64,000 bases of DNA from Paraflavitalea pollutisoli (GTDB lineage Bacteria; Bacteroidota; Bacteroidia; Chitinophagales; Chitinophagaceae). Made by a program: the position numbers and the translations under genes. The stretch lies in NCBI RefSeq assembly GCF_029360705.1, contig NZ_JARKMX010000008.1, positions 3,975,479 to 4,039,478 on the forward strand, in the 5' to 3' direction. The notes beneath the pieces are model-generated. The model was not told the origin of the DNA, made no database searches, and saw nothing but the letters and a program-made list of their open reading frames with translations. This document shows, piece after piece, positions 1-64,000 of this stretch (the first letter of the stretch is position 1; every line of letters starts with the position of its first letter).

Positions 1-218
1 ACACCGGTCCCGGGATCAGCGTAGCCGATCAACAGAACATCTTTGAATGGAACAGCATCCGCAGTGACTCCTCAGGCCTGGGTCTGAAACTGGCGCGGGA
101 ATTTACCGAACGACTGGCAGGACAACTATCTGTCAGCTCTGCTAATGGGCAGGGCGCCCTGTTTACGGTTAGCCTGCCGGTAAAAGCCGTCCGGAAACCT
201 TCGGCCGTAGCCGGGTGA
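1..218 (+). CDS. Sensor histidine kinase, C-terminal fragment (HATPase domain)
   Basis: Only the last 72 codons of the gene lie in the window; the reading frame is open from base 3 and stops at 216-218. The translation begins TGPGI, the ATP-binding G1 box of a GHKL-type histidine kinase (its leading Asp or Asn lies outside the window). An F-box-like IFEW follows, then the G2 box GLGLKLA, then the closing beta strand FTVSLPV. This is the normal order for the end of a HATPase_c domain, so the protein probably autophosphorylates a histidine in a two-component system. The sensor and dimerisation parts cannot be seen, so the signal is unknown. No response regulator follows directly; the next gene encodes a lipoprotein. 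Confidence 0.85.
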   Translation, partial: TGPGISVADQQNIFEWNSIRSDSSGLGLKLAREFTERLAGQLSVSSANGQGALFTVSLPVKAVRKPSAVAG

Positions 219-332
219 CATTCGTGTATTATTCAGGTCTGTTCCTACATCCGTTTTGGCTGCCCCCTGGTGCAGGCGATAATTTTGTATCAGGCGGCCA
301 GCTATTGGCATCAGCATCAAAAACAACCCAAT

Positions 333-743
333 ATGTACAACAGCAACGCAAAAAGAGGATTTCGGTTACTGGCGCTTGGCGCCTTCCTGCTGGGTGCCGC
401 CGCCTGCCAGCAAAGCCAGGAAAACAAGGAAGTACAGGTAGAATTACAGCTCTCCCTGACAGGATCGGGAGGTGGAGGAACCGGTACCGGTGGCTCATCC
501 CGCGATACCACCCTTACCACCACCGGCAAGGTCACCGATGGGGTGCTCCGGTTGCAGGTAGCCATTCCCGCGCCACCGCCGCCCAAAGGCAGTTACCTGC
601 TGGACATTTCACGGGAATTCAACCCCAATACGACCCGACTCGTGCGGTATGCGAAAATGTCTTCCGATACAGGAGGCTCCGATCCAGACACGCTCTTTTA
701 CAAAGCGCCCCGGAAAGGAAAGGATGACGACGACCGTAAATAG
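333..743 (+). CDS. Putative small lipoprotein, function unknown
   Basis: A 136-residue protein not recognised as a known family. An N-terminal KR pair, a hydrophobic stretch and LLGAAAC at about residues 20-26 look like a lipoprotein signal peptide with the lipidated Cys at the end, although the -3 position is Ala rather than the usual Leu. The mature part has a Gly/Ser-rich linker (about residues 45-56), a Pro-rich patch (APPPPK) and a charged tail (KGKDDDDRK). The ATG at 333 was chosen over an upstream in-frame start at 270 because it puts the signal peptide at the N-terminus. The gene starts 114 bases after the histidine kinase gene and ends 8 bases from the stop of the convergent next gene. 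Confidence 0.6.
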   Translation: MYNSNAKRGFRLLALGAFLLGAAACQQSQENKEVQVELQLSLTGSGGGGTGTGGSSRDTTLTTTGKVTDGVLRLQVAIPAPPPPKGSYLLDISREFNPNTTRLVRYAKMSSDTGGSDPDTLFYKAPRKGKDDDDRK

Positions 744-751
744 TAGCAGTA

Positions 752-1180
752 TTATTTGGAAGGATACAGTTTGCGCAGGTATTTGACCGACTCCCGGATC
801 ATTTTCCGGAGTACCGTCAGGTCAACGTCCGACAGCTTTTTGACATAAATACAGCCTTTACCTGATTTGTGTTTGCCAAGCTTTTCCAGCCAGGCATCCC
901 GCTTGTCGGGGTCCAACATCAGGTATAGGGAAATAGCATCTTTTCTGGGCGAGTATCCGGCAAGCGGCGCATCACCCTCGCGCCCGCTGTCGTACACATA
1001 ATGGTAAGTGCCAAAACCGACGATCGAAGGCCCCCACATGGTTGGAGCGAAACCCGTTTCCTCCTCCATGATCTCGGCCAGTTGAATTCCGTCGGCACGT
1101 TTGGCATCATCGGTTACTGCTTTCAGGAAAGTAGCAACAGGGTCGGAAGTGGCTGTGGTCTTGTTTTGATTTTTCGGCAT
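752..1180 (-). CDS. DUF1801 (YdhG-like) domain protein
   Basis: A 142-residue cytoplasmic protein of the DUF1801 family. The diagnostic stretch is in the middle: MWGPSIVGFG, a YxY element, then SPRKDAISLYL. The C-terminal half has GKGCIYVKKLSDVD followed by a helical tail. The fold is known from structural genomics, but no biochemical role is established. ATG at 1180 is preferred over a TTG five codons upstream. There is no obvious operon partner: it converges on the lipoprotein gene and lies upstream of nothing on its own strand. Confidence 0.8.
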   Translation of the reverse strand: MPKNQNKTTATSDPVATFLKAVTDDAKRADGIQLAEIMEEETGFAPTMWGPSIVGFGTYHYVYDSGREGDAPLAGYSPRKDAISLYLMLDPDKRDAWLEKLGKHKSGKGCIYVKKLSDVDLTVLRKMIRESVKYLRKLYPSK

Positions 1181-1350
1181 GGCAAGAAATTTCAATAAGC
1201 TACAACTAATCCGTCAGCCTGGCAAATATCAAACTATCAGACAAATACAGGAACAGGTGGAAATCACCAAGAGCAAATGGTCGATGCGCGGCAACGCATC
1301 CCGGGCCGGTCTTTCCAGAGCGGCCCTTTTTGGCTTTACCCTTAAAGCAA

Positions 1351-1376
1351 AGGGGCTAACCAACTGGTTAGCCCCT
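1351..1376 (-). terminator. Intrinsic terminator of the M1 peptidase gene
   Basis: A perfect 12-base inverted repeat (AGGGGCTAACCA with its complement) lies about 30 bases beyond the stop codon of the peptidase gene. On the minus strand it is followed by a T-rich stretch (TTTGCTTTAA). Confidence 0.7.
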
Positions 1377-1405
1377 CATTTATATCTACGATGCTACCGT
1401 TTGCA

Positions 1406-3421
1406 TTACGGCAACTCCAGTTTATTGTTCAACCGTTCCACATCTGCCATTCGCTGCGACGGATCGATCTCCATCAGCTTCAGGTCGGCCAGTTTGCGGT
1501 TTACTTCGAATACATACGTGGGGTGCGTCCATCTCCAAGGCTCCCGGGTAGAGAAAGGAATAGTAGGATCTTCTGCTTTCTTCGCACCAAACATGAAGTA
1601 CTGGGGAATGTTTACGATCTCTTTGCTACCGTCCTTGTAGCCGAGCAGGATATCCACAGGCATCGGGAACTTACCGATGCGCTTGATGCGGATCTTCGTC
1701 TTGCCCGCTTCTTCCCACAGGCTATCGATACCATAATCGATCGTCTTGGTCGTATTCACAAAATACTCGCGGTACCAATCCAGTTGCATACCACTTACTT
1801 TCTGCGCAATCACGACCAGGTCATTGACATTGGGATGTTTGAATCTCCACTGGCGGTAGTACTCGAGCAGGATCCTATCGCGCACATCGGCACCCACGAT
1901 ATAACCCAGTTGCTCCATGAATATCTCCCCTTTTGAATAAGCGGCAATGCTGTATCCAAAGTTAGTTTCGAAGTGATCGGCATGCGTAGTCAGCGGCTCT
2001 TCCAGCCCGCTCTTCACCAGTGCAAAATAACCCTGATAAGCACTGGCATGTGGGTTGGCTCTACCAATAAAGCTGCTGCTCTTCGTGAGCGAATCGACAA
2101 CGGTTACCTTCCGGGGACCAGTTCCTACTTCGGAGCTCGTCACCTGGTTTTTTGTCACGGCCTGATAGTATTCAGTCACCAGTGTTTCAGCATAGCTGGT
2201 GAATCCTTCGTCCATCCACGCATATTCCGATTCATTGGTGCCCAGCAGCATCTGGTACCAGGTGTGCATCCACTCGTGAAAAGCGGTTCCCAGGCTGGGA
2301 CCTACGATGAGGGTACCCATGGGATATTCCATACCACCATCACCACCATGGATAAAGGTGTACTGCTTATAAGGATAGGCGCCAAATTTCTTCTCGATGA
2401 AGGGAAGCACCGTTACAGCAGCATCCGCCACACGGGTCCACTGATCGTCCAGGCTCTTCATGTATTTCTGCGCATCGTTATCATACCGGCGCTTCTGCGT
2501 TTCATTCATCGCATCGAAAGCCTTTTGTTGTTGCGCCGCATCGCGGTTGTAGATCACGTGGATCGTAGGACCGCCAGCCACCTGACGGGTAATGTGTGCA
2601 TACTCCGGGTCGGCTGCCCACATGAAGTCGTGTACATTGGGCGCCACAAAATGCCAGGTGAGTTTATCGCCGGCAGGTCTTGTTACCTTGCTGCCAGCTG
2701 CCTCATAACCATGACCGATCTGCTGTGGGTTTTGCAGGTAACCGGTACCGCCGATCAGGTAGCTCTTATCGATCGTGATCTTCACGTCGAAATCACCCCA
2801 TACACCGTAAAACTCACGGGCTATATAAGGGGTCGGGTGCCAGCCTTCATAATCGTATTCACACAGTTTGGGGTACCACTGGCTCATCGATAAACGCACG
2901 CCGGTAGTCGGGTTGTCACGGCCCGCACGTCTTACCTGCAAAGGTACCTGCGCTTCGAAGTCCATATCGAAAGTCACGGTACTCTTGGGCAGGATGGGTT
3001 TGCTCAACACCACTTCCAGAATGGTTTCGTGCACCTTGTATTGCTGCGCCACGCCGTTCATCTTCAACGACTGTATCTTTTGATAACCGATCTCTTCTGG
3101 CGTCAGGTTGGCAATACGATCCCGTACACGGCCGTCCCAATCAGGGCGGTTCTGCACTTTGATCTGACCCAATGCCTGGCTGCGGGCATCCATCATACTG
3201 TTGGGCTGAAACGCATTCCAGTACAGGTGATAGAATACCCGGCTGAGGGTGTCGGGTGAATTGTTGGTATACTCGAGTTTTTGCTTGCCGGTGAAGCGAT
3301 TGGTGTTCACATCCATATTGATGTCCATCGCATACTTCACCCGTTGCTGCCATCTGTCAGGCTGAGCCATCGCTGCTGTTGCAGCAAACAGGCCAGCCAG
3401 TAAGAGCGTCTGTTTTCTCAT
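1406..3421 (-). CDS. Secreted M1-family zinc metallopeptidase
   Basis: A 671-residue gluzincin of the aminopeptidase N (M1) type. Residues 1-19 are a signal peptide (hydrophobic stretch ending AMAQ). An N-terminal beta-rich domain follows. The substrate-binding element GGMEYPMG at about 365 is a variant of the usual GxMEN loop. The zinc site HEWMH is at about 382-386, with the third ligand Glu about 18-20 residues downstream in YAWMDEG. A C-terminal beta domain completes it. It should remove N-terminal residues from peptides in the periplasm or outside the cell. The gene appears monocistronic, with its own terminator at 1351-1376 and another terminator upstream at 3492-3542. Confidence 0.9.
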   Translation of the reverse strand: MRKQTLLLAGLFAATAAMAQPDRWQQRVKYAMDINMDVNTNRFTGKQKLEYTNNSPDTLSRVFYHLYWNAFQPNSMMDARSQALGQIKVQNRPDWDGRVRDRIANLTPEEIGYQKIQSLKMNGVAQQYKVHETILEVVLSKPILPKSTVTFDMDFEAQVPLQVRRAGRDNPTTGVRLSMSQWYPKLCEYDYEGWHPTPYIAREFYGVWGDFDVKITIDKSYLIGGTGYLQNPQQIGHGYEAAGSKVTRPAGDKLTWHFVAPNVHDFMWAADPEYAHITRQVAGGPTIHVIYNRDAAQQQKAFDAMNETQKRRYDNDAQKYMKSLDDQWTRVADAAVTVLPFIEKKFGAYPYKQYTFIHGGDGGMEYPMGTLIVGPSLGTAFHEWMHTWYQMLLGTNESEYAWMDEGFTSYAETLVTEYYQAVTKNQVTSSEVGTGPRKVTVVDSLTKSSSFIGRANPHASAYQGYFALVKSGLEEPLTTHADHFETNFGYSIAAYSKGEIFMEQLGYIVGADVRDRILLEYYRQWRFKHPNVNDLVVIAQKVSGMQLDWYREYFVNTTKTIDYGIDSLWEEAGKTKIRIKRIGKFPMPVDILLGYKDGSKEIVNIPQYFMFGAKKAEDPTIPFSTREPWRWTHPTYVFEVNRKLADLKLMEIDPSQRMADVERLNNKLELP

Positions 3422-3491
3422 TGAAATGCTGAGTTTTTATTCGTAGATCAGTTGTACCCAAGTCGGATGCCGGAAGGTAGGTAAAAACAGT

Positions 3492-3542
3492 GAAGCCCGG
3501 AAACTACGCATCATCGCAGTTGTCCGGGCTTCCTATTTCTGA
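3492..3542 (-). terminator. Intrinsic terminator between PepSY-like and M1 peptidase genes
   Basis: Ten-base perfect arms (GAAGCCCGGA at 3492-3501 and its complement at 3533-3542), with a second paired segment inside (AACT/AGTT). On the minus strand it is followed by CTGTTTTTA, so it ends transcription of the PepSY-like gene. Confidence 0.75.
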
Positions 3543-3568
3543 TACTTTTTAATCTGCTCCTAACCCCA

Positions 3569-4021
3569 TTACAGGGTCACATTGTCTTTCAGTAAGCGTC
3601 CTTCGCTGTTAAACAACAAATTTTTCTTCTGCAGATCGCTCTTTACCACGTGCAGACGGTATTGTTCTTTTTCAGCGGGCAATTCGATCTTGGTAACAGT
3701 CTCGGTTTTACCCCAATCGGCCCATTTGCTCTTGGCCAGACCGTCTTTTACGGCGGCAGGCAATGAAGATTCGCTGATCACCTGCTCGGTGTATTGCCAT
3801 ACGGCTTTATTGGTAAAGCGGGCTGAATAGTGGCCACCATTGTGGTCAAATTCGGCAACGAAACCGGAAAGTTTGTCCTTCCATTCTACATTCGAAGCAC
3901 TGGGATATTTGCCCTTGAAGGCTTCGGTAACGGTGGCAGGCACGCTGCGCACCTGGGCTAACAAGCTATTGGTCAATGCCAAAGACAATACCAATAACAA
4001 AGCGGGGATTATTCTTTTCAT
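3569..4021 (-). CDS. Periplasmic PepSY-like domain protein
   Basis: A 150-residue protein with a clear signal peptide (residues 1-22, ending LLAQ). The mature part carries two PepSY-like segments: TEAFKGKYPSASNVEWK followed by a beta strand FVAEFDHNGG, then a second copy starting SSLPAAVKDGL. Small proteins of this kind (Pfam PepSY-like, also called beta-lactamase-inhibitor-like) are common in Bacteroidota. They are thought to bind or inhibit something in the periplasm, but the partner is unknown. The gene stands alone, with a -7 promoter element at 4055-4062 and a terminator at 3492-3542. Confidence 0.8.
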   Translation of the reverse strand: MKRIIPALLLVLSLALTNSLLAQVRSVPATVTEAFKGKYPSASNVEWKDKLSGFVAEFDHNGGHYSARFTNKAVWQYTEQVISESSLPAAVKDGLAKSKWADWGKTETVTKIELPAEKEQYRLHVVKSDLQKKNLLFNSEGRLLKDNVTL

Positions 4022-4054
4022 ACTGCTGATTTTAATTCCAGACTATGCAAATAT

Positions 4055-4062
4055 CAAACCTA
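4055..4062 (-). promoter_or_regulatory. Candidate -7 promoter element (TAGGTTTG)
   Basis: On the minus strand TAGGTTTG matches the Bacteroidota -7 consensus TAnnTTTG exactly, 33 bases before the ATG of the PepSY-like gene. No clear TTG is seen at the -33 position. Confidence 0.4.
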
Positions 4063-4088
4063 TCCGTTAAAAGGAAATCTTAAATCCT

Positions 4089-4805
4089 TTACGCTTCTTC
4101 GCCTTCCTCCTGTCTATCTTCCACCTGCCGGCCCGGTTTACCCTCGCGACCAGCGACCACCAGCACAATCTCCCCTTTCACTTCTTTTTTCTTGAAATGA
4201 TCCCGTACTTCCTGCAAGCTACCACGCGCATTCTCTTCATACAATTTCGTGAGCTCACGGCTTACGCAACAGGCACGTTCAGCGCCAAAATACTGGATCA
4301 TATCTTCCAGCGTTCGCACCAGCCGGTGAGGCGATTCGTAGAAGATCATGGTACGGTCTTCATCTGCCAGTTTTTTGAACATGGTTTGGCGGCCTTTCTT
4401 CTGGGGCAGGAAACCTTCAAACACAAACCGGTTGGCCGGCAAGCCGCTATTGACCAGGGCAGGTACAAAAGCCGTAGCGCCCGGCAGGCATTCTACTTTT
4501 ACCCCTACTTTGATACATTCCCGGACCAGCAAAAAGCCTGGGTCAGAAATAGCCGGTGTACCAGCATCCGAAACCAGCGCGATCGTCTTGCCCTCCAGCA
4601 ACTGGTTCACCAGGTGTTGCAACACCTGGTGCTCGTTGTGCTGGTGAAAAGGCGACAAGGGCCTGATCACCTGGTAATGGTTCAGTAATTTAATCGTGGT
4701 TCGCGTGTCTTCCGCGAGGATCAGGTCAACCTTTTTCAATACCTCCAGCGCACGAAGGGTAATGTCCTGCAGGTTGCCGATAGGTGTGGGAACAATGTAT
4801 AACAT
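4089..4805 (-). CDS. rsmI: 16S rRNA (cytidine-1402-2'-O)-methyltransferase
   Basis: A 238-residue tetrapyrrole-methylase-fold enzyme that uses SAM to 2'-O-methylate C1402 of 16S rRNA. Family motifs appear in order: VPTPIGNLQDIT at the N-terminus, ILAEDTR at about 30, SDAGTPAISDPG at about 80, PGATAFVPAL at about 108 and FEGFLPQKKG at about 130. It is shorter than the E. coli enzyme at the C-terminus, which is usual for this phylum. The last residues are a charged tail (GRQVEDRQEEGEE) not found in all homologues. The pssA gene ends 56 bases upstream on the same strand, so the two may be co-transcribed. Confidence 0.93.
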   Translation of the reverse strand: MLYIVPTPIGNLQDITLRALEVLKKVDLILAEDTRTTIKLLNHYQVIRPLSPFHQHNEHQVLQHLVNQLLEGKTIALVSDAGTPAISDPGFLLVRECIKVGVKVECLPGATAFVPALVNSGLPANRFVFEGFLPQKKGRQTMFKKLADEDRTMIFYESPHRLVRTLEDMIQYFGAERACCVSRELTKLYEENARGSLQEVRDHFKKKEVKGEIVLVVAGREGKPGRQVEDRQEEGEEA

Positions 4806-4861
4806 GCACTATAAAACTGATGACACAGGCCATGTCAACACAAGATCCCTGCCCATACGCA

Positions 4862-5626
4862 TCAGGTCGTTTTATTTTTGAAGGCCAAAGATACAATGAT
4901 ATAGAGAATAAAGACGACCGGAACAGCCAGCCAGCCGAGCAGCAGGGCACTCGCCACCGCTACCACCAGCAGGATGATCTTGGGCAAATTATTCTTCAGG
5001 GAGAAGTCTTTGAACTTAAGGGCCAGCAGGGGCAGGTTGCTCACCATCAGGTAGCTGACGATAGCAATGATGGCGTACAGTACCCAATGGTTGACCAGCA
5101 GGTTGTTGACAGCTGTTTGCGATCCGTAGAAATAGATGAGCGGTAAGGAGGCGATCAACAGTCCTGCCGCAGGGGTGGGCACGCCTTTAAAGCCATATTG
5201 CTGGGTATTGTCGATGTTGAACTTGGCCAGACGCCAGGCGGCCGCACACGGAAAGATAAAGGCTGGCAGCAGCCAGGCCATGCTGACATCGAGGCCATCG
5301 GGTTGCTGGGCAAAACTGAGGCGCAGGAACTGGTAGAGAATGAGGCCCGGCGCTACACCAAAGCTCACCGCATCTGCCAGCGAATCGAGTTGCTTACCCA
5401 TTTCCGAGGAGGCTTTGAACAGGCGGGCTACAAAACCATCGAGAAAATCCACCACGGCACTGAGACCAATAAACAACGAAGCCATGGCCAGGCGCTCGGG
5501 GAAGGTGACAAAATACTCACCATCCTGGTCGAATGTATGGGCAATACCATTCTGTGTAATGTATACGATCGCACAGCAACCGAAGAAAAGATTCAGTAAT
5601 GTAAATAAGTTAGGGATTTGCTTCAT
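4862..5626 (-). CDS. pssA: CDP-diacylglycerol--serine O-phosphatidyltransferase
   Basis: A 254-residue integral membrane protein of the CDP-alcohol phosphatidyltransferase family. The family signature D-x2-D-G-x2-A-R-x8-G-x3-D-x3-D is complete at about residues 62-90 (DFLDGFVARL, then GKQLDSLAD). Several hydrophobic segments follow, including two near the C-terminus. The PNLFTLLNLFFG start and the SFGVAPG segment after the motif fit phosphatidylserine synthase better than phosphatidylglycerophosphate synthase. It makes phosphatidylserine for the phosphatidylethanolamine pathway. It sits between pepP (42 bases upstream) and rsmI on the same strand. Confidence 0.9.
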   Translation of the reverse strand: MKQIPNLFTLLNLFFGCCAIVYITQNGIAHTFDQDGEYFVTFPERLAMASLFIGLSAVVDFLDGFVARLFKASSEMGKQLDSLADAVSFGVAPGLILYQFLRLSFAQQPDGLDVSMAWLLPAFIFPCAAAWRLAKFNIDNTQQYGFKGVPTPAAGLLIASLPLIYFYGSQTAVNNLLVNHWVLYAIIAIVSYLMVSNLPLLALKFKDFSLKNNLPKIILLVVAVASALLLGWLAVPVVFILYIIVSLAFKNKTT

Positions 5627-5668
5627 AGTACAATTTGATCAGTTGGGCTTTCAGGTTACACTTTACTA

Positions 5669-6958
5669 TTAACGTTTCATCGCAGCTTCTATTTCCTCTA
5701 CGGTGATAGGTATTTTGGCCATCAGGTCTTTGTTGCCGGTTTTGGTGAGCCAGACATTGTTTTCGATACGTATACCTATCTGCTCTTCTTCGATATAAAT
5801 GCCCGGTTCGATGGTAAATACCATACCCGCTTCTACCGGCTCGGTTCTGCTGCCCAGGTCATGGACATCGATACCCAGGTGATGAGAAATGCCATGGTAC
5901 AGGTATTTGCGGTAGGCGGGATTGGTCTTGTCTTCATTTTTGAGGTCCTGCTTGTTGAGCAACCCCAGTTTTACAAACACCTTGCTGGCCTCGGCCCCTA
6001 CTTTATCGGTATAGGTGGCCAGGGTAATGCCCGGCTTCAGGATGCTTTTGGCATAATTGTGCAGGTGCAGGCAGCCGTTATAAACGTCCTTCTGCCGTTT
6101 GCTGAACTTCCCGTTCACGGGTATCGTACGGGTCAGGTCGGCACAGTAGCCACCATATTCCGCGCCGAAGTCCATCAGGATGAGCTCGCCATCCTTGCAT
6201 GCCTGGTTGTTTTCTATATAGTGCAGGGTACGTGCGCGGTCGCCGCTGGCCACAATGCTGTTGTAAGCAGGTCCGGTAGCCCGCTGCGTCAAAAAGCTGT
6301 GGAGGATCTCTGCTTCGATCTCATACTCCATCACGCCGGGTTTTACGAATTTCATGACACGCACAAACGTGTTGTGGGTGATGTCGATGGCCTGTTGCAT
6401 GACGGCTACTTCCTGCGGTGTTTTCACGGCCCGCAGCCCCTTCATGATCCGGGCGCTGCGCCTATAGTTGTGCAAGGGATAGCGTTCGTGCAGCTCCGCT
6501 GCATAGCGGTAATCGCGAACGGGAACGAGGTTGGCCTTGCGGTCGTTTTCGTTGGTATTGAGGTAGATGTTGTCGGCCAGGTGTATCCAGGGCTGCAGCA
6601 ACGCTTCGAGACTGTCGAGCCAGATAATGGTTTGCATACCCGAGATCTTACGAGCCTCTTCAGCCCGCAATCTTTTACCATCCCATTTCTCTTTCATTTC
6701 ATTGGGACGTACCAGCACCAGCACTTCCCGGAAACGGGGGTCGGGATTGTTGGGAAAGAGGATAACCATGGTATCTTCCTGGTCGATGCCGCAGAGCCAG
6801 TATAGGTCGGCATTTTGTTTAAAGCGGTGGGTGGCGTCGCCATTGGTGGGCAATTCGTCATTGCTGTTGAAAATGGCAATGCTGTTCTTTTCCATCCGGC
6901 CGGTGAAGCGTTTCCGGTTTTGCACGAAGATGTTTGGATCAAGCGGCAGGTATTTCAT
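5669..6958 (-). CDS. pepP: Xaa-Pro aminopeptidase (aminopeptidase P, M24B)
   Basis: A 429-residue cytoplasmic metalloenzyme that removes N-terminal residues from peptides with proline in second position. The N-terminal aminopeptidase-P domain (about 1-160) starts KYLPLDPNIFVQNRKRF. The C-terminal pita-bread domain carries the dinuclear metal ligands in order: Asp in LMDFGAEYGG, Asp in CADLTRT, His in YHGISHHLG, Glu in TIEPGIYI and Glu in IRIENNV. Both length and order match the family. The ATG at 6958 has a TATTTTTA element ending only four bases upstream, so its mRNA may have a very short leader. Confidence 0.92.
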   Translation of the reverse strand: MKYLPLDPNIFVQNRKRFTGRMEKNSIAIFNSNDELPTNGDATHRFKQNADLYWLCGIDQEDTMVILFPNNPDPRFREVLVLVRPNEMKEKWDGKRLRAEEARKISGMQTIIWLDSLEALLQPWIHLADNIYLNTNENDRKANLVPVRDYRYAAELHERYPLHNYRRSARIMKGLRAVKTPQEVAVMQQAIDITHNTFVRVMKFVKPGVMEYEIEAEILHSFLTQRATGPAYNSIVASGDRARTLHYIENNQACKDGELILMDFGAEYGGYCADLTRTIPVNGKFSKRQKDVYNGCLHLHNYAKSILKPGITLATYTDKVGAEASKVFVKLGLLNKQDLKNEDKTNPAYRKYLYHGISHHLGIDVHDLGSRTEPVEAGMVFTIEPGIYIEEEQIGIRIENNVWLTKTGNKDLMAKIPITVEEIEAAMKR

Positions 6959-7271
6959 GCGGTAAAAATAATGCTTGGACAGTTAAGCAGATGAAATTCA
7001 GCGTTTTTTTGGCTACCGGGGTGGCTAACGGCTTAGGCGGCCCGGGATAAGCTGCCCAGGGGCACTGGTTGGGTTTCCACCAATCACCAATACTTGTCTG
7101 CACCAGGTCGGCACACTGTATTCACATAGCCTACAGTAGGTCGATTGATTCTCTACCTATTGCCTAAATGGCCATTTCCTAAGGGCGGTGTTTAGAGGGT
7201 GTCTTGACAGGTTTCAGGCAATATTTAGAACATATAGCTACTATCGCCAGCCTATGTGAACCGGATCTGGA

Positions 7272-7326
7272 CCTCGGCAGTAGCTCGGCAGCAGCTCGGG
7301 ATGAGCTCGGCACCAGCTCGGCAGTA
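7272..7326. repeat. 11-bp tandem repeat, five copies
   Basis: Five head-to-tail units of exactly 11 bases: CCTCGGCAGTA, GCTCGGCAGCA, GCTCGGGATGA, GCTCGGCACCA, GCTCGGCAGTA. The first six bases (GCTCGG) are nearly invariant and the rest vary. The array has the same architecture as the one at 47217-47271. Confidence 0.9.
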
Positions 7327-7610
7327 AATTTGACCCCTCCGCCAATCCAACATCCAGCCTGGTCCCTTTGAGCCCCAGGCCAATCCGCCAATCCGGCAGC
7401 TACCCGACCCACTGCCGGATCCGCCCGTTTAGCCCGCCTGACAGTTTTTCGTTGTATCATTTTTAACGAAAAAAACTTGTTTTTAGGAATGATTCAGCGA
7501 AAGCCATTTATTGTTGAACGCTTACGAAAACTAACAATTGTTAGCGGTATAATAATTAAAAAACAGTGACTTAGATTGGAGGATATTCAATTTTAGCTCG
7601 TTTTTGCGCT

Positions 7611-7641
7611 TTGTATTAGATTTTATTTAATTCTACCTTTA
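7611..7641 (+). promoter_or_regulatory. Candidate pckA promoter
   Basis: TTG at 7611-7613, then 20 bases, then TACCTTTA at 7634-7641. This fits the Bacteroidota pattern TTG-N19/20-TAnnTTTG with one mismatch at the last base. It would give a leader of about 20 bases before the ATG at 7668. Confidence 0.4.
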
Positions 7642-7667
7642 CCGTCTAACTCAATAATGTGCTTGTT

Positions 7668-9272
7668 ATGTCAGTACCAACCATCGCTATTCCACTGGAT
7701 CAGCTAACTCGTATGGGGCTTCGACAGGACCATACGCTGCATTACCAGTTAACCCCCGAAGAACTCGCGCAGGACGTGCTGCGCCTGAACGAAGGAGTCC
7801 TTAATGATACCGGTGCCCTCGTTATCCAAACGGGCGAGTTTACCGGCCGCAGTCCCAAAGACAAGTTCACCATCAAGGACGAACTGACTGCCGACACCGT
7901 TCACTGGAACGATTTCAACATTGCCCTCGACGAAAAGTACTTCCATATTATTCACCAAAAGATCACCGATTACCTCAACAGCCGCAACGAATTGTGGGTA
8001 CGTGATGCTTTTGCGTGTGCCGATCCGCGCTACCGCATTGGCATCCGTGTGGTGAACGAAAACCCCGCCATCAACCTGTTTGCCTACAATATGTTCCTGC
8101 GCCCAACAGAAGAGCAGCTGGAACACTTCACCGCAGACTGGCTGATCCTGTCGGCGCCGGGTCTGAAGCTTGACCCCCAGGAATGTGGTACCCGTCAGCA
8201 CAATGCCTCGGTGATCAGTTTTAAGCACCGCACCATCCTGATCGCCGGTACGGGCTACACCGGCGAAACCAAGAAAGGTATTTTCTCTGTACTTAATTAT
8301 ATACTACCGCAGGATAAAGGTGTACTGAGCATGCACTGCTCGGCCAATATGGGTAAGAAAGGCGATACAGCCCTCTTCTTTGGCCTGAGTGGTACCGGCA
8401 AAACGACCCTCAGCGCCGATCCGCAACGTAAACTGATCGGCGATGATGAGCATGGCTGGACCAACAACGGCATCTTCAACTTTGAAGGTGGTTGCTACGC
8501 CAAGTGCATCGACCTGAGTGAAGAAAAGGAACCCGAGATCTTCCATGCGATCCGTCCGGGAGCACTGGTAGAGAACACACGTTTTCACCCCGGTACCAAC
8601 CAGATCAATTTCGCCGATAAGACCATTACGGAGAATACGCGGGTATCTTACCCGCTCGATTTTATCAGCAACGCCCAGGAACCCTCGATCGGTAATACCC
8701 CTGCCAATATATTCTTCCTGACCTGCGATGCCACTGGTGTATTGCCCCCCATTTCCCGGCTTACCCCGGCCCAGGCCATGTACCAGTTCATTTCTGGCTA
8801 TACGGCCAAGGTAGCTGGAACCGAAGCAGGTGTTACCGAGCCCAAAGCCACGTTCAGCGCTTGTTTTGGCGCTCCTTTCCTCCCGCTGCATCCCGGCAAA
8901 TATGCCGCTATGCTGGGCGAAAAGATGAGAAAACACAACGTGAAGGTGTGGATGATCAACACAGGTTGGTCGGGCGGTGGTTATGGTACCGGCAGCCGGA
9001 TGAAGCTGTCGTACACCCGCGCTATGATCACTGCAGCCCTGGAAGGCAAACTGGATCTTGTGGAATATGCCAATCATCCGGTGTTCGGGATGGCCATTCC
9101 ACAAAGTTGCCCCGAAGTACCTGCTGAACTGCTCAATCCACGCAATACCTGGGCCGATCAGGCAGCTTATGATGCCGCAGCCCGTAACCTGGCGCAGCAG
9201 TTCATCAAAAACTTTGAAAAATACGCTGCCGGCGTGCAGCCCGAAATAATAGAAGCAGCACCTGTAGTATAA
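7668..9272 (+). CDS. pckA: Phosphoenolpyruvate carboxykinase (ATP)
   Basis: A 534-residue cytoplasmic enzyme that converts oxaloacetate plus ATP to phosphoenolpyruvate, the first committed step of gluconeogenesis. The kinase P-loop GLSGTGKTTLSAD is at about 243-255, followed by the metal-binding GDDEHGW. Upstream lie the substrate-binding Arg region TGEFTGRSPKDKF (about 60) and the CSANMG segment; downstream is NTGWSGGGYGTG. The length is typical of ATP-type enzymes. ATG at 7668 is preferred over a GTG three codons upstream. The gene is monocistronic: a long regulatory-looking region lies upstream and two hairpin terminators lie downstream. Confidence 0.96.
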   Translation: MSVPTIAIPLDQLTRMGLRQDHTLHYQLTPEELAQDVLRLNEGVLNDTGALVIQTGEFTGRSPKDKFTIKDELTADTVHWNDFNIALDEKYFHIIHQKITDYLNSRNELWVRDAFACADPRYRIGIRVVNENPAINLFAYNMFLRPTEEQLEHFTADWLILSAPGLKLDPQECGTRQHNASVISFKHRTILIAGTGYTGETKKGIFSVLNYILPQDKGVLSMHCSANMGKKGDTALFFGLSGTGKTTLSADPQRKLIGDDEHGWTNNGIFNFEGGCYAKCIDLSEEKEPEIFHAIRPGALVENTRFHPGTNQINFADKTITENTRVSYPLDFISNAQEPSIGNTPANIFFLTCDATGVLPPISRLTPAQAMYQFISGYTAKVAGTEAGVTEPKATFSACFGAPFLPLHPGKYAAMLGEKMRKHNVKVWMINTGWSGGGYGTGSRMKLSYTRAMITAALEGKLDLVEYANHPVFGMAIPQSCPEVPAELLNPRNTWADQAAYDAAARNLAQQFIKNFEKYAAGVQPEIIEAAPVV

Positions 9273-9350
9273 ATGCTGTCTTTCTTTGTCTATTTTCAGC
9301 CGGTCGCTTTCGGGTACCGGCCTGGCCTCAAACGATTCAATTGCCATAGT

Positions 9351-9388
9351 AAGGGGTGTATCAGATACGATGCACCCTTTTTCTTTGT
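9351..9388 (+). terminator. First pckA terminator
   Basis: An imperfect stem (AAGGGGTGTA with TGCACCCTTT, allowing G-T pairs) followed by TTTTCTTTGTTT, 79 bases after the pckA stop. Confidence 0.65.
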
Positions 9389-9390
9389 TT

Positions 9391-9437
9391 GCCCCCTATG
9401 CCTTTAAGGTAGTTTATGAAAGGGGGCTTTATTTTTT
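9391..9437 (+). terminator. Second hairpin behind pckA
   Basis: GCCCCCT at 9391-9397 pairs with AGGGGGC at 9421-9427, followed by TTTATTTTTTAT. Together with the first hairpin it looks like a tandem terminator. The rest of the 305-base gap up to 9578 holds nothing else recognisable. Confidence 0.55.
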
Positions 9438-9577
9438 ATGCCCAACAGACAACCTTCGGCAGGGTCTCTTTCGACTAAAAGAAAGTAGCTTTGCATAGAT
9501 TTCGTTAAATCCAGACAGGCTTTGAGAGATTTGAAGAATTTCATCAAACTTTGCCGTCGTATCACACAGCCAGCGAT

Positions 9578-10120
9578 ATGATCACACATATTTTTACTTT
9601 CGTATTGGCAGCCCTGACCGGAGTAGGACAGGCCAGTCTTATCGATTGGTCACCTGCCAGGAGGCTGAACTGGGAAGATTTTAAGGCCGCCCCCGACGCC
9701 GCCTCTACCAACGCTGCCCTCACCAGCAGTTCTATCAATGTTGAGTTTGGGTACGACGATGAAGAGCTGTCCTTCACCATCAATTGCCGCTTCGATAAAA
9801 CAAAGTCGTGGGTGAAGGTCAAGACCAATGATATTCTTTTGCATGAACAGGGGCATTTCGATATTGCAGAATTGCATGCCCGCAAGCTCAACCAGGCATT
9901 GAAAGGCTATCGTTTCAACGCCAAAACGGTGAGCGATGATGTGAACAGGATCTACGACAGTGTCATGGTACTCCACCACGCTGCCCAGAATGAATATGAT
10001 AAAGAAACTGATTTCTCCCGCAAAAAAGACAAACAGCTGATCTGGCAAAAGAAGATCTCCGACAACCTGCAAGACCTCAAGGCCTTTGGCAGCTACGGTA
10101 CCAAGACCACCCAGAAGTAA
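9578..10120 (+). CDS. DUF922 domain protein, putative secreted Zn-dependent protease
   Basis: A 180-residue protein. The ATG at 9578 gives a short hydrophobic N-terminus (MITHIFTFVLAALTGVGQA) that looks like a signal peptide. A TTG frame start at 9551 would bury it. The DUF922 core runs from WSPARRLNWEDFKAAP to the C-terminus. It contains LLHEQGHFDIAELHARKL, an HExxH-type metal site with a downstream Glu as found in gluzincin-like families. DUF922 members are predicted secreted metalloproteases, but a substrate is not known. It converges on the TonB-like gene. Confidence 0.8.
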   Translation: MITHIFTFVLAALTGVGQASLIDWSPARRLNWEDFKAAPDAASTNAALTSSSINVEFGYDDEELSFTINCRFDKTKSWVKVKTNDILLHEQGHFDIAELHARKLNQALKGYRFNAKTVSDDVNRIYDSVMVLHHAAQNEYDKETDFSRKKDKQLIWQKKISDNLQDLKAFGSYGTKTTQK

Positions 10121-10267
10121 ACCTCACGGAGAAAACACACCCGCGCGTATGCCAGGCAGGTTCTTTGTCTGATCGCAACCCACAATCATGTCTCCAACAG
10201 GATTACTCCTACAACGCGTAGTTGATGCAGTGATCAATCCATCCCAGCTGTGGCCATCTATAGCCAC

Positions 10268-10720
10268 TTACAAGCCTGTTGGCCGGGCACCATTCCCTGC
10301 TGGCACCACAAACACGACCGCGTCTTTCTTGTAGCTCCTGACAAACCGGCCACATTGGTTGGCAGGTCGCCATTTTCCGGTATAGCGTTTAAAGATCTCC
10401 AACGCGCGTTGTCCTAACCCATACCCGGGGTCCTGGTCTATTTTCAGGCGCTCCAGTACCCCCACACTCGACACCTCAAAACTGATCAGAGCTTTGTAAG
10501 TAGCCGGAGGAATATTCCTGGCTACCGAATCGGGCAGCACAGCTGCATTGCGCTGATAGGCATCCCAATCCTTGCCCGGTCCCGACTCGATCTCGACCTT
10601 CGTAAAGATCTTCACGAAGTCTTCTTCTTCTTTTGGTGCCTTCTTTACCAGTTGGGCGCTGGCTGTGATCGTAAAACAGGTCATCAATAAGCAGGAAAAA
10701 AGGGAACGTATTGTGGTCAT
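10268..10720 (-). CDS. Secreted TonB C-terminal-like protein
   Basis: A 150-residue protein with a signal peptide (ending ASAQ, about residue 23). The mature part resembles the C-terminal domain of TonB as found in many small Bacteroidota proteins: a strand ALISFEVSSVGVLERLKI, then PGYGLGQRALEIFKRYTGKWRPANQCGR, then a closing strand DAVVFVV. There is no N-terminal membrane anchor or proline-rich spacer, so it is not a complete TonB. It may be a free periplasmic domain that binds partner proteins. Its first codons lie inside a degenerate 72-bp tandem repeat that copies its own start region. Confidence 0.65.
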   Translation of the reverse strand: MTTIRSLFSCLLMTCFTITASAQLVKKAPKEEEDFVKIFTKVEIESGPGKDWDAYQRNAAVLPDSVARNIPPATYKALISFEVSSVGVLERLKIDQDPGYGLGQRALEIFKRYTGKWRPANQCGRFVRSYKKDAVVFVVPAGNGARPTGL

Positions 10721-10961
10721 ACGGCGAGTGGTTGGTTACCGATGAGATGCAACACACGGGTAATTCCATAAACAGCGGAAACGAATTGCGGTCATGCGGC
10801 AGGGGAACCAATGGGAGACAGCACGCGCTTAATTAAATAAATAGCAGGGGCATATTGTGATCATACGGCAAGTGGTTATTTACCGATGGGAGGCAACACA
10901 CGGGTAATTCTATAAAACGGCGGAAACCTATTAAAGTTATACTGCGGGAGGGGGTTACCGA
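10706..10961 (-). repeat. Degenerate ~72-bp tandem repeat containing start codons
   Basis: About three and a half copies of a 69-75 bp unit fill the gap between the sulfatase gene and the TonB-like gene. The clearest pair starts at 10710 and 10854, exactly 144 bases apart, and is almost identical over 70 bases. A shorter, diverged copy starts at 10785, and a partial copy at about 10930 runs into the sulfatase stop codon. Read on the minus strand, each unit begins ATGACCACAAT or a variant, and the last unit's ATG is the start codon of the TonB-like gene. Confidence 0.8.
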
Positions 10962-12433
10962 ACTATTGAATCTTTTAACAGCGGTAGTTGCTGACCATAG
11001 AGCGTATTGAACAGCACGCGAAACTGGTTGACGTTCGACAGACTATCGTGCCAGCCCTCATATTGCCCGTTGGGCAGGTACACCGAATTGAAGTTGATGA
11101 AAGACATATCCGGATAGGGACCCGCAGCCTGGATATAACCATGATCGCTCATCAGTATGATCACCGCCTTACCCTGCGTATTGGCTTGCAGTTGGGTAAT
11201 GAAAGCATTGATCCGCTTGTTGGCGTATACCTGGTATTGCAAAAACTCCGCATCCCGCTGCTTAGCATAGTTTTTCTTATCGCGGGTTGTTGCCGTGCGG
11301 CGCACGCCCATACTATCAAAGGCAAAGGGCTCGTGCGGCATCATCAGGTGCAAATAAGTGAACACCGGCCTTTCCTGCTTTCTGGCACTTACTTCCAGGG
11401 TACGTGCCATCATCGATTCGTTGTTCTTGACGAAATTGTCGTCCAACTCCCGTTGCCAACCTGGTGCCCATCCCTGCCGGATCATGAATACCGGCAGGTT
11501 TTTGCTGATGCGGCTGTACATGGTCTGTTGTGTGATCAGCCGTATATTTTCAGGCAGCAGCCCTTCTTCATAACCCGCCGGAACATGCCTGAAGTCGAAA
11601 ATGGAATGATTAACTATGGTATATCCCAGCTGTCCAAAATATTGGCACACCCTGTTGTCACGGATGGCGGCCATACCGGCAGCATAACCGAAATGATTAT
11701 CGATGACGGGCCGGCCATCCAGGTTCAGGTAATCCATATTGAGCATCGACCCCATTGAATAGATGGTGGCAGCATAATTGCTTCTCGAATGCCCCACCAC
11801 ATGAAATCCTTTTTGACGCAGTGTATCTTCAAAGGCCGTGTTGTCATATTGAAAGAACTCCTTCATCCCCTCCCGTCCGAAATAAGCATCGAGTACTACC
11901 AGGTATACGGAAGGCTTCGCACACGTATCGCAAGGGGTGATGTGAGAGGCGGCCAGACTGCTATCCGCCTTGTCTTTATGAGGTGCGGTAGCTATCAAAA
12001 AGAAAAGATCTATTGCCAGGTAAATGATCAGCAGCAGGTTGATGAACCGTATGGTCCGATCTAGTTTGGCGTTGGTTCGTTTCAACCATAGCCCAAAGAG
12101 CACCATGGTCAGCACTACCAGGGGCACAAAATATTGCAGCCGGCTGAGGCCCGCCAGAAAATGCAGGGAGGCGAACGCATCTTGCCAGGCCCCGAAAAAC
12201 AGGATCAGCACCAATACAAAGGACGTGAAGAGTCCTGCCTTCTGTGACCCGCGCAATACCCACCGGGAGATCCCAAAGATCAACAGGCCCACCGCAGTCA
12301 GTTGCGCGCATGTTACCAGTCCATCAGAAAAGGGAATCAAACCACGGTGCTCGCTGTAACCATGCACGAGGAAAAAGATCACCACTCCTACGAAGTGCCA
12401 GTTGGTAGTCAGTAGCGCTTTGAGACGTGCCAT
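10955..12433 (-). CDS. Membrane-anchored sulfatase / phosphotransferase of the alkaline phosphatase superfamily
   Basis: A 492-residue protein. The N-terminal 150 residues contain about four to five membrane segments (for example HFVGVVIFFLVHG, TAVGLLIFGISRWVL, FTSFVLVLILFFGAW, FINLLLIIYLAIDLFFLI). The rest is a periplasmic sulfatase-fold domain: YLVVLDAYFGREGM (first metal ligand), SRSNYAATIYSMGSML (candidate nucleophile region), LHLMMPHEPF (His ligand) and LMSDHGY (Asp-His metal pair). This architecture is shared with LtaS and lipid A phosphoethanolamine transferases. The exact substrate cannot be told; a cell-envelope polymer or lipid is likely. It lies 15 bases behind the deoxynucleoside kinase gene, probably in one transcript. 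Confidence 0.8.
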   Translation of the reverse strand: MARLKALLTTNWHFVGVVIFFLVHGYSEHRGLIPFSDGLVTCAQLTAVGLLIFGISRWVLRGSQKAGLFTSFVLVLILFFGAWQDAFASLHFLAGLSRLQYFVPLVVLTMVLFGLWLKRTNAKLDRTIRFINLLLIIYLAIDLFFLIATAPHKDKADSSLAASHITPCDTCAKPSVYLVVLDAYFGREGMKEFFQYDNTAFEDTLRQKGFHVVGHSRSNYAATIYSMGSMLNMDYLNLDGRPVIDNHFGYAAGMAAIRDNRVCQYFGQLGYTIVNHSIFDFRHVPAGYEEGLLPENIRLITQQTMYSRISKNLPVFMIRQGWAPGWQRELDDNFVKNNESMMARTLEVSARKQERPVFTYLHLMMPHEPFAFDSMGVRRTATTRDKKNYAKQRDAEFLQYQVYANKRINAFITQLQANTQGKAVIILMSDHGYIQAAGPYPDMSFINFNSVYLPNGQYEGWHDSLSNVNQFRVLFNTLYGQQLPLLKDSIVR

Positions 12434-12448
12434 GGGGTTGCGAGCGAA

Positions 12449-13084
12449 TTAAAACAGTCCATACAACTGGGAATCGATCTTGCTGATGATATCGCCCAGG
12501 TGTTCATCGTTTTCAGGGAATTTGTTTTTATCGATATCGATCACCAGCAACGGACCTTCTTTGTAGCTATCGATCCATTTGTTGTAGTAATCATTGAGTC
12601 GCTTGAGGTAGTCGAGGCGGATATTTTCTTCGTATTCACGGCCGCGCTTTTGGATCTGTGCTACCAGGGTAGGTACAGAAGCCTTGAGGTAGATCAGCAT
12701 ATCGGGAGGCTGCACCATCGACTTCAGCGTTTCGAAGAAGAGGAAGTAGTTGTCGAAGTCGCGTTTGCTCATCAGGCCCATCTCGTGCAGGTTGGGTGCA
12801 AAGATGTGCGCATCTTCATAGATGGTTCTGTCCTGGATCACCGTTTCGGTGCCCCGGTGTATATCGAGCAGTTGATTGAGACGGCTGTTGAGAAAGTAAA
12901 TCTGCAGGTTGAAGCTCCAGCGGGGCATATCCTCATAGAAATCGAACAGGTAAGGATTGTGGTCCACATCTTCAAACTGCGGTATCCAACGATAATGTTT
13001 GCTCAGCAGTTCTGTAAGGGTCGTTTTTCCAGCACCAATATTTCCTGCTACAGCTATATGCTTGGGTTTTTTACTTTTTGCCAT
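12449..13084 (-). CDS. Deoxynucleoside kinase
   Basis: A 211-residue enzyme of the dNK/dCK/dGK family that phosphorylates salvaged deoxynucleosides with ATP. The P-loop GNIGAGKTT is at residues 14-22. The substrate-binding and catalytic motif QDRTIYEDAHIFA (DR-S/T and the ED pair) is at about 84-96. The lid Arg region QKRGREYEENI is at about 145. The length fits. Base specificity (purine or pyrimidine) cannot be decided from these motifs. The membrane sulfatase follows 15 bases downstream. Confidence 0.9.
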   Translation of the reverse strand: MAKSKKPKHIAVAGNIGAGKTTLTELLSKHYRWIPQFEDVDHNPYLFDFYEDMPRWSFNLQIYFLNSRLNQLLDIHRGTETVIQDRTIYEDAHIFAPNLHEMGLMSKRDFDNYFLFFETLKSMVQPPDMLIYLKASVPTLVAQIQKRGREYEENIRLDYLKRLNDYYNKWIDSYKEGPLLVIDIDKNKFPENDEHLGDIISKIDSQLYGLF

Positions 13085-13199
13085 CGTAATTAGTTCATAG
13101 AATGTCCCAGCTTCCCGGGGGTATAGGCACGGGAAAAATGGACCAAAAATTTAAGGTAATTAATTCTTTTTGGTTTCCGGTTTAAACGGGTCGGAGTTT

Positions 13200-14210
13200 T
13201 TAATAATAATTAAGTCCCATGGCTTGCCGCACTTCGGCCATGGTAGCCTTCGCGCTGGCACGTGCTTTATCGGCACCTTTCTCCATAACTGCCTTCAGGT
13301 ATGTTTCATCATTGCGGATGGCTTCTGCTTTCTCCCGGATCGGTGCAATGAACTTCACCATGTCTTCTCCGAGTTGTTTCTTAAGATCGCCATAACGGAT
13401 GTTGCAGTTGTTGTAGTCATCATTGAACTTCTGGATGACGTCTTCACTGCTCACCAATTGCATCAGCAGGAATATATTCTCGATGTAGTCTGGTTTGGGC
13501 GTATTAGGCTCGGTGGGACCACTGTCGGTCTTGGCTTTCTTAACCTTGTCCATGATCTGCTTATCACTGTCAGAAAGATACAGGGTCGCGTTCTGGTTTT
13601 CGCTTTTGCTCATCTTACCGGCGCCATCGAGGCTGGGTACTTTCACCAGTTGCTGTCCATAGTTGAAGGCAAAGGGTTCCGGAAATACCTCGCCGTAACG
13701 GTGGTTGAAACGGTTGGCATAGGTACGCGCCATTTCCAGGTGTTGCTCCTGGTCTTTGCCCACGGGTACTTTGGTTGCGCGGTGCAGCATGATATCTGCC
13801 GCCTGCAGTACGGGATAGGTCAACAAACCGGCATTGATGTTCTCGGGTTGCAAACGCACCTTGTCTTTGAAGGTGGTCGTCTTTTCGAGCTCACCCATAT
13901 AGGCCAGCATATTCAGGTAGAGATACAGTTCGGAAGTTTCGAATACATGGCTCTGGCAATAGAGCGCCACTTTATCGGTATCGATGCCGCAGGCGATGTG
14001 CTCGGCCAGTACGCGGTGAATATTTGCCTTCAGTTCTTTCGTGTCGGGATGGGTAGTCAGCGCGTGCAGGTCGGCCACCATGAAATAACAGGTGAACTCC
14101 TCCTGCATCTTCACAAAATTCCTCAACGCACCGAAATAGTTGCCCAGGTGCAAATAGCCGGTGGGGCGTATGCCACTCATAACAATCTGTTGCTGATCAC
14201 GCTTTTCCAT
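13200..14210 (-). CDS. trpS: Tryptophan--tRNA ligase
   Basis: A 336-residue class I aminoacyl-tRNA synthetase. The HIGH-type motif appears as TGYLHLGNYFGAL (about 14-26) and the KMSKS loop as GKMSKSENQ (about 195). Between them lie MVADLHALTTHPD and the PVGKDQEQHLEMAR segment, all typical of TrpRS. ATG at 14210 (MEKRDQQQIVMSGIRPTG) was chosen; the frame is open further upstream but that part overlaps the divergent gatC promoter and lacks conservation features. Confidence 0.95.
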   Translation of the reverse strand: MEKRDQQQIVMSGIRPTGYLHLGNYFGALRNFVKMQEEFTCYFMVADLHALTTHPDTKELKANIHRVLAEHIACGIDTDKVALYCQSHVFETSELYLYLNMLAYMGELEKTTTFKDKVRLQPENINAGLLTYPVLQAADIMLHRATKVPVGKDQEQHLEMARTYANRFNHRYGEVFPEPFAFNYGQQLVKVPSLDGAGKMSKSENQNATLYLSDSDKQIMDKVKKAKTDSGPTEPNTPKPDYIENIFLLMQLVSSEDVIQKFNDDYNNCNIRYGDLKKQLGEDMVKFIAPIREKAEAIRNDETYLKAVMEKGADKARASAKATMAEVRQAMGLNYY

Positions 14211-14303
14211 AGGGCGCGAAGATAAGGTAGTTACCGAATCCGCGTACCGGAAATCCTGTGTCTTTCCAGCCGATTTTAGCATCCCCTGCAATGTTTTTTG
14301 AGC

Positions 14304-14311
14304 TATTTTTG
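14304..14311 (+). promoter_or_regulatory. gatC -7 element, possible leaderless start
   Basis: TATTTTTG is a perfect match to TAnnTTTG and ends six bases before the gatC ATG at 14318. If transcription starts at the usual distance, the mRNA begins at or next to the start codon. Confidence 0.5.
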
Positions 14312-14317
14312 TTTGGT

Positions 14318-14617
14318 ATGGAAGTCAATGACGTATTAGTGGAAAAACTGGCCAACCTGGCACGCCTGCAGTTCAGTGAGGGCGAAAAAGAAATTATCAA
14401 GCATGACCTGCAACGAATGATCCATTTCGTCGACAAACTCAATGAACTGGATACCACCGGCGTAGAACCCCTGCTGCACATGAGCGACAATGACAATATG
14501 TTGCGCGAAGATGTCGTCAAGGGTTCGGTCAGCCGGGAAGAAGGCGTCAGGAACGCTCCGGCAACGGATGGCGTATTCTTCAAGGTGCCCAAAGTAATCC
14601 GTAAAACGGAAGCCTGA
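14318..14617 (+). CDS. gatC: Asp-tRNA(Asn)/Glu-tRNA(Gln) amidotransferase subunit C
   Basis: A 99-residue small subunit of the GatCAB transamidase, which turns Glu-tRNA(Gln) into Gln-tRNA(Gln). Family features are VEKLANLARLQFSEGEKE at the N-terminus, the central ELDTTGVEPLLH, and LREDVV followed by the C-terminal GVFFKVPKVI. GatC is a scaffold that wraps GatA. gatA and gatB are not in the window. ATG at 14318 fits the family start; frame starts further upstream fall inside the promoter. It is divergent from trpS. Confidence 0.93.
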   Translation: MEVNDVLVEKLANLARLQFSEGEKEIIKHDLQRMIHFVDKLNELDTTGVEPLLHMSDNDNMLREDVVKGSVSREEGVRNAPATDGVFFKVPKVIRKTEA

Positions 14618-14677
14618 ATCAGCCAGCCGTCGGGAGGATCACTCCACCCCGTCCGGTAAACCAAACGAAACCAAACC

Positions 14678-15385
14678 ATGAGCAAGTCTATCATCCACCT
14701 TGAACAGATCCGCAAGAGCTATTTTATGGGCAAACAGGAGATCCGCGTACTGAAGGGTATCGACCTCGATATCCTGAAGAACGAATATGTGGCCCTGATG
14801 GGTCCTTCCGGATCGGGTAAAAGTACCCTGATGAACATTCTCGGGTGCCTCGATACGCCTACGGCGGGTCAATATATACTGAACGGGCAAGACGTCAGCA
14901 AGATGGGCGACGACGCCCTGGCCGACGTGCGTGGCTCAGAGATTGGTTTCGTTTTCCAGCAGTTCAACCTGCTGCCCCGTCTTACCGCACTGGAGAATGT
15001 GGCCCTGCCCCTGGTCTATGCAGGCGTGCCCAAGAAGCAGCGTACGGAAATGGCCGTAGAGGTGATCAGGCAGGTAGGCCTTGAAGAGCGGATGCACCAC
15101 AAACCCAATGAAATGTCGGGTGGACAAAACCAGCGTGTGGCCATTGCCCGTGCCCTGGTCAACAACCCCTCGCTGATACTCGCCGATGAGCCTACCGGTA
15201 ACCTGGACACCAAAACCTCCATCGAGATCATGGAGATCTTTGGCAGGATCCAGTCCGCCGGCAACACCGTTGTACTTGTTACCCACGAAGAAGATATTGC
15301 CAACCATGCCCACCGGATCGTACGCTTACGCGACGGGGTGATCGAAAGCGACAAGCGCCGCGCCGATCAGCTGGCAACTGTTTAA
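14678..15385 (+). CDS. ABC transporter ATP-binding protein (MacB/LolD type)
   Basis: A 235-residue ATPase. Walker [10 protein letters not shown] is at about 43-51, the Q-loop at [11 protein letters not shown], the signature at [15 protein letters not shown] (about 145), Walker [10 protein letters not shown] and the H-loop at VTHEED. The spacing and the FVFQQFNLL sequence place it in the MacB/LolD/FtsE-like group. These proteins pair with FtsX/MacB-type permeases to move lipoproteins or other envelope substrates, or to drive mechanotransmission. No permease gene is adjacent, so its partner is elsewhere. It starts 60 bases after gatC. Confidence 0.9.
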
Positions 15386-15459
15386 TGCATCCCGAAGCCC
15401 TCACCCCAGCCCCTGCCTTTGGCGGGCTTACCGATCATTCATCCAAGCAACTATTGATA

Positions 15460-16020
15460 ATGGCATTCAGGATCTATACCAAAACCGGCGATAAAGGAAC
15501 TACCTCGCTGATTGGCGGCACCAAGGTGCCGAAATCGCACCTGCGCATCGAAGCCTATGGCACCATCGATGAGCTGAATTCTTTTATCGGCCTGTGCCGC
15601 GACCTCATCACTGACAAGGATGGCCGTGACGTATTGCAGGAAGTGCAGGACCGCCTTTTTACGGTAGGAGCAGCCCTTGCCTGCGACCCGGAAAAGGAGA
15701 CGAAAATGGCCATCCCCGACCTCAAGGAGTCCGATATACAATATCTCGAAAAAGAAATAGACCGGATGACGGAGGCCCTGCCGCCCATGAAGTATTTTAT
15801 CCTGCCGGGCGGACATCCGACCGTATCGCAACTGCATGTAGCCCGCTGCGTATGCCGCCGTGCCGAACGCTGTTGTGTAAGATTGGAACTGGAAGGTCAG
15901 TCGGTGGAGCCTGTTATTCTACAATATGTAAACCGGTTGAGTGATTACCTCTTCGTACTGGCCCGCTTTGTAGGCCAGCAGCTGCAGACGCCGGAAATTC
16001 CCTGGAAACCCCGGGTTTAA
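15460..16020 (+). CDS. Cob(I)yrinic acid a,c-diamide adenosyltransferase (PduO type)
   Basis: A 186-residue ATP:corrinoid adenosyltransferase that makes the Co-C bond of adenosylcobalamin. The N-terminal ATP-binding motif FRIYTKTGDKGTTSLIGG is unmistakable. It is followed by RIEAYGTIDELNSFIG and the C-terminal active-site helix HVARCVCRRAERCCV. ATG at 15460 is the family start; the frame is open to 15385 but that part carries no family sequence. No other cobalamin genes are nearby. Its stop codon overlaps that of the convergent lolD-like gene. Confidence 0.92.
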   Translation: MAFRIYTKTGDKGTTSLIGGTKVPKSHLRIEAYGTIDELNSFIGLCRDLITDKDGRDVLQEVQDRLFTVGAALACDPEKETKMAIPDLKESDIQYLEKEIDRMTEALPPMKYFILPGGHPTVSQLHVARCVCRRAERCCVRLELEGQSVEPVILQYVNRLSDYLFVLARFVGQQLQTPEIPWKPRV

Positions 16021-16670
16021 GCCACCAGATAACCATCTTTCATGTGCAGGATCCTGTCGCTCATTTGGGCGAGTTCCTCGTTGTGGGTAACGATCAGGAA
16101 GGTTTGATTGAACTGCTTGCGCAGGTCGAAGAATAGCTGGTGCAGTTCCCGCGCATTGGCCGAATCGAGGTTGCCGGTAGGTTCGTCGGCAAAGACGATG
16201 TCCGGGTTATTGATCAGCGCCCGGGCTACCGCTACCCGTTGCTGCTCGCCACCCGACAAGGCCTGCGGCTTGTTTTCGAGCCGGCCCGCCAATCCCAGCA
16301 TATTCAGTAACTCGACGGCCCGGTCGGCCACCTCCTTTTTTTTGTGACCTGCCATCCAGCCCGGAATGCAGACATTTTCCAGGGCCGTGAATTCGGGCAA
16401 CAGGTGGTGAAACTGGAATACGAACCCGATGTGGCGGTTGCGGAATGCCGCTACCTGCTTATCGTTGAGAAAATTAATAGCCTGGTTATTGATGGCGACC
16501 GTGCCCTTGGAAGGGTGATCGAGTGTCCCTAAAATGTGTAACAAGGTACTTTTTCCCGATCCCGAAGGCCCCACAATACTGGCAATTTCTCCCTGCTGGA
16601 TCGTAAGATCCACCCCTTTCAGTACCCAAAGCTGGTCGTAATATTTTTGTATGTTGGTGGCCGTTAACAT
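16017..16670 (-). CDS. ABC transporter ATP-binding protein, LolD-like
   Basis: A 217-residue ATPase. Walker [10 protein letters not shown] is at about 36-44, the Q-loop at [12 protein letters not shown], the signature at [15 protein letters not shown] (about 140), Walker [14 protein letters not shown] and the H-loop at [23 protein letters not shown] is characteristic of LolD, the motor of lipoprotein release from the inner membrane. Still, the LolCE permease is not adjacent and the assignment to Lol is by similarity only. ATG at 16670 ([11 protein letters not shown]) was chosen over a start seven codons upstream. The convergent adenosyltransferase gene shares the TTAA at its stop. Confidence 0.88.
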
Positions 16671-16786
16671 GAAATATGCATTAAGAAACAAAGCGTCAAG
16701 ATACTACAAACCATTGGCTTCGCGCCCGGTCTTCGCGCAAAGCGCATGATTTAAGAAATAGTTGTTGCCGGATTTCAAAGATAGAT

Positions 16787-16816
16787 TTGGTTTTTTCCTT
16801 AAGAAAGTTACTTTTG
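16787..16816 (+). promoter_or_regulatory. Consensus Bacteroidota promoter for the DUF2795 gene
   Basis: TTG at 16787-16789, a 19-base spacer, then TACTTTTG at 16809-16816. Both elements match the primary-sigma consensus of the phylum. The start site would be near 16822, giving a leader of about 140 bases. Confidence 0.65.
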
Positions 16817-16906
16817 CGGAAAATTGCCGGGTATCGTTTTTACCAGCCGGAAAAAGAAATCCAGCATGGCACAACACAATCCGGGAAATTATTGTTAGTT
16901 TTTGCT

Positions 16907-16932
16907 ACCTGTTGTCAGGACACACAACAGGT
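16907..16932 (+). promoter_or_regulatory. Leader hairpin before the DUF2795 gene
   Basis: ACCTGTTGT at 16907-16915 pairs perfectly with ACAACAGGT at 16924-16932, followed by TTTTCC. It lies 30 bases before the start codon, inside the predicted transcript, and has the look of an attenuator. Confidence 0.45.
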
Positions 16933-16961
16933 TTTCCTGATAAATTTAAAACAGGCACCTC

Positions 16962-17183
16962 ATGTTTTGGACACTTGAACTTGCATCATATCTTGAAGAC
17001 GCACCCTGGCCTGCAACCAAGGATGAATTGATTGACTACGCGATCCGTAGCGGCGCCCCCATCGAAGTAGTAGAGAACCTACAGGAACTCGAAGATGAAG
17101 GTGAGATCTATGAAGGGATTGAAGATATCTGGCCCGATTACCCCAGCCAGGACGACTTCTTCTTCAACGAAGACGAATATTGA
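16962..17183 (+). CDS. DUF2795 domain protein
   Basis: A 73-residue acidic cytoplasmic protein. The whole length fits the DUF2795 family as found in Bacteroidota: LASYLEDAPWPATKDELIDYA, then SGAPIEVVENLQELEDE, then an acidic aromatic tail. No function is established for it. It has its own consensus promoter, a structured leader and a strong terminator at 17210-17237, so it is a single-gene unit. Confidence 0.9.
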   Translation: MFWTLELASYLEDAPWPATKDELIDYAIRSGAPIEVVENLQELEDEGEIYEGIEDIWPDYPSQDDFFFNEDEY

Positions 17184-17209
17184 TTTACCCTCCCACTTTA
17201 TTTGATAGG

Positions 17210-17237
17210 AGCGGGCTCTGGCAGCCCGCTTTTTTTA
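17210..17237 (+). terminator. Terminator of the DUF2795 gene
   Basis: Perfect 8-base stem AGCGGGCT / AGCCCGCT with a 5-base loop, followed by a run of eight T. Confidence 0.9.
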
Positions 17238-17276
17238 TGCTCCCTATTGCAGCATCAGCGGGTAGCCACCAAGACA

Positions 17277-17310
17277 AAGGGCAGATCACCGTTGCCGGTC
17301 ATCTGCCCTT
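17277..17310. terminator. Second hairpin between DUF2795 gene and fabI
   Basis: Perfect 10-base arms AAGGGCAGAT / ATCTGCCCTT with a second small stem inside. It is followed on the plus strand by ATCTTTTTCTTATTCTTT, so it backs up the plus-strand terminator. Confidence 0.6.
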
Positions 17311-17332
17311 ATCTTTTTCTTATTCTTTCACA

Positions 17333-17362
17333 TCAGGCTGTGGTTATCTTTCCACAACCTGA
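17333..17362 (-). terminator. Probable fabI terminator
   Basis: Inverted repeat TCAGGCTGTGG / CCACAACCTGA with one mismatch, starting eight bases after the fabI stop. The minus-strand sequence beyond it is A-rich rather than T-rich, so termination may depend on the neighbouring hairpin. Confidence 0.45.
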
Positions 17363-17369
17363 AGCTTTG

Positions 17370-18182
17370 TTATTTTTCCATTTGATCGATCACGGCCTGG
17401 GTTACGCCGGTGAAGGAGAAACCACCATCGTGGAAAAGGTTCTGCATGGTCACCATTTTGGTGAGGTCGCTGAACAGGGTCACACAATAATCGGCACAAT
17501 CATCGGCAGTAGCATTGCCCAGCGGGCTCATCTTCTCCGCATAGCTGATGAAACCGTCGAATCCTTTTACGCCACTACCCGCAGTGGTTCTTACAGGAGA
17601 TTGCGACACGGTATTTACGCGTACCTTTTTGCGTACACCATAATGGTATCCGAAGTTGCGGGCAACCGCTTCCAGCAGCGCCTTGGCATCGGCCATTTCA
17701 TTGTAATCGGGGAACACACGCTGGGCAGCGATATAGGTAAGCCCTACTACGCTGGCGTGCTCATTGAGTGCGTCCATATCCCAGGCCGTACGCAATACGC
17801 GGTGCAGGGACATAGAAGAAATATCGAGTGTCTTTTGATTGAAACCGTAGTCGATACCGGTGTAATGTTTACCCTTGCGCACGTTCATGCCCATGGCCAC
17901 TGAGTGCAGCACGAAGTCGATGCCACCACCAAAATGCTTCATGGACTCTTCGAACAGCTTCTTCAGATCGTCCATATTGGTTACATCGGCCGGGATTACC
18001 GGAGCCTGTGTAGTTTCGGCCAGTTTATTGATCTCCCCCATACGCATGGCTACGGGTGCATTGGTCAATACGAGTTGTGCGCCTTCCTCGTGGCAGCGCA
18101 GTGCGGTTTTCCAGGCTATGGACTTTTCATCCAGGGCACCAAAAATGATCCCTTTTTTTCCTTTTAGCAGGTTGTACGACAT
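17370..18182 (-). CDS. fabI: Enoyl-[acyl-carrier-protein] reductase (NADH)
   Basis: A 270-residue short-chain dehydrogenase-fold enzyme that performs the last reduction of each fatty acid elongation cycle. The N-terminus shows the FabI-type cofactor site KKGIIFGALDEKSIAW. The catalytic Y-x6-K pair is YNEMADAK at about 156-163. LHSVAMG and SQSPVRTTAGSGVKGF also fit the family. It is the last gene of a same-strand run recN - two small membrane proteins - fabI. A 23-base gap separates it from the 82-residue gene, which suggests co-transcription with a DNA repair gene. Confidence 0.95.
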   Translation of the reverse strand: MSYNLLKGKKGIIFGALDEKSIAWKTALRCHEEGAQLVLTNAPVAMRMGEINKLAETTQAPVIPADVTNMDDLKKLFEESMKHFGGGIDFVLHSVAMGMNVRKGKHYTGIDYGFNQKTLDISSMSLHRVLRTAWDMDALNEHASVVGLTYIAAQRVFPDYNEMADAKALLEAVARNFGYHYGVRKKVRVNTVSQSPVRTTAGSGVKGFDGFISYAEKMSPLGNATADDCADYCVTLFSDLTKMVTMQNLFHDGGFSFTGVTQAVIDQMEK

Positions 18183-18205
18183 AACAGGTTTATAGTTTAT
18201 TGTTT

Positions 18206-18454
18206 TTACGCTGGTGAAGGCGTAAAAATAGGAATATTTGAGGACAGCAGCGCATAGACCTTCATCAACATCAGCACGCCCAGGGCCACCAGCCCGATAT
18301 TGGCGGCGATCATCAACAAGGTATAACCTACCAGCGCACCCAGGGTGCGGCTACCGATGATCTTTTCATTGAAGAAGTGATACACGTGTACACCCAGCAG
18401 TATGACGGCTGCGCCAAGCACGGGGAACAGGAATATTTTGAGGAGGGGCAACAT
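18206..18454 (-). CDS. Small two-helix membrane protein, function unknown
   Basis: An 82-residue protein that I do not recognise. It has two long hydrophobic segments: LLKIFLFPVLGAAVILLGVH near the N-terminus and the stretch from TLGALVGYTL through LMLMKVYALL near the C-terminus, with a short polar loop between (FFNEKIIGSRT). It starts 2 bases after the stop of the 74-residue membrane protein gene, so the two are translationally linked and probably act together. An in-frame extension to 18565 overlaps that gene and is not supported. Confidence 0.6.
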   Translation of the reverse strand: MLPLLKIFLFPVLGAAVILLGVHVYHFFNEKIIGSRTLGALVGYTLLMIAANIGLVALGVLMLMKVYALLSSNIPIFTPSPA

Positions 18455-18456
18455 GC

Positions 18457-18681
18457 TTATTCTGCCTCGACTTTGAATACCGTCCACTTGAGGACGAATA
18501 CCACCAACGTGGTGTAAACGACTGTAAAGGCAAGGAAAATTATACAATATGCCAGAAACCGCCACGCCGATTCGCGGGGGCGGGTCAGTTTTAACAGGTA
18601 TTTATTCATGTAAACAGCCGGTATCAACCCCAACAGCAGGCAGGTGATCAACAGCAAGGGATTGTTGAAGATCGCAGGCAT
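18457..18681 (-). CDS. Small membrane protein, function unknown
   Basis: A 74-residue protein that I do not recognise. It has two hydrophobic segments, PLLLITCLLLGLIPAVYM and the stretch from FLAYCIIFLAF to VVFVLKWTVF, separated by a basic loop (KYLLKLTRPRESAWR). It begins 4 bases after the recN stop codon and ends 2 bases before the next small membrane gene, so it belongs to the recN transcript. Two such proteins in a row suggest a small membrane complex. Confidence 0.6.
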   Translation of the reverse strand: MPAIFNNPLLLITCLLLGLIPAVYMNKYLLKLTRPRESAWRFLAYCIIFLAFTVVYTTLVVFVLKWTVFKVEAE

Positions 18682-18685
18682 GGGC

Positions 18686-20344
18686 TTAGTTCATCACCAT
18701 TTCCCGTGCATTCTCCAAGGCGGCCGCAGTAGGCTTCTCCCCACTGAGCATCTTGGCGATGGCGGTAATACGCTCCTCCTGCGACAACAGGCGGATGCTG
18801 GTTTTGATCGTATCGCCCTTGATCTGTTTGTATACGAAGTAGTGGGCATCGGCCTTGCCAGCAATTTGCGGCTGGTGGGTAATGGCGATCACCTGCCGTT
18901 TTTTGGCCAGGTCTTTCATGATCACCCCTACCTGCTTCGCTGCCTCGCCCGAAATACCGGTATCGATCTCATCGAAGATCAGGGTACCCAGGTCGAGCGA
19001 CTGGGCTACCAGTGATTTGATGCACAACATCAGGCGGCTCAACTCACCACCCGAAGCCACCTTGCGGATGGGTTCGAAGCGATTGCTCTTGTTGGCATCG
19101 AACAGGAACTCGATGGCATCGAGGCCATGCGCCTGCAATGTATCGGTTTTCTGCAGGTCTACCTGCAGGCGTGCATTGGGCATCCCCACCTGCGCCAGCA
19201 GTTTGTTGACCTTATCTTGCAAGGGTTTGATTTGTTTAGCGCGGTTTTCGGACAGGGTGCCGGCCAATGCCAGGGCTTCCTGCTGGAACTTCGCCACGTT
19301 TTTCTCCTGGCTCAGGATGGCCTCGTCGATATTCAATACTGCTTGCAGTTTTTCTTCCAGCGTCGCTTTGATAGCAAGTAACTCTGCCGTGGTTTTCACG
19401 CCATGTTTCTTCAACAATTTATAGCCAACGGCCATGCGGTCGTTGAGTTGTTCTATACGCTGGGGATCGTATTGCACATGATCATTGATGCGCTCTACCT
19501 CATCGGCGATATCCTGCAGTTCGATCTGCGCCGACAACAGGCGTTGCACCAGAGCAGGCAGGTCCGCATGCAAGCCGGTATAGCCCGACAGCTGGTTGCA
19601 CATGGATTTGAGCTGCTGCACCATCGGCTGTTCGCCTTCATTCAACTCATAGTTGACCTTGGTGAGGGCCGTCTTGATCCCTTCCGAGTTGCTCAGCAAC
19701 TTGAGCGTAGTGTCGGTTTCTTCCAGCTCATTTTCTTTGAGGCCGGCCTCTTCCAGCTCGGCAAACTGGAACTTATTATAGTCGTATTCTTTGGTAAACT
19801 GGTTCTTCTGCCCGAGGAGGCTATCGAGTTCGTGTCGTGCCTGTTGCCACTGCGTGTATACGGTGCGGTATTGTTGCAGCAGGCTGGCATGACCGGCCAG
19901 CGCATCGAGCACATCGCGTTGAAAGTTGGCAGCGCCCAGGTCGAGTGTATCGAACTGGCGGTGCAGGTCGACCAACAGCGAACTGAGTTGACGCAGTTGC
20001 TCGAGGTTGACGGGGGTATCGTTCACAAATGCCCTCGATTTGCCGTTGGCGGCAATCTCACGGCGGATCACCAGTTCCTCTTCGGCATCGAGGTCATTTT
20101 CCTTGAGGAAAGATTTGATCGCTTTCTGACCATGGGTATCGAAAGTGCCTTCCGCCACGCTTTTCTTGGTACGGTCGAGCAACACGGAAGAGTCGGCCCG
20201 GTCGCCCAGGATCAGCGACAGCGCACCCATCAGGATGGATTTACCCGCGCCCGTTTCACCGGTAATGATGTTCAACCTACCCGAGAAGTCGATCTCTATC
20301 TCGTCGATGATGGCGTAATTCTGAATAAAAAGTTTTCTAAGCAT
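18686..20344 (-). CDS. recN: DNA repair protein RecN
   Basis: A 552-residue SMC-like ATPase acting in recombinational repair of double-strand breaks. The N-terminal half carries LRKLFIQNYAIIDEIEIDF and Walker A GETGAGKS (about 29-36). The middle is a long coiled coil broken by a hinge region. The C-terminal half has the signature-like VASGGELSRLMLCIK, Walker B TLIFDEIDTGISG and the VIAITHQPQIA segment. Length and order match RecN. Two small membrane protein genes and fabI follow on the same strand with tiny gaps. Confidence 0.95.
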   Translation of the reverse strand: MLRKLFIQNYAIIDEIEIDFSGRLNIITGETGAGKSILMGALSLILGDRADSSVLLDRTKKSVAEGTFDTHGQKAIKSFLKENDLDAEEELVIRREIAANGKSRAFVNDTPVNLEQLRQLSSLLVDLHRQFDTLDLGAANFQRDVLDALAGHASLLQQYRTVYTQWQQARHELDSLLGQKNQFTKEYDYNKFQFAELEEAGLKENELEETDTTLKLLSNSEGIKTALTKVNYELNEGEQPMVQQLKSMCNQLSGYTGLHADLPALVQRLLSAQIELQDIADEVERINDHVQYDPQRIEQLNDRMAVGYKLLKKHGVKTTAELLAIKATLEEKLQAVLNIDEAILSQEKNVAKFQQEALALAGTLSENRAKQIKPLQDKVNKLLAQVGMPNARLQVDLQKTDTLQAHGLDAIEFLFDANKSNRFEPIRKVASGGELSRLMLCIKSLVAQSLDLGTLIFDEIDTGISGEAAKQVGVIMKDLAKKRQVIAITHQPQIAGKADAHYFVYKQIKGDTIKTSIRLLSQEERITAIAKMLSGEKPTAAALENAREMVMN

Positions 20345-20462
20345 AGGAATTCAACGATGGGGCAAATTAGCTAATCCGGTCCTATTTCAGTAAAGTTGTT
20401 ATCCTCATGGGGAAAATCTTCATAGAGGTGTCGTATGGTTACAGCGCGGGCCATCCTGGTCT

Positions 20463-21953
20463 TTACTCTTTGCACCGGCCGATGCCGGCTTTGGCGCGTT
20501 GATCGAGGGAGTTCTTGAAATCGTGGTCTTTCATGCTGATGCATTTTTCGAACCAGGTGATGGCCGTTTGCTTATCACCCCGATTCTCCCAGATATAGCC
20601 GATGTGGAGGGCTGCCCGGGCAGCGAAATATTCTTTGCGGTTCTCGCCCAGGGCGATCGCTTCTTTATAATAGGCAATGGCTTGTGTATCGGCCCCCAGA
20701 TCGTCGTAGATACGACCCACCCGGTAAGAAAACTCCAGCCGGTCTTCGGGCAGGGTAAAATCGCCCACCGTCTTCCCATGCAGCAATCGCAACGCATCGC
20801 GGTGATAGCCCCCGTCGTTGAGCAACCTGGCCTGCAGCAGCAGGCGGTTGGGCCAGCGGGTCGATTTGCTTTCTTTTTGGGCCAGCTTATCGGCATCGGT
20901 TTCTGTATTGCCACGTTTCGCGATCTCTTTGCGGTACCAGTCGGCCTTTGCCTGGTCTTTTTGCAGGTAATAATGATAGCTCAATTTCAACAGCACTTCT
21001 TTCACATAGAACTTACCCTTGAAATTGCGAATGAAGTTCTCAAAATAGACGTTGGCATCGGGTTCGAGGTGGTATAGCTTGGCAAATCCCATTTCCATAT
21101 CCCAGACCGGCGACGCCAGGTATTCGGGTCCGCTATTCCTGGCCTTGAGCAGCTGCAAGGCTTTTTCTGCCTGTTGGCTATTGAGGCTGAGGTTGGCCGC
21201 CAGGTAGGCAAACAGGTTGTTGTTGACAACGTCCAGTTGCTGACGGGCGATGAAGGCAGCCACTTCTTTTTTATCGTTGTTCATGTAGAACTGCAGGTAG
21301 CAGTAAAAAAAGATGGCTTCCTCCCTGAACAGCTGACACCACTCATCCTTCCCATTCAGGAACTGGTTTACTTTTTCCATGCCCCCCTTCATACTTCCCT
21401 TCATGCCCATCAGATTGCTGAGCCATTTATACCCGTCGGGGATGGTGGCGATCACCATCTGCATAGAACCATAATATAGCTGGGTAGGCGAAAAGCCCGG
21501 ATGGCTTTTCAAATTCTCTTTGGCCTGCAGGAAGGACCGGCGAAACTCCCAGCCGGCATCCCAGCGTTCACCAAACTTGACGCGCATGGCTGCTCCCTGA
21601 AAATGCAGGACCATTTTCGTAAACAGGAAGAAAGGAGAGTTCTTAGGTCCTTCGTCCATAGCCTCAAGCCGTTCGGCTACTTTGGTAATGCGTACTTTGT
21701 ATTCGGCGGGATCTTCGTTGAAGAAGATGGTGAAGAAGTCGATATAGTTCTCCAGGAATTGCGGGATCAGGTTATCGGGATGCTGTGCCTTTTCGGCATC
21801 GAGCAGGCGCTGGCCATTGGCCAGCCGCAACTGTATGATCTCTTTGTAAGCCTGCCGGCAGGTAGTATTGAAATCAAAGTTTTTTTGTGCTGCAACGGGC
21901 AACACGGCAACCAGCAGAAACAATAAAAAATAACTACACGACCGGTGGATCAT
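20463..21953 (-). CDS. Secreted tetratricopeptide-repeat protein
   Basis: A 496-residue protein with a signal peptide (about residues 1-22, ending VAAQ). The rest is alpha-helical. Clear TPR units lie near the C-terminus: FSYRVGRIYDDLGADTQAIAYYKEAIALG, AALHIGYIWENRGDKQTAITWFEKCI. Weaker ones precede them. The N-terminal 250 residues (starting FDFNTTCRQAYKEIIQLRLANGQ) are a helical region seen in Bacteroidota hypothetical proteins. It is likely a periplasmic scaffold, but its partner is unknown. It stands alone on the minus strand. Confidence 0.65.
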   Translation of the reverse strand: MIHRSCSYFLLFLLVAVLPVAAQKNFDFNTTCRQAYKEIIQLRLANGQRLLDAEKAQHPDNLIPQFLENYIDFFTIFFNEDPAEYKVRITKVAERLEAMDEGPKNSPFFLFTKMVLHFQGAAMRVKFGERWDAGWEFRRSFLQAKENLKSHPGFSPTQLYYGSMQMVIATIPDGYKWLSNLMGMKGSMKGGMEKVNQFLNGKDEWCQLFREEAIFFYCYLQFYMNNDKKEVAAFIARQQLDVVNNNLFAYLAANLSLNSQQAEKALQLLKARNSGPEYLASPVWDMEMGFAKLYHLEPDANVYFENFIRNFKGKFYVKEVLLKLSYHYYLQKDQAKADWYRKEIAKRGNTETDADKLAQKESKSTRWPNRLLLQARLLNDGGYHRDALRLLHGKTVGDFTLPEDRLEFSYRVGRIYDDLGADTQAIAYYKEAIALGENRKEYFAARAALHIGYIWENRGDKQTAITWFEKCISMKDHDFKNSLDQRAKAGIGRCKE

Positions 21954-22033
21954 AGCTGCTGCAATATAATACTAAATAATAGCGGGGCCGTGGTACGCCC
22001 GTAAACAACCAGTTACCTGCCAGCGAAGACAAC

Positions 22034-22066
22034 AAAAAAAGGGCCATTCATTGCTGAAGGCCCTTT
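22034..22066 (-). terminator. Terminator of the zinc-ribbon gene
   Basis: AAAGGGCC / GGCCCTTT stem with a 13-base loop. On the minus strand it ends in a run of seven T. Confidence 0.85.
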
Positions 22067-22142
22067 ATGATCTTTACGATTTGAGTTGTTGTGCCCGGAT
22101 CGGATAACGTTCCGGTAAATGATACCGACTTGCGGTCGACAC

Positions 22143-22898
22143 TTACTTGATCTCGATGCTGTCGAACAGGTCGCGGTCTACGAGGATACGACCACAGTTT
22201 TCGCAAACGATGATCTTCTTACGCTGACGGATCTCGCTCTGACGTTGAGGAGGGATCGCGTTGAAGCATCCACCACAAGCATCACGCTCTACAGGTACTA
22301 CAGACAGACCGTTGCGGTAGTTCTTACGAATACGATCGTAAGAATTCAGCAGGCGCTCTTCTACTTTTTCGCGTGCATCAGAAGAGAGTTTATTGAAGTG
22401 TGTCTCTTCTTTCTCCGTACCGGCGATGATCTTTTCGAGTTCGCCTTTCTTGGTACCGAGTACACCTTCTTTGCCGCCAATGTTCTTTTTGGCTTTGTCG
22501 AGTACCACTACTTTTTCGGCGATCTCTTCGTTGGCATCGCGGATGTGTTTTTCAGCCAGCTTCATTTCCAGTTGCTGCATTTCGATCTCTTTGTTGATCG
22601 CTTCGAACTCGCGGCTGTTCTTTACGTTCTCGCTTTGCTTTTCGTATTTCTTGATCAGAGCTTCTGCATCCTTGATCAGGTTCTTCTTGGTGTTGATGAA
22701 CTCCTGAATGCCGTTGATCTCCTCTTCAATACGTGTCTGACGGGCATGTAAGCCCTGGATCTCATCTTCCAGATCGCTCACTTCCATCGGCAGCTCACCT
22801 TTTAAAATCTGGATCTCATCGATCTTCGACTCGATCTTTTGGAGGGTAACCAATGAGGATAATTTTTCCTCAACAGAATACTCTTTTACGTTAGCCAT
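22143..22898 (-). CDS. Zinc-ribbon coiled-coil protein (C4-type)
   Basis: A 251-residue protein. Residues about 10-190 form a long antiparallel coiled coil rich in Glu, Lys and Ile. The C-terminus is a four-cysteine zinc ribbon: CGGC about 45 residues from the end and CENCGRIL about 22 residues from the end. This is the family often annotated as a C4-type zinc ribbon domain protein, related to CT398 and HP0958, which acts as a chaperone-like or nucleic-acid-linked hub in other bacteria. It lies 56 bases behind the Nif3-type gene, a pairing seen widely in Bacteroidota, so the two probably work together. Confidence 0.85.
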   Translation of the reverse strand: MANVKEYSVEEKLSSLVTLQKIESKIDEIQILKGELPMEVSDLEDEIQGLHARQTRIEEEINGIQEFINTKKNLIKDAEALIKKYEKQSENVKNSREFEAINKEIEMQQLEMKLAEKHIRDANEEIAEKVVVLDKAKKNIGGKEGVLGTKKGELEKIIAGTEKEETHFNKLSSDAREKVEERLLNSYDRIRKNYRNGLSVVPVERDACGGCFNAIPPQRQSEIRQRKKIIVCENCGRILVDRDLFDSIEIK

Positions 22899-22954
22899 AT
22901 ATGCTTTATGGTTTTTTTATTTGCAGATAAGTTCTCCAAATTGCTTTGGCCAGA

Positions 22955-24052
22955 TCAGACGAAGTAACGTACCGGGTTGGTTTTCACTTCGCTTTTAAGG
23001 ACGGCAAAGGTAGTAAATTTTTCCAGCAAAACCCTCACCAGCAGGTCGGCGGTAAACTGCTCGCTTTCGTAATGCCCGATATCGGCGATCACGAGGCGGT
23101 TGTTGGCGTCGAAAAACTCGTGGTATTTCATGTCACCGGTCACATAAAAGTCGGCGCCTACGGCTAAAGCCCTGGAAACCAGAAAACTACCAGCTCCCCC
23201 GCAAACGGCCACTTTTCGTACCGGCTTGTCGAGCAGGGGGGTATGACGGATCACCCGGAGCCCAAATTGGTCTTTGAGCAGGGTCAAAAAGGCTTTTTCC
23301 TCCAGTAGGTCCGGCAACTCACCTACCAGCCCGGCTCCTATACCAGGATGATTATTAGCGAGTTCCAACACATCGTAAGCTACCTCCTCGTATGGATGGG
23401 CAGTGATCAGGGCTTTCACGACGGCACCCTGTTGCCAGGCCGGGAATATGATTTCCAGCCTCACTTCCCGCTCTTCGTGCAGTTCGCCGGGCTGGCCCAC
23501 AAAGGGGTTGGTCCCCTCCCCACCTTTGAAGGTACCGGCTCCTTCGACTCCAAAACTGCAGTCGCTGTATTGGCCAATATGCCCTCCGCCGGCGGCAAAT
23601 ATGGCATCACGTACTTGGTTGGCCTGGGCGAGCGGGACAAACGTATACAGCTTTTTCAGGGTAGCCGATTTGGGCGCCAGGATCTGGCGTTTGATGAGCC
23701 CCAGCTTGTCGGCGATCATACCGTTCACGCCGTCCAGTACATGATCGAGGTTGGTGTGGATGGCGTAGATCGCGATATCCTGTTTGATGGCGGCAATCAC
23801 CGTTTTCTCTACATAGTTTTTCCCGTTGATCTTTTTCAGCCCCCCGAAAATGATGGGGTGATGGGCCACGATCAGGTTGCAGCCCCGACTTACAGCTTCG
23901 TTGACCACCGCCTCTGTAGCATCGAGGGTGCATAGTACCCCGTTGCACTCCCAGGCAGGGTCGCCGGTCAGCAACCCGGCATTATCGTATCCTTCCTGCA
24001 GGGAGGGAGGGGCAATGGATTCAAGATGGGCGATGATGGTGGCAATGTGCAT
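22955..24052 (-). CDS. Nif3-like dinuclear metal centre protein
   Basis: A 365-residue protein of the NIF3/YbgI family, hexameric with a two-metal site. Metal-binding parts are NLIVAHHPIIFGG (about 60-72), HTNLDHV (about 98) and, after a family-typical insert of about 120 residues, GDMKYHEFFDAN near the C-terminus. The long form with the insert is common in Bacteroidota and Firmicutes. Annotations as GTP cyclohydrolase I type 2 rest on one member; the real substrate is not settled. The zinc-ribbon coiled-coil gene follows on the same strand. Confidence 0.9.
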   Translation of the reverse strand: MHIATIIAHLESIAPPSLQEGYDNAGLLTGDPAWECNGVLCTLDATEAVVNEAVSRGCNLIVAHHPIIFGGLKKINGKNYVEKTVIAAIKQDIAIYAIHTNLDHVLDGVNGMIADKLGLIKRQILAPKSATLKKLYTFVPLAQANQVRDAIFAAGGGHIGQYSDCSFGVEGAGTFKGGEGTNPFVGQPGELHEEREVRLEIIFPAWQQGAVVKALITAHPYEEVAYDVLELANNHPGIGAGLVGELPDLLEEKAFLTLLKDQFGLRVIRHTPLLDKPVRKVAVCGGAGSFLVSRALAVGADFYVTGDMKYHEFFDANNRLVIADIGHYESEQFTADLLVRVLLEKFTTFAVLKSEVKTNPVRYFV

Positions 24053-24244
24053 GTTTGAGCATTTTTAGGAGGTACTGCATCGATACGGGCATCGCTGCAA
24101 CCCGACAAAATTCGGGAATTGGGTGCAAAGACGCTACAGCCGGCATAAAGATCAGCGTGCTGTCCCCATTTATCTATAGCATGGAAGCATAAAACAACAT
24201 TGAAAGTTTTAAATTAACCCCGCCCCGGTTAGCTTACAACCTAC

Positions 24245-24280
24245 ATGGTTAAAATATACGCAATTGTTTTATTTAACCAT
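24245..24280. promoter_or_regulatory. Inverted repeat ATGGTTAAA-N18-TTTAACCAT
   Basis: Nine-base perfect arms at 24245-24253 and 24272-24280, just upstream of the -7 element at 24299. The position fits an activator or repressor site. The left arm with its flank (ATGGTTAAAATATA) recurs almost unchanged upstream of the first double-glycine peptide gene (ATGGTTAAATTATA at 29172). Confidence 0.5.
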
Positions 24281-24298
24281 CAATTGTCCATGTTATGT

Positions 24299-24306
24299 TA
24301 TTTTTG
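24299..24306 (+). promoter_or_regulatory. Exporter operon -7 element (TATTTTTG)
   Basis: Perfect TAnnTTTG match. No TTG stands at the usual -33 distance; that region is taken up by the TTTAACCAT arm and CAATTG, which hints at control by a bound regulator. Predicted leader about 160 bases. Confidence 0.45.
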
Positions 24307-24475
24307 ACTAATATGCAATCCATGTTAAACATAGTTTCGTATACCATAGTACGACATCGGAACTGCTAACCCGGTTCCTGCCGAATGACCTCACTCCTTT
24401 TTGTTCTTAGCCTGTTTTGATACCCCTGCAAATTGCCCTGTAGGAATTTGATTTGTGAAACCAAACCGTGACTTC

Positions 24476-25633
24476 ATGTCTAGGATCTTTCCGGCAGAGA
24501 TGATGCAGGATACTGCCTATACCTGGCTGCCCAGGGTGCAGCCCAAGAGCCAGATCATCTATACCCTAGTTTTGGGGGCAGTACTGACTGCCCTGATCGC
24601 CTCGATCTTTATCAAGATCGACGTATCTGTCAATGTACCAGGTATCATCCGGCCCGTTACGGAAAAATCGGAATTGCGCAGCCTGAGTACGGCCCGTATC
24701 CTGACGGTACACGTAAAAGAAGGTGAACATGTGCAGGAAGGGCAATTATTGATGAGCCTGCGCCATGAGGTGACCGACGACAAGCTCGATCAGGCCGGCT
24801 TCGAACTGTCACAACGCGCTACGCATATGCACGACCTCGCGCTACTGGCGCGGGGGGCCGGCACCGCCAAACTCAACTCCAATCTGTATAAGCAGCAATA
24901 CCTCAGCTTTCAGGCCGGCATGGCCGAAAAGCGGTCCGTTGTCGAAAAGCTGAAGTCGGACTTTCAGATGTACAGCAAGCTGTACGAAGAAAAGGTGGTG
25001 GCCAAAAAAGAATACATAGAAAAAAAGTTCTCCTACGAGCAGGCCCGGGCCTCTTACGAGTCGGCCGTTGCGGCACAGCATAGTCAGTGGCAGCAGGAGC
25101 TGGAAAAGCTAAAGCTCGAATCCCGTCAGTGGGAGGCTGGTAGAAAAGAGCTGCAGCGCGAAAAAGACATGCTCGAGATACGCGCACCGGTAAGCGGTAC
25201 CGTTCAGCAATTCAATGGTCGCTATGAGGGCGGCTCTGTGCAGGCAGGTGAGATGCTCGGTTATATCTCGCCCGATTCGGGCATGGTCGCCGAAGTGTAT
25301 GTATCTCCGCAGGACATCGGCTATATCCAAACAGGTATGCCCGTAAAATGCCAGGTCGATGCCTTCAACTACAACTCCTGGGGCATACTGCCCGGAAAGG
25401 TCATATCGGTCGACAATGATTTCACCGTCATCAATGATGCTACTTCCTTCAAAGTAAAATGTGTACTCGATAAAAGCTACCTGCAACTATCCAATGGCGT
25501 AAAGGGCAACCTCAAAAAAGGGATGACCTTGCAATGCCGGTTCATACTGGCCCGCCGGGGTATTATGCAGCTGCTCTATGAAAAGGCCGACAGCTGGATC
25601 AATCCCAACTCCGGTCCTGTAGCTGCCAGATAA
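24476..25633 (+). CDS. HlyD-family periplasmic adaptor of a peptide exporter
   Basis: A 385-residue membrane fusion protein. A single membrane segment lies at about residues 27-46 (IIYTLVLGAVLTALIASIFI). A lipoyl-like half (VNVPGIIRPVTEKSELRS, then VHVKEGEHVQEGQLLM), a central coiled coil of about 130 residues and the second lipoyl half with IRAPVSGTVQQF follow. A C-terminal beta-barrel domain ends the protein. ATG at 24476 (MSRIFPAEM) fits relatives that begin with an IFP-x-E motif; a GTG seven codons upstream is the alternative. It links an inner-membrane ABC exporter to the outer membrane and is followed after 35 bases by that exporter. Confidence 0.88.
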   Translation: MSRIFPAEMMQDTAYTWLPRVQPKSQIIYTLVLGAVLTALIASIFIKIDVSVNVPGIIRPVTEKSELRSLSTARILTVHVKEGEHVQEGQLLMSLRHEVTDDKLDQAGFELSQRATHMHDLALLARGAGTAKLNSNLYKQQYLSFQAGMAEKRSVVEKLKSDFQMYSKLYEEKVVAKKEYIEKKFSYEQARASYESAVAAQHSQWQQELEKLKLESRQWEAGRKELQREKDMLEIRAPVSGTVQQFNGRYEGGSVQAGEMLGYISPDSGMVAEVYVSPQDIGYIQTGMPVKCQVDAFNYNSWGILPGKVISVDNDFTVINDATSFKVKCVLDKSYLQLSNGVKGNLKKGMTLQCRFILARRGIMQLLYEKADSWINPNSGPVAAR

Positions 25634-25668
25634 CATCCAATTCGTCAACCGTCCACCGCCAACACACT

Positions 25669-27831
25669 ATGAAAAAAGCCATCAAAGTAAAACAACACGA
25701 CATTACCGACTGCGGAGCAGCCTGTCTTCAATCCGTTTCTGCCCATTATAATTTACAATTACCGATCGCTACCATCCGCCAGTATGCGGGTACCGATACC
25801 AAGGGCACCAACGTGCTCGGACTGATAGAAGCCGCCACCAAAATAGGATTCGATGCAAAGGGCGTAAAGGGTAATTTTGAAGCCCTGTTCAATATGCCCG
25901 TGCCTGCCATTGCGCACGTAGTACTCAATAAAAAAATCGTACACTATGTGGTGATCTACAAGATCACCAAAGAATTCATCCTCCTCATGGACCCGGCAGA
26001 CGGTGAGCTGCACCAATATAAGCATGATGCTTTCAAAGAGATCTGGACGGGGGTTATCATCCTGCTGATGCCGGCATCGCATTTTCAGGAAGGCAATGAG
26101 AAGATATCGCATATCCGCCGTTTCTGGCTACTGCTGCGGCCTCATAAAGAAGTGACCACCCAGATCATCTTTGGCTCAGCCATTTATACGATCCTCGGCC
26201 TCGCGACTTCCTTTTACGTGCAAAACATCGTGGACCATGTATTGATCGGGGGCAATACCAGGCTCCTGAACATGATGGGCCTTACGATGATCCTGATCCT
26301 GTTGTTACAACTCGTGATCGGTGCCTACCGGAGTATTTTTGCGCTTAAGACCGGACAGCAGATCGATGCACGGCTGATACTGGGCTACTACAAACACCTG
26401 CTGCGATTACCGCAACAGTTTTTCGATACCATGCGCGTGGGGGAGATCACTTCGCGTATTACCGATGCGGTCAAGATCCGGGCCTTCATCAATGAAACGG
26501 CTACCACGCTGGTGGTGAATGTATTCATCGTTGCTTTTTCTTTCCTCGTCATGTTCCTCTATCAATGGAAGCTGGCCCTGCTGGTGCTGAGCATTATCCC
26601 GGTATACTTGTTGCTATATACCGTCAGCAACCGGTTCAATAAGAAATGGCAGCGCAAGTTGATGGAGCACAATGCCGAACTGGGCGGCCAGTTGGTCGAA
26701 TCCCTGAATACGGTCAGTACGATCAAAAGATTTGGCCTCGAGGAACACGCCAACCTGAAAACAGAATCTAAATTCATCAAGCTGCTGCGCACCATTTATA
26801 GTACCAGCATCTTCGGTATCCATGCGGGCAATGTTGGCAGCTTTGCCACGAGCCTGCTGGTAGTATGTTTATTATGGACCGGCGCCTATATGGTCGTTAA
26901 CCGCAGCCTGTCGGCTGGCGAACTTCTTTCCTTCTATTCACTCATTGGGTATTTCACCGGGCCTGCGATGGGTATCATCGGCGCCAACAAGAGTATGCAA
27001 GACGCCCTCATCGCGGCCGATCGCTTATTCGAGATCATGGACCTTGAGCAGGAAGATACTACCCGTAAAGTAAAACTGGTAGCCGGAGAAACGGGTAATA
27101 TCGTTTTTCAGGATGTTAGTTTCCGCTATGGCACACGCGTAGAAGTCTTCCGCCAATTCAGCCTTAATATTCCCGGTGGGTGTATTACGGCCATCGTGGG
27201 AGAAAGCGGCAGCGGCAAATCGACGCTCATGTCACTCCTGCAACATATCTACCCGGTCAAAAGCGGACATATCAGCATTGGTGGCAAGGATATCAAATAC
27301 CTGGATATGGAAAGCCTGCGTCAGCGGGTGAGTGTTGTACCACAACAAGTAGACCTGTTTGCCGGCTCAGTGCTCGAGAACATCGCCGTGGGCGATCTGG
27401 AACCAGATATGCAACGTGTCCTGAATATCTCCAAGGAACTGGGAATTATTGAATTCGTAGAGCAATTGCCTGCGGGATTCAATACCTGGCTTGGGGAACA
27501 TGGCGCCACACTATCTGGAGGCCAGCGTCAAAGATTGGCAATCGCTCGGGCACTGTACCGTCAACCAGACATTCTCATCATGGATGAGGCGACCTCCTCC
27601 CTCGATCCTATTGCCGATTCGCTGGTGCAACAAACCTTGCAAAGGTGGCGAAATGCCGGCAAAACGATCATCGTGATCGCACATCGGTTAAGTACAGTAG
27701 TCAATGCCGATAAAATTGTGGTATTGAAGAACGGACAGCTGCATGAAGAAGGTTCCCATCAGCAGTTGTTGGCCAACAAGGCCATGTATGCGCAACTTTG
27801 GGAACAACATCAGGGAATGATACCCGTGTAG
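25669..27831 (+). CDS. Peptidase-containing ABC transporter (C39 double-glycine peptidase exporter)
   Basis: A 720-residue PCAT. The N-terminal C39 peptidase has its active-site residues at Gln9, Cys15 (DITDCGAACLQS), His92 (HYVVIYKI) and Asp108 (LMDPADG). A six-helix transmembrane domain spans about 155-440. The C-terminal ATPase has Walker A GESGSGKST (about 510), signature LSGGQRQRLAIARAL, Walker B ILIMDEATSSLD and the H-loop IVIAHRLST. All catalytic residues are present, so it should cut leaders after Gly-Gly and export the core. Its likely substrates are the two GG-leader peptides encoded 1 to 2 kb downstream on the other strand. The order adaptor - PCAT - XRE regulator has gaps of 35 and 25 bases. 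Confidence 0.93.
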   Translation: MKKAIKVKQHDITDCGAACLQSVSAHYNLQLPIATIRQYAGTDTKGTNVLGLIEAATKIGFDAKGVKGNFEALFNMPVPAIAHVVLNKKIVHYVVIYKITKEFILLMDPADGELHQYKHDAFKEIWTGVIILLMPASHFQEGNEKISHIRRFWLLLRPHKEVTTQIIFGSAIYTILGLATSFYVQNIVDHVLIGGNTRLLNMMGLTMILILLLQLVIGAYRSIFALKTGQQIDARLILGYYKHLLRLPQQFFDTMRVGEITSRITDAVKIRAFINETATTLVVNVFIVAFSFLVMFLYQWKLALLVLSIIPVYLLLYTVSNRFNKKWQRKLMEHNAELGGQLVESLNTVSTIKRFGLEEHANLKTESKFIKLLRTIYSTSIFGIHAGNVGSFATSLLVVCLLWTGAYMVVNRSLSAGELLSFYSLIGYFTGPAMGIIGANKSMQDALIAADRLFEIMDLEQEDTTRKVKLVAGETGNIVFQDVSFRYGTRVEVFRQFSLNIPGGCITAIVGESGSGKSTLMSLLQHIYPVKSGHISIGGKDIKYLDMESLRQRVSVVPQQVDLFAGSVLENIAVGDLEPDMQRVLNISKELGIIEFVEQLPAGFNTWLGEHGATLSGGQRQRLAIARALYRQPDILIMDEATSSLDPIADSLVQQTLQRWRNAGKTIIVIAHRLSTVVNADKIVVLKNGQLHEEGSHQQLLANKAMYAQLWEQHQGMIPV

Positions 27832-27856
27832 CATTTCCCTCCAAATTAAATCTTAC

Positions 27857-28183
27857 ATGAAAAACAAAGGCCGACCAAAAATGCAACCAAGGCCGATCCA
27901 AAAACCTGTTGAAATTATGTTACCAGAAACCATTTCGCCGACAGAGTTGATCGCGACGAAGATCAGAACACTGAGAAGGAACCGGGAATATTCCCAGGAT
28001 TACATGGCGCTGATGTTACATATTTCCCAAAATGCCTACAGTCGGCTGGAGAATGGGAAGACCCCGATTACGATCGACCGCTATTACGAGATCTGCCAGA
28101 TACTGCAGGTAAAACCTGCTGAACTAATGGACCTGGTAGAGCTGCCCAAACCCAAGGCAGTGTGGAGGCGCAGTAGTTTCTAA
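27857..28183 (+). CDS. XRE-family transcriptional regulator
   Basis: A 108-residue DNA-binding protein. A basic, proline-containing N-terminal extension of about 30 residues precedes a helix-turn-helix domain (about 32-92): IRTLRRNREYSQDYMALMLHISQNAYSRLENGKTPI, with recognition helix around QNAYSRLENG. It starts 25 bases after the exporter gene, so it is part of that operon. The obvious proposal is that it controls the exporter and peptide genes, possibly through the GGTTAAA-type elements found before both; this is inference. Confidence 0.85.
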   Translation: MKNKGRPKMQPRPIQKPVEIMLPETISPTELIATKIRTLRRNREYSQDYMALMLHISQNAYSRLENGKTPITIDRYYEICQILQVKPAELMDLVELPKPKAVWRRSSF

Positions 28184-28380
28184 GAACTGAATGATCATCC
28201 CTGATGGCCGCCCTTCTGGCAGGCACTGTTACTGAGCGAGAACGGTGCTTTTCCCGTTCATTAGGTATTTACCCTGGTAACACCCACCTATTGTTATAAC
28301 GATCACCGGCTCATTCCAACGTAAAAGGATGGCCCGGTAGGTTATGTTGTTGATGACAAAGTTGCTCCTGACAGAACTAT

Positions 28381-28632
<252 letters not shown>

Positions 28633-28634
28633 GA

Positions 28635-28660
28635 AAAGGCCGGTCTAACAACCGGCCTTT
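28635..28660 (-). terminator. Terminator of double-glycine peptide gene 1
   Basis: Perfect 10-base stem AAAGGCCGGT / ACCGGCCTTT with a 6-base loop, ending in TTTTC on the minus strand. The group II intron fragment starts two bases beyond it. Confidence 0.85.
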
Positions 28661-28814
28661 GTGGCTTCAGAAGGTCATTCTGTTTGCCTGTGTCACCGTC
28701 CAAGTGAATACGTTTACTTCATCAGGCCTTACTAACCTATTGGTTCATGTGTAGACTGATGTGCGGGAATACGTTGTGTGCCTGGATGGATGGATCGTGC
28801 TTGCCTTTCCTGAA

Positions 28815-29096
28815 TTAGATAGTAGGCAGCTTGATACCAGCGATAACAGCAGCAAGGCTTGCACCTACTGCACCTACAGTGAGGCCAGCTGTGTTCAGCA
28901 GGCTACCGAGGCCAGCACCTGTCAGTGTGAGTGCGTTACCAGCACCGGTAGTGATACCACCCAGGCCAGTGAGAGCGTTGCCAAGACCGCCCAATGCGGA
29001 GTTCAGACCAGTGAACAGGCCATCAAGACCAGCACCACCATTGATTGCTGCGATTTCTGTCTCGGACAATGCTTCGAATTGATCAAAGTTTCTCAT
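28815..29096 (-). CDS. Double-glycine leader peptide 1, candidate bacteriocin precursor
   Basis: A 93-residue precursor. The leader is residues 1-21: the classic pattern F-x2-L-S-E-x-E-I-x2-I-N-G-G (FEALSETEIAAINGG), recognised by C39 peptidases. The 72-residue core is very rich in Gly, Ala, Leu and Thr, has about 18 glycines, one Asp, one Lys and no Cys, and looks membrane-active (repeated G-x3-G and LG-x2-LTGLGG patterns). It begins AGLDGL and ends KLPTI. The nearby PCAT is the natural processing enzyme. Lack of Cys argues against lanthipeptides; a class II-type bacteriocin or a signal peptide are both possible. No immunity gene is recognised. Confidence 0.8.
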   Translation of the reverse strand: MRNFDQFEALSETEIAAINGGAGLDGLFTGLNSALGGLGNALTGLGGITTGAGNALTLTGAGLGSLLNTAGLTVGAVGASLAAVIAGIKLPTI

Positions 29097-29126
29097 AAAA
29101 TGACTTTTAAAAATAAAGGAATTTTG

Positions 29127-29185
29127 ATGGGTTAAAATTGCCCTTAATCCACATATTTACCTAACCACCCAATGGTTAAATTATA
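29127..29185. promoter_or_regulatory. Two GGTTAAA-type elements upstream of peptide gene 1
   Basis: ATGGGTTAAAATTG starts at 29127 and ATGGTTAAATTATA at 29172, 45 bases apart, both written on the plus strand. They lie 31 to 89 bases before the peptide start codon. The second differs from the element before the exporter operon (24245) by one base in 14. Confidence 0.45.
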
Positions 29186-29228
29186 GCCCTGAGTTGTAAT
29201 ACCGGTGTGGGTTTCAGCCGATCGAGTT

Positions 29229-29332
29229 TTTTAGAAATGAGCGACTCGCAAGGGCTATAGCCATTTTTCAACAAGCATTGATCAATGTCAAATTATACCA
29301 CTTCAGGATGGCCACCTATTTTAGAAATGAGC
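29229..29332 (+). repeat. 14-bp direct repeat TTTTAGAAATGAGC
   Basis: Two exact copies at 29229-29242 and 29319-29332, 90 bases apart. A second, unrelated 14-bp pair (AGGTCTGTTGCCTG) is at 29482-29495 and 29613-29626. Confidence 0.7.
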
Positions 29333-29724
29333 TAAAACATGGCATTATTAATGCAACAAAAATGGGCATTGTATACGCGGCTTTGCAACAAAACCAGGCG
29401 AGCCACCCCTGTAGATACGGGCGCTTTGCAACAGTGCAGTCCGTGACCATACCCGTAGAAGACGTTATCAATACCCTAATGAGGTCTGTTGCCTGCCGCG
29501 TCTGATCACCACGCCGGGATATTGCGCCTTGTATATATACATGACCCGGGCCGCAAACACGGATACCATCAGCCATAGCAACTGCCATCCGTGGCAAGCC
29601 ACAGCAATAGATAGGTCTGTTGCCTGATAAAGAATAATGAAGCGAAGTAGAAACGGGTCCCGGAGGCCCTCATTTACCGGCGGCCTAGCGGGGAGCCGGC
29701 GCCATCATACCCGGTGGACGGGCA

Positions 29725-29752
29725 ATAAAAAAGGCCGGTTGTGCCCCGGCCT
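29725..29752 (-). terminator. Terminator of double-glycine peptide gene 2
   Basis: AGGCCGG / CCGGCCT stem with a 7-base loop, followed on the minus strand by six T. It lies 25 bases after the stop of the peptide gene. Confidence 0.85.
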
Positions 29753-29776
29753 CTTCTGACTATATATTCCCGACGA

Positions 29777-29947
29777 TTATATAGGCAGATTTGGTAAATT
29801 CAAGCCCAGAGAAGCGAGCAGAGATTTAACGAGGTCCAGCACAGTGGTGAGCAATGGTCCGATCAAAGGAATACCATCCAGTACGCCACCACCGTTGATG
29901 TTCATCATTTCTTTCTCTGTCAAGGGAGAAAACTGATTGTTTTTCAT
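29777..29947 (-). CDS. Double-glycine leader peptide 2, candidate bacteriocin precursor
   Basis: A 56-residue precursor in a very short gene. Residues 1-20 are the leader, with F-x2-L-T-E-x-E-M-x2-I-N-G-G (FSPLTEKEMMNINGG), the same pattern as peptide 1. The 36-residue core begins GVLDGIP, is hydrophobic with one Lys and two Asp, is predicted helical in the middle (LLTTVLDLVKSLLASLG) and ends NLPNLPI. It has no Cys. The xxLDG start and the LP-x-I type end match the core of peptide 1, so the two look like paralogous or partner peptides. Its own terminator follows at 29725-29752, so it is a separate transcript. Confidence 0.8.
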   Translation of the reverse strand: MKNNQFSPLTEKEMMNINGGGVLDGIPLIGPLLTTVLDLVKSLLASLGLNLPNLPI

Positions 29948-30026
29948 AATAATAGTGTTTTTAAGGTAATGAATTATTTACCTCTATAAAGGTGACTTAA
30001 CTACCCGGAGTAACCTAAACGCATAG

Positions 30027-30054
30027 GGGATAAATTATACTCGTTACGGTTAAA
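30027..30054. promoter_or_regulatory. GGTTAAA-type elements between peptide gene 2 and the divergent gene
   Basis: GGGATAAATTATAC at 30027-30040 and ACGGTTAAA at 30046-30054 resemble the elements before peptide gene 1 and the exporter operon, but less exactly. Confidence 0.3.
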
Positions 30055-30085
30055 GGCACAGGCATGCAAATTGTATAGACTTGTA

Positions 30086-30679
30086 ATGCCCAACCATAAA
30101 TTCAAAACGATGCGCACCACCTGGCTGATCTTACTGGCAATGGTATTGGCCGGCATTGCCATGTACTATGTCGCTAACCGTCAAAAGCCTGTATCTCCGT
30201 ACGACACCATTTCCATTACCAACACAGCAGACTCCATTAGCCAAAAGGTCAGGGTTTTCGTAGCCTATGATCCTGCCGAGGTAAGCTTTCGGGACAGCAC
30301 CTGGTACGAACACGATTCAATTCCCCTCAAAGAATTGTCTGTTCACCAAACGCTCAACACTTTTGACAAGCATTATACCAACGCCACCCTTTACATCGAC
30401 TATGGCCACCAATGGTTTTATGATGTAGTCGTCAACAAACCCGCTCAGGATGCAGCCTACCAACTCAACTTTACCATCAACAACAGCGCCGACAGCTTTC
30501 GGCTCGAGGCTGTCATCAACGACCCTGCCCGCGACCAGCTGCATCTTCGGGGCCCCATGATGAAAATGTACAACGCTTTCCTGCTCACCTACGGCAACAG
30601 ACTGTCCCCCAACACCGATACCACCACAGGGCCACAGGCGCCGCCGCCCGCACGCCTGATCACCGTTATCAAAAAATAA
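30086..30679 (+). CDS. Membrane-anchored periplasmic protein, function unknown
   Basis: A 197-residue protein that I do not recognise. One membrane segment lies near the N-terminus (TWLILLAMVLAGIAMYYVA), followed by a mostly beta-rich domain with RVFVAYDPAEV, ATLYIDYGHQWFYDVVV and YQLNFTINNSADSFRLEAVI, and a Thr/Pro-rich tail. Start choice is open: ATG at 30086 (used here) or at 30110; a TTG at 30071 is less likely. It is divergent from peptide gene 2 and shares its control region, so a role as an immunity or accessory protein is conceivable but unproven. Confidence 0.6.
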   Translation: MPNHKFKTMRTTWLILLAMVLAGIAMYYVANRQKPVSPYDTISITNTADSISQKVRVFVAYDPAEVSFRDSTWYEHDSIPLKELSVHQTLNTFDKHYTNATLYIDYGHQWFYDVVVNKPAQDAAYQLNFTINNSADSFRLEAVINDPARDQLHLRGPMMKMYNAFLLTYGNRLSPNTDTTTGPQAPPPARLITVIKK

Positions 30680-30712
30680 TCCGCTACCGGAAGCCCGATA
30701 GCGGATCATTAT
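30671..30712 (-). terminator. Terminator of the MG2/plug gene, overlapping the opposite gene's end
   Basis: ATCCGCTA / TAGCGGAT stem with a 12-base loop. On the minus strand the T run (TTTTTT) is the complement of the two Lys codons that end the plus-strand gene. Confidence 0.7.
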
Positions 30713-30746
30713 ATTACAAGCGCTCATCGCGCACCGTTTGTTACAA

Positions 30747-33170
30747 CTAGTCGATCATTTTTTCGATCCTCGTCAGCCTGCCTTCTTCATTCATCCCTTC
30801 CATCACCACTTTGATACGCTTGCTGACGTCGTTGTTGTAGAAAGTGATCGTTACCCTGCGATTACCCTTATCCATTAACAGGTAGGGCGACCAGTACAAG
30901 GTAGTACGTACATCTGGCACGTCATACAACGCAGCCTCCTTGCTATGGTCGGGCGCATAGAATTCTTTCATCGTAGCATAACCGGGTATCAGGTTCTTTT
31001 CCATTCCACCGGGGATGGCGCTGTTGCTCTTGGCATCATTGCCCTTACGCGTATAAATGGCGATCGCACCACCGGATCCACCACCCGATGCACCGAAGAA
31101 AGGCGGACGAAACGCCTTCACATAGGCGATATCCGAAACCGGTATATTCTGGATCATATTGGCATCCACAGGCATTTCATCCAGGAACAACGAGGTGGCC
31201 GACTGCCGCCAGGAGATCGAGGGACCATTGGCGCCGTTCATATTGATCTGCAGGCCCGCTACCCTACCCTGCAGGTACTGGAAGATATTGGTAGCCGATT
31301 GGGCGAAGGGATCATTGACCATATCGAAGGTGGTGGCATCGCCGCCGGAAAATAAGCCCCGCGCATACTTCTCATCCATTTGCTCTTTGGCCGATTTCTG
31401 CCGGGCCTTTACGGTCACAGCTTCCAGCGTCTTCACCTGCTTGGCCAGTTCGGGACGGATACGGTCGGCTTCGGCTGCAATAAACTTACTGCGGTTCAGC
31501 GCACTGGTATCCAATGGTACGGGCACGCGCCAGGCCGAATCCAACGCCAGCACCGGCAGTCCACGGTAGGTACCATTACTGAAGTTGACGACCGCACGAT
31601 CCGTTAATCGTTTGTCCTTATTGAATTGGTAATAGATCTTGACCGTATCAAAAAAGATCAACCCTTCTTCCTTGAATTGCCCCCGGCTATCGAGCGGCAT
31701 CGAGAAGAACTGACGGGAAGAGTCTTTCGATTCCATGAAGGCATTGATGGTAGCACCGGCCGGTATCTGGCTGCTTTGCATACCCAGCACCTCTCCTTTC
31801 AACGACAGATAATTATCGCGCGGATACTTCAACTCCGGCACCTTGCCCTGCGCCAGGTCGTTCCATTTGAAACGACGCCAGCCATTGGTCATCATCACCA
31901 GATCGAGGTAATACCGGGTAGAGTCGTCCACCACATTGAAGTAATAAGAAGGCTCGTTCACATATCCTTTCAGGTCGCCGGTCAGCAGCAGGTGGGAAAT
32001 AATATTGTCTTCGCCTTTATCAGCCATCACCGCATCGGTGATCGAGATCGACAGGTTGGATCGCAAGGTGTCGGGCACTTCCACAGTCACCACGTTCTTA
32101 CCACGTTTAGCCGTATTCTTGGTAGCTACGTTAATCGAGGCGTCGAAGAGATAATCTTCTTTGTTGATGAAGACGATCCTTTCAGCCAGCGGCTGCCAGT
32201 TGGCATTGAACAGGGTCATTTCGAGAATACCGGTGGGCAACTCGGCAATAGGAATGGTGCCACTGGTCATGAAATTATTGGCCAGGTTGATAGTCGCCTT
32301 ATACACCACCTGCTGGTACATATTACCCACCAGGTAAAAGCGTTGATTTTCGGCAGTAGCATTGTTGGACCGCTTGATGATGAACGACAGCAGTTTGTCG
32401 GAGCTCATCATCTGCAGTTGAGCGCCGCTGGGGCGGGCTACCGGCAGATCTGTTTTGTAGCTCTTGCCTTTGTCATCCGTCCACTCGGCATAGTAGGTTG
32501 TATTGGGCTGCGGTTCCAGGTCAAAGCGCCCCATCCCATCATGCAAACTATTGAAGTTGACTACGACAGCCCCTTTCGAGTTTTTTACGGCTCCTTTTAC
32601 ACCAACCGGGAAGCCGTAACTGTCCACGGCTTTAAAAGCGACCGGGTTGGACAGCTCCTGGACCATATCGCCCCCTTCGGGAAAGAACTTCAGCGAAGAT
32701 TTATTTTCAGCCGGCTTTTTATCGGCAGGTGTACTCTTGCTGACGATACGGATGTTTTTGCTGAACAGGAAAGTAGTATCGAAATTCAGCATCCAGGTGG
32801 TGTAAGCGCGGAAGGTCAGCGAATTATTCGTCAGGTTCAGCGGCAGGTCGAAATTGCCGGCAGTAGTACCTTCAAAGATCGGCGTCACTTTGCGTTGCAG
32901 CACCTTTCCGGTAGCCGGATCGATCAACTCTGTATAGAAGTTGTGGCTGATCACCGACGGCAACAGCCCGGAAAACAAATAGGCTTTGTACCAAATGGTC
33001 TCACCGGGATTGTACAGCGCTTTATCGAGGTGAATATGCACTTTTTCCTGGGGGAATCGCTCTCCGTATACGTTGATCATGGAGTCGATCTTTTGTGCAC
33101 GGGCCAGCGAGGGAGCTAAAGTCAAAAAGAACAGCGAACCTAAAATATAGAAAACGGATGCGTACTTCAT
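30747..33170 (-). CDS. Secreted MG2-like and TonB-plug domain protein
   Basis: An 807-residue protein with a signal peptide (about 1-25, ending ARAQ). Near the N-terminus lies an MG2-like macroglobulin domain (KVHIHLDKALYNPGETIWYKAYL). More beta-sandwich domains follow, including FRAYTTWMLNFD and SLSITDAVMADKGEDNI. Near residues 620-740 lies a TonB-receptor plug-like domain (LEAVTVKARQ, FQYLQGRVAGLQINMNG, SLFLDEMPVD, GGAIAIYTRKGND). There is no C-terminal 22-strand barrel, so it is not a receptor by itself. Such proteins are common in Bacteroidota; their role is unknown. ATG at 33170 puts the signal peptide first; the frame is open to 33239. Confidence 0.75.
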   Translation of the reverse strand: MKYASVFYILGSLFFLTLAPSLARAQKIDSMINVYGERFPQEKVHIHLDKALYNPGETIWYKAYLFSGLLPSVISHNFYTELIDPATGKVLQRKVTPIFEGTTAGNFDLPLNLTNNSLTFRAYTTWMLNFDTTFLFSKNIRIVSKSTPADKKPAENKSSLKFFPEGGDMVQELSNPVAFKAVDSYGFPVGVKGAVKNSKGAVVVNFNSLHDGMGRFDLEPQPNTTYYAEWTDDKGKSYKTDLPVARPSGAQLQMMSSDKLLSFIIKRSNNATAENQRFYLVGNMYQQVVYKATINLANNFMTSGTIPIAELPTGILEMTLFNANWQPLAERIVFINKEDYLFDASINVATKNTAKRGKNVVTVEVPDTLRSNLSISITDAVMADKGEDNIISHLLLTGDLKGYVNEPSYYFNVVDDSTRYYLDLVMMTNGWRRFKWNDLAQGKVPELKYPRDNYLSLKGEVLGMQSSQIPAGATINAFMESKDSSRQFFSMPLDSRGQFKEEGLIFFDTVKIYYQFNKDKRLTDRAVVNFSNGTYRGLPVLALDSAWRVPVPLDTSALNRSKFIAAEADRIRPELAKQVKTLEAVTVKARQKSAKEQMDEKYARGLFSGGDATTFDMVNDPFAQSATNIFQYLQGRVAGLQINMNGANGPSISWRQSATSLFLDEMPVDANMIQNIPVSDIAYVKAFRPPFFGASGGGSGGAIAIYTRKGNDAKSNSAIPGGMEKNLIPGYATMKEFYAPDHSKEAALYDVPDVRTTLYWSPYLLMDKGNRRVTITFYNNDVSKRIKVVMEGMNEEGRLTRIEKMID

Positions 33171-33408
33171 CTGCAGGTTTTTATTATTTGATCCTGGCTG
33201 GATACAGCGCCTGGTGATTGACCGTTCATCGGGCTGCATTCCTGTGTATCAGTTTCTGGTTGAACAAATTAATGCCATTATTGCCTTAAAATTCACAAAT
33301 TTTTCCGTTCAAATTGTTAAAAGCTTTTTAACACGCGTTCCCGGCAGGAATATATAGGCTGACATATCAAACATTTTACGATTTTAGCACCCCATAAAAG
33401 AAGAACTA

Positions 33409-34917
33409 ATGATGCAAACCTCCTCGGATACATTATATCAGCAATATGTCGATGCCATGCGCAAAATTGCCGACCTCCGCTACGCTTCGGCCTTGTTGCA
33501 GTGGGACCAGGAAACCTACCTGCCTGCAAAAGGAGCCGCTATCCGGGGACAACAGATTGCGACCTTGTCGGAGATTGCCCACGAACACTCCACCGCCCCA
33601 TCACTGGGTGGATTGCTACAGGAGTTGATGGGCTGCGACAACCTCACGCCAGGTCAAAAAAAGAATGTATCCCTGACCTGGGAAGACTACTCCAAACAAA
33701 AGAAATTTACGCCCGCCTTTGTACGGGAGCTGACGGAAACGGTCAACAAAAGTTTCCATAGCTGGATAGAAGCCCGCAAAGCGAATGATTTCAAAATCTT
33801 TGGCCGCCATTTGGCCCCACTGGTCGAATTGAAAAAGCAGGAAGCACAGTTACTCGGGTATGAAGGCCACCCGTACAATGCCCTGCTCAACGATTTCGAC
33901 AAAGGATCGAATGTTGCTACCCTCGATGGTGTATTTAATAATATAGGCCAACCGCTTAAAAACATACTCGACCAGATACAATCCCGTCCGCAGGTCAGCA
34001 ATGCCTTCTTACACCGCCATTACCCCAAAGACAAACAATGGGCTTTCGGCATGCAGGTACTGAAAGACCTTGGCTACGACCTCGAGGCCGGGCGCCAGGA
34101 TATGTCGGAACATCCCTTCACCACCAGTTTCAATAGCCGCGATGTGCGTGTTACCACCCGCATCGACGAACAGGACCTCGGCAATATGGTGTGGAGCTGT
34201 ATACATGAAACCGGCCATGCCCTGTACGAACAAGGACTACCCGATGAAGAATATGGGTTGCCGCTTGGCGAAGCTGCCTCGCTGACGATCCACGAATCGC
34301 AATCACGCCTGTGGGAAAACCATGTAGGGCGTAGCAAGGCTTTTTGTGAACACTATTTCCCGGTACTGCAACAGTACTTCCCCGAACAGCTGCAAGACGT
34401 TACGGTCGAAACCTTTTACCAGGGCATCAACCAGGTAAGTCCATCCCTGATCCGTACCGAAGCCGACGAAGTGACCTATCATTTCCATGTCATGATCCGG
34501 TACGAACTGGAGAAACAACTCATTGGCGGCAACCTGGCCACGAACGATATCCCGGCCTTCTGGAACGAACAATACGCCCGCTACCTGGGCGTAACCGTAC
34601 CCGACGACAAGCGGGGCTGCCTGCAGGACGTCCATTGGAGCCATGGCAGTTTCGGGTATTTCCCCACCTATAGCCTGGGAAGTTTCTACGCTGCCCAGAT
34701 TTACCGGAAAGCTTCTGAAAGCATCAAAGACATTGATAATCAAATCAAAAACGGCAACACTACCGAGCTATTGCAGTGGCTGCGTTCGGGCATACATCAA
34801 TATGGCCGCATGTATACCAGCGAGGAACTTGGACAGCGGGTAACCGGCGAGACATTAAAAATTGACCACTTTTTACAGTATATACTTGACAAATACAGAG
34901 ATATTTATAAATTTTAG
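33409..34917 (+). CDS. Carboxypeptidase M32 (Taq-type)
   Basis: A 502-residue metallocarboxypeptidase. The zinc site is [13 protein letters not shown] at about 264-276 (HExxH) with the third ligand Glu in the following [16 protein letters not shown] (about 293-308). [13 protein letters not shown] near the N-terminus and [20 protein letters not shown] are further family motifs. It removes C-terminal residues other than proline in the cytoplasm. Start ATG at 33409 or the next ATG codon at 33412. A small lipoprotein gene follows after 36 bases. Confidence 0.93.
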
Positions 34918-34953
34918 CATGGCTAAGATCCAAGGCCATGTTAAATATCCTGT

Positions 34954-35373
34954 ATGAAACCAAGTTTACCGCTCGTCCTGGTAGTGATGCTTGCATTCGC
35001 TGCAAGCTCCTGCCAAAAGCTCATCGATAAAAAGAAAGAGCAGATCGCCATGGAGTTCATCACCACCCATGATTGGTATGTTGAACAATACCTCGATGGA
35101 GAAGTGGACGTGACGAGCGAATTTACCAACTACGTTTTCCACTTCAATACCGACTATTCAGTAACTGGTGTCCGCGCTAATGAGGTACATACCGGTACCT
35201 GGCAGCCAGAAATTACTACCATCAGTATCATCTCTCAATTTGCCACGGCTCCTGCGCCCATCTCCAAGCTCAATGGCACCTGGAAACTTAAAGACAGTTC
35301 TACCGAATTTGTAAAAGCCGAAATGCCCGGCACCAACGGAAAAAAGGTATTGCGTTTGAGAAAGAAGGAATGA
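34954..35373 (+). CDS. Putative lipoprotein, lipocalin-like size
   Basis: A 139-residue protein. The signal peptide ends with a lipoprotein box at ASSC (about residue 20). The mature part has the pattern of a small beta barrel: HDWYVEQYLDG, FTNYVFHFNTDYSVTGVRANEVHTGTWQ and LNGTWKLKDSSTEFVKAEM. Similar small lipoproteins in Bacteroidota are called lipocalin-like, though I cannot name a family with certainty. It lies 36 bases after the M32 gene and may share its transcript. Confidence 0.6.
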   Translation: MKPSLPLVLVVMLAFAASSCQKLIDKKKEQIAMEFITTHDWYVEQYLDGEVDVTSEFTNYVFHFNTDYSVTGVRANEVHTGTWQPEITTISIISQFATAPAPISKLNGTWKLKDSSTEFVKAEMPGTNGKKVLRLRKKE

Positions 35374-35480
35374 TTATTGCGATCAGTAATAGAAGATCCC
35401 CGATAGCAATCTCCACTGTATAGCCGACAATTTACATTTGACAATTATCAACAGCGCCTCGTACTAAGTAGTTGATATGG

Positions 35481-35524
35481 TATTTCTATAATATAATAGG
35501 TTACACTTATTAGCCATAGAAATA
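35481..35524. promoter_or_regulatory. Inverted repeat upstream of the giant PKD genes
   Basis: TATTTCTAT at 35481-35489 and ATAGAAATA at 35516-35524, perfect 9-base arms with a 26-base spacer in very AT-rich DNA, about 140 bases before the first PKD gene. The flanks are also similar (AATATAAT and ATTATAT). Confidence 0.4.
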
Positions 35525-35660
35525 TTATATACTTACCCTAATTATAGCTCCTACACCCTGAGCTCATATTAAACTATTTAATTTATTTGTCCAATCTGGT
35601 CTGATAACCCTTAGTTGGGCTTATCCAACCCTATTAGATCACACAAATCCCAATATTTCT

Positions 35661-38600
35661 ATGAGGAATCATGGCCTCATAAACCGTACAGTTTTGGCTG
35701 GCTGTTTATTGTTACTGTGCACGCAGGCATTGCAGGCGCAGTTGAAGGCAGGTTTTTCTGCCGGTCCTGTAGCTGGATGTGCCCCACTGGTCGTCAGATT
35801 CAATGACGAATCCACCGGCAATCCCAGCCAGTGGCGCTGGGACCTCGGCAACGGCACGATCTCTTTTCTGCAATATCCCGCCGCTACTTATTTCAACCCC
35901 GGTTCCTACACCGTAAAACTGGTGGTCAGCAATGGTACCCAGGCCGACTCAGTAGTGAAAGTGCAGCACATCATTGTGTATGCCAGTCCCGTGGTACAGT
36001 TCTCCGCCTCCGATACCACCGGCTGCTTCCCGCTCAACGTACAATTTACCGATCTTAGTACCGCCGGTGATGGTGTGATCGAGTCACGCACCTGGGATTT
36101 TGGCGATGGCACCGTATCCGGTGAAGCCAATCCGGCCCATAGCTACAAAACGGCTGGTCAGTACACCGTATCCCTCAGCATCCGTAACAGCCATGGATGT
36201 ACCCAAACCTTCACACGCACACAATACATTCAGCTTACCAATGGCGTGCAATCCGATTTCAGCTTTGCGGTGCCCAACAGTTGTAAACCACCTACCGTTG
36301 TTCGCTTCACCAATAAAAGCACCGGAACCGGTACCCTCCGTTATACCTGGGATTTTGGCGATGGACAGCAATCCACCCAGGCTAATCCTGTACATACCTA
36401 TGCCACCGCCGGAACCTATTCGGTGAAGCTGGTCACCCGCAACAATACCGGCTGTGCCGACTCTGTCGTTAAAGCCAACCTCATCAATATCGGCACCGTA
36501 AAAGCAGGCTTTGCTGCGCCCGCCATTGTGTGCAGCAACAATCCCGTTAATTTTTCCAACAACAGTACACCGGCCCCCGTGAGTGCGTCCTGGAATTTTG
36601 GTGATGGTACAACCGCCAGCGACCTCAGCCCTGTTAAGATCTATACGCGCCCAGGCAACTACACCGTGAAGCTGGTCAGCGATTTTGGTGCCTGTAAAGA
36701 CTCGGTCAGCCAACCGATCCGTGTGGTAGCCCAATCAAAAGCCAGTTTCGACCTCAACGACAGCACGGCCTGCAGCGCCCCCTTTGCAGCCACGCTCGCT
36801 GCCGGCACTCCGGATGCCGTTCGCTATGAGTGGCGTTTCGGCGATGGCGGCCGCGATTCGGGCAAAACGGTGGCCCATACCTGGCAGACTCCCGGAAACT
36901 ACGATGTGACCCTCATCGTCACCAATGCGGCAGGCTGCACGGATACGCTGGTCAAAAAGAATCACCTGCAGATCAGACCACCGCGGGTAACCATCATCAA
37001 TCTTCCGCAGGAGGGCTGTGTGCCCTTTGCCTGGCAGCCACAACTTGATATCGATACAGTCGATTCACTTACAGACTTTCGCTGGTATTTCGGTGACGGC
37101 AATACCTCCACGGAGAGATTGCCCCGGCATACCTACACACAGCCCGGCACTTATACGGTCAGGCTGGTATACACAACGGCCGGTGGCTGTAGTGATTCCG
37201 TCATCGTCCGTGAAACCATCCTCGTCGGCAACAAGCCAGTGGTGGATTTCTCGGCCAACCCACTCATTAGTTGTGCCTTTCAGCTCATCAATTTCACCGA
37301 CCGCAGCACCGGCCCCAAGGCCGACCGCTGGTTATGGTCCTTTGGTGATGGCAGTACGGCAACAGAACAATACCCCCGCCATGCTTACCTCGATACCGGT
37401 TATAGGCACGTGAAGCTGGTGGTGTGGAACAACGGCTGTAAGGATTCCGTTACGAGGAGGAACTATGTGTACATCAAACCACCGGTTGCGCTATTCGACG
37501 TCAACGCCATCGATTGCCGCAACCGGTTTTCCCGCTCCTTCACCGACAAATCGCTGGGCGCAACGGCCTGGTACTGGAATTTCGGAGATGGACAATTCTC
37601 TACCGACCGTCATCCCACCCATACCTACGCGCGCCCCGGCAACTACCTCGTAAGCCTCACCGTAAAGAACGATACCTGCGAACATACCCGGCAACAGCAA
37701 TTGTTGGTAATTGCAGAAAAAGCTGCCTTCACCATCAGCGATTCCATTGCCTGTAAAAATAAACCGCTGACCTTATCAGCCATCAACACCACGGCTGCCA
37801 ATGTGGCGAAATATGGATGGACGATCTCCAAAGGCAGCCGTGTATTTGGCACGCCCACCGGCCAATCGATCTCCTTTTCGTTTCCCGATGCCGGGCAGTA
37901 TACCATACGACTGATCGTAACAGATATATATGGTTGTACCGATACGCTGGTAAAACCGCAGGTGGTACAAGTGTATGGTCCTACCGCCGACTTTGCGGTC
38001 ATCAACCCGGAAGTCTGTATCAACTCCACTGTACATTTTGCCGATTCGTCTGTATCGGACGGTCAACATGCCATTCAGCAATGGCGTTGGGACTATGGCG
38101 ATGGCGCTACTGAACTCCTTACCGGCGGGCCTTATCAGCACAATTACAACAAAAGTGGTTTGTTTGCCGTGAAGCTGACCGTCACCGATGAACTCGGTTG
38201 TTCCGATAGCCGGCTAAAGCAACAGGCGGTTACTATCTCTACACCCGTTCCTAATTTCACGTCGCCCGATACATTGTCGTGTACGGGTGGGGCCGTCCGT
38301 TTTGTGAACCAAACCACGGGCAGCCATCCGATCTACCGCTGGGATTTTGGCGATGGCGTTACCAGTGCTGCACAGCAACCTGCTCACCAGTATAAGACAG
38401 AAGGCGACTATACGGTAAAACTGGTCGCCTCCGATCGCTATGGCTGTGCCGACTCGATCACACGGCTGCAATACATTCATATCCGTGATCCACGCGCACG
38501 CTTCGTGATGAGTGATTCTTTTGCTACCTGCCCGCCACTCACCGTCAACTTCACCCAGCAATCCATGCATTTTCGGGAAGTGCTGTGGGATTTTGGAGAC

Positions 38601-40475
38601 GGCAATAAGTCGATATTGCCGAATCCTTCACACGTATACACCTATCCAGGCGTATATCGCGCAAAACTGATCATTACCAGCCCCGGCGGTTGCAAGGACA
38701 GTATGTTCAAAACGATCACCGTCAAGGGGCCGCAGGGTAGCTTTACCTACGACAAACTCAAGGGCTGTGCGCCCACGACCATTCGCTTCACGGCGCAATC
38801 GAACCAGGACGTACGCTATATCTGGGATTACAGCGACGGAACCGTGGATGACAAAGGCGGTAAAAATATCGGCCATGCCTTCACCACAATGGGTGCCTAT
38901 CTACCCAGACTGATCCTTGAAGATCCGCAAGGTTGCCGCGTACCGATCCCGGGCAAAGACACGATCCGCATTTATGGTGTACAGGCTGCTTTTACCAGCA
39001 GTCAATCGCTCCTGTGCGATTCGGGCATGGTACAGTTCAGGAATCAATCTACTTCCAACGACATCATAACCAGTTACCGGTGGCAACTGGGCGACGGAAT
39101 CGCCTCCACGGAGAAAGAGCCAGCGCATCATTACCGGTTGCCAGGTTTGCTGGTACCCCGGCTGACGGTGACCACCCAACTGGGCTGTACGGATACGGTC
39201 AGCCTGGCACAGCCGTTACGGGTAGCCAGCAGCCCCCTGGCTGCCATCCAGGGTGATAGCGGGGCCTGTGTTCCCGCCCGCCTGCAATTGCGGGGGCGTC
39301 AACTACGCAGTGATACCACTGGTTTGCGATGGCAGTGGGATTTCGGCAATGGTACTGCAGCGCAATTACCAACGCCCGAAGCGGTCGTGTTGACCGAAGC
39401 TGGCGATTACACGGCCCGGCTCATCCTCACCAATGCAGCAGGTTGTAAAGACACCGCCTTGAAAACCGTGCATGCCTGGCCTTTACCCGCCACCGATGCC
39501 GGTAGCGACCAGGTATTGTGCCGCAACAGCAGCCTGAAGCTGACTGGCGGCGGAGCCGATCATTATCAATGGGCACCAGCTACTGCCTTATCCTGTACCA
39601 ATTGCGCCAGTCCCCTGGCATCCCCTTTGGATAATACCACGTACACAGTAACAGGCAGGAATAATTTTGGCTGTGTAGCCACCGATTCCGTACAGGTGAG
39701 GGTACAACAACCGTTTAAACTGGCAGTGGGCAAGGGCGATACGCTGTGCAAGGGGGAGACTTTCCGCCTGCAAGCTTCCGGAGCCGAATCCTACCATTGG
39801 AGTCCCAAGATGGGAATGAAAGACCATACTGAGCCAAATCCGCAAATCAAACCCGACACATCTGCCATTTACCGGGTGATCGGCAGCGACAGGCAGGGGT
39901 GTTTTGCCGACACGGGTTATATCCCGATGGTGGTGTACCCCTATCCGGCAACACAGGCTGGAGAAGACAAATCTATATCTGCCGGTACTTCGGTGATGCT
40001 AAGCGCCAGTATCTCAGAAGATGTAACCCAGGTAAGGTGGATACCAGCATCGGGATTGAATTGTGTGAGTTGTACAACACCGACGGCAGCACCGAAGCAA
40101 ACTACTACTTACACCTTGGAAACCAAGAATAAAGGGGGCTGTACTACGCGCGATCAGGTAACAGTATTCGTATTTTGCAACAATGCTAACGTATTTGTAC
40201 CGAATACGTTCTCTCCCAACGGAGATGGCAATAACGACGTATTTTACCCAAGAGGCAAAGGTATTTACAGTATCCGGTCGTTCAAAGTGTACAATCGCTG
40301 GGGCGATCTGGTATTTGACCAGATGGATCTACAGCCCAATGATATAGGACGCGGTTGGGTTGGACAGCACAATGGAAAACCAGCCCCCGCCGATGTGTAT
40401 GTGTATACCATGGATGTAGTGTGTGAAAACAATGTGATCCTGAATTACAAGGGAAATGTTGCGCTGATCAGGTAA
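35661..40475 (+). CDS. Giant PKD-repeat surface protein with type B T9SS sorting domain (first copy)
   Basis: A 1604-residue secreted protein, SprB-like in architecture. A signal peptide (about 1-26, ending LQAQ) is followed by about 15 PKD-like modules of 80-95 residues each, most with a WDFGDG-type core and a YTVKL strand. Modules 9, 13 and 15 have degenerate cores. Then come about three smaller beta modules (for example YQWAPATALSCTNCASPLASP) and the C-terminal gliding-motility type sorting domain: FVPNTFSPNGDGNNDVF, FKVYNRWGDLVFD, ADVYVYTM. Each module keeps a Gly-Cys pair near its end, suggesting disulfides. It should be exported by T9SS and held at the surface as an adhesin. The next gene is a full-length paralogue and a SprF-like gene follows. 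Confidence 0.88.
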   Translation: MRNHGLINRTVLAGCLLLLCTQALQAQLKAGFSAGPVAGCAPLVVRFNDESTGNPSQWRWDLGNGTISFLQYPAATYFNPGSYTVKLVVSNGTQADSVVKVQHIIVYASPVVQFSASDTTGCFPLNVQFTDLSTAGDGVIESRTWDFGDGTVSGEANPAHSYKTAGQYTVSLSIRNSHGCTQTFTRTQYIQLTNGVQSDFSFAVPNSCKPPTVVRFTNKSTGTGTLRYTWDFGDGQQSTQANPVHTYATAGTYSVKLVTRNNTGCADSVVKANLINIGTVKAGFAAPAIVCSNNPVNFSNNSTPAPVSASWNFGDGTTASDLSPVKIYTRPGNYTVKLVSDFGACKDSVSQPIRVVAQSKASFDLNDSTACSAPFAATLAAGTPDAVRYEWRFGDGGRDSGKTVAHTWQTPGNYDVTLIVTNAAGCTDTLVKKNHLQIRPPRVTIINLPQEGCVPFAWQPQLDIDTVDSLTDFRWYFGDGNTSTERLPRHTYTQPGTYTVRLVYTTAGGCSDSVIVRETILVGNKPVVDFSANPLISCAFQLINFTDRSTGPKADRWLWSFGDGSTATEQYPRHAYLDTGYRHVKLVVWNNGCKDSVTRRNYVYIKPPVALFDVNAIDCRNRFSRSFTDKSLGATAWYWNFGDGQFSTDRHPTHTYARPGNYLVSLTVKNDTCEHTRQQQLLVIAEKAAFTISDSIACKNKPLTLSAINTTAANVAKYGWTISKGSRVFGTPTGQSISFSFPDAGQYTIRLIVTDIYGCTDTLVKPQVVQVYGPTADFAVINPEVCINSTVHFADSSVSDGQHAIQQWRWDYGDGATELLTGGPYQHNYNKSGLFAVKLTVTDELGCSDSRLKQQAVTISTPVPNFTSPDTLSCTGGAVRFVNQTTGSHPIYRWDFGDGVTSAAQQPAHQYKTEGDYTVKLVASDRYGCADSITRLQYIHIRDPRARFVMSDSFATCPPLTVNFTQQSMHFREVLWDFGDGNKSILPNPSHVYTYPGVYRAKLIITSPGGCKDSMFKTITVKGPQGSFTYDKLKGCAPTTIRFTAQSNQDVRYIWDYSDGTVDDKGGKNIGHAFTTMGAYLPRLILEDPQGCRVPIPGKDTIRIYGVQAAFTSSQSLLCDSGMVQFRNQSTSNDIITSYRWQLGDGIASTEKEPAHHYRLPGLLVPRLTVTTQLGCTDTVSLAQPLRVASSPLAAIQGDSGACVPARLQLRGRQLRSDTTGLRWQWDFGNGTAAQLPTPEAVVLTEAGDYTARLILTNAAGCKDTALKTVHAWPLPATDAGSDQVLCRNSSLKLTGGGADHYQWAPATALSCTNCASPLASPLDNTTYTVTGRNNFGCVATDSVQVRVQQPFKLAVGKGDTLCKGETFRLQASGAESYHWSPKMGMKDHTEPNPQIKPDTSAIYRVIGSDRQGCFADTGYIPMVVYPYPATQAGEDKSISAGTSVMLSASISEDVTQVRWIPASGLNCVSCTTPTAAPKQTTTYTLETKNKGGCTTRDQVTVFVFCNNANVFVPNTFSPNGDGNNDVFYPRGKGIYSIRSFKVYNRWGDLVFDQMDLQPNDIGRGWVGQHNGKPAPADVYVYTMDVVCENNVILNYKGNVALIR

Positions 40476-40549
40476 GATGGTATTATTATTGTTTGCAAGA
40501 CGTGCCCTACTGAAAGACCAGTCTCTGTAAACCACCCAAACACAGTACC

Positions 40550-43500
40550 TTGACCAGAAAGCTGCTAATTACTTGGTTATTGTTCTTGATCATGCATCAA
40601 TGGGCGCAGGCTCAGGTGCCGGTTCCTGATTTCAGTGCCAACCGCGTTTCCGGTTGTGCCCCTCTGACCGTAACCTTCAAAGATGAATCCACGGGAAATC
40701 CTATTTTCTGGAACTGGGATTTTGGTAATGGTAACCTCTCGAATGTACAAAACCCAACTTTCACTTTTGCTACCCCGGGTACTTACTCTGTAACCTTGGT
40801 TGTACGTAATGCCAATGGTACCGACCGAAAGATCAAAACTGACTATATAACCGTCAATCCATCACCACAACCTAATTTTTCGGCCAACAAGATGACGGCT
40901 TGTGCCCCTTCCACCATCCAGTTTACAGACCTTAGCGATCCCCGGGCAGGTTCTCTCGTAAAATGGGAATGGGATTTTGGTGATGGCGGAACAAGCGACC
41001 AACGTAATCCGTCGCATGAATACACTGCTACCGGCTTTTACACGGTAACGCTCCGGGTAACGAGCAGCACCGGTTGCCAGTCGACCTCTTCCATTGCACG
41101 TTTTATGCGCATCGTACCTGGCGTGGTGCCTGATTTCAGCTTCAGCGCCCCCGCAACCTGCCAGGCACCTTTTAACCTCAACTTTACCAATCTCTCCAGC
41201 GGCCCGGGTACCATGACCTATCAATGGAACTTTGGCAACAATACCAACTCTACCGATGCCAGCCCTACGGCCACTTATGCTGCAGCGGGTACCTATACGG
41301 TGAGTCTTAACGCCGTCAGCGAATTCGGTTGCATCAACAATATTCAAAAAACAGTTGACGTAACCGGTACAGGAACTTCCTTTACCGGCCCCGACACCAT
41401 CTGTCTCAACACTACCGCCTCTTTTCAGAATACCTCCACCACGCCACCCCTTAGTACTACCTGGGATTTCGGCAATGGCCAGGTAGCTGTTACCAAGGAT
41501 GGTAGCGCCACTTACCCTGTCGCTGGTGAGTACTTCGTGAAAATGGTCAATACCTACGCCAATTGCAAAGACTCGCTCACGAAGAAGCTGGTGGTGATCG
41601 ATAAACCCACGGTCGATTTCACCGCACCTGTTACCGCAGCCTGTAAACCCACCCTGGATGTAGCCTTTACCAGTGCGGCACCCAATGCACAAACTTACCA
41701 ATGGGATTTTGGAGACGGTGGCACGTCCGGTGACCCTAATCCCAGGCACACGTATACTACTGCAGGCCGCTTTAATGTAACATTGACCATCACCACCCGC
41801 CAGGGGTGTACCAACAGCATCACCAAACCTGCCTTCGTACAGATCGTAGAGCCAACCATCAGCTTTGCCAATGCCCCCAACGGAGGTTGTATTCCGTTCG
41901 ATTTTGCTCCGATCGCCAATATCAATTCGCTCGAGCCGGCACAAACCTTTGTTTGGGAGTATGGAGAAGGGGCACCTGCAACAACTACCGGACCAACCGG
42001 CTATAACGGCCCCACGCACCGGTACAACACCCCGGGTAAGTATACCATTAAGGTGACTATGACTACCAGCGGCGGCTGTTCCGTCAGTGCAGAACTGGTA
42101 GATGGTATCCGCACCGGCCAACAGCCAGTCGTAGATTTCACGCCCGCGCCCACAGAAGTTTGCGCGGTCGATGCAATAACGTTCACGCACCAGCAAACCA
42201 GTGGCGCCACCCTCGATGAAGTGTTGTGGGATTTTGGTGACGACAGTACATCGACAGATCTAGATCCCTCGCACCGGTACATCGACAGCGGTTATTTCGA
42301 TGTGACCCTGATCGCCTATAACAACAAGTGTGCTTCTGCGCCTGTCATCAAGACTGTGCACGTAAAACCACCGATCGCCAAATTCAACCAAACGGTTCGA
42401 TGTAACGCAGCAGGCTGGCTGGTCGAGTTTGAGAATTTGTCGAAGGTTAATACTGGTGTTTATGGTCCTGTGGAGTATGAATGGGATTTTGGTGATGGTT
42501 CAGCAAAGTCAAACAGTGCCACTCCACTTGTTCCCCATACATATACGGCAGCTGGTAACTATACGGTCACCCTAACGGTGCGCTCGCTCAACCCTGGCGA
42601 ATGCAACAATACCTTTTCACAACAACTAGAACTGGTCAACGAGTTTGCCAACTTTGCAGTAACACCCGCACAAAGCTGTAAGAACGAACCCGTGACGATC
42701 GAAGCGATCGGCAGCGTCGAGAACAACATTACCCAATACGAATGGTCGCTCAACCATGCTGCTTTCGTGGTACAGGGTCGCTCTTTCACCACCGATGCAC
42801 TGGCACCCGGCACCTATGACCTATCGCTGATCATAACAGATATCAACGGTTGTAAGAACCGGAAAGACTCGGTGAATGTGTTCACCATCTCTGGCCCGCA
42901 GGCACAGTTTACCCCTGCTGTACCGGGTGGTTGTATCAACAATGTCGTGACCTTCAACGATGCCACTACCTCAGCACAAACCATTACCAAATGGACTTTC
43001 GATTTTGGCGACGGCCAAACAGTTGATTTCAATGCGGGTCCGTTTACCCATACCTACGCTGATACTGGTAGTTATGTCGTCAAAATGACCGTATTAGACG
43101 ATAAAGGTTGTAAGGATACCTACACGGCTGTCGATACCGTATTCATCACCAAACCGAAAGCAGGCTTTACTGCTGTATACCCGACTATCTGCCCCAATAC
43201 AGACCTGCCCTTTACTGATACCTCATCGGGCAGGGGCCTCAGTTGGCGTTGGGATTTTGGCGATGGCGGCACAGCCTCCGGACAATCACCGACCCACCGG
43301 TATTCGGTCAATAGTGGCACATTCAGTGTGAAGCTGGTCGTGACAGACGAAAACGGTTGTAAGGATTCAACCACTACCACCAACTATATTACCGTCAAGA
43401 AACCGGTACCTTCCTTTACAGCCACCGACACATCCTCTATTTGTGAACTGCTGGAAACAAAATTCACCTTCCAGGGTACCGACCATGAATCTTTCTATTG

Positions 43501-44929
43501 GGATTTTGGCGATGGAACCACCTCGACCCTGGCCAACCCCAGGCACTTCTACAATAAGTTTGGCAGTTATGAGGCCAAGCTCTACGTCATCGGATACGGT
43601 GGCTGTACCGATTCGGCCAGTCAAATGGTCAATGTATACAATCCGTATACGCAGAGTCAGATGAATTTGAACCCGACCGAAAGTTGTAATTCACTGCTGG
43701 TAGATTTTTCGCTCGTCACTCCGCCGGCCACCAAGCTGACCTTCTACCCCGGAGACGGTACCTGGGACACATCCCAGATAAAAGTCCTCCAACACTTTTA
43801 TAAAGAACCAGGATTTTATCCGCCTCAAATGGGCCTGCAAGACAGCCTGGGCTGTCTCGTGGTAGTACCCGGACCAACCACCATCCGCGTTATCGGTGCT
43901 TTACCGCTGTTTGGCGTCGACAAGAAAAACTTCTGCGACCAGGGCACTGTCAATTTTGCCAACTTTACCATTGGAAATGATCCGGTAGTCGCCGAGAACT
44001 GGGAGTTTGGAGATGGCGCTACATCACTCGATCTCAACCCGGCACATACCTACACAAGCGCCGGCACCTTCGTGGTGAAACACAATGTGCGGACGCAAAC
44101 CGGTTGCGAAAACACCATCACCGATACCATCCGCATTTACGCCACACCCGATCCCCAGATCGCTGGTGATACCATCGCCTGTATCAACGAAGCACTCAAC
44201 TTGCAGGCAACCCTCGTGGTACCCGATACTGCCATCACCTGGAAATGGGACCTCGGCAGCAATGGCCAGTCGGCAAATGAGAACGTGTCCGTCAAGTACG
44301 CGCAATCCGGTACCTACACCGTAGGATTGGAAGCAGCCAATAAACTGGGTTGTAAAGACAATACGACCCGCACACTCTATGTGCCGCCCACGCCCACCAT
44401 CACGGTTGCCGGCGGCAACAATGTCACCTTACCAGTCGGCATTGGCGTTACACTACCAGTGACCTATAGCGACGGCATTGCTACGTATGCCTGGACACCT
44501 GCCCGGGACCTCAGTTGTACCAACTGCGCCACACCGGTGGCCAACCCCAAATTCACGACCACTTATTCCGTGCGGGTAGAGGACACCTTTGGCTGCACCG
44601 CCACGGCGGGCGTTACCGTTACCGTTGTTTGCAACAAGGAGAATTATTTTGTGCCCAACACTTTCTCTCCCAATGGCGATGGCAATAACGATGTATTCAT
44701 GCCCAGGGGCCGCAGCATTGACCGGGTCAACCGCATGCAGATCTTCAATCGCTGGGGAGAGCTGGTTTTTGAAAAGCGGAATTTCGCCGTCAACGATAAA
44801 TCTGCCGGCTGGGATGGCACCTTTAAGGGGAAACCCGCACAGGCAGATGTGTATGTATACGTAATAGAATTTGTTTGTGATAATGCATCGGTCATTCCGT
44901 TCCGCGGCAACGTAACTTTGCTCCGGTAA
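40550..44929 (+). CDS. Giant PKD-repeat surface protein with type B T9SS sorting domain (second copy)
   Basis: A 1459-residue paralogue of the preceding protein. The start is a TTG at 40550: no ATG or GTG lies between it and the in-frame stop at 40511, and the first internal ATG (40592) would cut the signal peptide (MTRKLLITWLLFLIMHQWAQA). About 15 PKD-like modules follow, in the same order as in the first copy, with the same positions degenerate (module 9 with EWSLNHAAF, module 13 with FYPGDGTWD). It has only one spacer module before the sorting domain (FVPNTFSPNGDGNNDVF, MQIFNRWGELVFEK), which explains the shorter length. It begins 74 bases after the first copy. Confidence 0.86.
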   Translation: MTRKLLITWLLFLIMHQWAQAQVPVPDFSANRVSGCAPLTVTFKDESTGNPIFWNWDFGNGNLSNVQNPTFTFATPGTYSVTLVVRNANGTDRKIKTDYITVNPSPQPNFSANKMTACAPSTIQFTDLSDPRAGSLVKWEWDFGDGGTSDQRNPSHEYTATGFYTVTLRVTSSTGCQSTSSIARFMRIVPGVVPDFSFSAPATCQAPFNLNFTNLSSGPGTMTYQWNFGNNTNSTDASPTATYAAAGTYTVSLNAVSEFGCINNIQKTVDVTGTGTSFTGPDTICLNTTASFQNTSTTPPLSTTWDFGNGQVAVTKDGSATYPVAGEYFVKMVNTYANCKDSLTKKLVVIDKPTVDFTAPVTAACKPTLDVAFTSAAPNAQTYQWDFGDGGTSGDPNPRHTYTTAGRFNVTLTITTRQGCTNSITKPAFVQIVEPTISFANAPNGGCIPFDFAPIANINSLEPAQTFVWEYGEGAPATTTGPTGYNGPTHRYNTPGKYTIKVTMTTSGGCSVSAELVDGIRTGQQPVVDFTPAPTEVCAVDAITFTHQQTSGATLDEVLWDFGDDSTSTDLDPSHRYIDSGYFDVTLIAYNNKCASAPVIKTVHVKPPIAKFNQTVRCNAAGWLVEFENLSKVNTGVYGPVEYEWDFGDGSAKSNSATPLVPHTYTAAGNYTVTLTVRSLNPGECNNTFSQQLELVNEFANFAVTPAQSCKNEPVTIEAIGSVENNITQYEWSLNHAAFVVQGRSFTTDALAPGTYDLSLIITDINGCKNRKDSVNVFTISGPQAQFTPAVPGGCINNVVTFNDATTSAQTITKWTFDFGDGQTVDFNAGPFTHTYADTGSYVVKMTVLDDKGCKDTYTAVDTVFITKPKAGFTAVYPTICPNTDLPFTDTSSGRGLSWRWDFGDGGTASGQSPTHRYSVNSGTFSVKLVVTDENGCKDSTTTTNYITVKKPVPSFTATDTSSICELLETKFTFQGTDHESFYWDFGDGTTSTLANPRHFYNKFGSYEAKLYVIGYGGCTDSASQMVNVYNPYTQSQMNLNPTESCNSLLVDFSLVTPPATKLTFYPGDGTWDTSQIKVLQHFYKEPGFYPPQMGLQDSLGCLVVVPGPTTIRVIGALPLFGVDKKNFCDQGTVNFANFTIGNDPVVAENWEFGDGATSLDLNPAHTYTSAGTFVVKHNVRTQTGCENTITDTIRIYATPDPQIAGDTIACINEALNLQATLVVPDTAITWKWDLGSNGQSANENVSVKYAQSGTYTVGLEAANKLGCKDNTTRTLYVPPTPTITVAGGNNVTLPVGIGVTLPVTYSDGIATYAWTPARDLSCTNCATPVANPKFTTTYSVRVEDTFGCTATAGVTVTVVCNKENYFVPNTFSPNGDGNNDVFMPRGRSIDRVNRMQIFNRWGELVFEKRNFAVNDKSAGWDGTFKGKPAQADVYVYVIEFVCDNASVIPFRGNVTLLR

Positions 44930-44970
44930 CAGAAAATCCGATATTAAACCACCACATCAAACCTGGTAGT

Positions 44971-46011
44971 ATGAAAAACGTCAGCAACTGGAAGCGATAC
45001 TCCCTGGCGGGTCTATTGCTGTGTGCAGGTTCCCTTGTCTACGCGCAGGACATCCATTTCTCGCAATTCTTTGAAGCGCCGCTGTTGCGCAATCCTTCAC
45101 TGGCCGGTATCTTCACCGGCGATGTACGGGTGCAGGGCGTATACCGCGATCAGTGGAACAGCTTCACCAATGCTTATCGTACCGGATCGCTCAATGCCGA
45201 ATATAAATTGCCCGTGGGCCGGGGCGACGACTTTATGACCGTCGGTGGCCAGGTATTGTTTGACAAAGCCGGCACCGTGGGCCTTACCACGACTAGCCTG
45301 CTGCCAGCCCTCAATTACCACAAATCGCTTAGTAGCCAAAAGACCATGTACCTCAGTATGGGTTTTATGGGCGGCATGATCCGCAAAAGCATCGACGCTT
45401 CCAAAATGACCACAGATAACCAGTATGGCCCGGGAGGCTTCGATCCCACGGCGCCCACCGGCGAATACATGACGGCGCCCAATTACAACACCTGGGACGC
45501 CAGTGTGGGTATGAGCTTCAATACCACCTTTGGTACGCTGAAAGAAAACAGCTATTTTATAGGTGCTGCTTATCACCACCTCAACCGGCCACGCAATGCC
45601 TTTTACCGCAATGCCGAAATCGAGTTGCAACCTAAATACGTATTCTCTGCCGGCATCACCTTCGGCGTGGATGAGTATTCCTACTTCATCATACAGGCCG
45701 ATCATTCCATGCAAGGGTCTTTCTCCGAAACCATCGGCGGAGCCCTGTATTCCTACAAACTGGGCAACGATCCCGAAAACGCCCTGTACACCATTCATGC
45801 CGGCGCCTTTTTACGTTGGAAAGATGCCCTGATACCCGTGGTCAAGCTCGACAGGTATCCCCTGTCCTTCGCACTGAGCTACGATGTAAACGTGTCACAG
45901 CTGAAAACAGCCAGCCAGGGACGCGGTGGTATCGAGATCTCTTTGTCATGGATTAGCTTCCTCGATCGCGACAACAGCAGCCAGTACAAAATGCTTTGCC
46001 CAAGATTCTAA
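44971..46011 (+). CDS. PorP/SprF family type IX secretion system outer-membrane protein
   Basis: A 346-residue beta-barrel protein. The signal peptide ends VYAQ at about 26. The family's hallmark follows at once: DIHFSQFFEAPLLRNPSLAG, then VRVQGVYRDQW and GRGDDFMTVGGQVLFDKAG. The C-terminal region has alternating strands and ends in an aromatic residue as outer-membrane barrels do (MLCPRF). In gliding Flavobacteria, SprF is needed to bring SprB to the surface. Here it lies 41 bases behind two SprB-like genes, so it most likely serves them. Confidence 0.92.
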   Translation: MKNVSNWKRYSLAGLLLCAGSLVYAQDIHFSQFFEAPLLRNPSLAGIFTGDVRVQGVYRDQWNSFTNAYRTGSLNAEYKLPVGRGDDFMTVGGQVLFDKAGTVGLTTTSLLPALNYHKSLSSQKTMYLSMGFMGGMIRKSIDASKMTTDNQYGPGGFDPTAPTGEYMTAPNYNTWDASVGMSFNTTFGTLKENSYFIGAAYHHLNRPRNAFYRNAEIELQPKYVFSAGITFGVDEYSYFIIQADHSMQGSFSETIGGALYSYKLGNDPENALYTIHAGAFLRWKDALIPVVKLDRYPLSFALSYDVNVSQLKTASQGRGGIEISLSWISFLDRDNSSQYKMLCPRF

Positions 46012-46118
46012 CCATTACTGCATGAAATGATCCGTACTCTTTAAGTGAACCTTTACACAGCTTATCGCATATTCCCTGCAATCCGGCGATTCTTTATACA
46101 AGTAATGCGTTGGCACGT

Positions 46119-46126
46119 TATTTTTG
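46119..46126 (+). promoter_or_regulatory. Peroxiredoxin -7 element (TATTTTTG)
   Basis: Perfect TAnnTTTG, 21 bases before the ATG at 46148. No good TTG lies at the -33 position. Confidence 0.5.
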
Positions 46127-46147
46127 TTCCACTGATAAATCAACTAT

Positions 46148-46618
46148 ATGAAACTAGAAGTTGGACAAAAAGCCCCGGATTTTTCACTCTATGACTCTGA
46201 CAAGAACAAGGTTAGCTTGTCGGACTTTAAAGGCAGGCAGGTGTTGATCTTATTTTTCCCCCAGGCCTTTACCAGCGTTTGCACCAAAGAACTGTGCAAT
46301 GTAAGAGACCATATTGCACAATACAACCATGTGAATGCACAGGTATTGGGTATCAGCGTGGACTCCGTTTTCACACTTGGCAAATTCAAACAAGAGCAGG
46401 AGTTGAACTTTCCGCTGTTGAGTGATTTCAACAAAGAGGTATCAACGGCCTATGGCTCCCTGTACGATAATTTTGTATTCGACATGAAGGGAGTATCCAA
46501 ACGCTCGGCCTTCGTGATCGACGGAGAAGGCATCATCCGTTACGCGGAAGTGCTGGAGAATGCCGGCGATCTGCCCAATTTTGGGTCAATTGAATCGGCC
46601 TTAGCCATAACGAATTGA
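46148..46618 (+). CDS. Peroxiredoxin (AhpC/TSA family)
   Basis: A 156-residue thiol peroxidase. The thioredoxin fold runs through VGQKAPDFSLYD, ILFFPQAFTSVC and LLSDFNKEV. The peroxidatic Cys is Cys45 (FTSVCTKELC), with Thr42 as the usual active-site partner and the conserved Arg in SKRSAFVID. Cys50, five residues later, could be the resolving Cys as in BCP/PrxQ-type enzymes, or the protein could be AhpE-like. It detoxifies peroxides in the cytoplasm. It has its own promoter and terminator. Confidence 0.92.
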   Translation: MKLEVGQKAPDFSLYDSDKNKVSLSDFKGRQVLILFFPQAFTSVCTKELCNVRDHIAQYNHVNAQVLGISVDSVFTLGKFKQEQELNFPLLSDFNKEVSTAYGSLYDNFVFDMKGVSKRSAFVIDGEGIIRYAEVLENAGDLPNFGSIESALAITN

Positions 46619-46657
46619 TTTATATCAATATCCGGCTGTTAACATAATTTTAAAACT

Positions 46658-46698
46658 TCCGGGGTCTGGGTAGAATGATCTCCTACCCCGGATTTTTT
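46658..46698 (+). terminator. Peroxiredoxin terminator
   Basis: TCCGGGGT at 46658-46665 pairs with ACCCCGGA at 46685-46692, followed by six T. Confidence 0.8.
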
Positions 46699-46765
46699 AA
46701 GCAAATGAGTTGTAACTTTAGTTAAAAGGGAATATCTTGGATATTATCCGTAAAATAGCATCTGC

Positions 46766-47113
46766 ATGAAGCTTATTTACACACTATCCTTTATCCTCAT
46801 ATTAGTTTTCACGGCGAGTAGCCAGGAGCGGACCAATCCTTCGAGTCCGCCGGGGGAACCTATAACCAAGATCATCAAGTTCTACCCCAACCCGGCAACA
46901 TCTTTTATAACCTTTGATTTTCAACGCGGATACGATAAAACTTATACACTTCAAATCTTCAACTTACCAGGCAAGAAAGTTTACGAGGTCACCGAGATCA
47001 ACCCAAAAACAGTGGTGAACCTGAACGATTTCTTCCGGGGTATCTATATCTTCCAGTTGCGCGATAAGGCCGGTCGGCTCATCGAAGCTGGTAAATTCCA
47101 GGTTTCCAAGTAA
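46766..47113 (+). CDS. Minimal secreted protein with type A T9SS sorting domain
   Basis: A 115-residue protein. The signal peptide covers about residues 1-19 (ending ASSQ). After a linker of about 17 residues (ERTNPSSPPGEPITKII) the rest is a type A C-terminal sorting domain: KFYPNPATSFITFDF, YTLQIFNLPGKKVYEV, VVNLNDFFRGIYIFQLRD and the basic end GKFQVSK. In other proteins this domain is the passenger's export tag and is removed. Here there is almost no passenger. It may be a bare sorting-domain protein or a degraded larger gene; no upstream coding remains are seen. Confidence 0.8.
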   Translation: MKLIYTLSFILILVFTASSQERTNPSSPPGEPITKIIKFYPNPATSFITFDFQRGYDKTYTLQIFNLPGKKVYEVTEINPKTVVNLNDFFRGIYIFQLRDKAGRLIEAGKFQVSK

Positions 47114-47501
47114 TTATAGTCGTTTTTAAGTGATCAACAGGCGCTGCCTGCCTGGCATTATTATGCCTGTACCCCTGTTTTATAGCTAAAGCATTGACAA
47201 TGTACGCCCTACAAGAGGATGCAGCGGAGATACAGCGGAGATGCAGCGGACATAGAGCGGAGTTATAGCGGCCTTATATAGAGGCGCTGCATCTATGCTG
47301 CAAGTACAGTCTGTCGCGCCTGGCACGGCGCTGCTTGACCGCCTCATCCATAGTTCATGCGGGTACCAGCCACGCTTTTGCAACCTATACGGTTGCCAAC
47401 AGCAGCGGAACCAGTGACCCGGCGAGCTTTAGCTGAACTACATGGCTTTGCCCCGATGCCCCGTCATACGACGGGATTGCCTGAATGCCCCGGAACTTTC
47501 T
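47114..47501. other. Gap with 11-bp tandem repeats between two convergent genes
   Basis: 388 bases between the sorting-domain gene and rlmI, which converge. Apart from the 11-bp array (47217-47271) nothing recognisable was seen, and no strong terminator. A short inverted piece (GGCGCTGCAT at 47283, ATGCTGC at 47295) lies right after the array. Confidence 0.5.
47217..47271. repeat. 11-bp tandem repeat, five copies
   Basis: Five head-to-tail units of exactly 11 bases: GGATGCAGCGG, AGATACAGCGG, AGATGCAGCGG, ACATAGAGCGG, AGTTATAGCGG. The AGCGG half is invariant while the other half drifts. Copy number and unit length equal those of the array at 7272-7326. Confidence 0.9.
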
Positions 47502-48674
47502 TTACAGCACTTGCACGATCAAAAATTTCAGGTAATGAGTATTCTCCCAGCCCCAGATAATGGGGTGGTCGGCCGATTGCGTCAGGAAACTCACCTGCCG
47601 GATGCGGCGGCGTGCGTCCTTGGCAGCCATTTGGATGATCTCGAGGAAGAGATCGGGCTGAACCAGGTTGGTACAACTGGAAGTAACGAGAAAACCACCG
47701 GGCTTGATCAGTTTCATACCCCGCAGGTTGATCTCTTTATAACCGGTGATCGCTTTTTGAATATTGTCACGGGTCTTGGTGAAAGAGGGCGGATCGAGCA
47801 TCACCACATCGTGCTGACGGCCTTCCTTGGCCCACATCTTCAGTACATCGAAAGCATTCACGCATTCGAACTTACAGATCTTATCGACCCCGTTCAACTC
47901 GGCATTGCGGTTGGCCTGCTCTACGGCTTTGGCAGAAATATCCAGTCCCAGCACTTTTTTGGCGCCGTAATGAGCAGCATGGATTTCGAAGGTACCGGTA
48001 TAGGTGAAGGCACCCAATACATCGGCGCCTTTTACAATGTGCTGAATAGCCCGGCGGTTGTCCTGCTGGTCGAGGAAATAACCGGTCTTCTGTCCGTTTT
48101 CTATATCTACATTGAACTTGAGTCCGTTTTCATTGATCACGATATTCGTGTCGAAAGGTGCCGACAGGAATCCCTTTTGCTGGGGCAAGCCCTCCAGTTC
48201 GCGTACGGGCACATCATTCCTTTCATAAATACCTTTGGGTTTGAAGATCTTTTCGAGCGCCGCGACGATGGCGGGCTTCCATACATCTATACCCAGTGCC
48301 AGGGTCTGGATCACGAAATAGTCGTTGAATTTATCGATGATGAGCTGAGGCAACCCATCGGCTTCGCCGAAAATGAGGCGGCAGTTCTCTACATACCCCA
48401 GCTGTTTCCGGTATTCCCAGGCCTGCTTCAGGCGACGATAGAAAAACTCATCGTTTACCTGCTCCTGCTTGTCGCGGGTGAGCAGACGAACCGGGATCTG
48501 CGATTGCGGATTCAGATACCCCTTACCGATAAACTTTTTGTCATGCGACAATACCTCTACCACATCGCCTGGTTTTGCATCGCCATCGATCAGGTTTACT
48601 TCATTTCCAAATATCCAGGGATGTCCATTGATCACACGGGGGCTGATCTTCTTCTTGAGAATCGCGGTTGTCAT
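47502..48674 (-). CDS. rlmI: Class I SAM-dependent rRNA cytosine methyltransferase (RlmI family)
   Basis: A 390-residue enzyme. The N-terminal PUA domain (ISPRVINGHPWIFGNEV, then GDVVEVLSHDKKFIGKGYLNP) binds RNA. The middle domain has NGLKFNVDIENGQKTGYFLDQQDNR. The Rossmann methyltransferase part has the SAM-site region VLGAFTYTGTFEIHAAHYGAKKVLGLDIS and the LDPPSFTK motif of m5C and related methyltransferases. E. coli RlmI modifies C1962 of 23S rRNA; the same role is inferred here. ATG at 48674 is the family start; the open frame up to 48875 carries no family sequence. Confidence 0.88.
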   Translation of the reverse strand: MTTAILKKKISPRVINGHPWIFGNEVNLIDGDAKPGDVVEVLSHDKKFIGKGYLNPQSQIPVRLLTRDKQEQVNDEFFYRRLKQAWEYRKQLGYVENCRLIFGEADGLPQLIIDKFNDYFVIQTLALGIDVWKPAIVAALEKIFKPKGIYERNDVPVRELEGLPQQKGFLSAPFDTNIVINENGLKFNVDIENGQKTGYFLDQQDNRRAIQHIVKGADVLGAFTYTGTFEIHAAHYGAKKVLGLDISAKAVEQANRNAELNGVDKICKFECVNAFDVLKMWAKEGRQHDVVMLDPPSFTKTRDNIQKAITGYKEINLRGMKLIKPGGFLVTSSCTNLVQPDLFLEIIQMAAKDARRRIRQVSFLTQSADHPIIWGWENTHYLKFLIVQVL

Positions 48675-49060
48675 GGGCGCAAATGTATGAAAAGGTTTCG
48701 GGTTCCGTGCCGCTCTGTTGCAAGCTGGAATCCTAACCATATGATTATCATATGCCTGAGAACCTCCTACACCCTTCCTTGCCTCCCTGCCGTATAGTAT
48801 ACCCGGGCAATAGCTACATGCCTGCAAAAAGAGGCTGCCCCGCGACTGCCAAACACACTTGCAACGGGCGTCCATTTTGTCTTTTTAAGCGCTGTCTTTC
48901 TGCCTTTTTGACCTTGGTTCCCCTATGGCAAAATAATTGCCACTCATGGCTTTGCTAAGCAAAACACGTATTTTTACAGTTTGGCGTGACAGGTAGCCTT
49001 CCCAAAGGTGCCAATCCGCCAATTTTGCAGTTTTTGAACGAGAAAAATACACATAAACCT
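48675..49060. other. Divergent promoter region between rlmI and grpE
   Basis: 386 bases without a gene. It contains the 17-base palindrome at 48738-48754 and a small hairpin GGCAA-AATAA-TTGCC near 48927. No heat-shock CIRCE element was seen before grpE. Confidence 0.5.
48738..48754. promoter_or_regulatory. Perfect palindrome CATATGATTATCATATG
   Basis: Eight-base arms around a single central T, 64 bases upstream of the rlmI start. The form suits a dimeric DNA-binding regulator. Confidence 0.5.
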
Positions 49061-49618
49061 ATGACAGAAAAGGATACTTATAACGAGGAGAACGGTACAC
49101 CCATCGACATCAATACCGATGAAAGCGTGAGCGGCTCTACCCACCTGAATGAGCCCGTTGCCAACGAAGACGAAATAGAGAAGCTGCAATTACAAGTGCA
49201 GGAGCTGAAGGAAAAATACCTGCGTCAGGCTGCCGAGTTCGATAATTTCCGCAAAAGAACGGCCAAGGAAAGGCTGGAATTGATCCAGACTGCCGGAAAG
49301 GATGTGATTGTTTCCCTGCTGGAGGTGATCGATGATTTTGACCGGGCCGATAAGCAATTGCAAACCAGCAACGATGCGGCAGTAATCAAAGAAGGCGTAC
49401 AGTTGGTGTTCACCAAACTGAAGAATACCCTGCAGGCAAAAGGCCTCAAGGCCATGCAAACCATCGGTACCGATTTTAACCCCGATACACAGGAAGCGAT
49501 CACCGAGATACCTGCTGCCACAGAAGATATGAAGGGTAAGGTTGTAGATGAAGTGGTGAAAGGCTATTACCTGAATGACAAGATCATCCGGTTTGCCAAA
49601 GTTGTAGTAGGTAAATAA
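49061..49618 (+). CDS. grpE: Nucleotide exchange factor GrpE
   Basis: A 185-residue co-chaperone that releases ADP from DnaK. An acidic N-terminal tail is followed by a long coiled coil (EIEKLQLQVQELKEKYLRQAAEFDNFRKRTAKE) and the beta domain with FNPDTQEAITEIP and VVKGYYLNDKIIRFAKVVVGK. ATG at 49061 was chosen; the open frame up to 48986 lacks family features. dnaJ follows after 14 bases. dnaK is not in the window. Confidence 0.95.
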   Translation: MTEKDTYNEENGTPIDINTDESVSGSTHLNEPVANEDEIEKLQLQVQELKEKYLRQAAEFDNFRKRTAKERLELIQTAGKDVIVSLLEVIDDFDRADKQLQTSNDAAVIKEGVQLVFTKLKNTLQAKGLKAMQTIGTDFNPDTQEAITEIPAATEDMKGKVVDEVVKGYYLNDKIIRFAKVVVGK

Positions 49619-49632
49619 CACAATAACAGACA

Positions 49633-50793
49633 ATGTCGAAAAGAGATTATTACGAAGTACTGGGCGTAGCCAAAGGCTCTTCTGCCGATGAGATCAAGAA
49701 GGCCTACCGCAAGGTGGCGATGCAGTACCACCCCGACCGTAATCCAGGCGATAAAGCAGCCGAGGAGAAATTCAAAGAGGCTGCAGAAGCCTACGAAATA
49801 TTGAGCGATGCCGACAAACGCGCTCAATACGACCGCTTTGGACATGCCGGTCTCGGCAATGGTCGTGGCCATGGTGGCGGCCAGAACATGGACGACATCT
49901 TCAGCCAGTTTGGAGACATATTCGGTGATGATATCTTTGGTAACTTCTTTGGCGGCGGTGGCGGCAGAGGTGGTCGTGGCGGTGGTCAGCGTGCCCGCGG
50001 CGTTCGCGGCAGCAACCTGCGCATCAAGCTGAAGTTGAATTATGAAGAGATTGCCAAAGGCTGCAGCAAGCAGATCAAAGTAAAAAAATACGTACCCTGC
50101 TCTACCTGTAGCGGCAGTGGTGCCAAGGATAAGAACAGTGTACAGACCTGCGGAACCTGTGGCGGCAACGGCCAGGTGCGTAAGGTGACCAACACCTTCC
50201 TGGGGCAAATGCAAACCGTGACCACCTGCCCAACCTGTAATGGCGAAGGCACGACCATCACCGCCAAGTGTACGGCTTGTAAAGGTGAGGGACGGGTTTA
50301 CAGTGAAGAAACCGTCACCATCGACATCCCGGCTGGTGTACAGGAAGGCATGCAACTCAGCGTAGGCGGCAGGGGTAATGCCGGCGAACGCGGTGGCCCT
50401 CCCGGCGACCTCATCATCCTGATCGAAGAGGAACAACATAAGGAGCTGCACCGCGATGGCCTCAACGTTGCCTACGAATTGCACCTCTCGTTTCCCGACG
50501 CAGCATTCGGTACCAATGCCGAAGTTCCCACCATCGATGGCCGCGCCAAGATCAAGATCCCGGCCGGTACACAGAGTGGAAAGATCTTCCGCCTCAAAGG
50601 CAAAGGATTCCCCGGTGTAAACTCCTACGAAAAAGGTGATCAGCTCATCTACATCAATGTATGGACGCCGCAGCATATGACCGCTGAAGAAAGAGCGATG
50701 TTGGAGAAACTGAACAACTCGCCCAACTTCAAGCCACAGCCCGACAAATCGGATAAGAACTTCTTCGATAAGGTGCGGGAGATGTTCTCCTAA
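49633..50793 (+). CDS. dnaJ: Molecular chaperone DnaJ
   Basis: A 386-residue type I Hsp40. The J domain (1-70) has the HPD motif in [11 protein letters not shown] Gly/Phe/Arg-rich linker (about 80-125) and a zinc-finger domain with four repeats ([32 protein letters not shown]) follow. The C-terminal substrate-binding domains close it. It stimulates the DnaK ATPase. It forms an operon with grpE and ends at a strong terminator. Confidence 0.96.
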
Positions 50794-50801
50794 CCTACGA
50801 A

Positions 50802-50834
50802 AGGCCGGATCGCTTTAGATCCGGCTTTTTTATT
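50802..50834 (+). terminator. grpE-dnaJ terminator
   Basis: GCCGGATC / GATCCGGC stem with a 6-base loop and a T run (TTTTTTATTTT). Confidence 0.9.
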
Positions 50835-51016
50835 TTACCCGCCTTGTGGCTCAATAGGATCAGGATAGGTCGGTGTATTCCAGGCCACAACTATTTCAGC
50901 AATGGTAGCCCACATACCTGCGCTCCATGACCTTTTCCCGGTCGCTCTCACTCAATCGGGCCGATACAGGTTGCCACAGCATACATCATTTACCTGCACA
51001 CTTTGACAAGCAACAG

Positions 51017-51058
51017 TAAAAGGCCTTAGGTTGCCGGCACGAGGGTGCCACCTTTTCC
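51017..51058 (-). terminator. Probable terminator of the VWA gene
   Basis: A long imperfect hairpin (AAAAGG outer arm, GGCAC / GTGCC inner stem). On the minus strand it ends CCTTTTACTG, about 25 bases after the stop codon. Confidence 0.4.
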
Positions 51059-51080
51059 GGATCAAATAAGATGATGGCTG

Positions 51081-52877
51081 TTATTCAGCTTTTCGCTTAC
51101 GGCGATTGCCGTAGATCTTTTTGGCCTTGCTGATCATCGTGAGGAATTCCGCCTGGATCGCATCCTGCGGATTGTGCGCCTGCGTGGCGATGGACGAGGC
51201 ATCGTTCCAACTGATCTGGCGCATGAAAGGAGAGTTTTTGAGGATACCGGCAAACATGGTCACTGCCGTGGCAAACCGATAACTATTGGGTAGTTCATTA
51301 AAAACAGTATAGGCCAGGGGCGATACATACCCCGTTTGACGAACCAGGGAATCGCCTGGTGTTCTGTAGTTCAGTGTCACTTTCGCCAGCCCGTCTTCCG
51401 CATGTCCCCAATCGAGCGATTGACTCAGTGGTGTCAGCTCGAACATCGCCAGCAGTGAATGCCCCGAACCTACTTCCCCACCCTCTACCTCACTCAGTGA
51501 ATCGGCCAGGGCATTGACCTTGTTGTCGAAACCGATCAATCGGTAATCCTTGATCACCGAGGGGTTGAACCAAACATTGAGAAAAGCATCGTCGGCAACG
51601 GTGTACAAGGTTTGGGTAAATTCTTTCACCAGTACTTTCTCCGCTTCCTTTTCATTATCGAGGTAGGCAAAATTACCATTGCCCTTTTTGGCGAGTATCT
51701 CCAGTTTCGAGTCTTTGTAATTACCCATGCCCACCCCCAGGCAAGTAAGGTAAATGCCCGATTGCTGGTGCTGGGTGATCATTTTCTCCAGTTCCTCCTC
51801 GGAGGTTTGGCCCACATTGAAATCGCCATCGGTAGCCAGGATCACCCGGTTGTTGCCACCGGGAATAAACTGGCTCTTGGCCAGGCGATAAGCCGTACGG
51901 ATACCAGATTCGCCGGGCGTAGAACCGCCAGGGTACAGGTCTTCGATCGACTTGCGGATCTTTTCTTTCTCGATACCTGAGGTAGGGATCAACCATACCC
52001 CCACGGCACTGCCATACACCACAATCGATACCGTATCCTTGTCCCGCAGGTTATCGACCAGCAGCTTAAAGGCCGATTTCAACAGGGGTAAGCGGTTGGG
52101 CATATCCATAGAGCCCGACACATCTATCAGGAAGACCAGGTTAGACGGAGGCACTTTCTCGGGATCGATCTTCCGGGCACTGGCATGCACATACAGCAAC
52201 CTGCTTTCCGTATTCCAGGGGCAATCGGACAAAAAGGATTTGAAAGCAAACGTACTGTCGGCGGGTGGTGTGGTATAATCGAGGCTGAAGTAATTGAGCA
52301 GTTCTTCTACCCGCACGGCATCGGTAGGCACCGTTGTGTTCATGCCCAGAAAGCGACGGATATTGCTGTACGAAGCTTTGTCGGTATGTATAGCACAGCC
52401 GGTTTCCGGGTATTTACGGGCCGATATAAAATCATTCTCTACCAGGGAACTGTAAGTTTCACCGGTGATGGTGCGTTTGTTACGGTCTTCGGGATGCAGG
52501 TTGCGGGTGAATGATACGAGACGATTGCGTTGCAAAGTCGCAGTGGAATACAACGTTTTCAACACAATGGTGTTGAACTTCGCCGTTTCGAGCCGGGTGT
52601 TCACGGGTTGATAGCCTTCGAGGGAAATGGTAACCGAGTCGGACAAATGAGTGGAAGTGATACCAAAAGAACCGCTGCTGCCTGAATAATAGACATAGCG
52701 GGTACTATGCAAAAATATCTTGGCATTGGAAAGCGTATTGCTCTTTTCATCCTTCACTTCCCCCCGCAAATAATACTGCGCCATGGCCGGCGACACGGTT
52801 AATAACAATAAGGATATGGCAGCAGTTATTTTCAACAAGGGGCTTTTTAGTACTCGTGCATTGAAACAGGCGATCAT
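51081..52877 (-). CDS. VWA domain protein, YfbK-like
   Basis: A 598-residue secreted protein. The N-terminus has a signal-like hydrophobic stretch (LLKITAAISLLLLTVSPAMAQ). A carboxypeptidase-regulatory-like beta sandwich follows (YYLRGEVKDEKSNTLSNAKIF). Then comes the von Willebrand factor N-terminal segment (YPETGCAIHTDKASYSNIRRFL). The VWA domain has its metal-site motif DVSGSMD at about 255, with GGSTPGESG and ATDGDFNVG completing the MIDAS. A C-terminal DUF3520-like region ends the protein. E. coli YfbK has the same layout and no known role. Metal-dependent protein binding at the cell envelope is likely. Confidence 0.88.
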   Translation of the reverse strand: MIACFNARVLKSPLLKITAAISLLLLTVSPAMAQYYLRGEVKDEKSNTLSNAKIFLHSTRYVYYSGSSGSFGITSTHLSDSVTISLEGYQPVNTRLETAKFNTIVLKTLYSTATLQRNRLVSFTRNLHPEDRNKRTITGETYSSLVENDFISARKYPETGCAIHTDKASYSNIRRFLGMNTTVPTDAVRVEELLNYFSLDYTTPPADSTFAFKSFLSDCPWNTESRLLYVHASARKIDPEKVPPSNLVFLIDVSGSMDMPNRLPLLKSAFKLLVDNLRDKDTVSIVVYGSAVGVWLIPTSGIEKEKIRKSIEDLYPGGSTPGESGIRTAYRLAKSQFIPGGNNRVILATDGDFNVGQTSEEELEKMITQHQQSGIYLTCLGVGMGNYKDSKLEILAKKGNGNFAYLDNEKEAEKVLVKEFTQTLYTVADDAFLNVWFNPSVIKDYRLIGFDNKVNALADSLSEVEGGEVGSGHSLLAMFELTPLSQSLDWGHAEDGLAKVTLNYRTPGDSLVRQTGYVSPLAYTVFNELPNSYRFATAVTMFAGILKNSPFMRQISWNDASSIATQAHNPQDAIQAEFLTMISKAKKIYGNRRKRKAE

Positions 52878-52949
52878 ATCAGGCTAATAACGATATTTTC
52901 CCCTGAAATCTTATATAATTCAACGCTTTAAGTTGCCGCTGATGATATT

Positions 52950-53486
52950 CTATTCTACCAATTTATAGATTTCCCGGATATTTCGGCCCAAACCGTCATA
53001 ATCGAGGCCATATCCTACCACAAATTTATTCGGAATAGCGAAACCCAGGTAGTCGATGGGAATAGGGAATACGGTGGCAGAAGGCTTGTGCAGCAATGCC
53101 ACGATCTTGAGCGAGGCTGGCTGCTGATGATGTAACTGGGGCAAAAACTCACTCAAGGTTTTACCGGTATCGACAATATCTTCCAGGATCACCACATGGC
53201 GGTCGTACAGGTCGGTATCCAGACCAATAGCCGTAATGACCTGACCACTCGATTTGGTCCCTTTGTAAGAAGCCAGTTTGATAAAACAGATCTCCGCATC
53301 GATACTCACCTCTTTGAAGAGGTCGGCAGCAAAAATGAATGACCCATTGAGGATGGCAATGAACAAAGGTTTCTTGCCAGCATAATCTGTATCCAATTGC
53401 TTCGCCAGCGCCTGTATGCGGGCATTGATCTCGCTGGCAGTCAGGTAGGGCTCAAACTGTTTGTCGTGTACGCGAATAATACTCAT
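52950..53486 (-). CDS. hpt: Hypoxanthine phosphoribosyltransferase
   Basis: A 178-residue purine salvage enzyme. The PRPP-binding loop is VVILEDIVDTGKTL at about 98-111. KPLFIAILNGSFIFAADL at about 40 holds the first conserved loop, and SYKGTKSSG the flexible active-site loop. The C-terminal YLGFAIPNKFVVGYGLDYDG is also typical. It converts hypoxanthine or guanine with PRPP to IMP or GMP. It starts 3 bases behind the LysM protein gene, so it is the last gene of that operon. Confidence 0.94.
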   Translation of the reverse strand: MSIIRVHDKQFEPYLTASEINARIQALAKQLDTDYAGKKPLFIAILNGSFIFAADLFKEVSIDAEICFIKLASYKGTKSSGQVITAIGLDTDLYDRHVVILEDIVDTGKTLSEFLPQLHHQQPASLKIVALLHKPSATVFPIPIDYLGFAIPNKFVVGYGLDYDGLGRNIREIYKLVE

Positions 53487-53489
53487 AGA

Positions 53490-54752
53490 TCAGTTTTTGT
53501 AGATGACCAGTTCCTGTCCGATCTTCAATTCATATCCCGTCAATTTATTCCAATCTTTCAATTGCTCGACGGTGATATTGTATTTACGGGCGATGCTGTA
53601 CAACGTTTCCTTGGTTTGAACGGTATGGGTAAAGGCGGCATTGCCGACCTGTGTGGTGGGGCGGGCGGGAGCGGCTTCCGTTTGCTCGGGTGTAGCCGGT
53701 AGTTGTTGCATGGCCACTACATTCACCTCGCTGGCCAGGCGGGGTTTGCCGGGCGCTTTCTCCTGCAGGTAAAGCGCTTCACCAGGTGCCGGGGCTTCAC
53801 GCTCGCCGAGGTGATTGTATTCCAGCAGGGATTCAAAACGCAGACCTTCTGCCTGGCAGATATCATACAGGCTTTCACCCGGCTGCACAATGTGTTTTTC
53901 GCTGGCGCCCACTTTGCGTTTGCGCTGCAGGAACAACAGTTGCCCCTTAACCAGCACATCTTCCCGCTTCAGGTCGTTGAAATCCATCAACCGGCGCAAC
54001 GATACATCGTACTGCTGGGCCACCGCAAACAGGGCCGTACCTGCCGGCACATACACCACTTTGGTATTGTTGATGGAAAACTCACCTGCGGGATAGGTGA
54101 TCTTGGGAAGCGATTTTACATCTTCTTCCACGCTATTGAAGGGTGCGATCACCGCCGGGCCACCAGCCAGGGTATTGTCGCCTTGTGCAGGACGTACGGG
54201 ATTGCCCGTCAGGATCTCTTCCTGGGGCGCCACCTTACCCAGTGCCAACAGGGTATACTGGTTGAGGTTGTAGTCTTCTACCAGCTTGATAATGATGTGC
54301 GAATATTTTACATTGGTAGCATAGCCTGCTTTCTTGAGACCAAAAGCCCAGCCTTTGTAATCCGTAGGATCGAGCTGAAACAGGAATGCATAACGGGCGC
54401 TGCCTTTCAGGAAGTTGGAATGGTCGGCGTAGGAGTCGGCCGAACAGGAATAACTGCGGAAACACTCCCCCCGGGCATCGTCATCATGGTACACCTTATC
54501 GCCGGTCCAGGCAGTTTTACATTTGATACCGAAATGGTTGTTGGATTTAAGCACCAGGTCCGATTTGCCAGCCATCGTTTCATGGATACCCTGGGCCAGC
54601 TTGATGGAAGCAGGTACACCTGTTCTTACCATTTCCTGCATGGCCATTTCCTTGTACTGATTGATGTAGCTGGCAATATCTTCACTTTTCTGAGCACCTG
54701 CACACAATGCTGCCAGCAGCGGTAATAGAACCAAGAATCTTTTTAATGACAT
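53490..54752 (-). CDS. LysM and glucosaminidase domain protein (peptidoglycan hydrolase)
   Basis: A 420-residue secreted protein. Signal peptide about 1-20 (LAALCAGAQ). The glucosaminidase domain (about 22-170) has VPASIKLAQGIHETMAGKSDL, with the likely catalytic Glu in HETMAG, and NNHFGIKCK. Three LysM modules follow: VYVPAGTALFAVAQQY, HIVQPGESLYDICQAEG and HTVQTKETLYSIARKYN, the last at the C-terminus. It should bind and cut peptidoglycan glycan strands in growth or division. It sits between an O-methyltransferase gene (5-base gap) and hpt (3-base gap), an odd functional mix. Confidence 0.9.
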   Translation of the reverse strand: MSLKRFLVLLPLLAALCAGAQKSEDIASYINQYKEMAMQEMVRTGVPASIKLAQGIHETMAGKSDLVLKSNNHFGIKCKTAWTGDKVYHDDDARGECFRSYSCSADSYADHSNFLKGSARYAFLFQLDPTDYKGWAFGLKKAGYATNVKYSHIIIKLVEDYNLNQYTLLALGKVAPQEEILTGNPVRPAQGDNTLAGGPAVIAPFNSVEEDVKSLPKITYPAGEFSINNTKVVYVPAGTALFAVAQQYDVSLRRLMDFNDLKREDVLVKGQLLFLQRKRKVGASEKHIVQPGESLYDICQAEGLRFESLLEYNHLGEREAPAPGEALYLQEKAPGKPRLASEVNVVAMQQLPATPEQTEAAPARPTTQVGNAAFTHTVQTKETLYSIARKYNITVEQLKDWNKLTGYELKIGQELVIYKN

Positions 54753-54757
54753 GAATG

Positions 54758-55396
54758 CTATTTTTTTCGGATCATCAGTAAGCCATCGCGGATCGTGACC
54801 AGCACGTTTTCTACGCGGGGGTCCTTTTGTACCCGTTCATTAAATGACTGGATTGCTTTCGCGTTTTTACCGGTAATGGGCTGTTCAAGCACCTGACCGT
54901 GAAATAAAACATTATCTGCCAATATCACCCCTCCTTGTCTCACCCGCGGCACCACCAATTCATAATAATCCGAGTAGCCCACCTTATCCGCATCAATGAA
55001 TACCAGGTCCCAGGTTTCTGTAAGGGTAGGAATGATCTCTAACGCATTTCCCGTGTGCAAAATTATCTTCTCCCGATCATTCGACCGATCGAAGTTGGCT
55101 TGCGATACGGCGGCATCTTCAGCTCGCAACTCAATGGTATGCAATACGCCATCGGGTTGTAAGCCCTTGGCCAGGTACAAGGCACTGTAGCCGGTAAAAG
55201 TGCCGATCTCGAGAATGCGGCGTGGCTGCAGCAGGGTACTGATCATTTCCAGGAACTTGCCCTGCTGGTGGCCGCTCAGCATATGGGCATGCGAATGGTT
55301 TGCCACCGTATCGGCAGCCACCTGTTGCAGCAGCTCTTCTTCCGGGGAAGTGAACTGATCGGCATATTCCAGTACCTGGGGAGGGATAATGTCCAT
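54758..55396 (-). CDS. SAM-dependent O-methyltransferase
   Basis: A 212-residue class I methyltransferase of the caffeoyl-CoA/catechol O-methyltransferase type. The SAM motif RILEIGTFTGYSALYLAKGL is at about 62-81. The metal- and substrate-binding Asp region LVFIDADKVGYSDYYE is at about 133, and GGVILADNVLFHGQV at about 160. It would methylate a hydroxyl of a small aromatic compound; the substrate is unknown. ATG at 55396 (MDIIPPQVLEYAD) fits homologues better than the frame start at 55435. First gene of an operon with the LysM protein and hpt. Confidence 0.88.
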   Translation of the reverse strand: MDIIPPQVLEYADQFTSPEEELLQQVAADTVANHSHAHMLSGHQQGKFLEMISTLLQPRRILEIGTFTGYSALYLAKGLQPDGVLHTIELRAEDAAVSQANFDRSNDREKIILHTGNALEIIPTLTETWDLVFIDADKVGYSDYYELVVPRVRQGGVILADNVLFHGQVLEQPITGKNAKAIQSFNERVQKDPRVENVLVTIRDGLLMIRKK

Positions 55397-55487
55397 CAGG
55401 GACAAAAATACGAAGCATGAGTGATTGACAGACAAAGGGTTTCAAGGATTCCGCATCGAAAAACCCCTAAAAAACATAATATTAACA

Positions 55488-55534
55488 AGCAAAAGCCCCG
55501 CAAAGAGGCCAAAAGGCCGCCTGCAGGGCTTTTT
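55488..55534 (-). terminator. Terminator of the first LOG-family gene
   Basis: AAAAGCCC at 55491-55498 pairs with GGGCTTTT at 55526-55533, with an inner GGCC-AAAA-GGCC hairpin. The minus strand continues TTTTGCTTGTT. Confidence 0.65.
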
Positions 55535-55658
55535 ATGAGGTCGATAAGGCTGAAACAGGCCAACCGCCCGGAGGCCGATGCCATCCCGCGTCACGGGCAA
55601 ATAAAAATGGTGTGTACCGTTCCCCACGGCCGGCTAGCCAGCCATCGCTGCCAGCAGC

Positions 55659-56357
55659 CTAGAAATTGGGCTGTAAAGGATGTTTGGTGTAAAACTGCAG
55701 CACATGCTCCACCACCTCTTCCGGCGTATCTACCACCTTCAGCAGATCCAAGTCATTAGGTGAAATATTGTTCGATTTCTGCAGCATCGTCTCCTGCATC
55801 CAGTCGATCAATCCGCCCCAATATTGCGACCCTACGAGGATCAGGGGTACGGGCGACATTTTGCCGGTCTGGATCAGGGTAGCCACTTCAAAGAATTCAT
55901 CCATGGTGCCAAAACCGCCAGGCATCATCACAAATCCCTGCGCATATTTGGTGAACATTACTTTACGAACGAAGAAATATTCATGCTGCAGATTGGCATC
56001 GCGGTCGATATAGGGATTGGAGTGCTGCTCGAAGGGGAGCTCGATATTAAGGCCTACCGACTTACCGCCGCCGAGTTGAGCACCTTTATTGGCCGCTTCC
56101 ATAATGCCGGGGCCACCCCCCGAAATGATGCCAAAACCTTCTTCTGCCAGCTTACGGGCCACATCGACGGTCAGTTCATAATAGGGATGCCCGGGTTGGG
56201 TGCGTGCTGACCCAAAGATAGAGATACAGGGTCCCAGTTTGGCGAGGGTTTCGAAGCCGTCCACAAATTCGGCCATGATCTTAAATATCTGCCAGCTTGA
56301 ATGAGCTTTGGATTCGGACCAGCGACGTTGCTTGGAGATCTTGATGGTTCCATTCAT
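55659..56357 (-). CDS. LOG-family (TIGR00730) nucleotide hydrolase, long form
   Basis: A 232-residue Rossmann-fold protein. The family's PGGFGTMDE motif (about 140-148) and GGGPGIMEAAN (about 81) are intact. The first 30 residues (SKQRRWSESKAHSSWQIFKIMAEF) mark the longer subfamily. LOG enzymes release the base from nucleoside 5'-monophosphates such as cytokinin ribotides; in most bacteria the true substrate is unclear. Two ATGs two codons apart (56363 and 56357) could start it. A second, shorter LOG gene lies 1.8 kb away behind the symporter gene. Confidence 0.88.
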   Translation of the reverse strand: MNGTIKISKQRRWSESKAHSSWQIFKIMAEFVDGFETLAKLGPCISIFGSARTQPGHPYYELTVDVARKLAEEGFGIISGGGPGIMEAANKGAQLGGGKSVGLNIELPFEQHSNPYIDRDANLQHEYFFVRKVMFTKYAQGFVMMPGGFGTMDEFFEVATLIQTGKMSPVPLILVGSQYWGGLIDWMQETMLQKSNNISPNDLDLLKVVDTPEEVVEHVLQFYTKHPLQPNF

Positions 56358-56473
56358 ACACATACATGTTTAGGGTTCTAAATACCGGTAATGACACGTA
56401 TTCCTACCTACAGGCTCACCTGCATGCATCGATCAGCGAAGAAGACGTGGCAAAACAACCGGGCTACAGACTA

Positions 56474-56522
56474 TGATGCCATCCGGAGAGGATGGCATCA
56501 CGCAGATCACCTCGTGTGATCT
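56474..56522. promoter_or_regulatory. Two consecutive perfect hairpins
   Basis: TGATGCCATCC at 56474-56484 pairs with 56490-56500 around GGAGA, and AGATCAC at 56504-56510 pairs with 56516-56522 around CTCGT. They lie between the stop of the symporter gene and the start of the LOG gene, both on the minus strand. No T run follows either on the minus strand, so they are not ordinary terminators. Confidence 0.6.
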
Positions 56523-56549
56523 TATTAAATTAACGTATGAATGTCAGAA

Positions 56550-58007
56550 TTAGTTTATGCGAGGGCTTGTTTTTCTCGAGATCAGCAGCAGGCCTACATA
56601 AGTTAACAGACCATTTATGATCAGCAACTCCAGACCGATCTCGAAGGAGCCAAACAATTGTTTTTGGTATTTATCCAGGATAAAGCAGATGATGGGCGAC
56701 AACACACACACGATGGGCACCAGCCGATCTTCTACCACTCTTTTGGACAGGATACCAAAGCTGAACAGCCCCAGTAGCGGACCGTAGGTATACGCAGCCA
56801 CCTTTAGGATCACACCGATCATACTCGGGTTATTGACCCATTTAAATACCATTACCAGCAACAGGAATACCAACGCGAAGGTCAGGTGCACATACTGTCG
56901 GGTCTTCTTCTTATCGGCATCCGACCAGGTGGTATTGCGTTGCATACCCAATATATCGATGCAAAAAGAAGAAGTAAGCGCCGTAATGGCCCCATCGGCA
57001 CTGGGAAAAAGGGCGGAGATCAGCGCAATGATGAAGATGGCAGAGATCACCGGCGGCATATGCTGCAAAGCAACTGTCGGGAACAGTTTATCTCCCGTAG
57101 CCGTAATACCTTCCTGCGCTGCGTACAGGTGCAGCAATCCACCCAATACCAGGAAAAGCAGAATAACGCCCAACATGATCAGCGACAAAGTCACCACATT
57201 CTTCTGCGCATCCTTCAGCGTCTTCACCGAGATGTTCTTTTGCATCATCTCCTGGTCCATACCCGTCATCGTGATGGTGATAAAGGCACCGGCAGCAATC
57301 TGCTTCAGGAAGAAATATTTACTGCCCGGATCGGTAAAGAAGATCTTCGAATAGCCCCGCTCTCCCATCGCCTGCAAACTTTGCCCCAACGAGATGTCCA
57401 TCGTCTTTAGAATGTAGACCACGCAGATCACCAGGCCAGCCAGCATACAGGTCGTTTGCAGCGTGTCGGTATATACGATGGTCTTCACGCCACCTTCGTA
57501 AGTATACAACAGGATCATGATGAGGATGATCAGTGTCGTCAACCAGAAGGGAACGTTGAAACTGTTGAGAATAGCATCCTGTAAAATAGCGACTACCAGG
57601 TATAAGCGGGCAGTAGCACCCAGCGTACGCGACAAGATGAAAAAACTGGCACCTGTTTTATAGGAAACGAAACCCAAACGGGAACTCAGGTAGTTATAGA
57701 TCGACGTCAGGTTGAGCCGGTAATACAATGGCAGCAACACATAGGCAATAACCAGGTAGCCGATCAGGTAACCCAGGGTGATCTGAAAATAGGCAAAGGA
57801 TTCCCTACCCACTGCACCAGGCACGCTCACGAAGGTTACACCGCTGAGCGATGTACCGATCATACCGAAAGCCACCAGCATCCAGTTGGAGTTGCGGTTA
57901 CCGATAAAGAAAGAATCATTGTTGGAATTGCGGGAGGTAAAGTAAGCCACCACCAGCAACACCAGGAAGTACCCAATAACAAAGGAGAACAGCAATGTAG
58001 GGGACAT
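56550..58007 (-). CDS. Sodium:solute symporter (SSS family)
   Basis: A 485-residue polytopic membrane protein with about 13 hydrophobic segments. Family features are FFIGNRNSNWMLVAFGMIGTSLSGVTF near the N-terminus, where Ser and Thr of the sodium site are expected, FFILSRTLGATARLYLV, and FPSADGAITALTSSF later. Many SSS members import sugars, sialic acid, proline or other small solutes with sodium. Nothing in the neighbourhood tells the substrate. It is divergent from the short LOG gene and upstream of the long LOG gene. Confidence 0.9.
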   Translation of the reverse strand: MSPTLLFSFVIGYFLVLLVVAYFTSRNSNNDSFFIGNRNSNWMLVAFGMIGTSLSGVTFVSVPGAVGRESFAYFQITLGYLIGYLVIAYVLLPLYYRLNLTSIYNYLSSRLGFVSYKTGASFFILSRTLGATARLYLVVAILQDAILNSFNVPFWLTTLIILIMILLYTYEGGVKTIVYTDTLQTTCMLAGLVICVVYILKTMDISLGQSLQAMGERGYSKIFFTDPGSKYFFLKQIAAGAFITITMTGMDQEMMQKNISVKTLKDAQKNVVTLSLIMLGVILLFLVLGGLLHLYAAQEGITATGDKLFPTVALQHMPPVISAIFIIALISALFPSADGAITALTSSFCIDILGMQRNTTWSDADKKKTRQYVHLTFALVFLLLVMVFKWVNNPSMIGVILKVAAYTYGPLLGLFSFGILSKRVVEDRLVPIVCVLSPIICFILDKYQKQLFGSFEIGLELLIINGLLTYVGLLLISRKTSPRIN

Positions 58008-58191
58008 AGATAATTATTAGTAAACAAACATACAGCAGAATGAGGTTTTAAGATAATAAAAATGTTTGTTACCGGAAGGCTTTCCCGCTTATCTTAGCTG
58101 CGCCGAAGTGCCCAACCCTGGCCAGTTTCACTACGCCCGGACCCCGAAAAGGAAAGGATGCACCTCCGCATTAAAATATTAACACGCGATT

Positions 58192-58731
58192 ATGAATATT
58201 GAAGCTGCAGCGGTTTTCTGCGGATCGAAGCCAGGCAACAACCCATTGTTCAATCAACATGCAGCAGAATTGGGCAAGCTGCTTGCCATGCTGAAAGTGA
58301 AGCTCGTATACGGCGGCGGCAAGACCGGTCTCATGGGCACCATCGCCGATGCCGTACTGGCGCAAGGCGGAAAAGTGATGGGCGTGATCCCCAAACTGCT
58401 CATCGAATGGGAACACCAGCATGAAGGGCTCACAGAGCTCGCCGTTGTATCCGACATGCACACCCGCAAACGCATGATGTATGAAATGTGTGATGCCGCC
58501 ATTGTATTACCCGGCGGGTTCGGTACCCTCGATGAATTGTTTGAGATGGTTACCTGGAACCAATTGAAGATCCACGATAAAAAGATCTACCTGCTCAACT
58601 CGGCAGGCTTTTACAACCACCTCATCCTGCACCTGAAGCAAATGGAAAAGGATGGCTTCCTCTACGAAGGAGTGAGTGAAAGGATAATCGTGTGCGATAA
58701 CCCGGTGGAGGTATTCAACAAGCTGAACTAA
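58192..58731 (+). CDS. LOG-family (TIGR00730) nucleotide hydrolase, short form
   Basis: A 179-residue protein of the same superfamily as the gene at 55659, but from the compact LOG subfamily. It starts MNIEAAAVFCGSKPGNNPLF and has VYGGGKTGLMGTIADAVL (about 41) and the signature PGGFGTLDE (about 104-112), followed by WNQLKIHDKKIYLLN. Members cleave adenosine-type 5'-monophosphates to base plus ribose 5-phosphate. The gene is monocistronic, with a strong bidirectional terminator behind it. Confidence 0.92.
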   Translation: MNIEAAAVFCGSKPGNNPLFNQHAAELGKLLAMLKVKLVYGGGKTGLMGTIADAVLAQGGKVMGVIPKLLIEWEHQHEGLTELAVVSDMHTRKRMMYEMCDAAIVLPGGFGTLDELFEMVTWNQLKIHDKKIYLLNSAGFYNHLILHLKQMEKDGFLYEGVSERIIVCDNPVEVFNKLN

Positions 58732-58754
58732 TCACCGAAACATCATTTAACAGC

Positions 58755-58780
58755 AAAGCCTGGCAGTACTGCCAGGCTTT
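58755..58780. terminator. Bidirectional terminator
   Basis: A perfect 26-base inverted repeat with 13-base arms (AAAGCCTGGCAGT and its complement), between two convergent genes. Confidence 0.85.
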
Positions 58781-58800
58781 GTCTATATCAACCAGCTCGA

Positions 58801-59376
58801 TCAGAAGCCGAAGTTGTAACCAAAATTGTAGAACGCCCTGTTGCCATACGGAGAACGTTCATTCTGCAGCAGGTCGTATTGCACCATGATCAGGAAAGCA
58901 CCGTTGCCTGCGGGGATGGCAGCACCGGCTCCACCCAGTAAAGAAGGTACGATCTTCCCTGGCAGTTTCTGATCTTCCCGGTCATCATAAAATTTGAACT
59001 TGCCCCAGCTATAATTCGCCTCCGGCTGCAGTTGTAGGAAGAGATAATCGATCGGGTATATCCGGCCAAATACATTCAATCCTGCCACACCATAATTCTC
59101 TTTGTACTCCGGCACACTCCACCTGTAGCGATAGCTGGAGTAAATAAAGTTGACACCGGCGCCGGCTGCCAGGGTACGGTTAAAGCGATACCCCACTTGT
59201 GGCGATACATTCACCAGGGTTTGGTTGCTGCCAAATCCCAATCCAAAGGTGCCACCGAAGAATAGTTTACTCTTATCGAAACCGCGGGAGGATTCATCCT
59301 CCTGGTCCTGTGCACTGGCGGAAAGTTGGAATAGCGTAACCAGCAGTGCCACGAGCATGAGATATTTCCTGTTCAT
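58801..59376 (-). CDS. Outer-membrane beta-barrel protein
   Basis: A 191-residue protein with signal peptide (about 1-22, ending ASAQ). The mature part has about eight amphipathic strands with glycine-rich turns (KLFFGGTFGLGFGSNQ, VGYRFNRTLAAGAGVNFIYSS, FLQLQPEANYSWGKFKF) and ends in Phe (FYNFGYNFGF), the usual last residue of outer-membrane barrels. It resembles small OmpX/OmpA-like barrels of unknown role. ATG at 59376 was chosen because it starts the signal peptide. Its promoter may lie inside the loop of the upstream gene's terminator. Confidence 0.8.
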   Translation of the reverse strand: MNRKYLMLVALLVTLFQLSASAQDQEDESSRGFDKSKLFFGGTFGLGFGSNQTLVNVSPQVGYRFNRTLAAGAGVNFIYSSYRYRWSVPEYKENYGVAGLNVFGRIYPIDYLFLQLQPEANYSWGKFKFYDDREDQKLPGKIVPSLLGGAGAAIPAGNGAFLIMVQYDLLQNERSPYGNRAFYNFGYNFGF

Positions 59377-59396
59377 AACGTTGGATTTTGTAAATA

Positions 59397-59426
59397 AAAG
59401 GCCCCTGCAAATATACAGGGGCCTTT
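59397..59426 (-). terminator. Terminator of the GlcD-type gene with an embedded -7 element
   Basis: Perfect 11-base stem AAAGGCCCCTG / CAGGGGCCTTT; on the minus strand it ends in TTTTATTT. The 8-base loop (59408-59415) reads TATATTTG on the minus strand, an exact TAnnTTTG. The start codon of the beta-barrel gene is only 21 bases further on. Confidence 0.75.
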
Positions 59427-59521
59427 GTATTGATAATATGTGATATAGATATTTAGGCATTTTTAACAGGTCAGCGCTTCTTTTGTTGAACGCAAACCCA
59501 CCAAAAGCCTCCGCAACCACC

Positions 59522-60943
59522 CTAAGCCAGGTCAAATATCTTACCGGCGTTCAGGATGTTATTGGGATCGAAGGTTTTCTTTATACCCCGCATGATCTGC
59601 AACTGGGTCTCGTTGAAAACGATATCGATATAGTTCTTCTGCAGCAATCCAATGCCGTGCTCACCACTGATCGTCCCTCCCAGCTCATGTACCAGGTTGA
59701 ACAAAGCCCGGATACCGGCAATCACTTCCGGATCATCGTTGCTATTGGCAATCCCTTCTTTCTTGATACGGATGTGGAGGTTGCCATCACCGGCATGACC
59801 GTAACACACCGCTTTGAAATTATACTGAATACCCAGCTCCTTTACCCCCCTGATCAGCGCAGGCAGTTCGGCACGGGGTACTACGGTGTCTTCTTCGATG
59901 GTATAACCGTCGATCTTCACTGCCTCTGCTACCCGGCGGCGCAGTTTCCACAACTCCGCTTTCTGCGCGGCGTCATCTGCAAAGAAAGGTTCACCGGCAT
60001 CGTAGTTGACCAGCAACTCACCGATCGTTTCCATTTCCACCATCAGAGTGTCGAGGTGATTACCATCCACTTCGATGATGAGGTGAGCAGCTGTTCCTTC
60101 GGTCACAGGCACTGCCGAGCTATCGACAAAAGCGCTCACGATGCGGAGGGCATCGATCTCTACCAACTCCAGCGCACTGGGCACGAAGCCGGCACGGAAG
60201 ATGGCGCTCACCGCTTCACTGGCCTTTTCCAGCGACTGGAAAGGAACCAGCATCAGCAGATCATATTTAGGCAGGGGGATCAGTTTCAGCACGATCTTGG
60301 TAACGATCCCAAGGGTGCCTTCGCTGCCCACGACCAATTGGGTCAGGTTATAGCCGGTAGAATTCTTCAATACGTTGGCACCCGTCCAGATCACATCGCC
60401 ATTGGGCAGTACCAGCTCGAGGTTGAGCACATAGTCTTTCACCACACCGTATTTTACAGCCTTGGGACCACCACTGTTCTCCGCGATATTACCACCGATA
60501 AAACAGGAGCCGCGGCTGCTGGGATCGGGTGGGTAAAACAAGCCCTTCTCCTTCACCGCATTCTGCAATACTTCCGTGATCACACCCGGCTCGGTGATCA
60601 CCTGCAGGTTCCTTTCATCGATGTTGAGAATGGAGTTCATACGGTCGGTAGAAATGAGTACACCACCAAGGTGAGGAAGTGCACCACCACTAAGGCCCGT
60701 ACCAGCACCGCGGGGCGTTACCGGTATGGTATGTTGGTTGCAAATCTTCATGATCGCACTGATCTCTTCGGTAGAACGTGGACGGATCACCACTTCTGGC
60801 GGGAACATCAGGTGCTCCGTTTCATCATGTCCATAATTGTTGAGGGATTCTTCATCGAGCAGGACAAATTCGGCGCCTGCAATCTGACGGAACTGGTCAA
60901 TGAGCGCTGCTGTCAAGGTACCCTGTGTAGCCACTGTTTCCAT
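59522..60943 (-). CDS. FAD-binding oxidoreductase, GlcD / D-lactate dehydrogenase type
   Basis: A 473-residue flavoenzyme. The FAD-binding PCMH domain (about 40-220) has RPRSTEEISAIMKIC, PVTPRGAGTGLSGGALP, the GGNIAENSGGPKAVKYG loop and NLTQLVVGSEGTLGIVT. The C-terminal FAD-oxidase domain carries YGHAGDGNLHIRI and GTISGEHGIGLLQK, whose His residues take part in catalysis. It oxidises a 2-hydroxy acid such as D-lactate or glycolate. No GlcE/GlcF subunit genes are near, so it may act alone like the single-subunit D-lactate dehydrogenases. Monocistronic, with terminator at 59397. Confidence 0.92.
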   Translation of the reverse strand: METVATQGTLTAALIDQFRQIAGAEFVLLDEESLNNYGHDETEHLMFPPEVVIRPRSTEEISAIMKICNQHTIPVTPRGAGTGLSGGALPHLGGVLISTDRMNSILNIDERNLQVITEPGVITEVLQNAVKEKGLFYPPDPSSRGSCFIGGNIAENSGGPKAVKYGVVKDYVLNLELVLPNGDVIWTGANVLKNSTGYNLTQLVVGSEGTLGIVTKIVLKLIPLPKYDLLMLVPFQSLEKASEAVSAIFRAGFVPSALELVEIDALRIVSAFVDSSAVPVTEGTAAHLIIEVDGNHLDTLMVEMETIGELLVNYDAGEPFFADDAAQKAELWKLRRRVAEAVKIDGYTIEEDTVVPRAELPALIRGVKELGIQYNFKAVCYGHAGDGNLHIRIKKEGIANSNDDPEVIAGIRALFNLVHELGGTISGEHGIGLLQKNYIDIVFNETQLQIMRGIKKTFDPNNILNAGKIFDLA

Positions 60944-61093
60944 GTATTTGTGTTGAAAAGGGCCTCAAAAGTCGGATAATTGCGGGAGATGGAAAAGAAC
61001 GCCCCTAAAATAATGACGCCAAGTTGGATAATTGAGTGATTATCCTGCGTTTCTCTGCACCAACGCCCCCTCTAAGGACTACTCAGGAAAAGA

Positions 61094-61600
61094 TCAACCT
61101 GCATAAGCGTACAATACAAACAAGCGTTCTTCGCTTAGCACCCGGGTAAATCCCGCCAACTCTGCCGCTGTTCTGAACTGTTGGTCCTCGCGACGAATTT
61201 CCCAGTAAAGGGTATGGCATTGCAATTCATTGATTAGGTAGCGCATATAGCACAATAGCAGGTGGGCCAGGTCACGCACATCCCATGACTGTACTGAATA
61301 AAGTTGCAAGTTTTCCAGGTAGTATTCCCCCTCCGTTAGCTTATACTGCGATTTAAGCACCGTCAATAAAGGAGGATAGACCGTTAATAATCCTATAGCC
61401 CGGTGATGGCTATCGATACAGGTGATCAATTGGATCTGTGGACTGTCTTGTGAAAACTGATACAATTTGAACAGCGAGTCGGGCGACTCCCAGTGCATCC
61501 ATTGAAGGAAGGAAGCAATATCCTCCTGGATAAGCCGGTGAAACAAATAATGATGGCATAGCAACCGACCTTCCGGTTGTCTATTCATATCCTGGTTCAT
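61094..61600 (-). CDS. Hypothetical protein, possibly GNAT-like
   Basis: A 168-residue soluble protein that I do not recognise firmly. The order of secondary structure (HRLIQEDIASFLQWMHW, a strand QLITCIDSHHRAIGLLTVY, YYLENLQLYSVQSWDVRDLAHLLLCYMRYLINEL, then LYWEIRREDQQFRTAAELAGFTRV and a last strand) resembles a divergent GNAT acetyltransferase. The acetyl-CoA loop R/Q-x2-G-x-G/A is not seen, so activity is doubtful. It lies 207 bases behind an ECF sigma factor gene on the same strand. It has a -7 element candidate of its own. Confidence 0.55.
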   Translation of the reverse strand: MNQDMNRQPEGRLLCHHYLFHRLIQEDIASFLQWMHWESPDSLFKLYQFSQDSPQIQLITCIDSHHRAIGLLTVYPPLLTVLKSQYKLTEGEYYLENLQLYSVQSWDVRDLAHLLLCYMRYLINELQCHTLYWEIRREDQQFRTAAELAGFTRVLSEERLFVLYAYAG

Positions 61601-61757
61601 ATAGATAAGGTTTGTACTTCCAGGTTCAGTGTAAAGTTATCCGTGCGTAGTTTTCAAGGTGGGATCATAGCTGCCTACACATAGCGCAGGTATTCTCAAA
61701 TATACCAAGAATTGTGGGTTCAGCCGGTATACCACAAGCCTTCCACAATACTATCTT

Positions 61758-61765
61758 CAAAAATA
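61758..61765 (-). promoter_or_regulatory. Candidate -7 element (TATTTTTG)
   Basis: Perfect TAnnTTTG on the minus strand, with TTG 16 bases upstream at 61782-61784, a slightly short spacer. It would serve the GNAT-like gene with a leader of about 150 bases. Confidence 0.35.
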
Positions 61766-61807
61766 GTACCCGGGGTCAATACAAAATGTATTCAGTTTTG
61801 ACAATTC

Positions 61808-62380
61808 TCAATTAAGGGACAGTGTTATGGTAAGGTCCGCTGCCAGGCAAGACCTGATTGTCTTGATGGACTTCGTTTTGTACATGCGTACCAGTTTTAC
61901 CGGAAGGTCCAGTTGGCGGGCTATATCTGCCGTAGACATCTTATTGTAGAAGTATAAACGGAAAACCTCAGCACATTGATCTTTGAGTTTATTGATGCCT
62001 TCATACAGGTTAAGGAGCATTTCGGAAGTGATCATCAATGCCATGGTTCCCGTAGAACCATGAAACAACTCATCGAGCGTAAGCATATCTTTTTTCGAGG
62101 GCCGGTCTTCAGCCGGACAGGAGAGATAATCATAACAGGCATTTCTGACCGTTATCAGCAGGAAGGCCTTGATATCCGCCATAGACTTAAAATTGCGGCG
62201 CATGGCAATCAGCTTGATGAAGGTATTGACAGCAATCTCATTCGCTTCGGTCCCATGATTGATCAGCTGCCTCCCATACTCCACCATGGAAGGAAAATGT
62301 TCGCGAACGATGACACGTAAGGCCTGGAGGTCATTCTGGTGAAAAGCGGGTATCAGGTTGTTATCTGCAGTGGCAGCCAT
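61808..62380 (-). CDS. ECF-type RNA polymerase sigma factor
   Basis: A 190-residue sigma-70 family protein. Region 2 runs from about 20 to 90 (ALRVIVREHFPSMVEYGRQL, ANEIAVNTFIKLIAM, IKAFLLITVRNACYDYL). Region 4 runs from about 125 to 180 (GINKLKDQCAEVFRLYFYNKMSTADIARQLDLPVKLVRMYKTKSIKTI), with a helix-turn-helix. No anti-sigma FecR gene or SusC/D pair is adjacent, so this is an orphan ECF factor. The next gene on its strand is the GNAT-like hypothetical gene. Confidence 0.88.
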   Translation of the reverse strand: MAATADNNLIPAFHQNDLQALRVIVREHFPSMVEYGRQLINHGTEANEIAVNTFIKLIAMRRNFKSMADIKAFLLITVRNACYDYLSCPAEDRPSKKDMLTLDELFHGSTGTMALMITSEMLLNLYEGINKLKDQCAEVFRLYFYNKMSTADIARQLDLPVKLVRMYKTKSIKTIRSCLAADLTITLSLN

Positions 62381-62661
62381 TGTAACAGGGATTTAAACCA
62401 TTGTATAATTGAACCAACAACGATGGTCGCCGGATTCTCCGGAGAGCAGTAATGACAATTATTTACCTAGGATAAAGCCCGGTTTGGCAGACAGATATTG
62501 GGATCGGTTGGGAAAGTTACAACGAGAGAGATGCTCACTATTAAAGTAAGCAATCCATAGTATTTATGGTATTATGTTCAAATTATTGGCAGCACAACTT
62601 TACTTCCTTAAACAAAGTAAGGCGATACTGCAACCTGTAACAGCCATATCAGGCGCCCGGC

Positions 62662-64000
62662 CTATTCCACTACCACAATCTTGGCGGTAGCGTCTGGCAA
62701 TACCCTTTGCCGGGTTGGGTATGCCTTCAGCAGCGAATCGATGTAAACAGTGCCCTGCGGCTGGTAATGGCTGGCCTCGGTGTAGATATAGATACGGCCA
62801 CCCTGGACGATCGTTTGCCGCACCGCTTCGTCCGTAAGGTGCCGCAACGAATCGGCAGCAGGCACCTCAAAAGCCGTTTTATCGAGATAGTATTTGAAGA
62901 AATCCCGCAATTGCCAACCATCCTGCAACAAGATCATATCCTTTTCCCTGATGACTTCTCGTACAGGTTTGATCTTGGCAAAGTATTGATCATTGTCAAG
63001 GTCGCGCAACCAACGGATACTACCAAAATAGTTGATGCAGAACAGAAGCAAGCTAATGATCGCGACTACGGTAGGTGGCTTCACCCGCCCAATACCATTG
63101 GCTGCGGGGATCCCCTGGCCACCATACAGAAAAGCTCCCAGCAGCAACAGCCACACGAGGTATACCTGGAATATCCAGAACTCGAGGATCTCGGGCATCC
63201 AGAAAGTAAAGAATACCGAATAGATAATGCCCGCCAGCATCAACGGTGTCACTACACCACCCAGAGTTGCGTTCAGCTTTCGGTAATTACGTACAAACCG
63301 GATCAGCAGCGAAAGTACCAGCAAACCGAAAAGCAGGGATAGAACGCCCAATACCATGGCCACTCCCTGCGACATGTTACGTACGAGGTACATTTCGTCG
63401 CCAAGCGAATGGGTAGATAAACTCGTCTTCAGGTATTGCTCCACGGGGGCGATGCGAAATACAAAGTGACCACCAACGAAGGCATGCGAATACCCCGTCG
63501 CCACGAGAAAAGGCGTTTTACTGTTCAACGGTTTCCAGTGTGCTTCCTGTTGGGCATAACCTTCCAGCCAGTTCATCCACAACGTGGTAGAATTTTGCTC
63601 CAGCACCACCCAGCCGATCAGGAAGTAAGCCCCTCCTACCAGTACAACTCCTGTAGCAGCATATTTCAGCAGATCGGGCAACATCGGGCACTTCTTCCTT
63701 TCCCGCCACAACTTGTACAACACAATCGGCGCAAATAATACATGCACCTGGTGAAAAAGGATCGCCAACACATGCAGCAGGCTCACCTTCCAGATATCTC
63801 CGCTGCGCCAATCCGGTCGGGTAAGGATATAGAGCGCCGCCAGTAACAGGCAGATTGGCGGCGCATATACTTCAATATTGGTACTGTAAAACCACGGGCC
63901 AAAGGAGAAAGCCACCACGGTGATACTGATCAGTGAATGCATCACCGGCATGCTGAACCGGTAGCGGAAAAAACTGTAGACAATGGTTAAACTGCCGGCT
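62662..64000 (-). CDS. Polytopic membrane protein, GT-C glycosyltransferase-like (start outside window)
   Basis: The frame is open to the window edge, so the N-terminus is missing; at least 445 residues are present. There are about eight hydrophobic segments (for example ISITVVAFSFGPWFYS, VSLLHVLAILFHQVHVLFAPIVLY, YAATGVVLVGGAYFLIGWVV, GVVTPLMLAGIIYSVFFTFWM, FWIFQVYLVWLLLLGAFLYGG). A soluble C-terminal domain ends the protein (REVIREKDMILLQDGWQLRDFFKYYL). The layout, with FGPWFYSTNIEVYAPP between helices and a periplasmic end, fits GT-C or DUF2723-like mannosyltransferases of the envelope. The family is not certain. Confidence 0.65.
   Translation of the reverse strand, partial: AGSLTIVYSFFRYRFSMPVMHSLISITVVAFSFGPWFYSTNIEVYAPPICLLLAALYILTRPDWRSGDIWKVSLLHVLAILFHQVHVLFAPIVLYKLWRERKKCPMLPDLLKYAATGVVLVGGAYFLIGWVVLEQNSTTLWMNWLEGYAQQEAHWKPLNSKTPFLVATGYSHAFVGGHFVFRIAPVEQYLKTSLSTHSLGDEMYLVRNMSQGVAMVLGVLSLLFGLLVLSLLIRFVRNYRKLNATLGGVVTPLMLAGIIYSVFFTFWMPEILEFWIFQVYLVWLLLLGAFLYGGQGIPAANGIGRVKPPTVVAIISLLLFCINYFGSIRWLRDLDNDQYFAKIKPVREVIREKDMILLQDGWQLRDFFKYYLDKTAFEVPAADSLRHLTDEAVRQTIVQGGRIYIYTEASHYQPQGTVYIDSLLKAYPTRQRVLPDATAKIVVVE

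What the first reader, a model, noticed from the sequence alone, without database searches (positions are those of the whole stretch)
24476..29947. Self-contained double-glycine peptide export system: HlyD adaptor, C39 exporter, XRE regulator and two precursor peptides
Seen: an operon of HlyD-type adaptor, PCAT with all peptidase residues intact, and an XRE regulator; then two minus-strand genes for short peptides with near-identical GG leaders, one of them (56 codons) below usual gene-calling limits. Established: C39 domains of PCATs cut after Gly-Gly and export class II bacteriocins or signal peptides. Inference: the peptides are the exporter's cargo and form a bacteriocin or quorum-type system of a Bacteroidota bacterium. 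The cores are Cys-free and unlike textbook class II bacteriocins.
Basis: partly seen in the sequence, partly recalled or inferred. Interest (0 to 1): 0.88.

Follow-up and report, generated by a model that had tools for sequence, protein, structure and literature searches.

The report
Two-peptide secretion cassette with own regulator
A Bacteroidota bacterium carries a conserved set of genes that appears to make, cut and export two small greasy helical peptides under a shared genetic switch; what the peptides do outside the cell is unknown, but it can now be tested directly.

Summary
HlyD, a C39 peptidase-ABC exporter (PCAT) and a small XRE gene lie in a row; two minus-strand genes encode GG-leader peptides P1 (93 aa) and P2 (56 aa). 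Both frames are real: they recur beside the orthologous exporter in all 5 genomes held for the genus, pN is below pS in every pair, and the leaders carry the residues that C39 peptidases read. Full-length P2 occurs in 12 of 394 family genomes; all 12 have P1 and an exporter next to it.

New here: P1 and P2 share an upstream element, also found before the exporter operon in this genus. Among 44 exporter loci it is present in 9 of 9 with the XRE gene and 0 of 35 without, so XRE probably controls the cassette. Both cores are near-neutral, Cys-free amphipathic helices; P1 has a 7-residue repeat, not a glycine zipper. No immunity gene, sensor kinase or outer-membrane channel is conserved with the cassette. 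That P1/P2 are the cargo is well supported; I favour a two-peptide membrane-active antagonist, but bacteriocin, signal or surface role is not settled. New member of the known GG-peptide/PCAT kind.

The parts
24236..24280 (.). Element upstream of the exporter operon, with inverted repeat ATGGTTAAA / TTTAACCAT (24245-24253, 24272-24280)
   Evidence: Matrix built from P1/P2 upstream sites scores 22.2 at 24247-24270 (-), not a training site; 292 control stretches reach at most 6.6; repeat. Also upstream of HlyD in congeners L055, L056, L057 (19.4, 15.5, 22.5), weak in L058 (10.1); no score above 9 there in L008, L010, L049, 12.9 in L009
24476..25633 (+). HlyD-type periplasmic adaptor (alternative GTG start 24455)
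   Evidence: PF13437 E 2.5e-16; next to the exporter in the relatives
25669..27831 (+). PCAT: C39 peptidase plus ABC exporter, 720 aa
   Evidence: PF03412, PF00664, PF00005; TIGR01193 over cut-off; PCAT1 4ry2 E 4.7e-169; Gln9, Cys15, His92, Asp108
27857..28183 (+). XRE-type HTH regulator, 108 aa
   Evidence: PF01381 E 9.2e-13; co-occurs with the upstream element in 9 of 9 loci
28638..28653 (-). Terminator-like hairpin after P1
   Evidence: 11 such sites found, 6.1 expected in shuffles of the region
28815..29096 (-). P1: 93-aa GG-leader peptide, predicted cut after residue 21; Gly-rich helical core with a 7-residue repeat
29160..29197 (-). Upstream element of P1, with TAACCA-N5-TGGTTA at 29162-29178
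29731..29747 (-). Terminator-like hairpin after P2
29777..29947 (-). P2: 56-aa GG-leader peptide, predicted cut after residue 20; amphipathic helical core
   Evidence: TIGR01847 18.2 bits, cut-off 15.7
30014..30051 (-). Upstream element of P2 (a weak copy: 3 mismatches to the consensus pattern, no AACC/GGTT palindrome)
   Evidence: (score 18.9)

Best explanation
This is a dedicated secretion cassette for two peptides. P1 and P2 are made as GG-leader precursors; the C39 domain of the exporter cuts them after GG, and the ABC part, with the HlyD adaptor and a TolC-type channel encoded elsewhere, exports the helical cores. The XRE protein binds an element upstream of P1, P2 and, in this genus, the exporter operon, so that the transcripts are controlled together. 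Outside the cell the two amphipathic cores most likely act together on membranes of competing, probably related, bacteria, as two-peptide bacteriocins and microcins do. Shown by computation: genes, conservation, leader register, catalytic residues, shared element and its co-occurrence with XRE, helical periodicity. Inferred: cleavage, export, XRE binding and its direction, joint membrane action.
For: Intact C39 residues and PCAT1 alignment. Leaders with Phe-15, Leu-12, Glu-8, Ile/Met-7, Ile-4, Gly-Gly, the register of PMC6363468 (passages). Full-length P2 in 12 of 394 family genomes; 12 of 12 have P1; the C39 match lies 3.2-4.2 kb from P2 in 11, and in the twelfth (G300) the contig ends inside the exporter, as seen in L046. 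pN below pS in 10 of 10 pairs for each. Shared element; 9 of 9 XRE loci have it, 0 of 35 others. Hydrophobicity period at 98-100 degrees for both cores. P1 and P2 stay together where the cassette lies in another neighbourhood (L008).
Against: No immunity gene conserved with the module. Cores have charge 0 and -1. No antimicrobial, expression or cleavage data. The element before the exporter is clear in 4 of 5 genus genomes but not in L008, L010 or L049; the AACC-N7-GGTT palindrome is in 9 of 10 P1 but only 4 of 10 P2 upstream regions, and not in window P2. The structure models are of low confidence (pLDDT 58.6 and 66.6).
Confidence: 0.5

Rival explanations
1. Surface or matrix peptides: the exported helices assemble on the producer's own surface or in its biofilm and need no immunity gene.
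For: No immunity gene conserved; near-neutral, Gly/Ala/Leu-rich repeating cores; a characterised GG-like system, Cdz, keeps its peptides as surface aggregates (PMC5380434 passages).
Against: Cdz aggregates kill; no aggregation tested here; the GxxxG zipper is not enriched in window P1.
Confidence: 0.2
2. Signal peptides: one or both cores are cell-cell signals read by a receptor elsewhere, with XRE in the response.
For: Weak leader similarity to ComC models; a regulator in the cassette; no immunity gene.
Against: No kinase conserved with the module; XRE shows only an HTH domain, no peptide-sensing repeat; a 72-aa repetitive core is long for a pheromone (recalled).
Confidence: 0.12
3. Self- or kin-lysis peptides, like the gonococcal Naps, acting on the producer's own population at a given growth phase.
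For: Naps are C39-processed bacteriocin-like peptides with a local regulator and no detected killing of other species (PMC11798529 passages); no immunity gene seen here.
Against: Naps are cationic, have an immunity protein NapI and a FapF-like channel; P1/P2 do not.
Confidence: 0.08
4. Chance small frames next to an exporter that carries something else.
For: P1 is low in complexity; no expression data.
Against: pN below pS; linkage in all 12 P2-bearing genomes; 0 hits in the shuffled control; retained together in L008.
Confidence: 0.02

Closest known systems
PCAT/AMS exporters with GG-leader substrates (PCAT1, ComA, LahT)
   Same: Domain order, catalytic residues, leader register
   Different: Works with an HlyD adaptor; cargo families have no curated model
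Class II microcins with CvaA/CvaB/TolC export (recalled; papers seen only in the listing)
   Same: HlyD plus PCAT, channel encoded elsewhere, GG leaders
   Different: Two peptides, no immunity gene found, Bacteroidota
Class IIb two-peptide bacteriocins
   Same: Two co-conserved helical peptides; leader resemblance to lactococcin G and cerein models
   Different: Separate transcription units with own terminator-like sites; no immunity gene; charge 0 and -1
Cdz glycine-zipper bacteriocin of Caulobacter (PMC5380434, passages)
   Same: Type I exporter with small Gly/Ala-rich peptides, no TolC gene in the cluster
   Different: Window P1 has no GxxxG enrichment; no CdzI-like gene found; leaders of classic GG type
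Bacteroidetocins (PMC6671954, passages)
   Same: Bacteroidota GG peptides beside a peptidase-ABC exporter
   Different: No Cys, leaders of 20-21 instead of 15-16 aa
Neisseria Nap peptides (PMC11798529, passages)
   Same: Several C39-processed bacteriocin-like peptides with a local regulator
   Different: Naps are cationic, have NapI and a FapF-like channel

Membership tests
PCAT/AMS exporters (TIGR01193) | C39 domain fused to ABC membrane and ATPase domains, over the curated cut-off | tested here: met
   (525.4 bits against 523.85)
PCAT/AMS exporters (TIGR01193) | Catalytic Cys, His, Asp and oxyanion Gln | tested here: met
   Gln9, Cys15, His92, Asp108; Gln-Cys spacing 6 and His-Asp spacing 16 as in LahT
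GG-leader peptides | Hydrophobic -4, -7, -12, Glu-8, Gly-Gly | tested here: met
   Both peptides
GG-leader peptides | Cleavage after GG | not testable with these tools
   Needs enzyme or mass spectrometry
Class IIb bacteriocins | Two peptides inherited together | tested here: met
   12 of 12 genomes with full-length P2 have P1
Class IIb bacteriocins | Dedicated immunity gene | tested here: not met
   None conserved with the module; the neighbouring 202-aa gene is also in genomes without the peptides
Class IIb bacteriocins | Antimicrobial activity that needs both peptides | not testable with these tools
   -
Cdz glycine-zipper bacteriocins | Extended GxxxG repeats | tested here: not met
   Window P1: 4 GxxxG against 4.1 expected, no GxxxGxxxG; relative L009 is nominally enriched (11 against 6.8, p 0.025), the other P1 cores are not
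Cdz glycine-zipper bacteriocins | CdzI-type immunity protein | tested here: not met
   No further gene conserved with the module
Bacteroidetocins | At least two Cys in the core and a 15-16 aa leader | tested here: not met
   No Cys in P1 or P2; leaders 21 and 20 aa
ComC/Blp-type quorum peptides | Linked histidine kinase and response regulator | tested here: not met
   None conserved with the cassette; ComC matches of both window peptides are below the Pfam cut-off

The most novel reading that the evidence does not exclude
P1 and P2 define a new class of secreted peptide pair: near-neutral helices, P1 with heptad or 11-residue glycine repeats, exported under one XRE switch with no immunity gene, that assemble together on the producer's surface or in kin cells instead of acting as diffusible toxins.
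Probability: 0.2. Interest if true: 0.75.

Novelty: new member of a known kind. Interest (0 to 1): 0.5.

Why it matters
One cassette gives an exporter, its two likely cargoes, a candidate regulator and its candidate operator together, so cargo, cleavage, regulation and activity can each be tested with simple deletions. The missing immunity gene makes the usual bacteriocin label a hypothesis to be tested. The Cys-free repeating helical cores are a type that the curated family models tried here match only in or near the leader. Among the rows shown by the literature searches (several lists were cut) I saw no description of such a system in Chitinophagaceae; the library lacks most subscription papers.

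Tried and rejected
Immunity gene: the divergent 202-aa gene (30071 or 30086-30679) was the best candidate. It adjoins P2 in 11 of the 12 cassette genomes, which would fit; but its profile matches 23 of 394 family genomes, 9 of them in another genus (g72) that has neither peptide, and in G033, which has the cassette, it lies on another contig. Disfavoured as a dedicated immunity gene, not excluded.

Glycine zipper: suspected from composition, not borne out by shuffling in window P1; a 7-residue period was found instead. Of 11 P1-type cores, L049, L024 and L101 show no period and L055 only a weak one (p 0.02).

Wider regulon: with up to 3 mismatches the element pattern gave 15 hits in 5 genomes, 11 before cassette peptides; the reversed control pattern gave 8. 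Of the other 4, I listed the frames around three and saw no GG peptide; two of them (1 and 2 mismatches, same contig of G003) may be real second targets and were not followed. The strict pattern gave 7 hits, 6 before cassette peptides, control 0.

Weak matches set aside: P2 hits in G010, G302 and G375 (31.0, 23.4, 23.4 bits) and the P1 hit in G148 (31.8 bits) were not counted. G010 has a P1-like peptide (59.3 bits) 1.5 kb from an exporter, without full-length P2 and without the element.

Loci left out: L051-L054 (25-31% identity, partial) were not used. L026 (42% over 57 residues, E 3e-11) and L041 (30%, E 1e-4) have generic HTH matches to XRE that I did not count as orthologues.

A protein alignment of XRE was not obtained. 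Fold searches were not run, since both models have low confidence.

Full report
What is there. The window lies in an 8.76 Mb genome; the nearest named exporter relative is Paraflavitalea sp. CAU 1676 (88% identity), whose contig has the same length and place as G004 of the window's genus. On the plus strand an HlyD adaptor (24476-25633), a C39 peptidase-ABC exporter (25669-27831) and a 108-aa XRE protein (27857-28183) follow each other with gaps of 35 and 25 nt. On the minus strand P2 (29947 to 29777) and P1 (29096 to 28815) point towards them. Each peptide gene is followed by a terminator-like hairpin, so each may be transcribed alone. The exporter passes TIGR01193, aligns with PCAT1 over residues 2-716 and has Gln9, Cys15, His92 and Asp108. 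It is the only PF03412 match at E 0.01 in the genome. The genome has 54 PF02321 matches, so outer-membrane channels exist, but none is conserved with the cassette.

Are the small frames real? Yes. All 5 genomes held for the genus (the window's own included) carry the exporter, 84-88% identical in the other four, with P1 and P2 beside it. Between congeners pS is 0.39-0.71 and pN 0.10-0.19 for P2, and pS 0.50-0.70 and pN 0.09-0.27 for P1, 10 pairs each; several dS values are near saturation. The leader matrix, trained on 16 leaders that include both window leaders, gave 0 hits in 420,280 bases of block-shuffled DNA. In the family, 15 of 394 genomes match the P2 profile and 14 of 394 the P1 profile at E 0.001. 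Full-length P2 matches (83 bits or more) are in 12, in three genera, and all 12 have P1. A C39 domain at E 1e-15 is in 133 of 394. In 11 of the 12 the C39 match starts 3.2-4.2 kb from P2 on the same contig. In the twelfth (G300) the listed C39 match is on another contig; L046, whose three peptides are identical to those of G300, shows the contig ending inside the exporter. In a sample of 198 genomes of the class only the window's own matched either profile at E 1e-4, so these peptide families look narrow.

Leaders. Both have Phe-15, Leu-12, Glu-8, Ile or Met-7, Ile-4 and GG. LahT holds Leu-12, Leu-7 and Val-4 of its leader in a hydrophobic groove, and a Leu-12/Glu-8/Leu-7 consensus is given for ComA (PMC6363468, passages). 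P2 passes the curated cut-off of TIGR01847 (18.2 against 15.7 bits). Window P1 matches no NCBIfam model; of 11 P1 rows, 5 match Pfam Bacteriocin_IIc and 7 ComC at E up to 1, best E 3e-5 and 2e-4.

A shared element. Alignments of 10 P1 and 10 P2 upstream regions show a common element 99-106 nt before the ATG, roughly ACAAC-N7-TATAATTTA-N10-GGTTAGG, with deviations. A matrix from those 20 sites, run over the 64 kb, gives P1 (31.5), the region upstream of the exporter operon (22.2, not a training site) and P2 (18.9) as its three best hits. In 292 overlapping control stretches of the same length the maximum was 6.6. In the other congeners the exporter site scores 19.4, 15.5, 22.5 and only 10.1; in L008, L010 and L049 nothing above 9 is found there, in L009 12.9. 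The window's P1 copy holds TAACCA-N5-TGGTTA and the exporter site an inverted repeat with the same TTTAACCAT half-site. AACC-N7-GGTT with at most one mismatch in AACC is in 9 of 10 P1 and 4 of 10 P2 regions, and not in window P2.

Who binds it? Among 44 loci (L007-L050) the 9 with an XRE orthologue near the exporter score 18.5 or more and the 35 without score 13.1 or less. Five of the nine were training loci and two more (L007, L040) are the same sequences as training loci, so L013 and L014 (26.8 and 18.5) are the independent ones. L024 and L041 have a GG peptide but no XRE orthologue, and lack the element, so it follows XRE and not the peptide. In 23 Chitinophagaceae-like loci that I classed by hand have both peptide and XRE, 2 peptide only, 0 XRE only and 12 neither (Fisher p 7e-5; relatedness not corrected). 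I infer that XRE binds the element; activation or repression cannot be told.

Cores. P1 core: 72 aa, 25% Gly, 72% G/A/V/I/L, charge 0. P2 core: 36 aa, charge -1. Neither has Cys. Both have their strongest hydrophobic periodicity at 98-100 degrees per residue (z 3.4 and 2.9, best of 51 angles, not corrected), as amphipathic helices do. P1 shows a 7-residue self-repeat (20 identities at lag 7 against 9.5 expected); L009 and L087 show 11- and 18-residue repeats; L049, L024 and L101 show none. AlphaFold models are helical (P1 23-43 and 48-87; P2 29-46) but of low confidence. GxxxG is not enriched in window P1 (4 against 4.1); in L009 it is, nominally (11 against 6.8, p 0.025).

What is missing. 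In L008 the cassette sits in a different neighbourhood (no NIF3, MG2 or M32 gene nearby). I compared all its frames of 30 codons or more with those of the window stretch 22000-34000 and of L009, L010, L049 and L056 at E 1e-3. Apart from antisense or shifted frames over the same genes and one 23-residue match, only HlyD, PCAT, XRE, P1 and P2 match. The 202-aa gene beside P2 is in 9 genomes of another genus without the peptides, though it adjoins P2 in 11 of 12 cassette genomes. So no immunity gene or sensor kinase is shown to belong to the module.

How it most likely works. XRE sets expression; precursors are cut and exported by PCAT and HlyD with a shared channel; the two helical cores act together outside the cell. 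Membrane-active antagonism seems most likely (0.5 for the whole statement), mainly because the closest characterised systems do that. The missing immunity gene and near-neutral charge keep surface assembly (0.2), signalling (0.12) and kin-lysis (0.08) open.

Compared with known systems. Exporter and leaders are ordinary members of the PCAT/GG-peptide kind. The pair fails tests for bacteroidetocins (no Cys, longer leaders; PMC6671954, passages), for Cdz (no zipper enrichment in window P1, no immunity gene; PMC5380434, passages) and, on immunity, for class IIb bacteriocins. Naps (PMC11798529, passages) are cationic and have NapI. The rows shown by the literature searches held no description of these peptides.

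Noticed in passing
window 28381-28545 (-): Fragment of a group II intron (RF02001, 87.4 bits) between XRE and P1. This stretch has no blastn match in the four congener loci; six shorter matches of 48-81 bases lie elsewhere in the genome.
   Followed up: partly
L087 1495-2077: In G105 a second pair of GG peptides, one with striking 11-residue Gly repeats, lies on a contig (C2) other than that of its two C39 matches (C1), with a weak copy of the upstream element (16.5).
   Followed up: partly
L056 4086-5736: Genus member G002 has four GG peptides at the locus; the third also has the element upstream (29.6).
   Followed up: partly
L011, L012, L015-L022, L037, L050: Mostly Chitinophaga loci with the HlyD-PCAT pair but no GG peptide found by my scan and no XRE orthologue: their cargo is unknown.
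   Followed up: no
L026 3665-4553 and L028 3437-4614: Mucilaginibacter loci with tandem near-identical Ser/Gly-rich GG peptides upstream of HlyD.
   Followed up: no
L030 8473-9263 and L047 8462-9214: Algoriphagus loci with three GG peptides each, near-identical leaders and quite different cores.
   Followed up: no
window 35661-46011 (+): Two large PKD-repeat proteins (1604 and 1459 aa) with CHU_C type IX secretion domains, followed by a PorP/SprF gene.
   Followed up: no
window 7273-7324 and 47218-47271: Two short arrays of 11-base tandem repeats.
   Followed up: no
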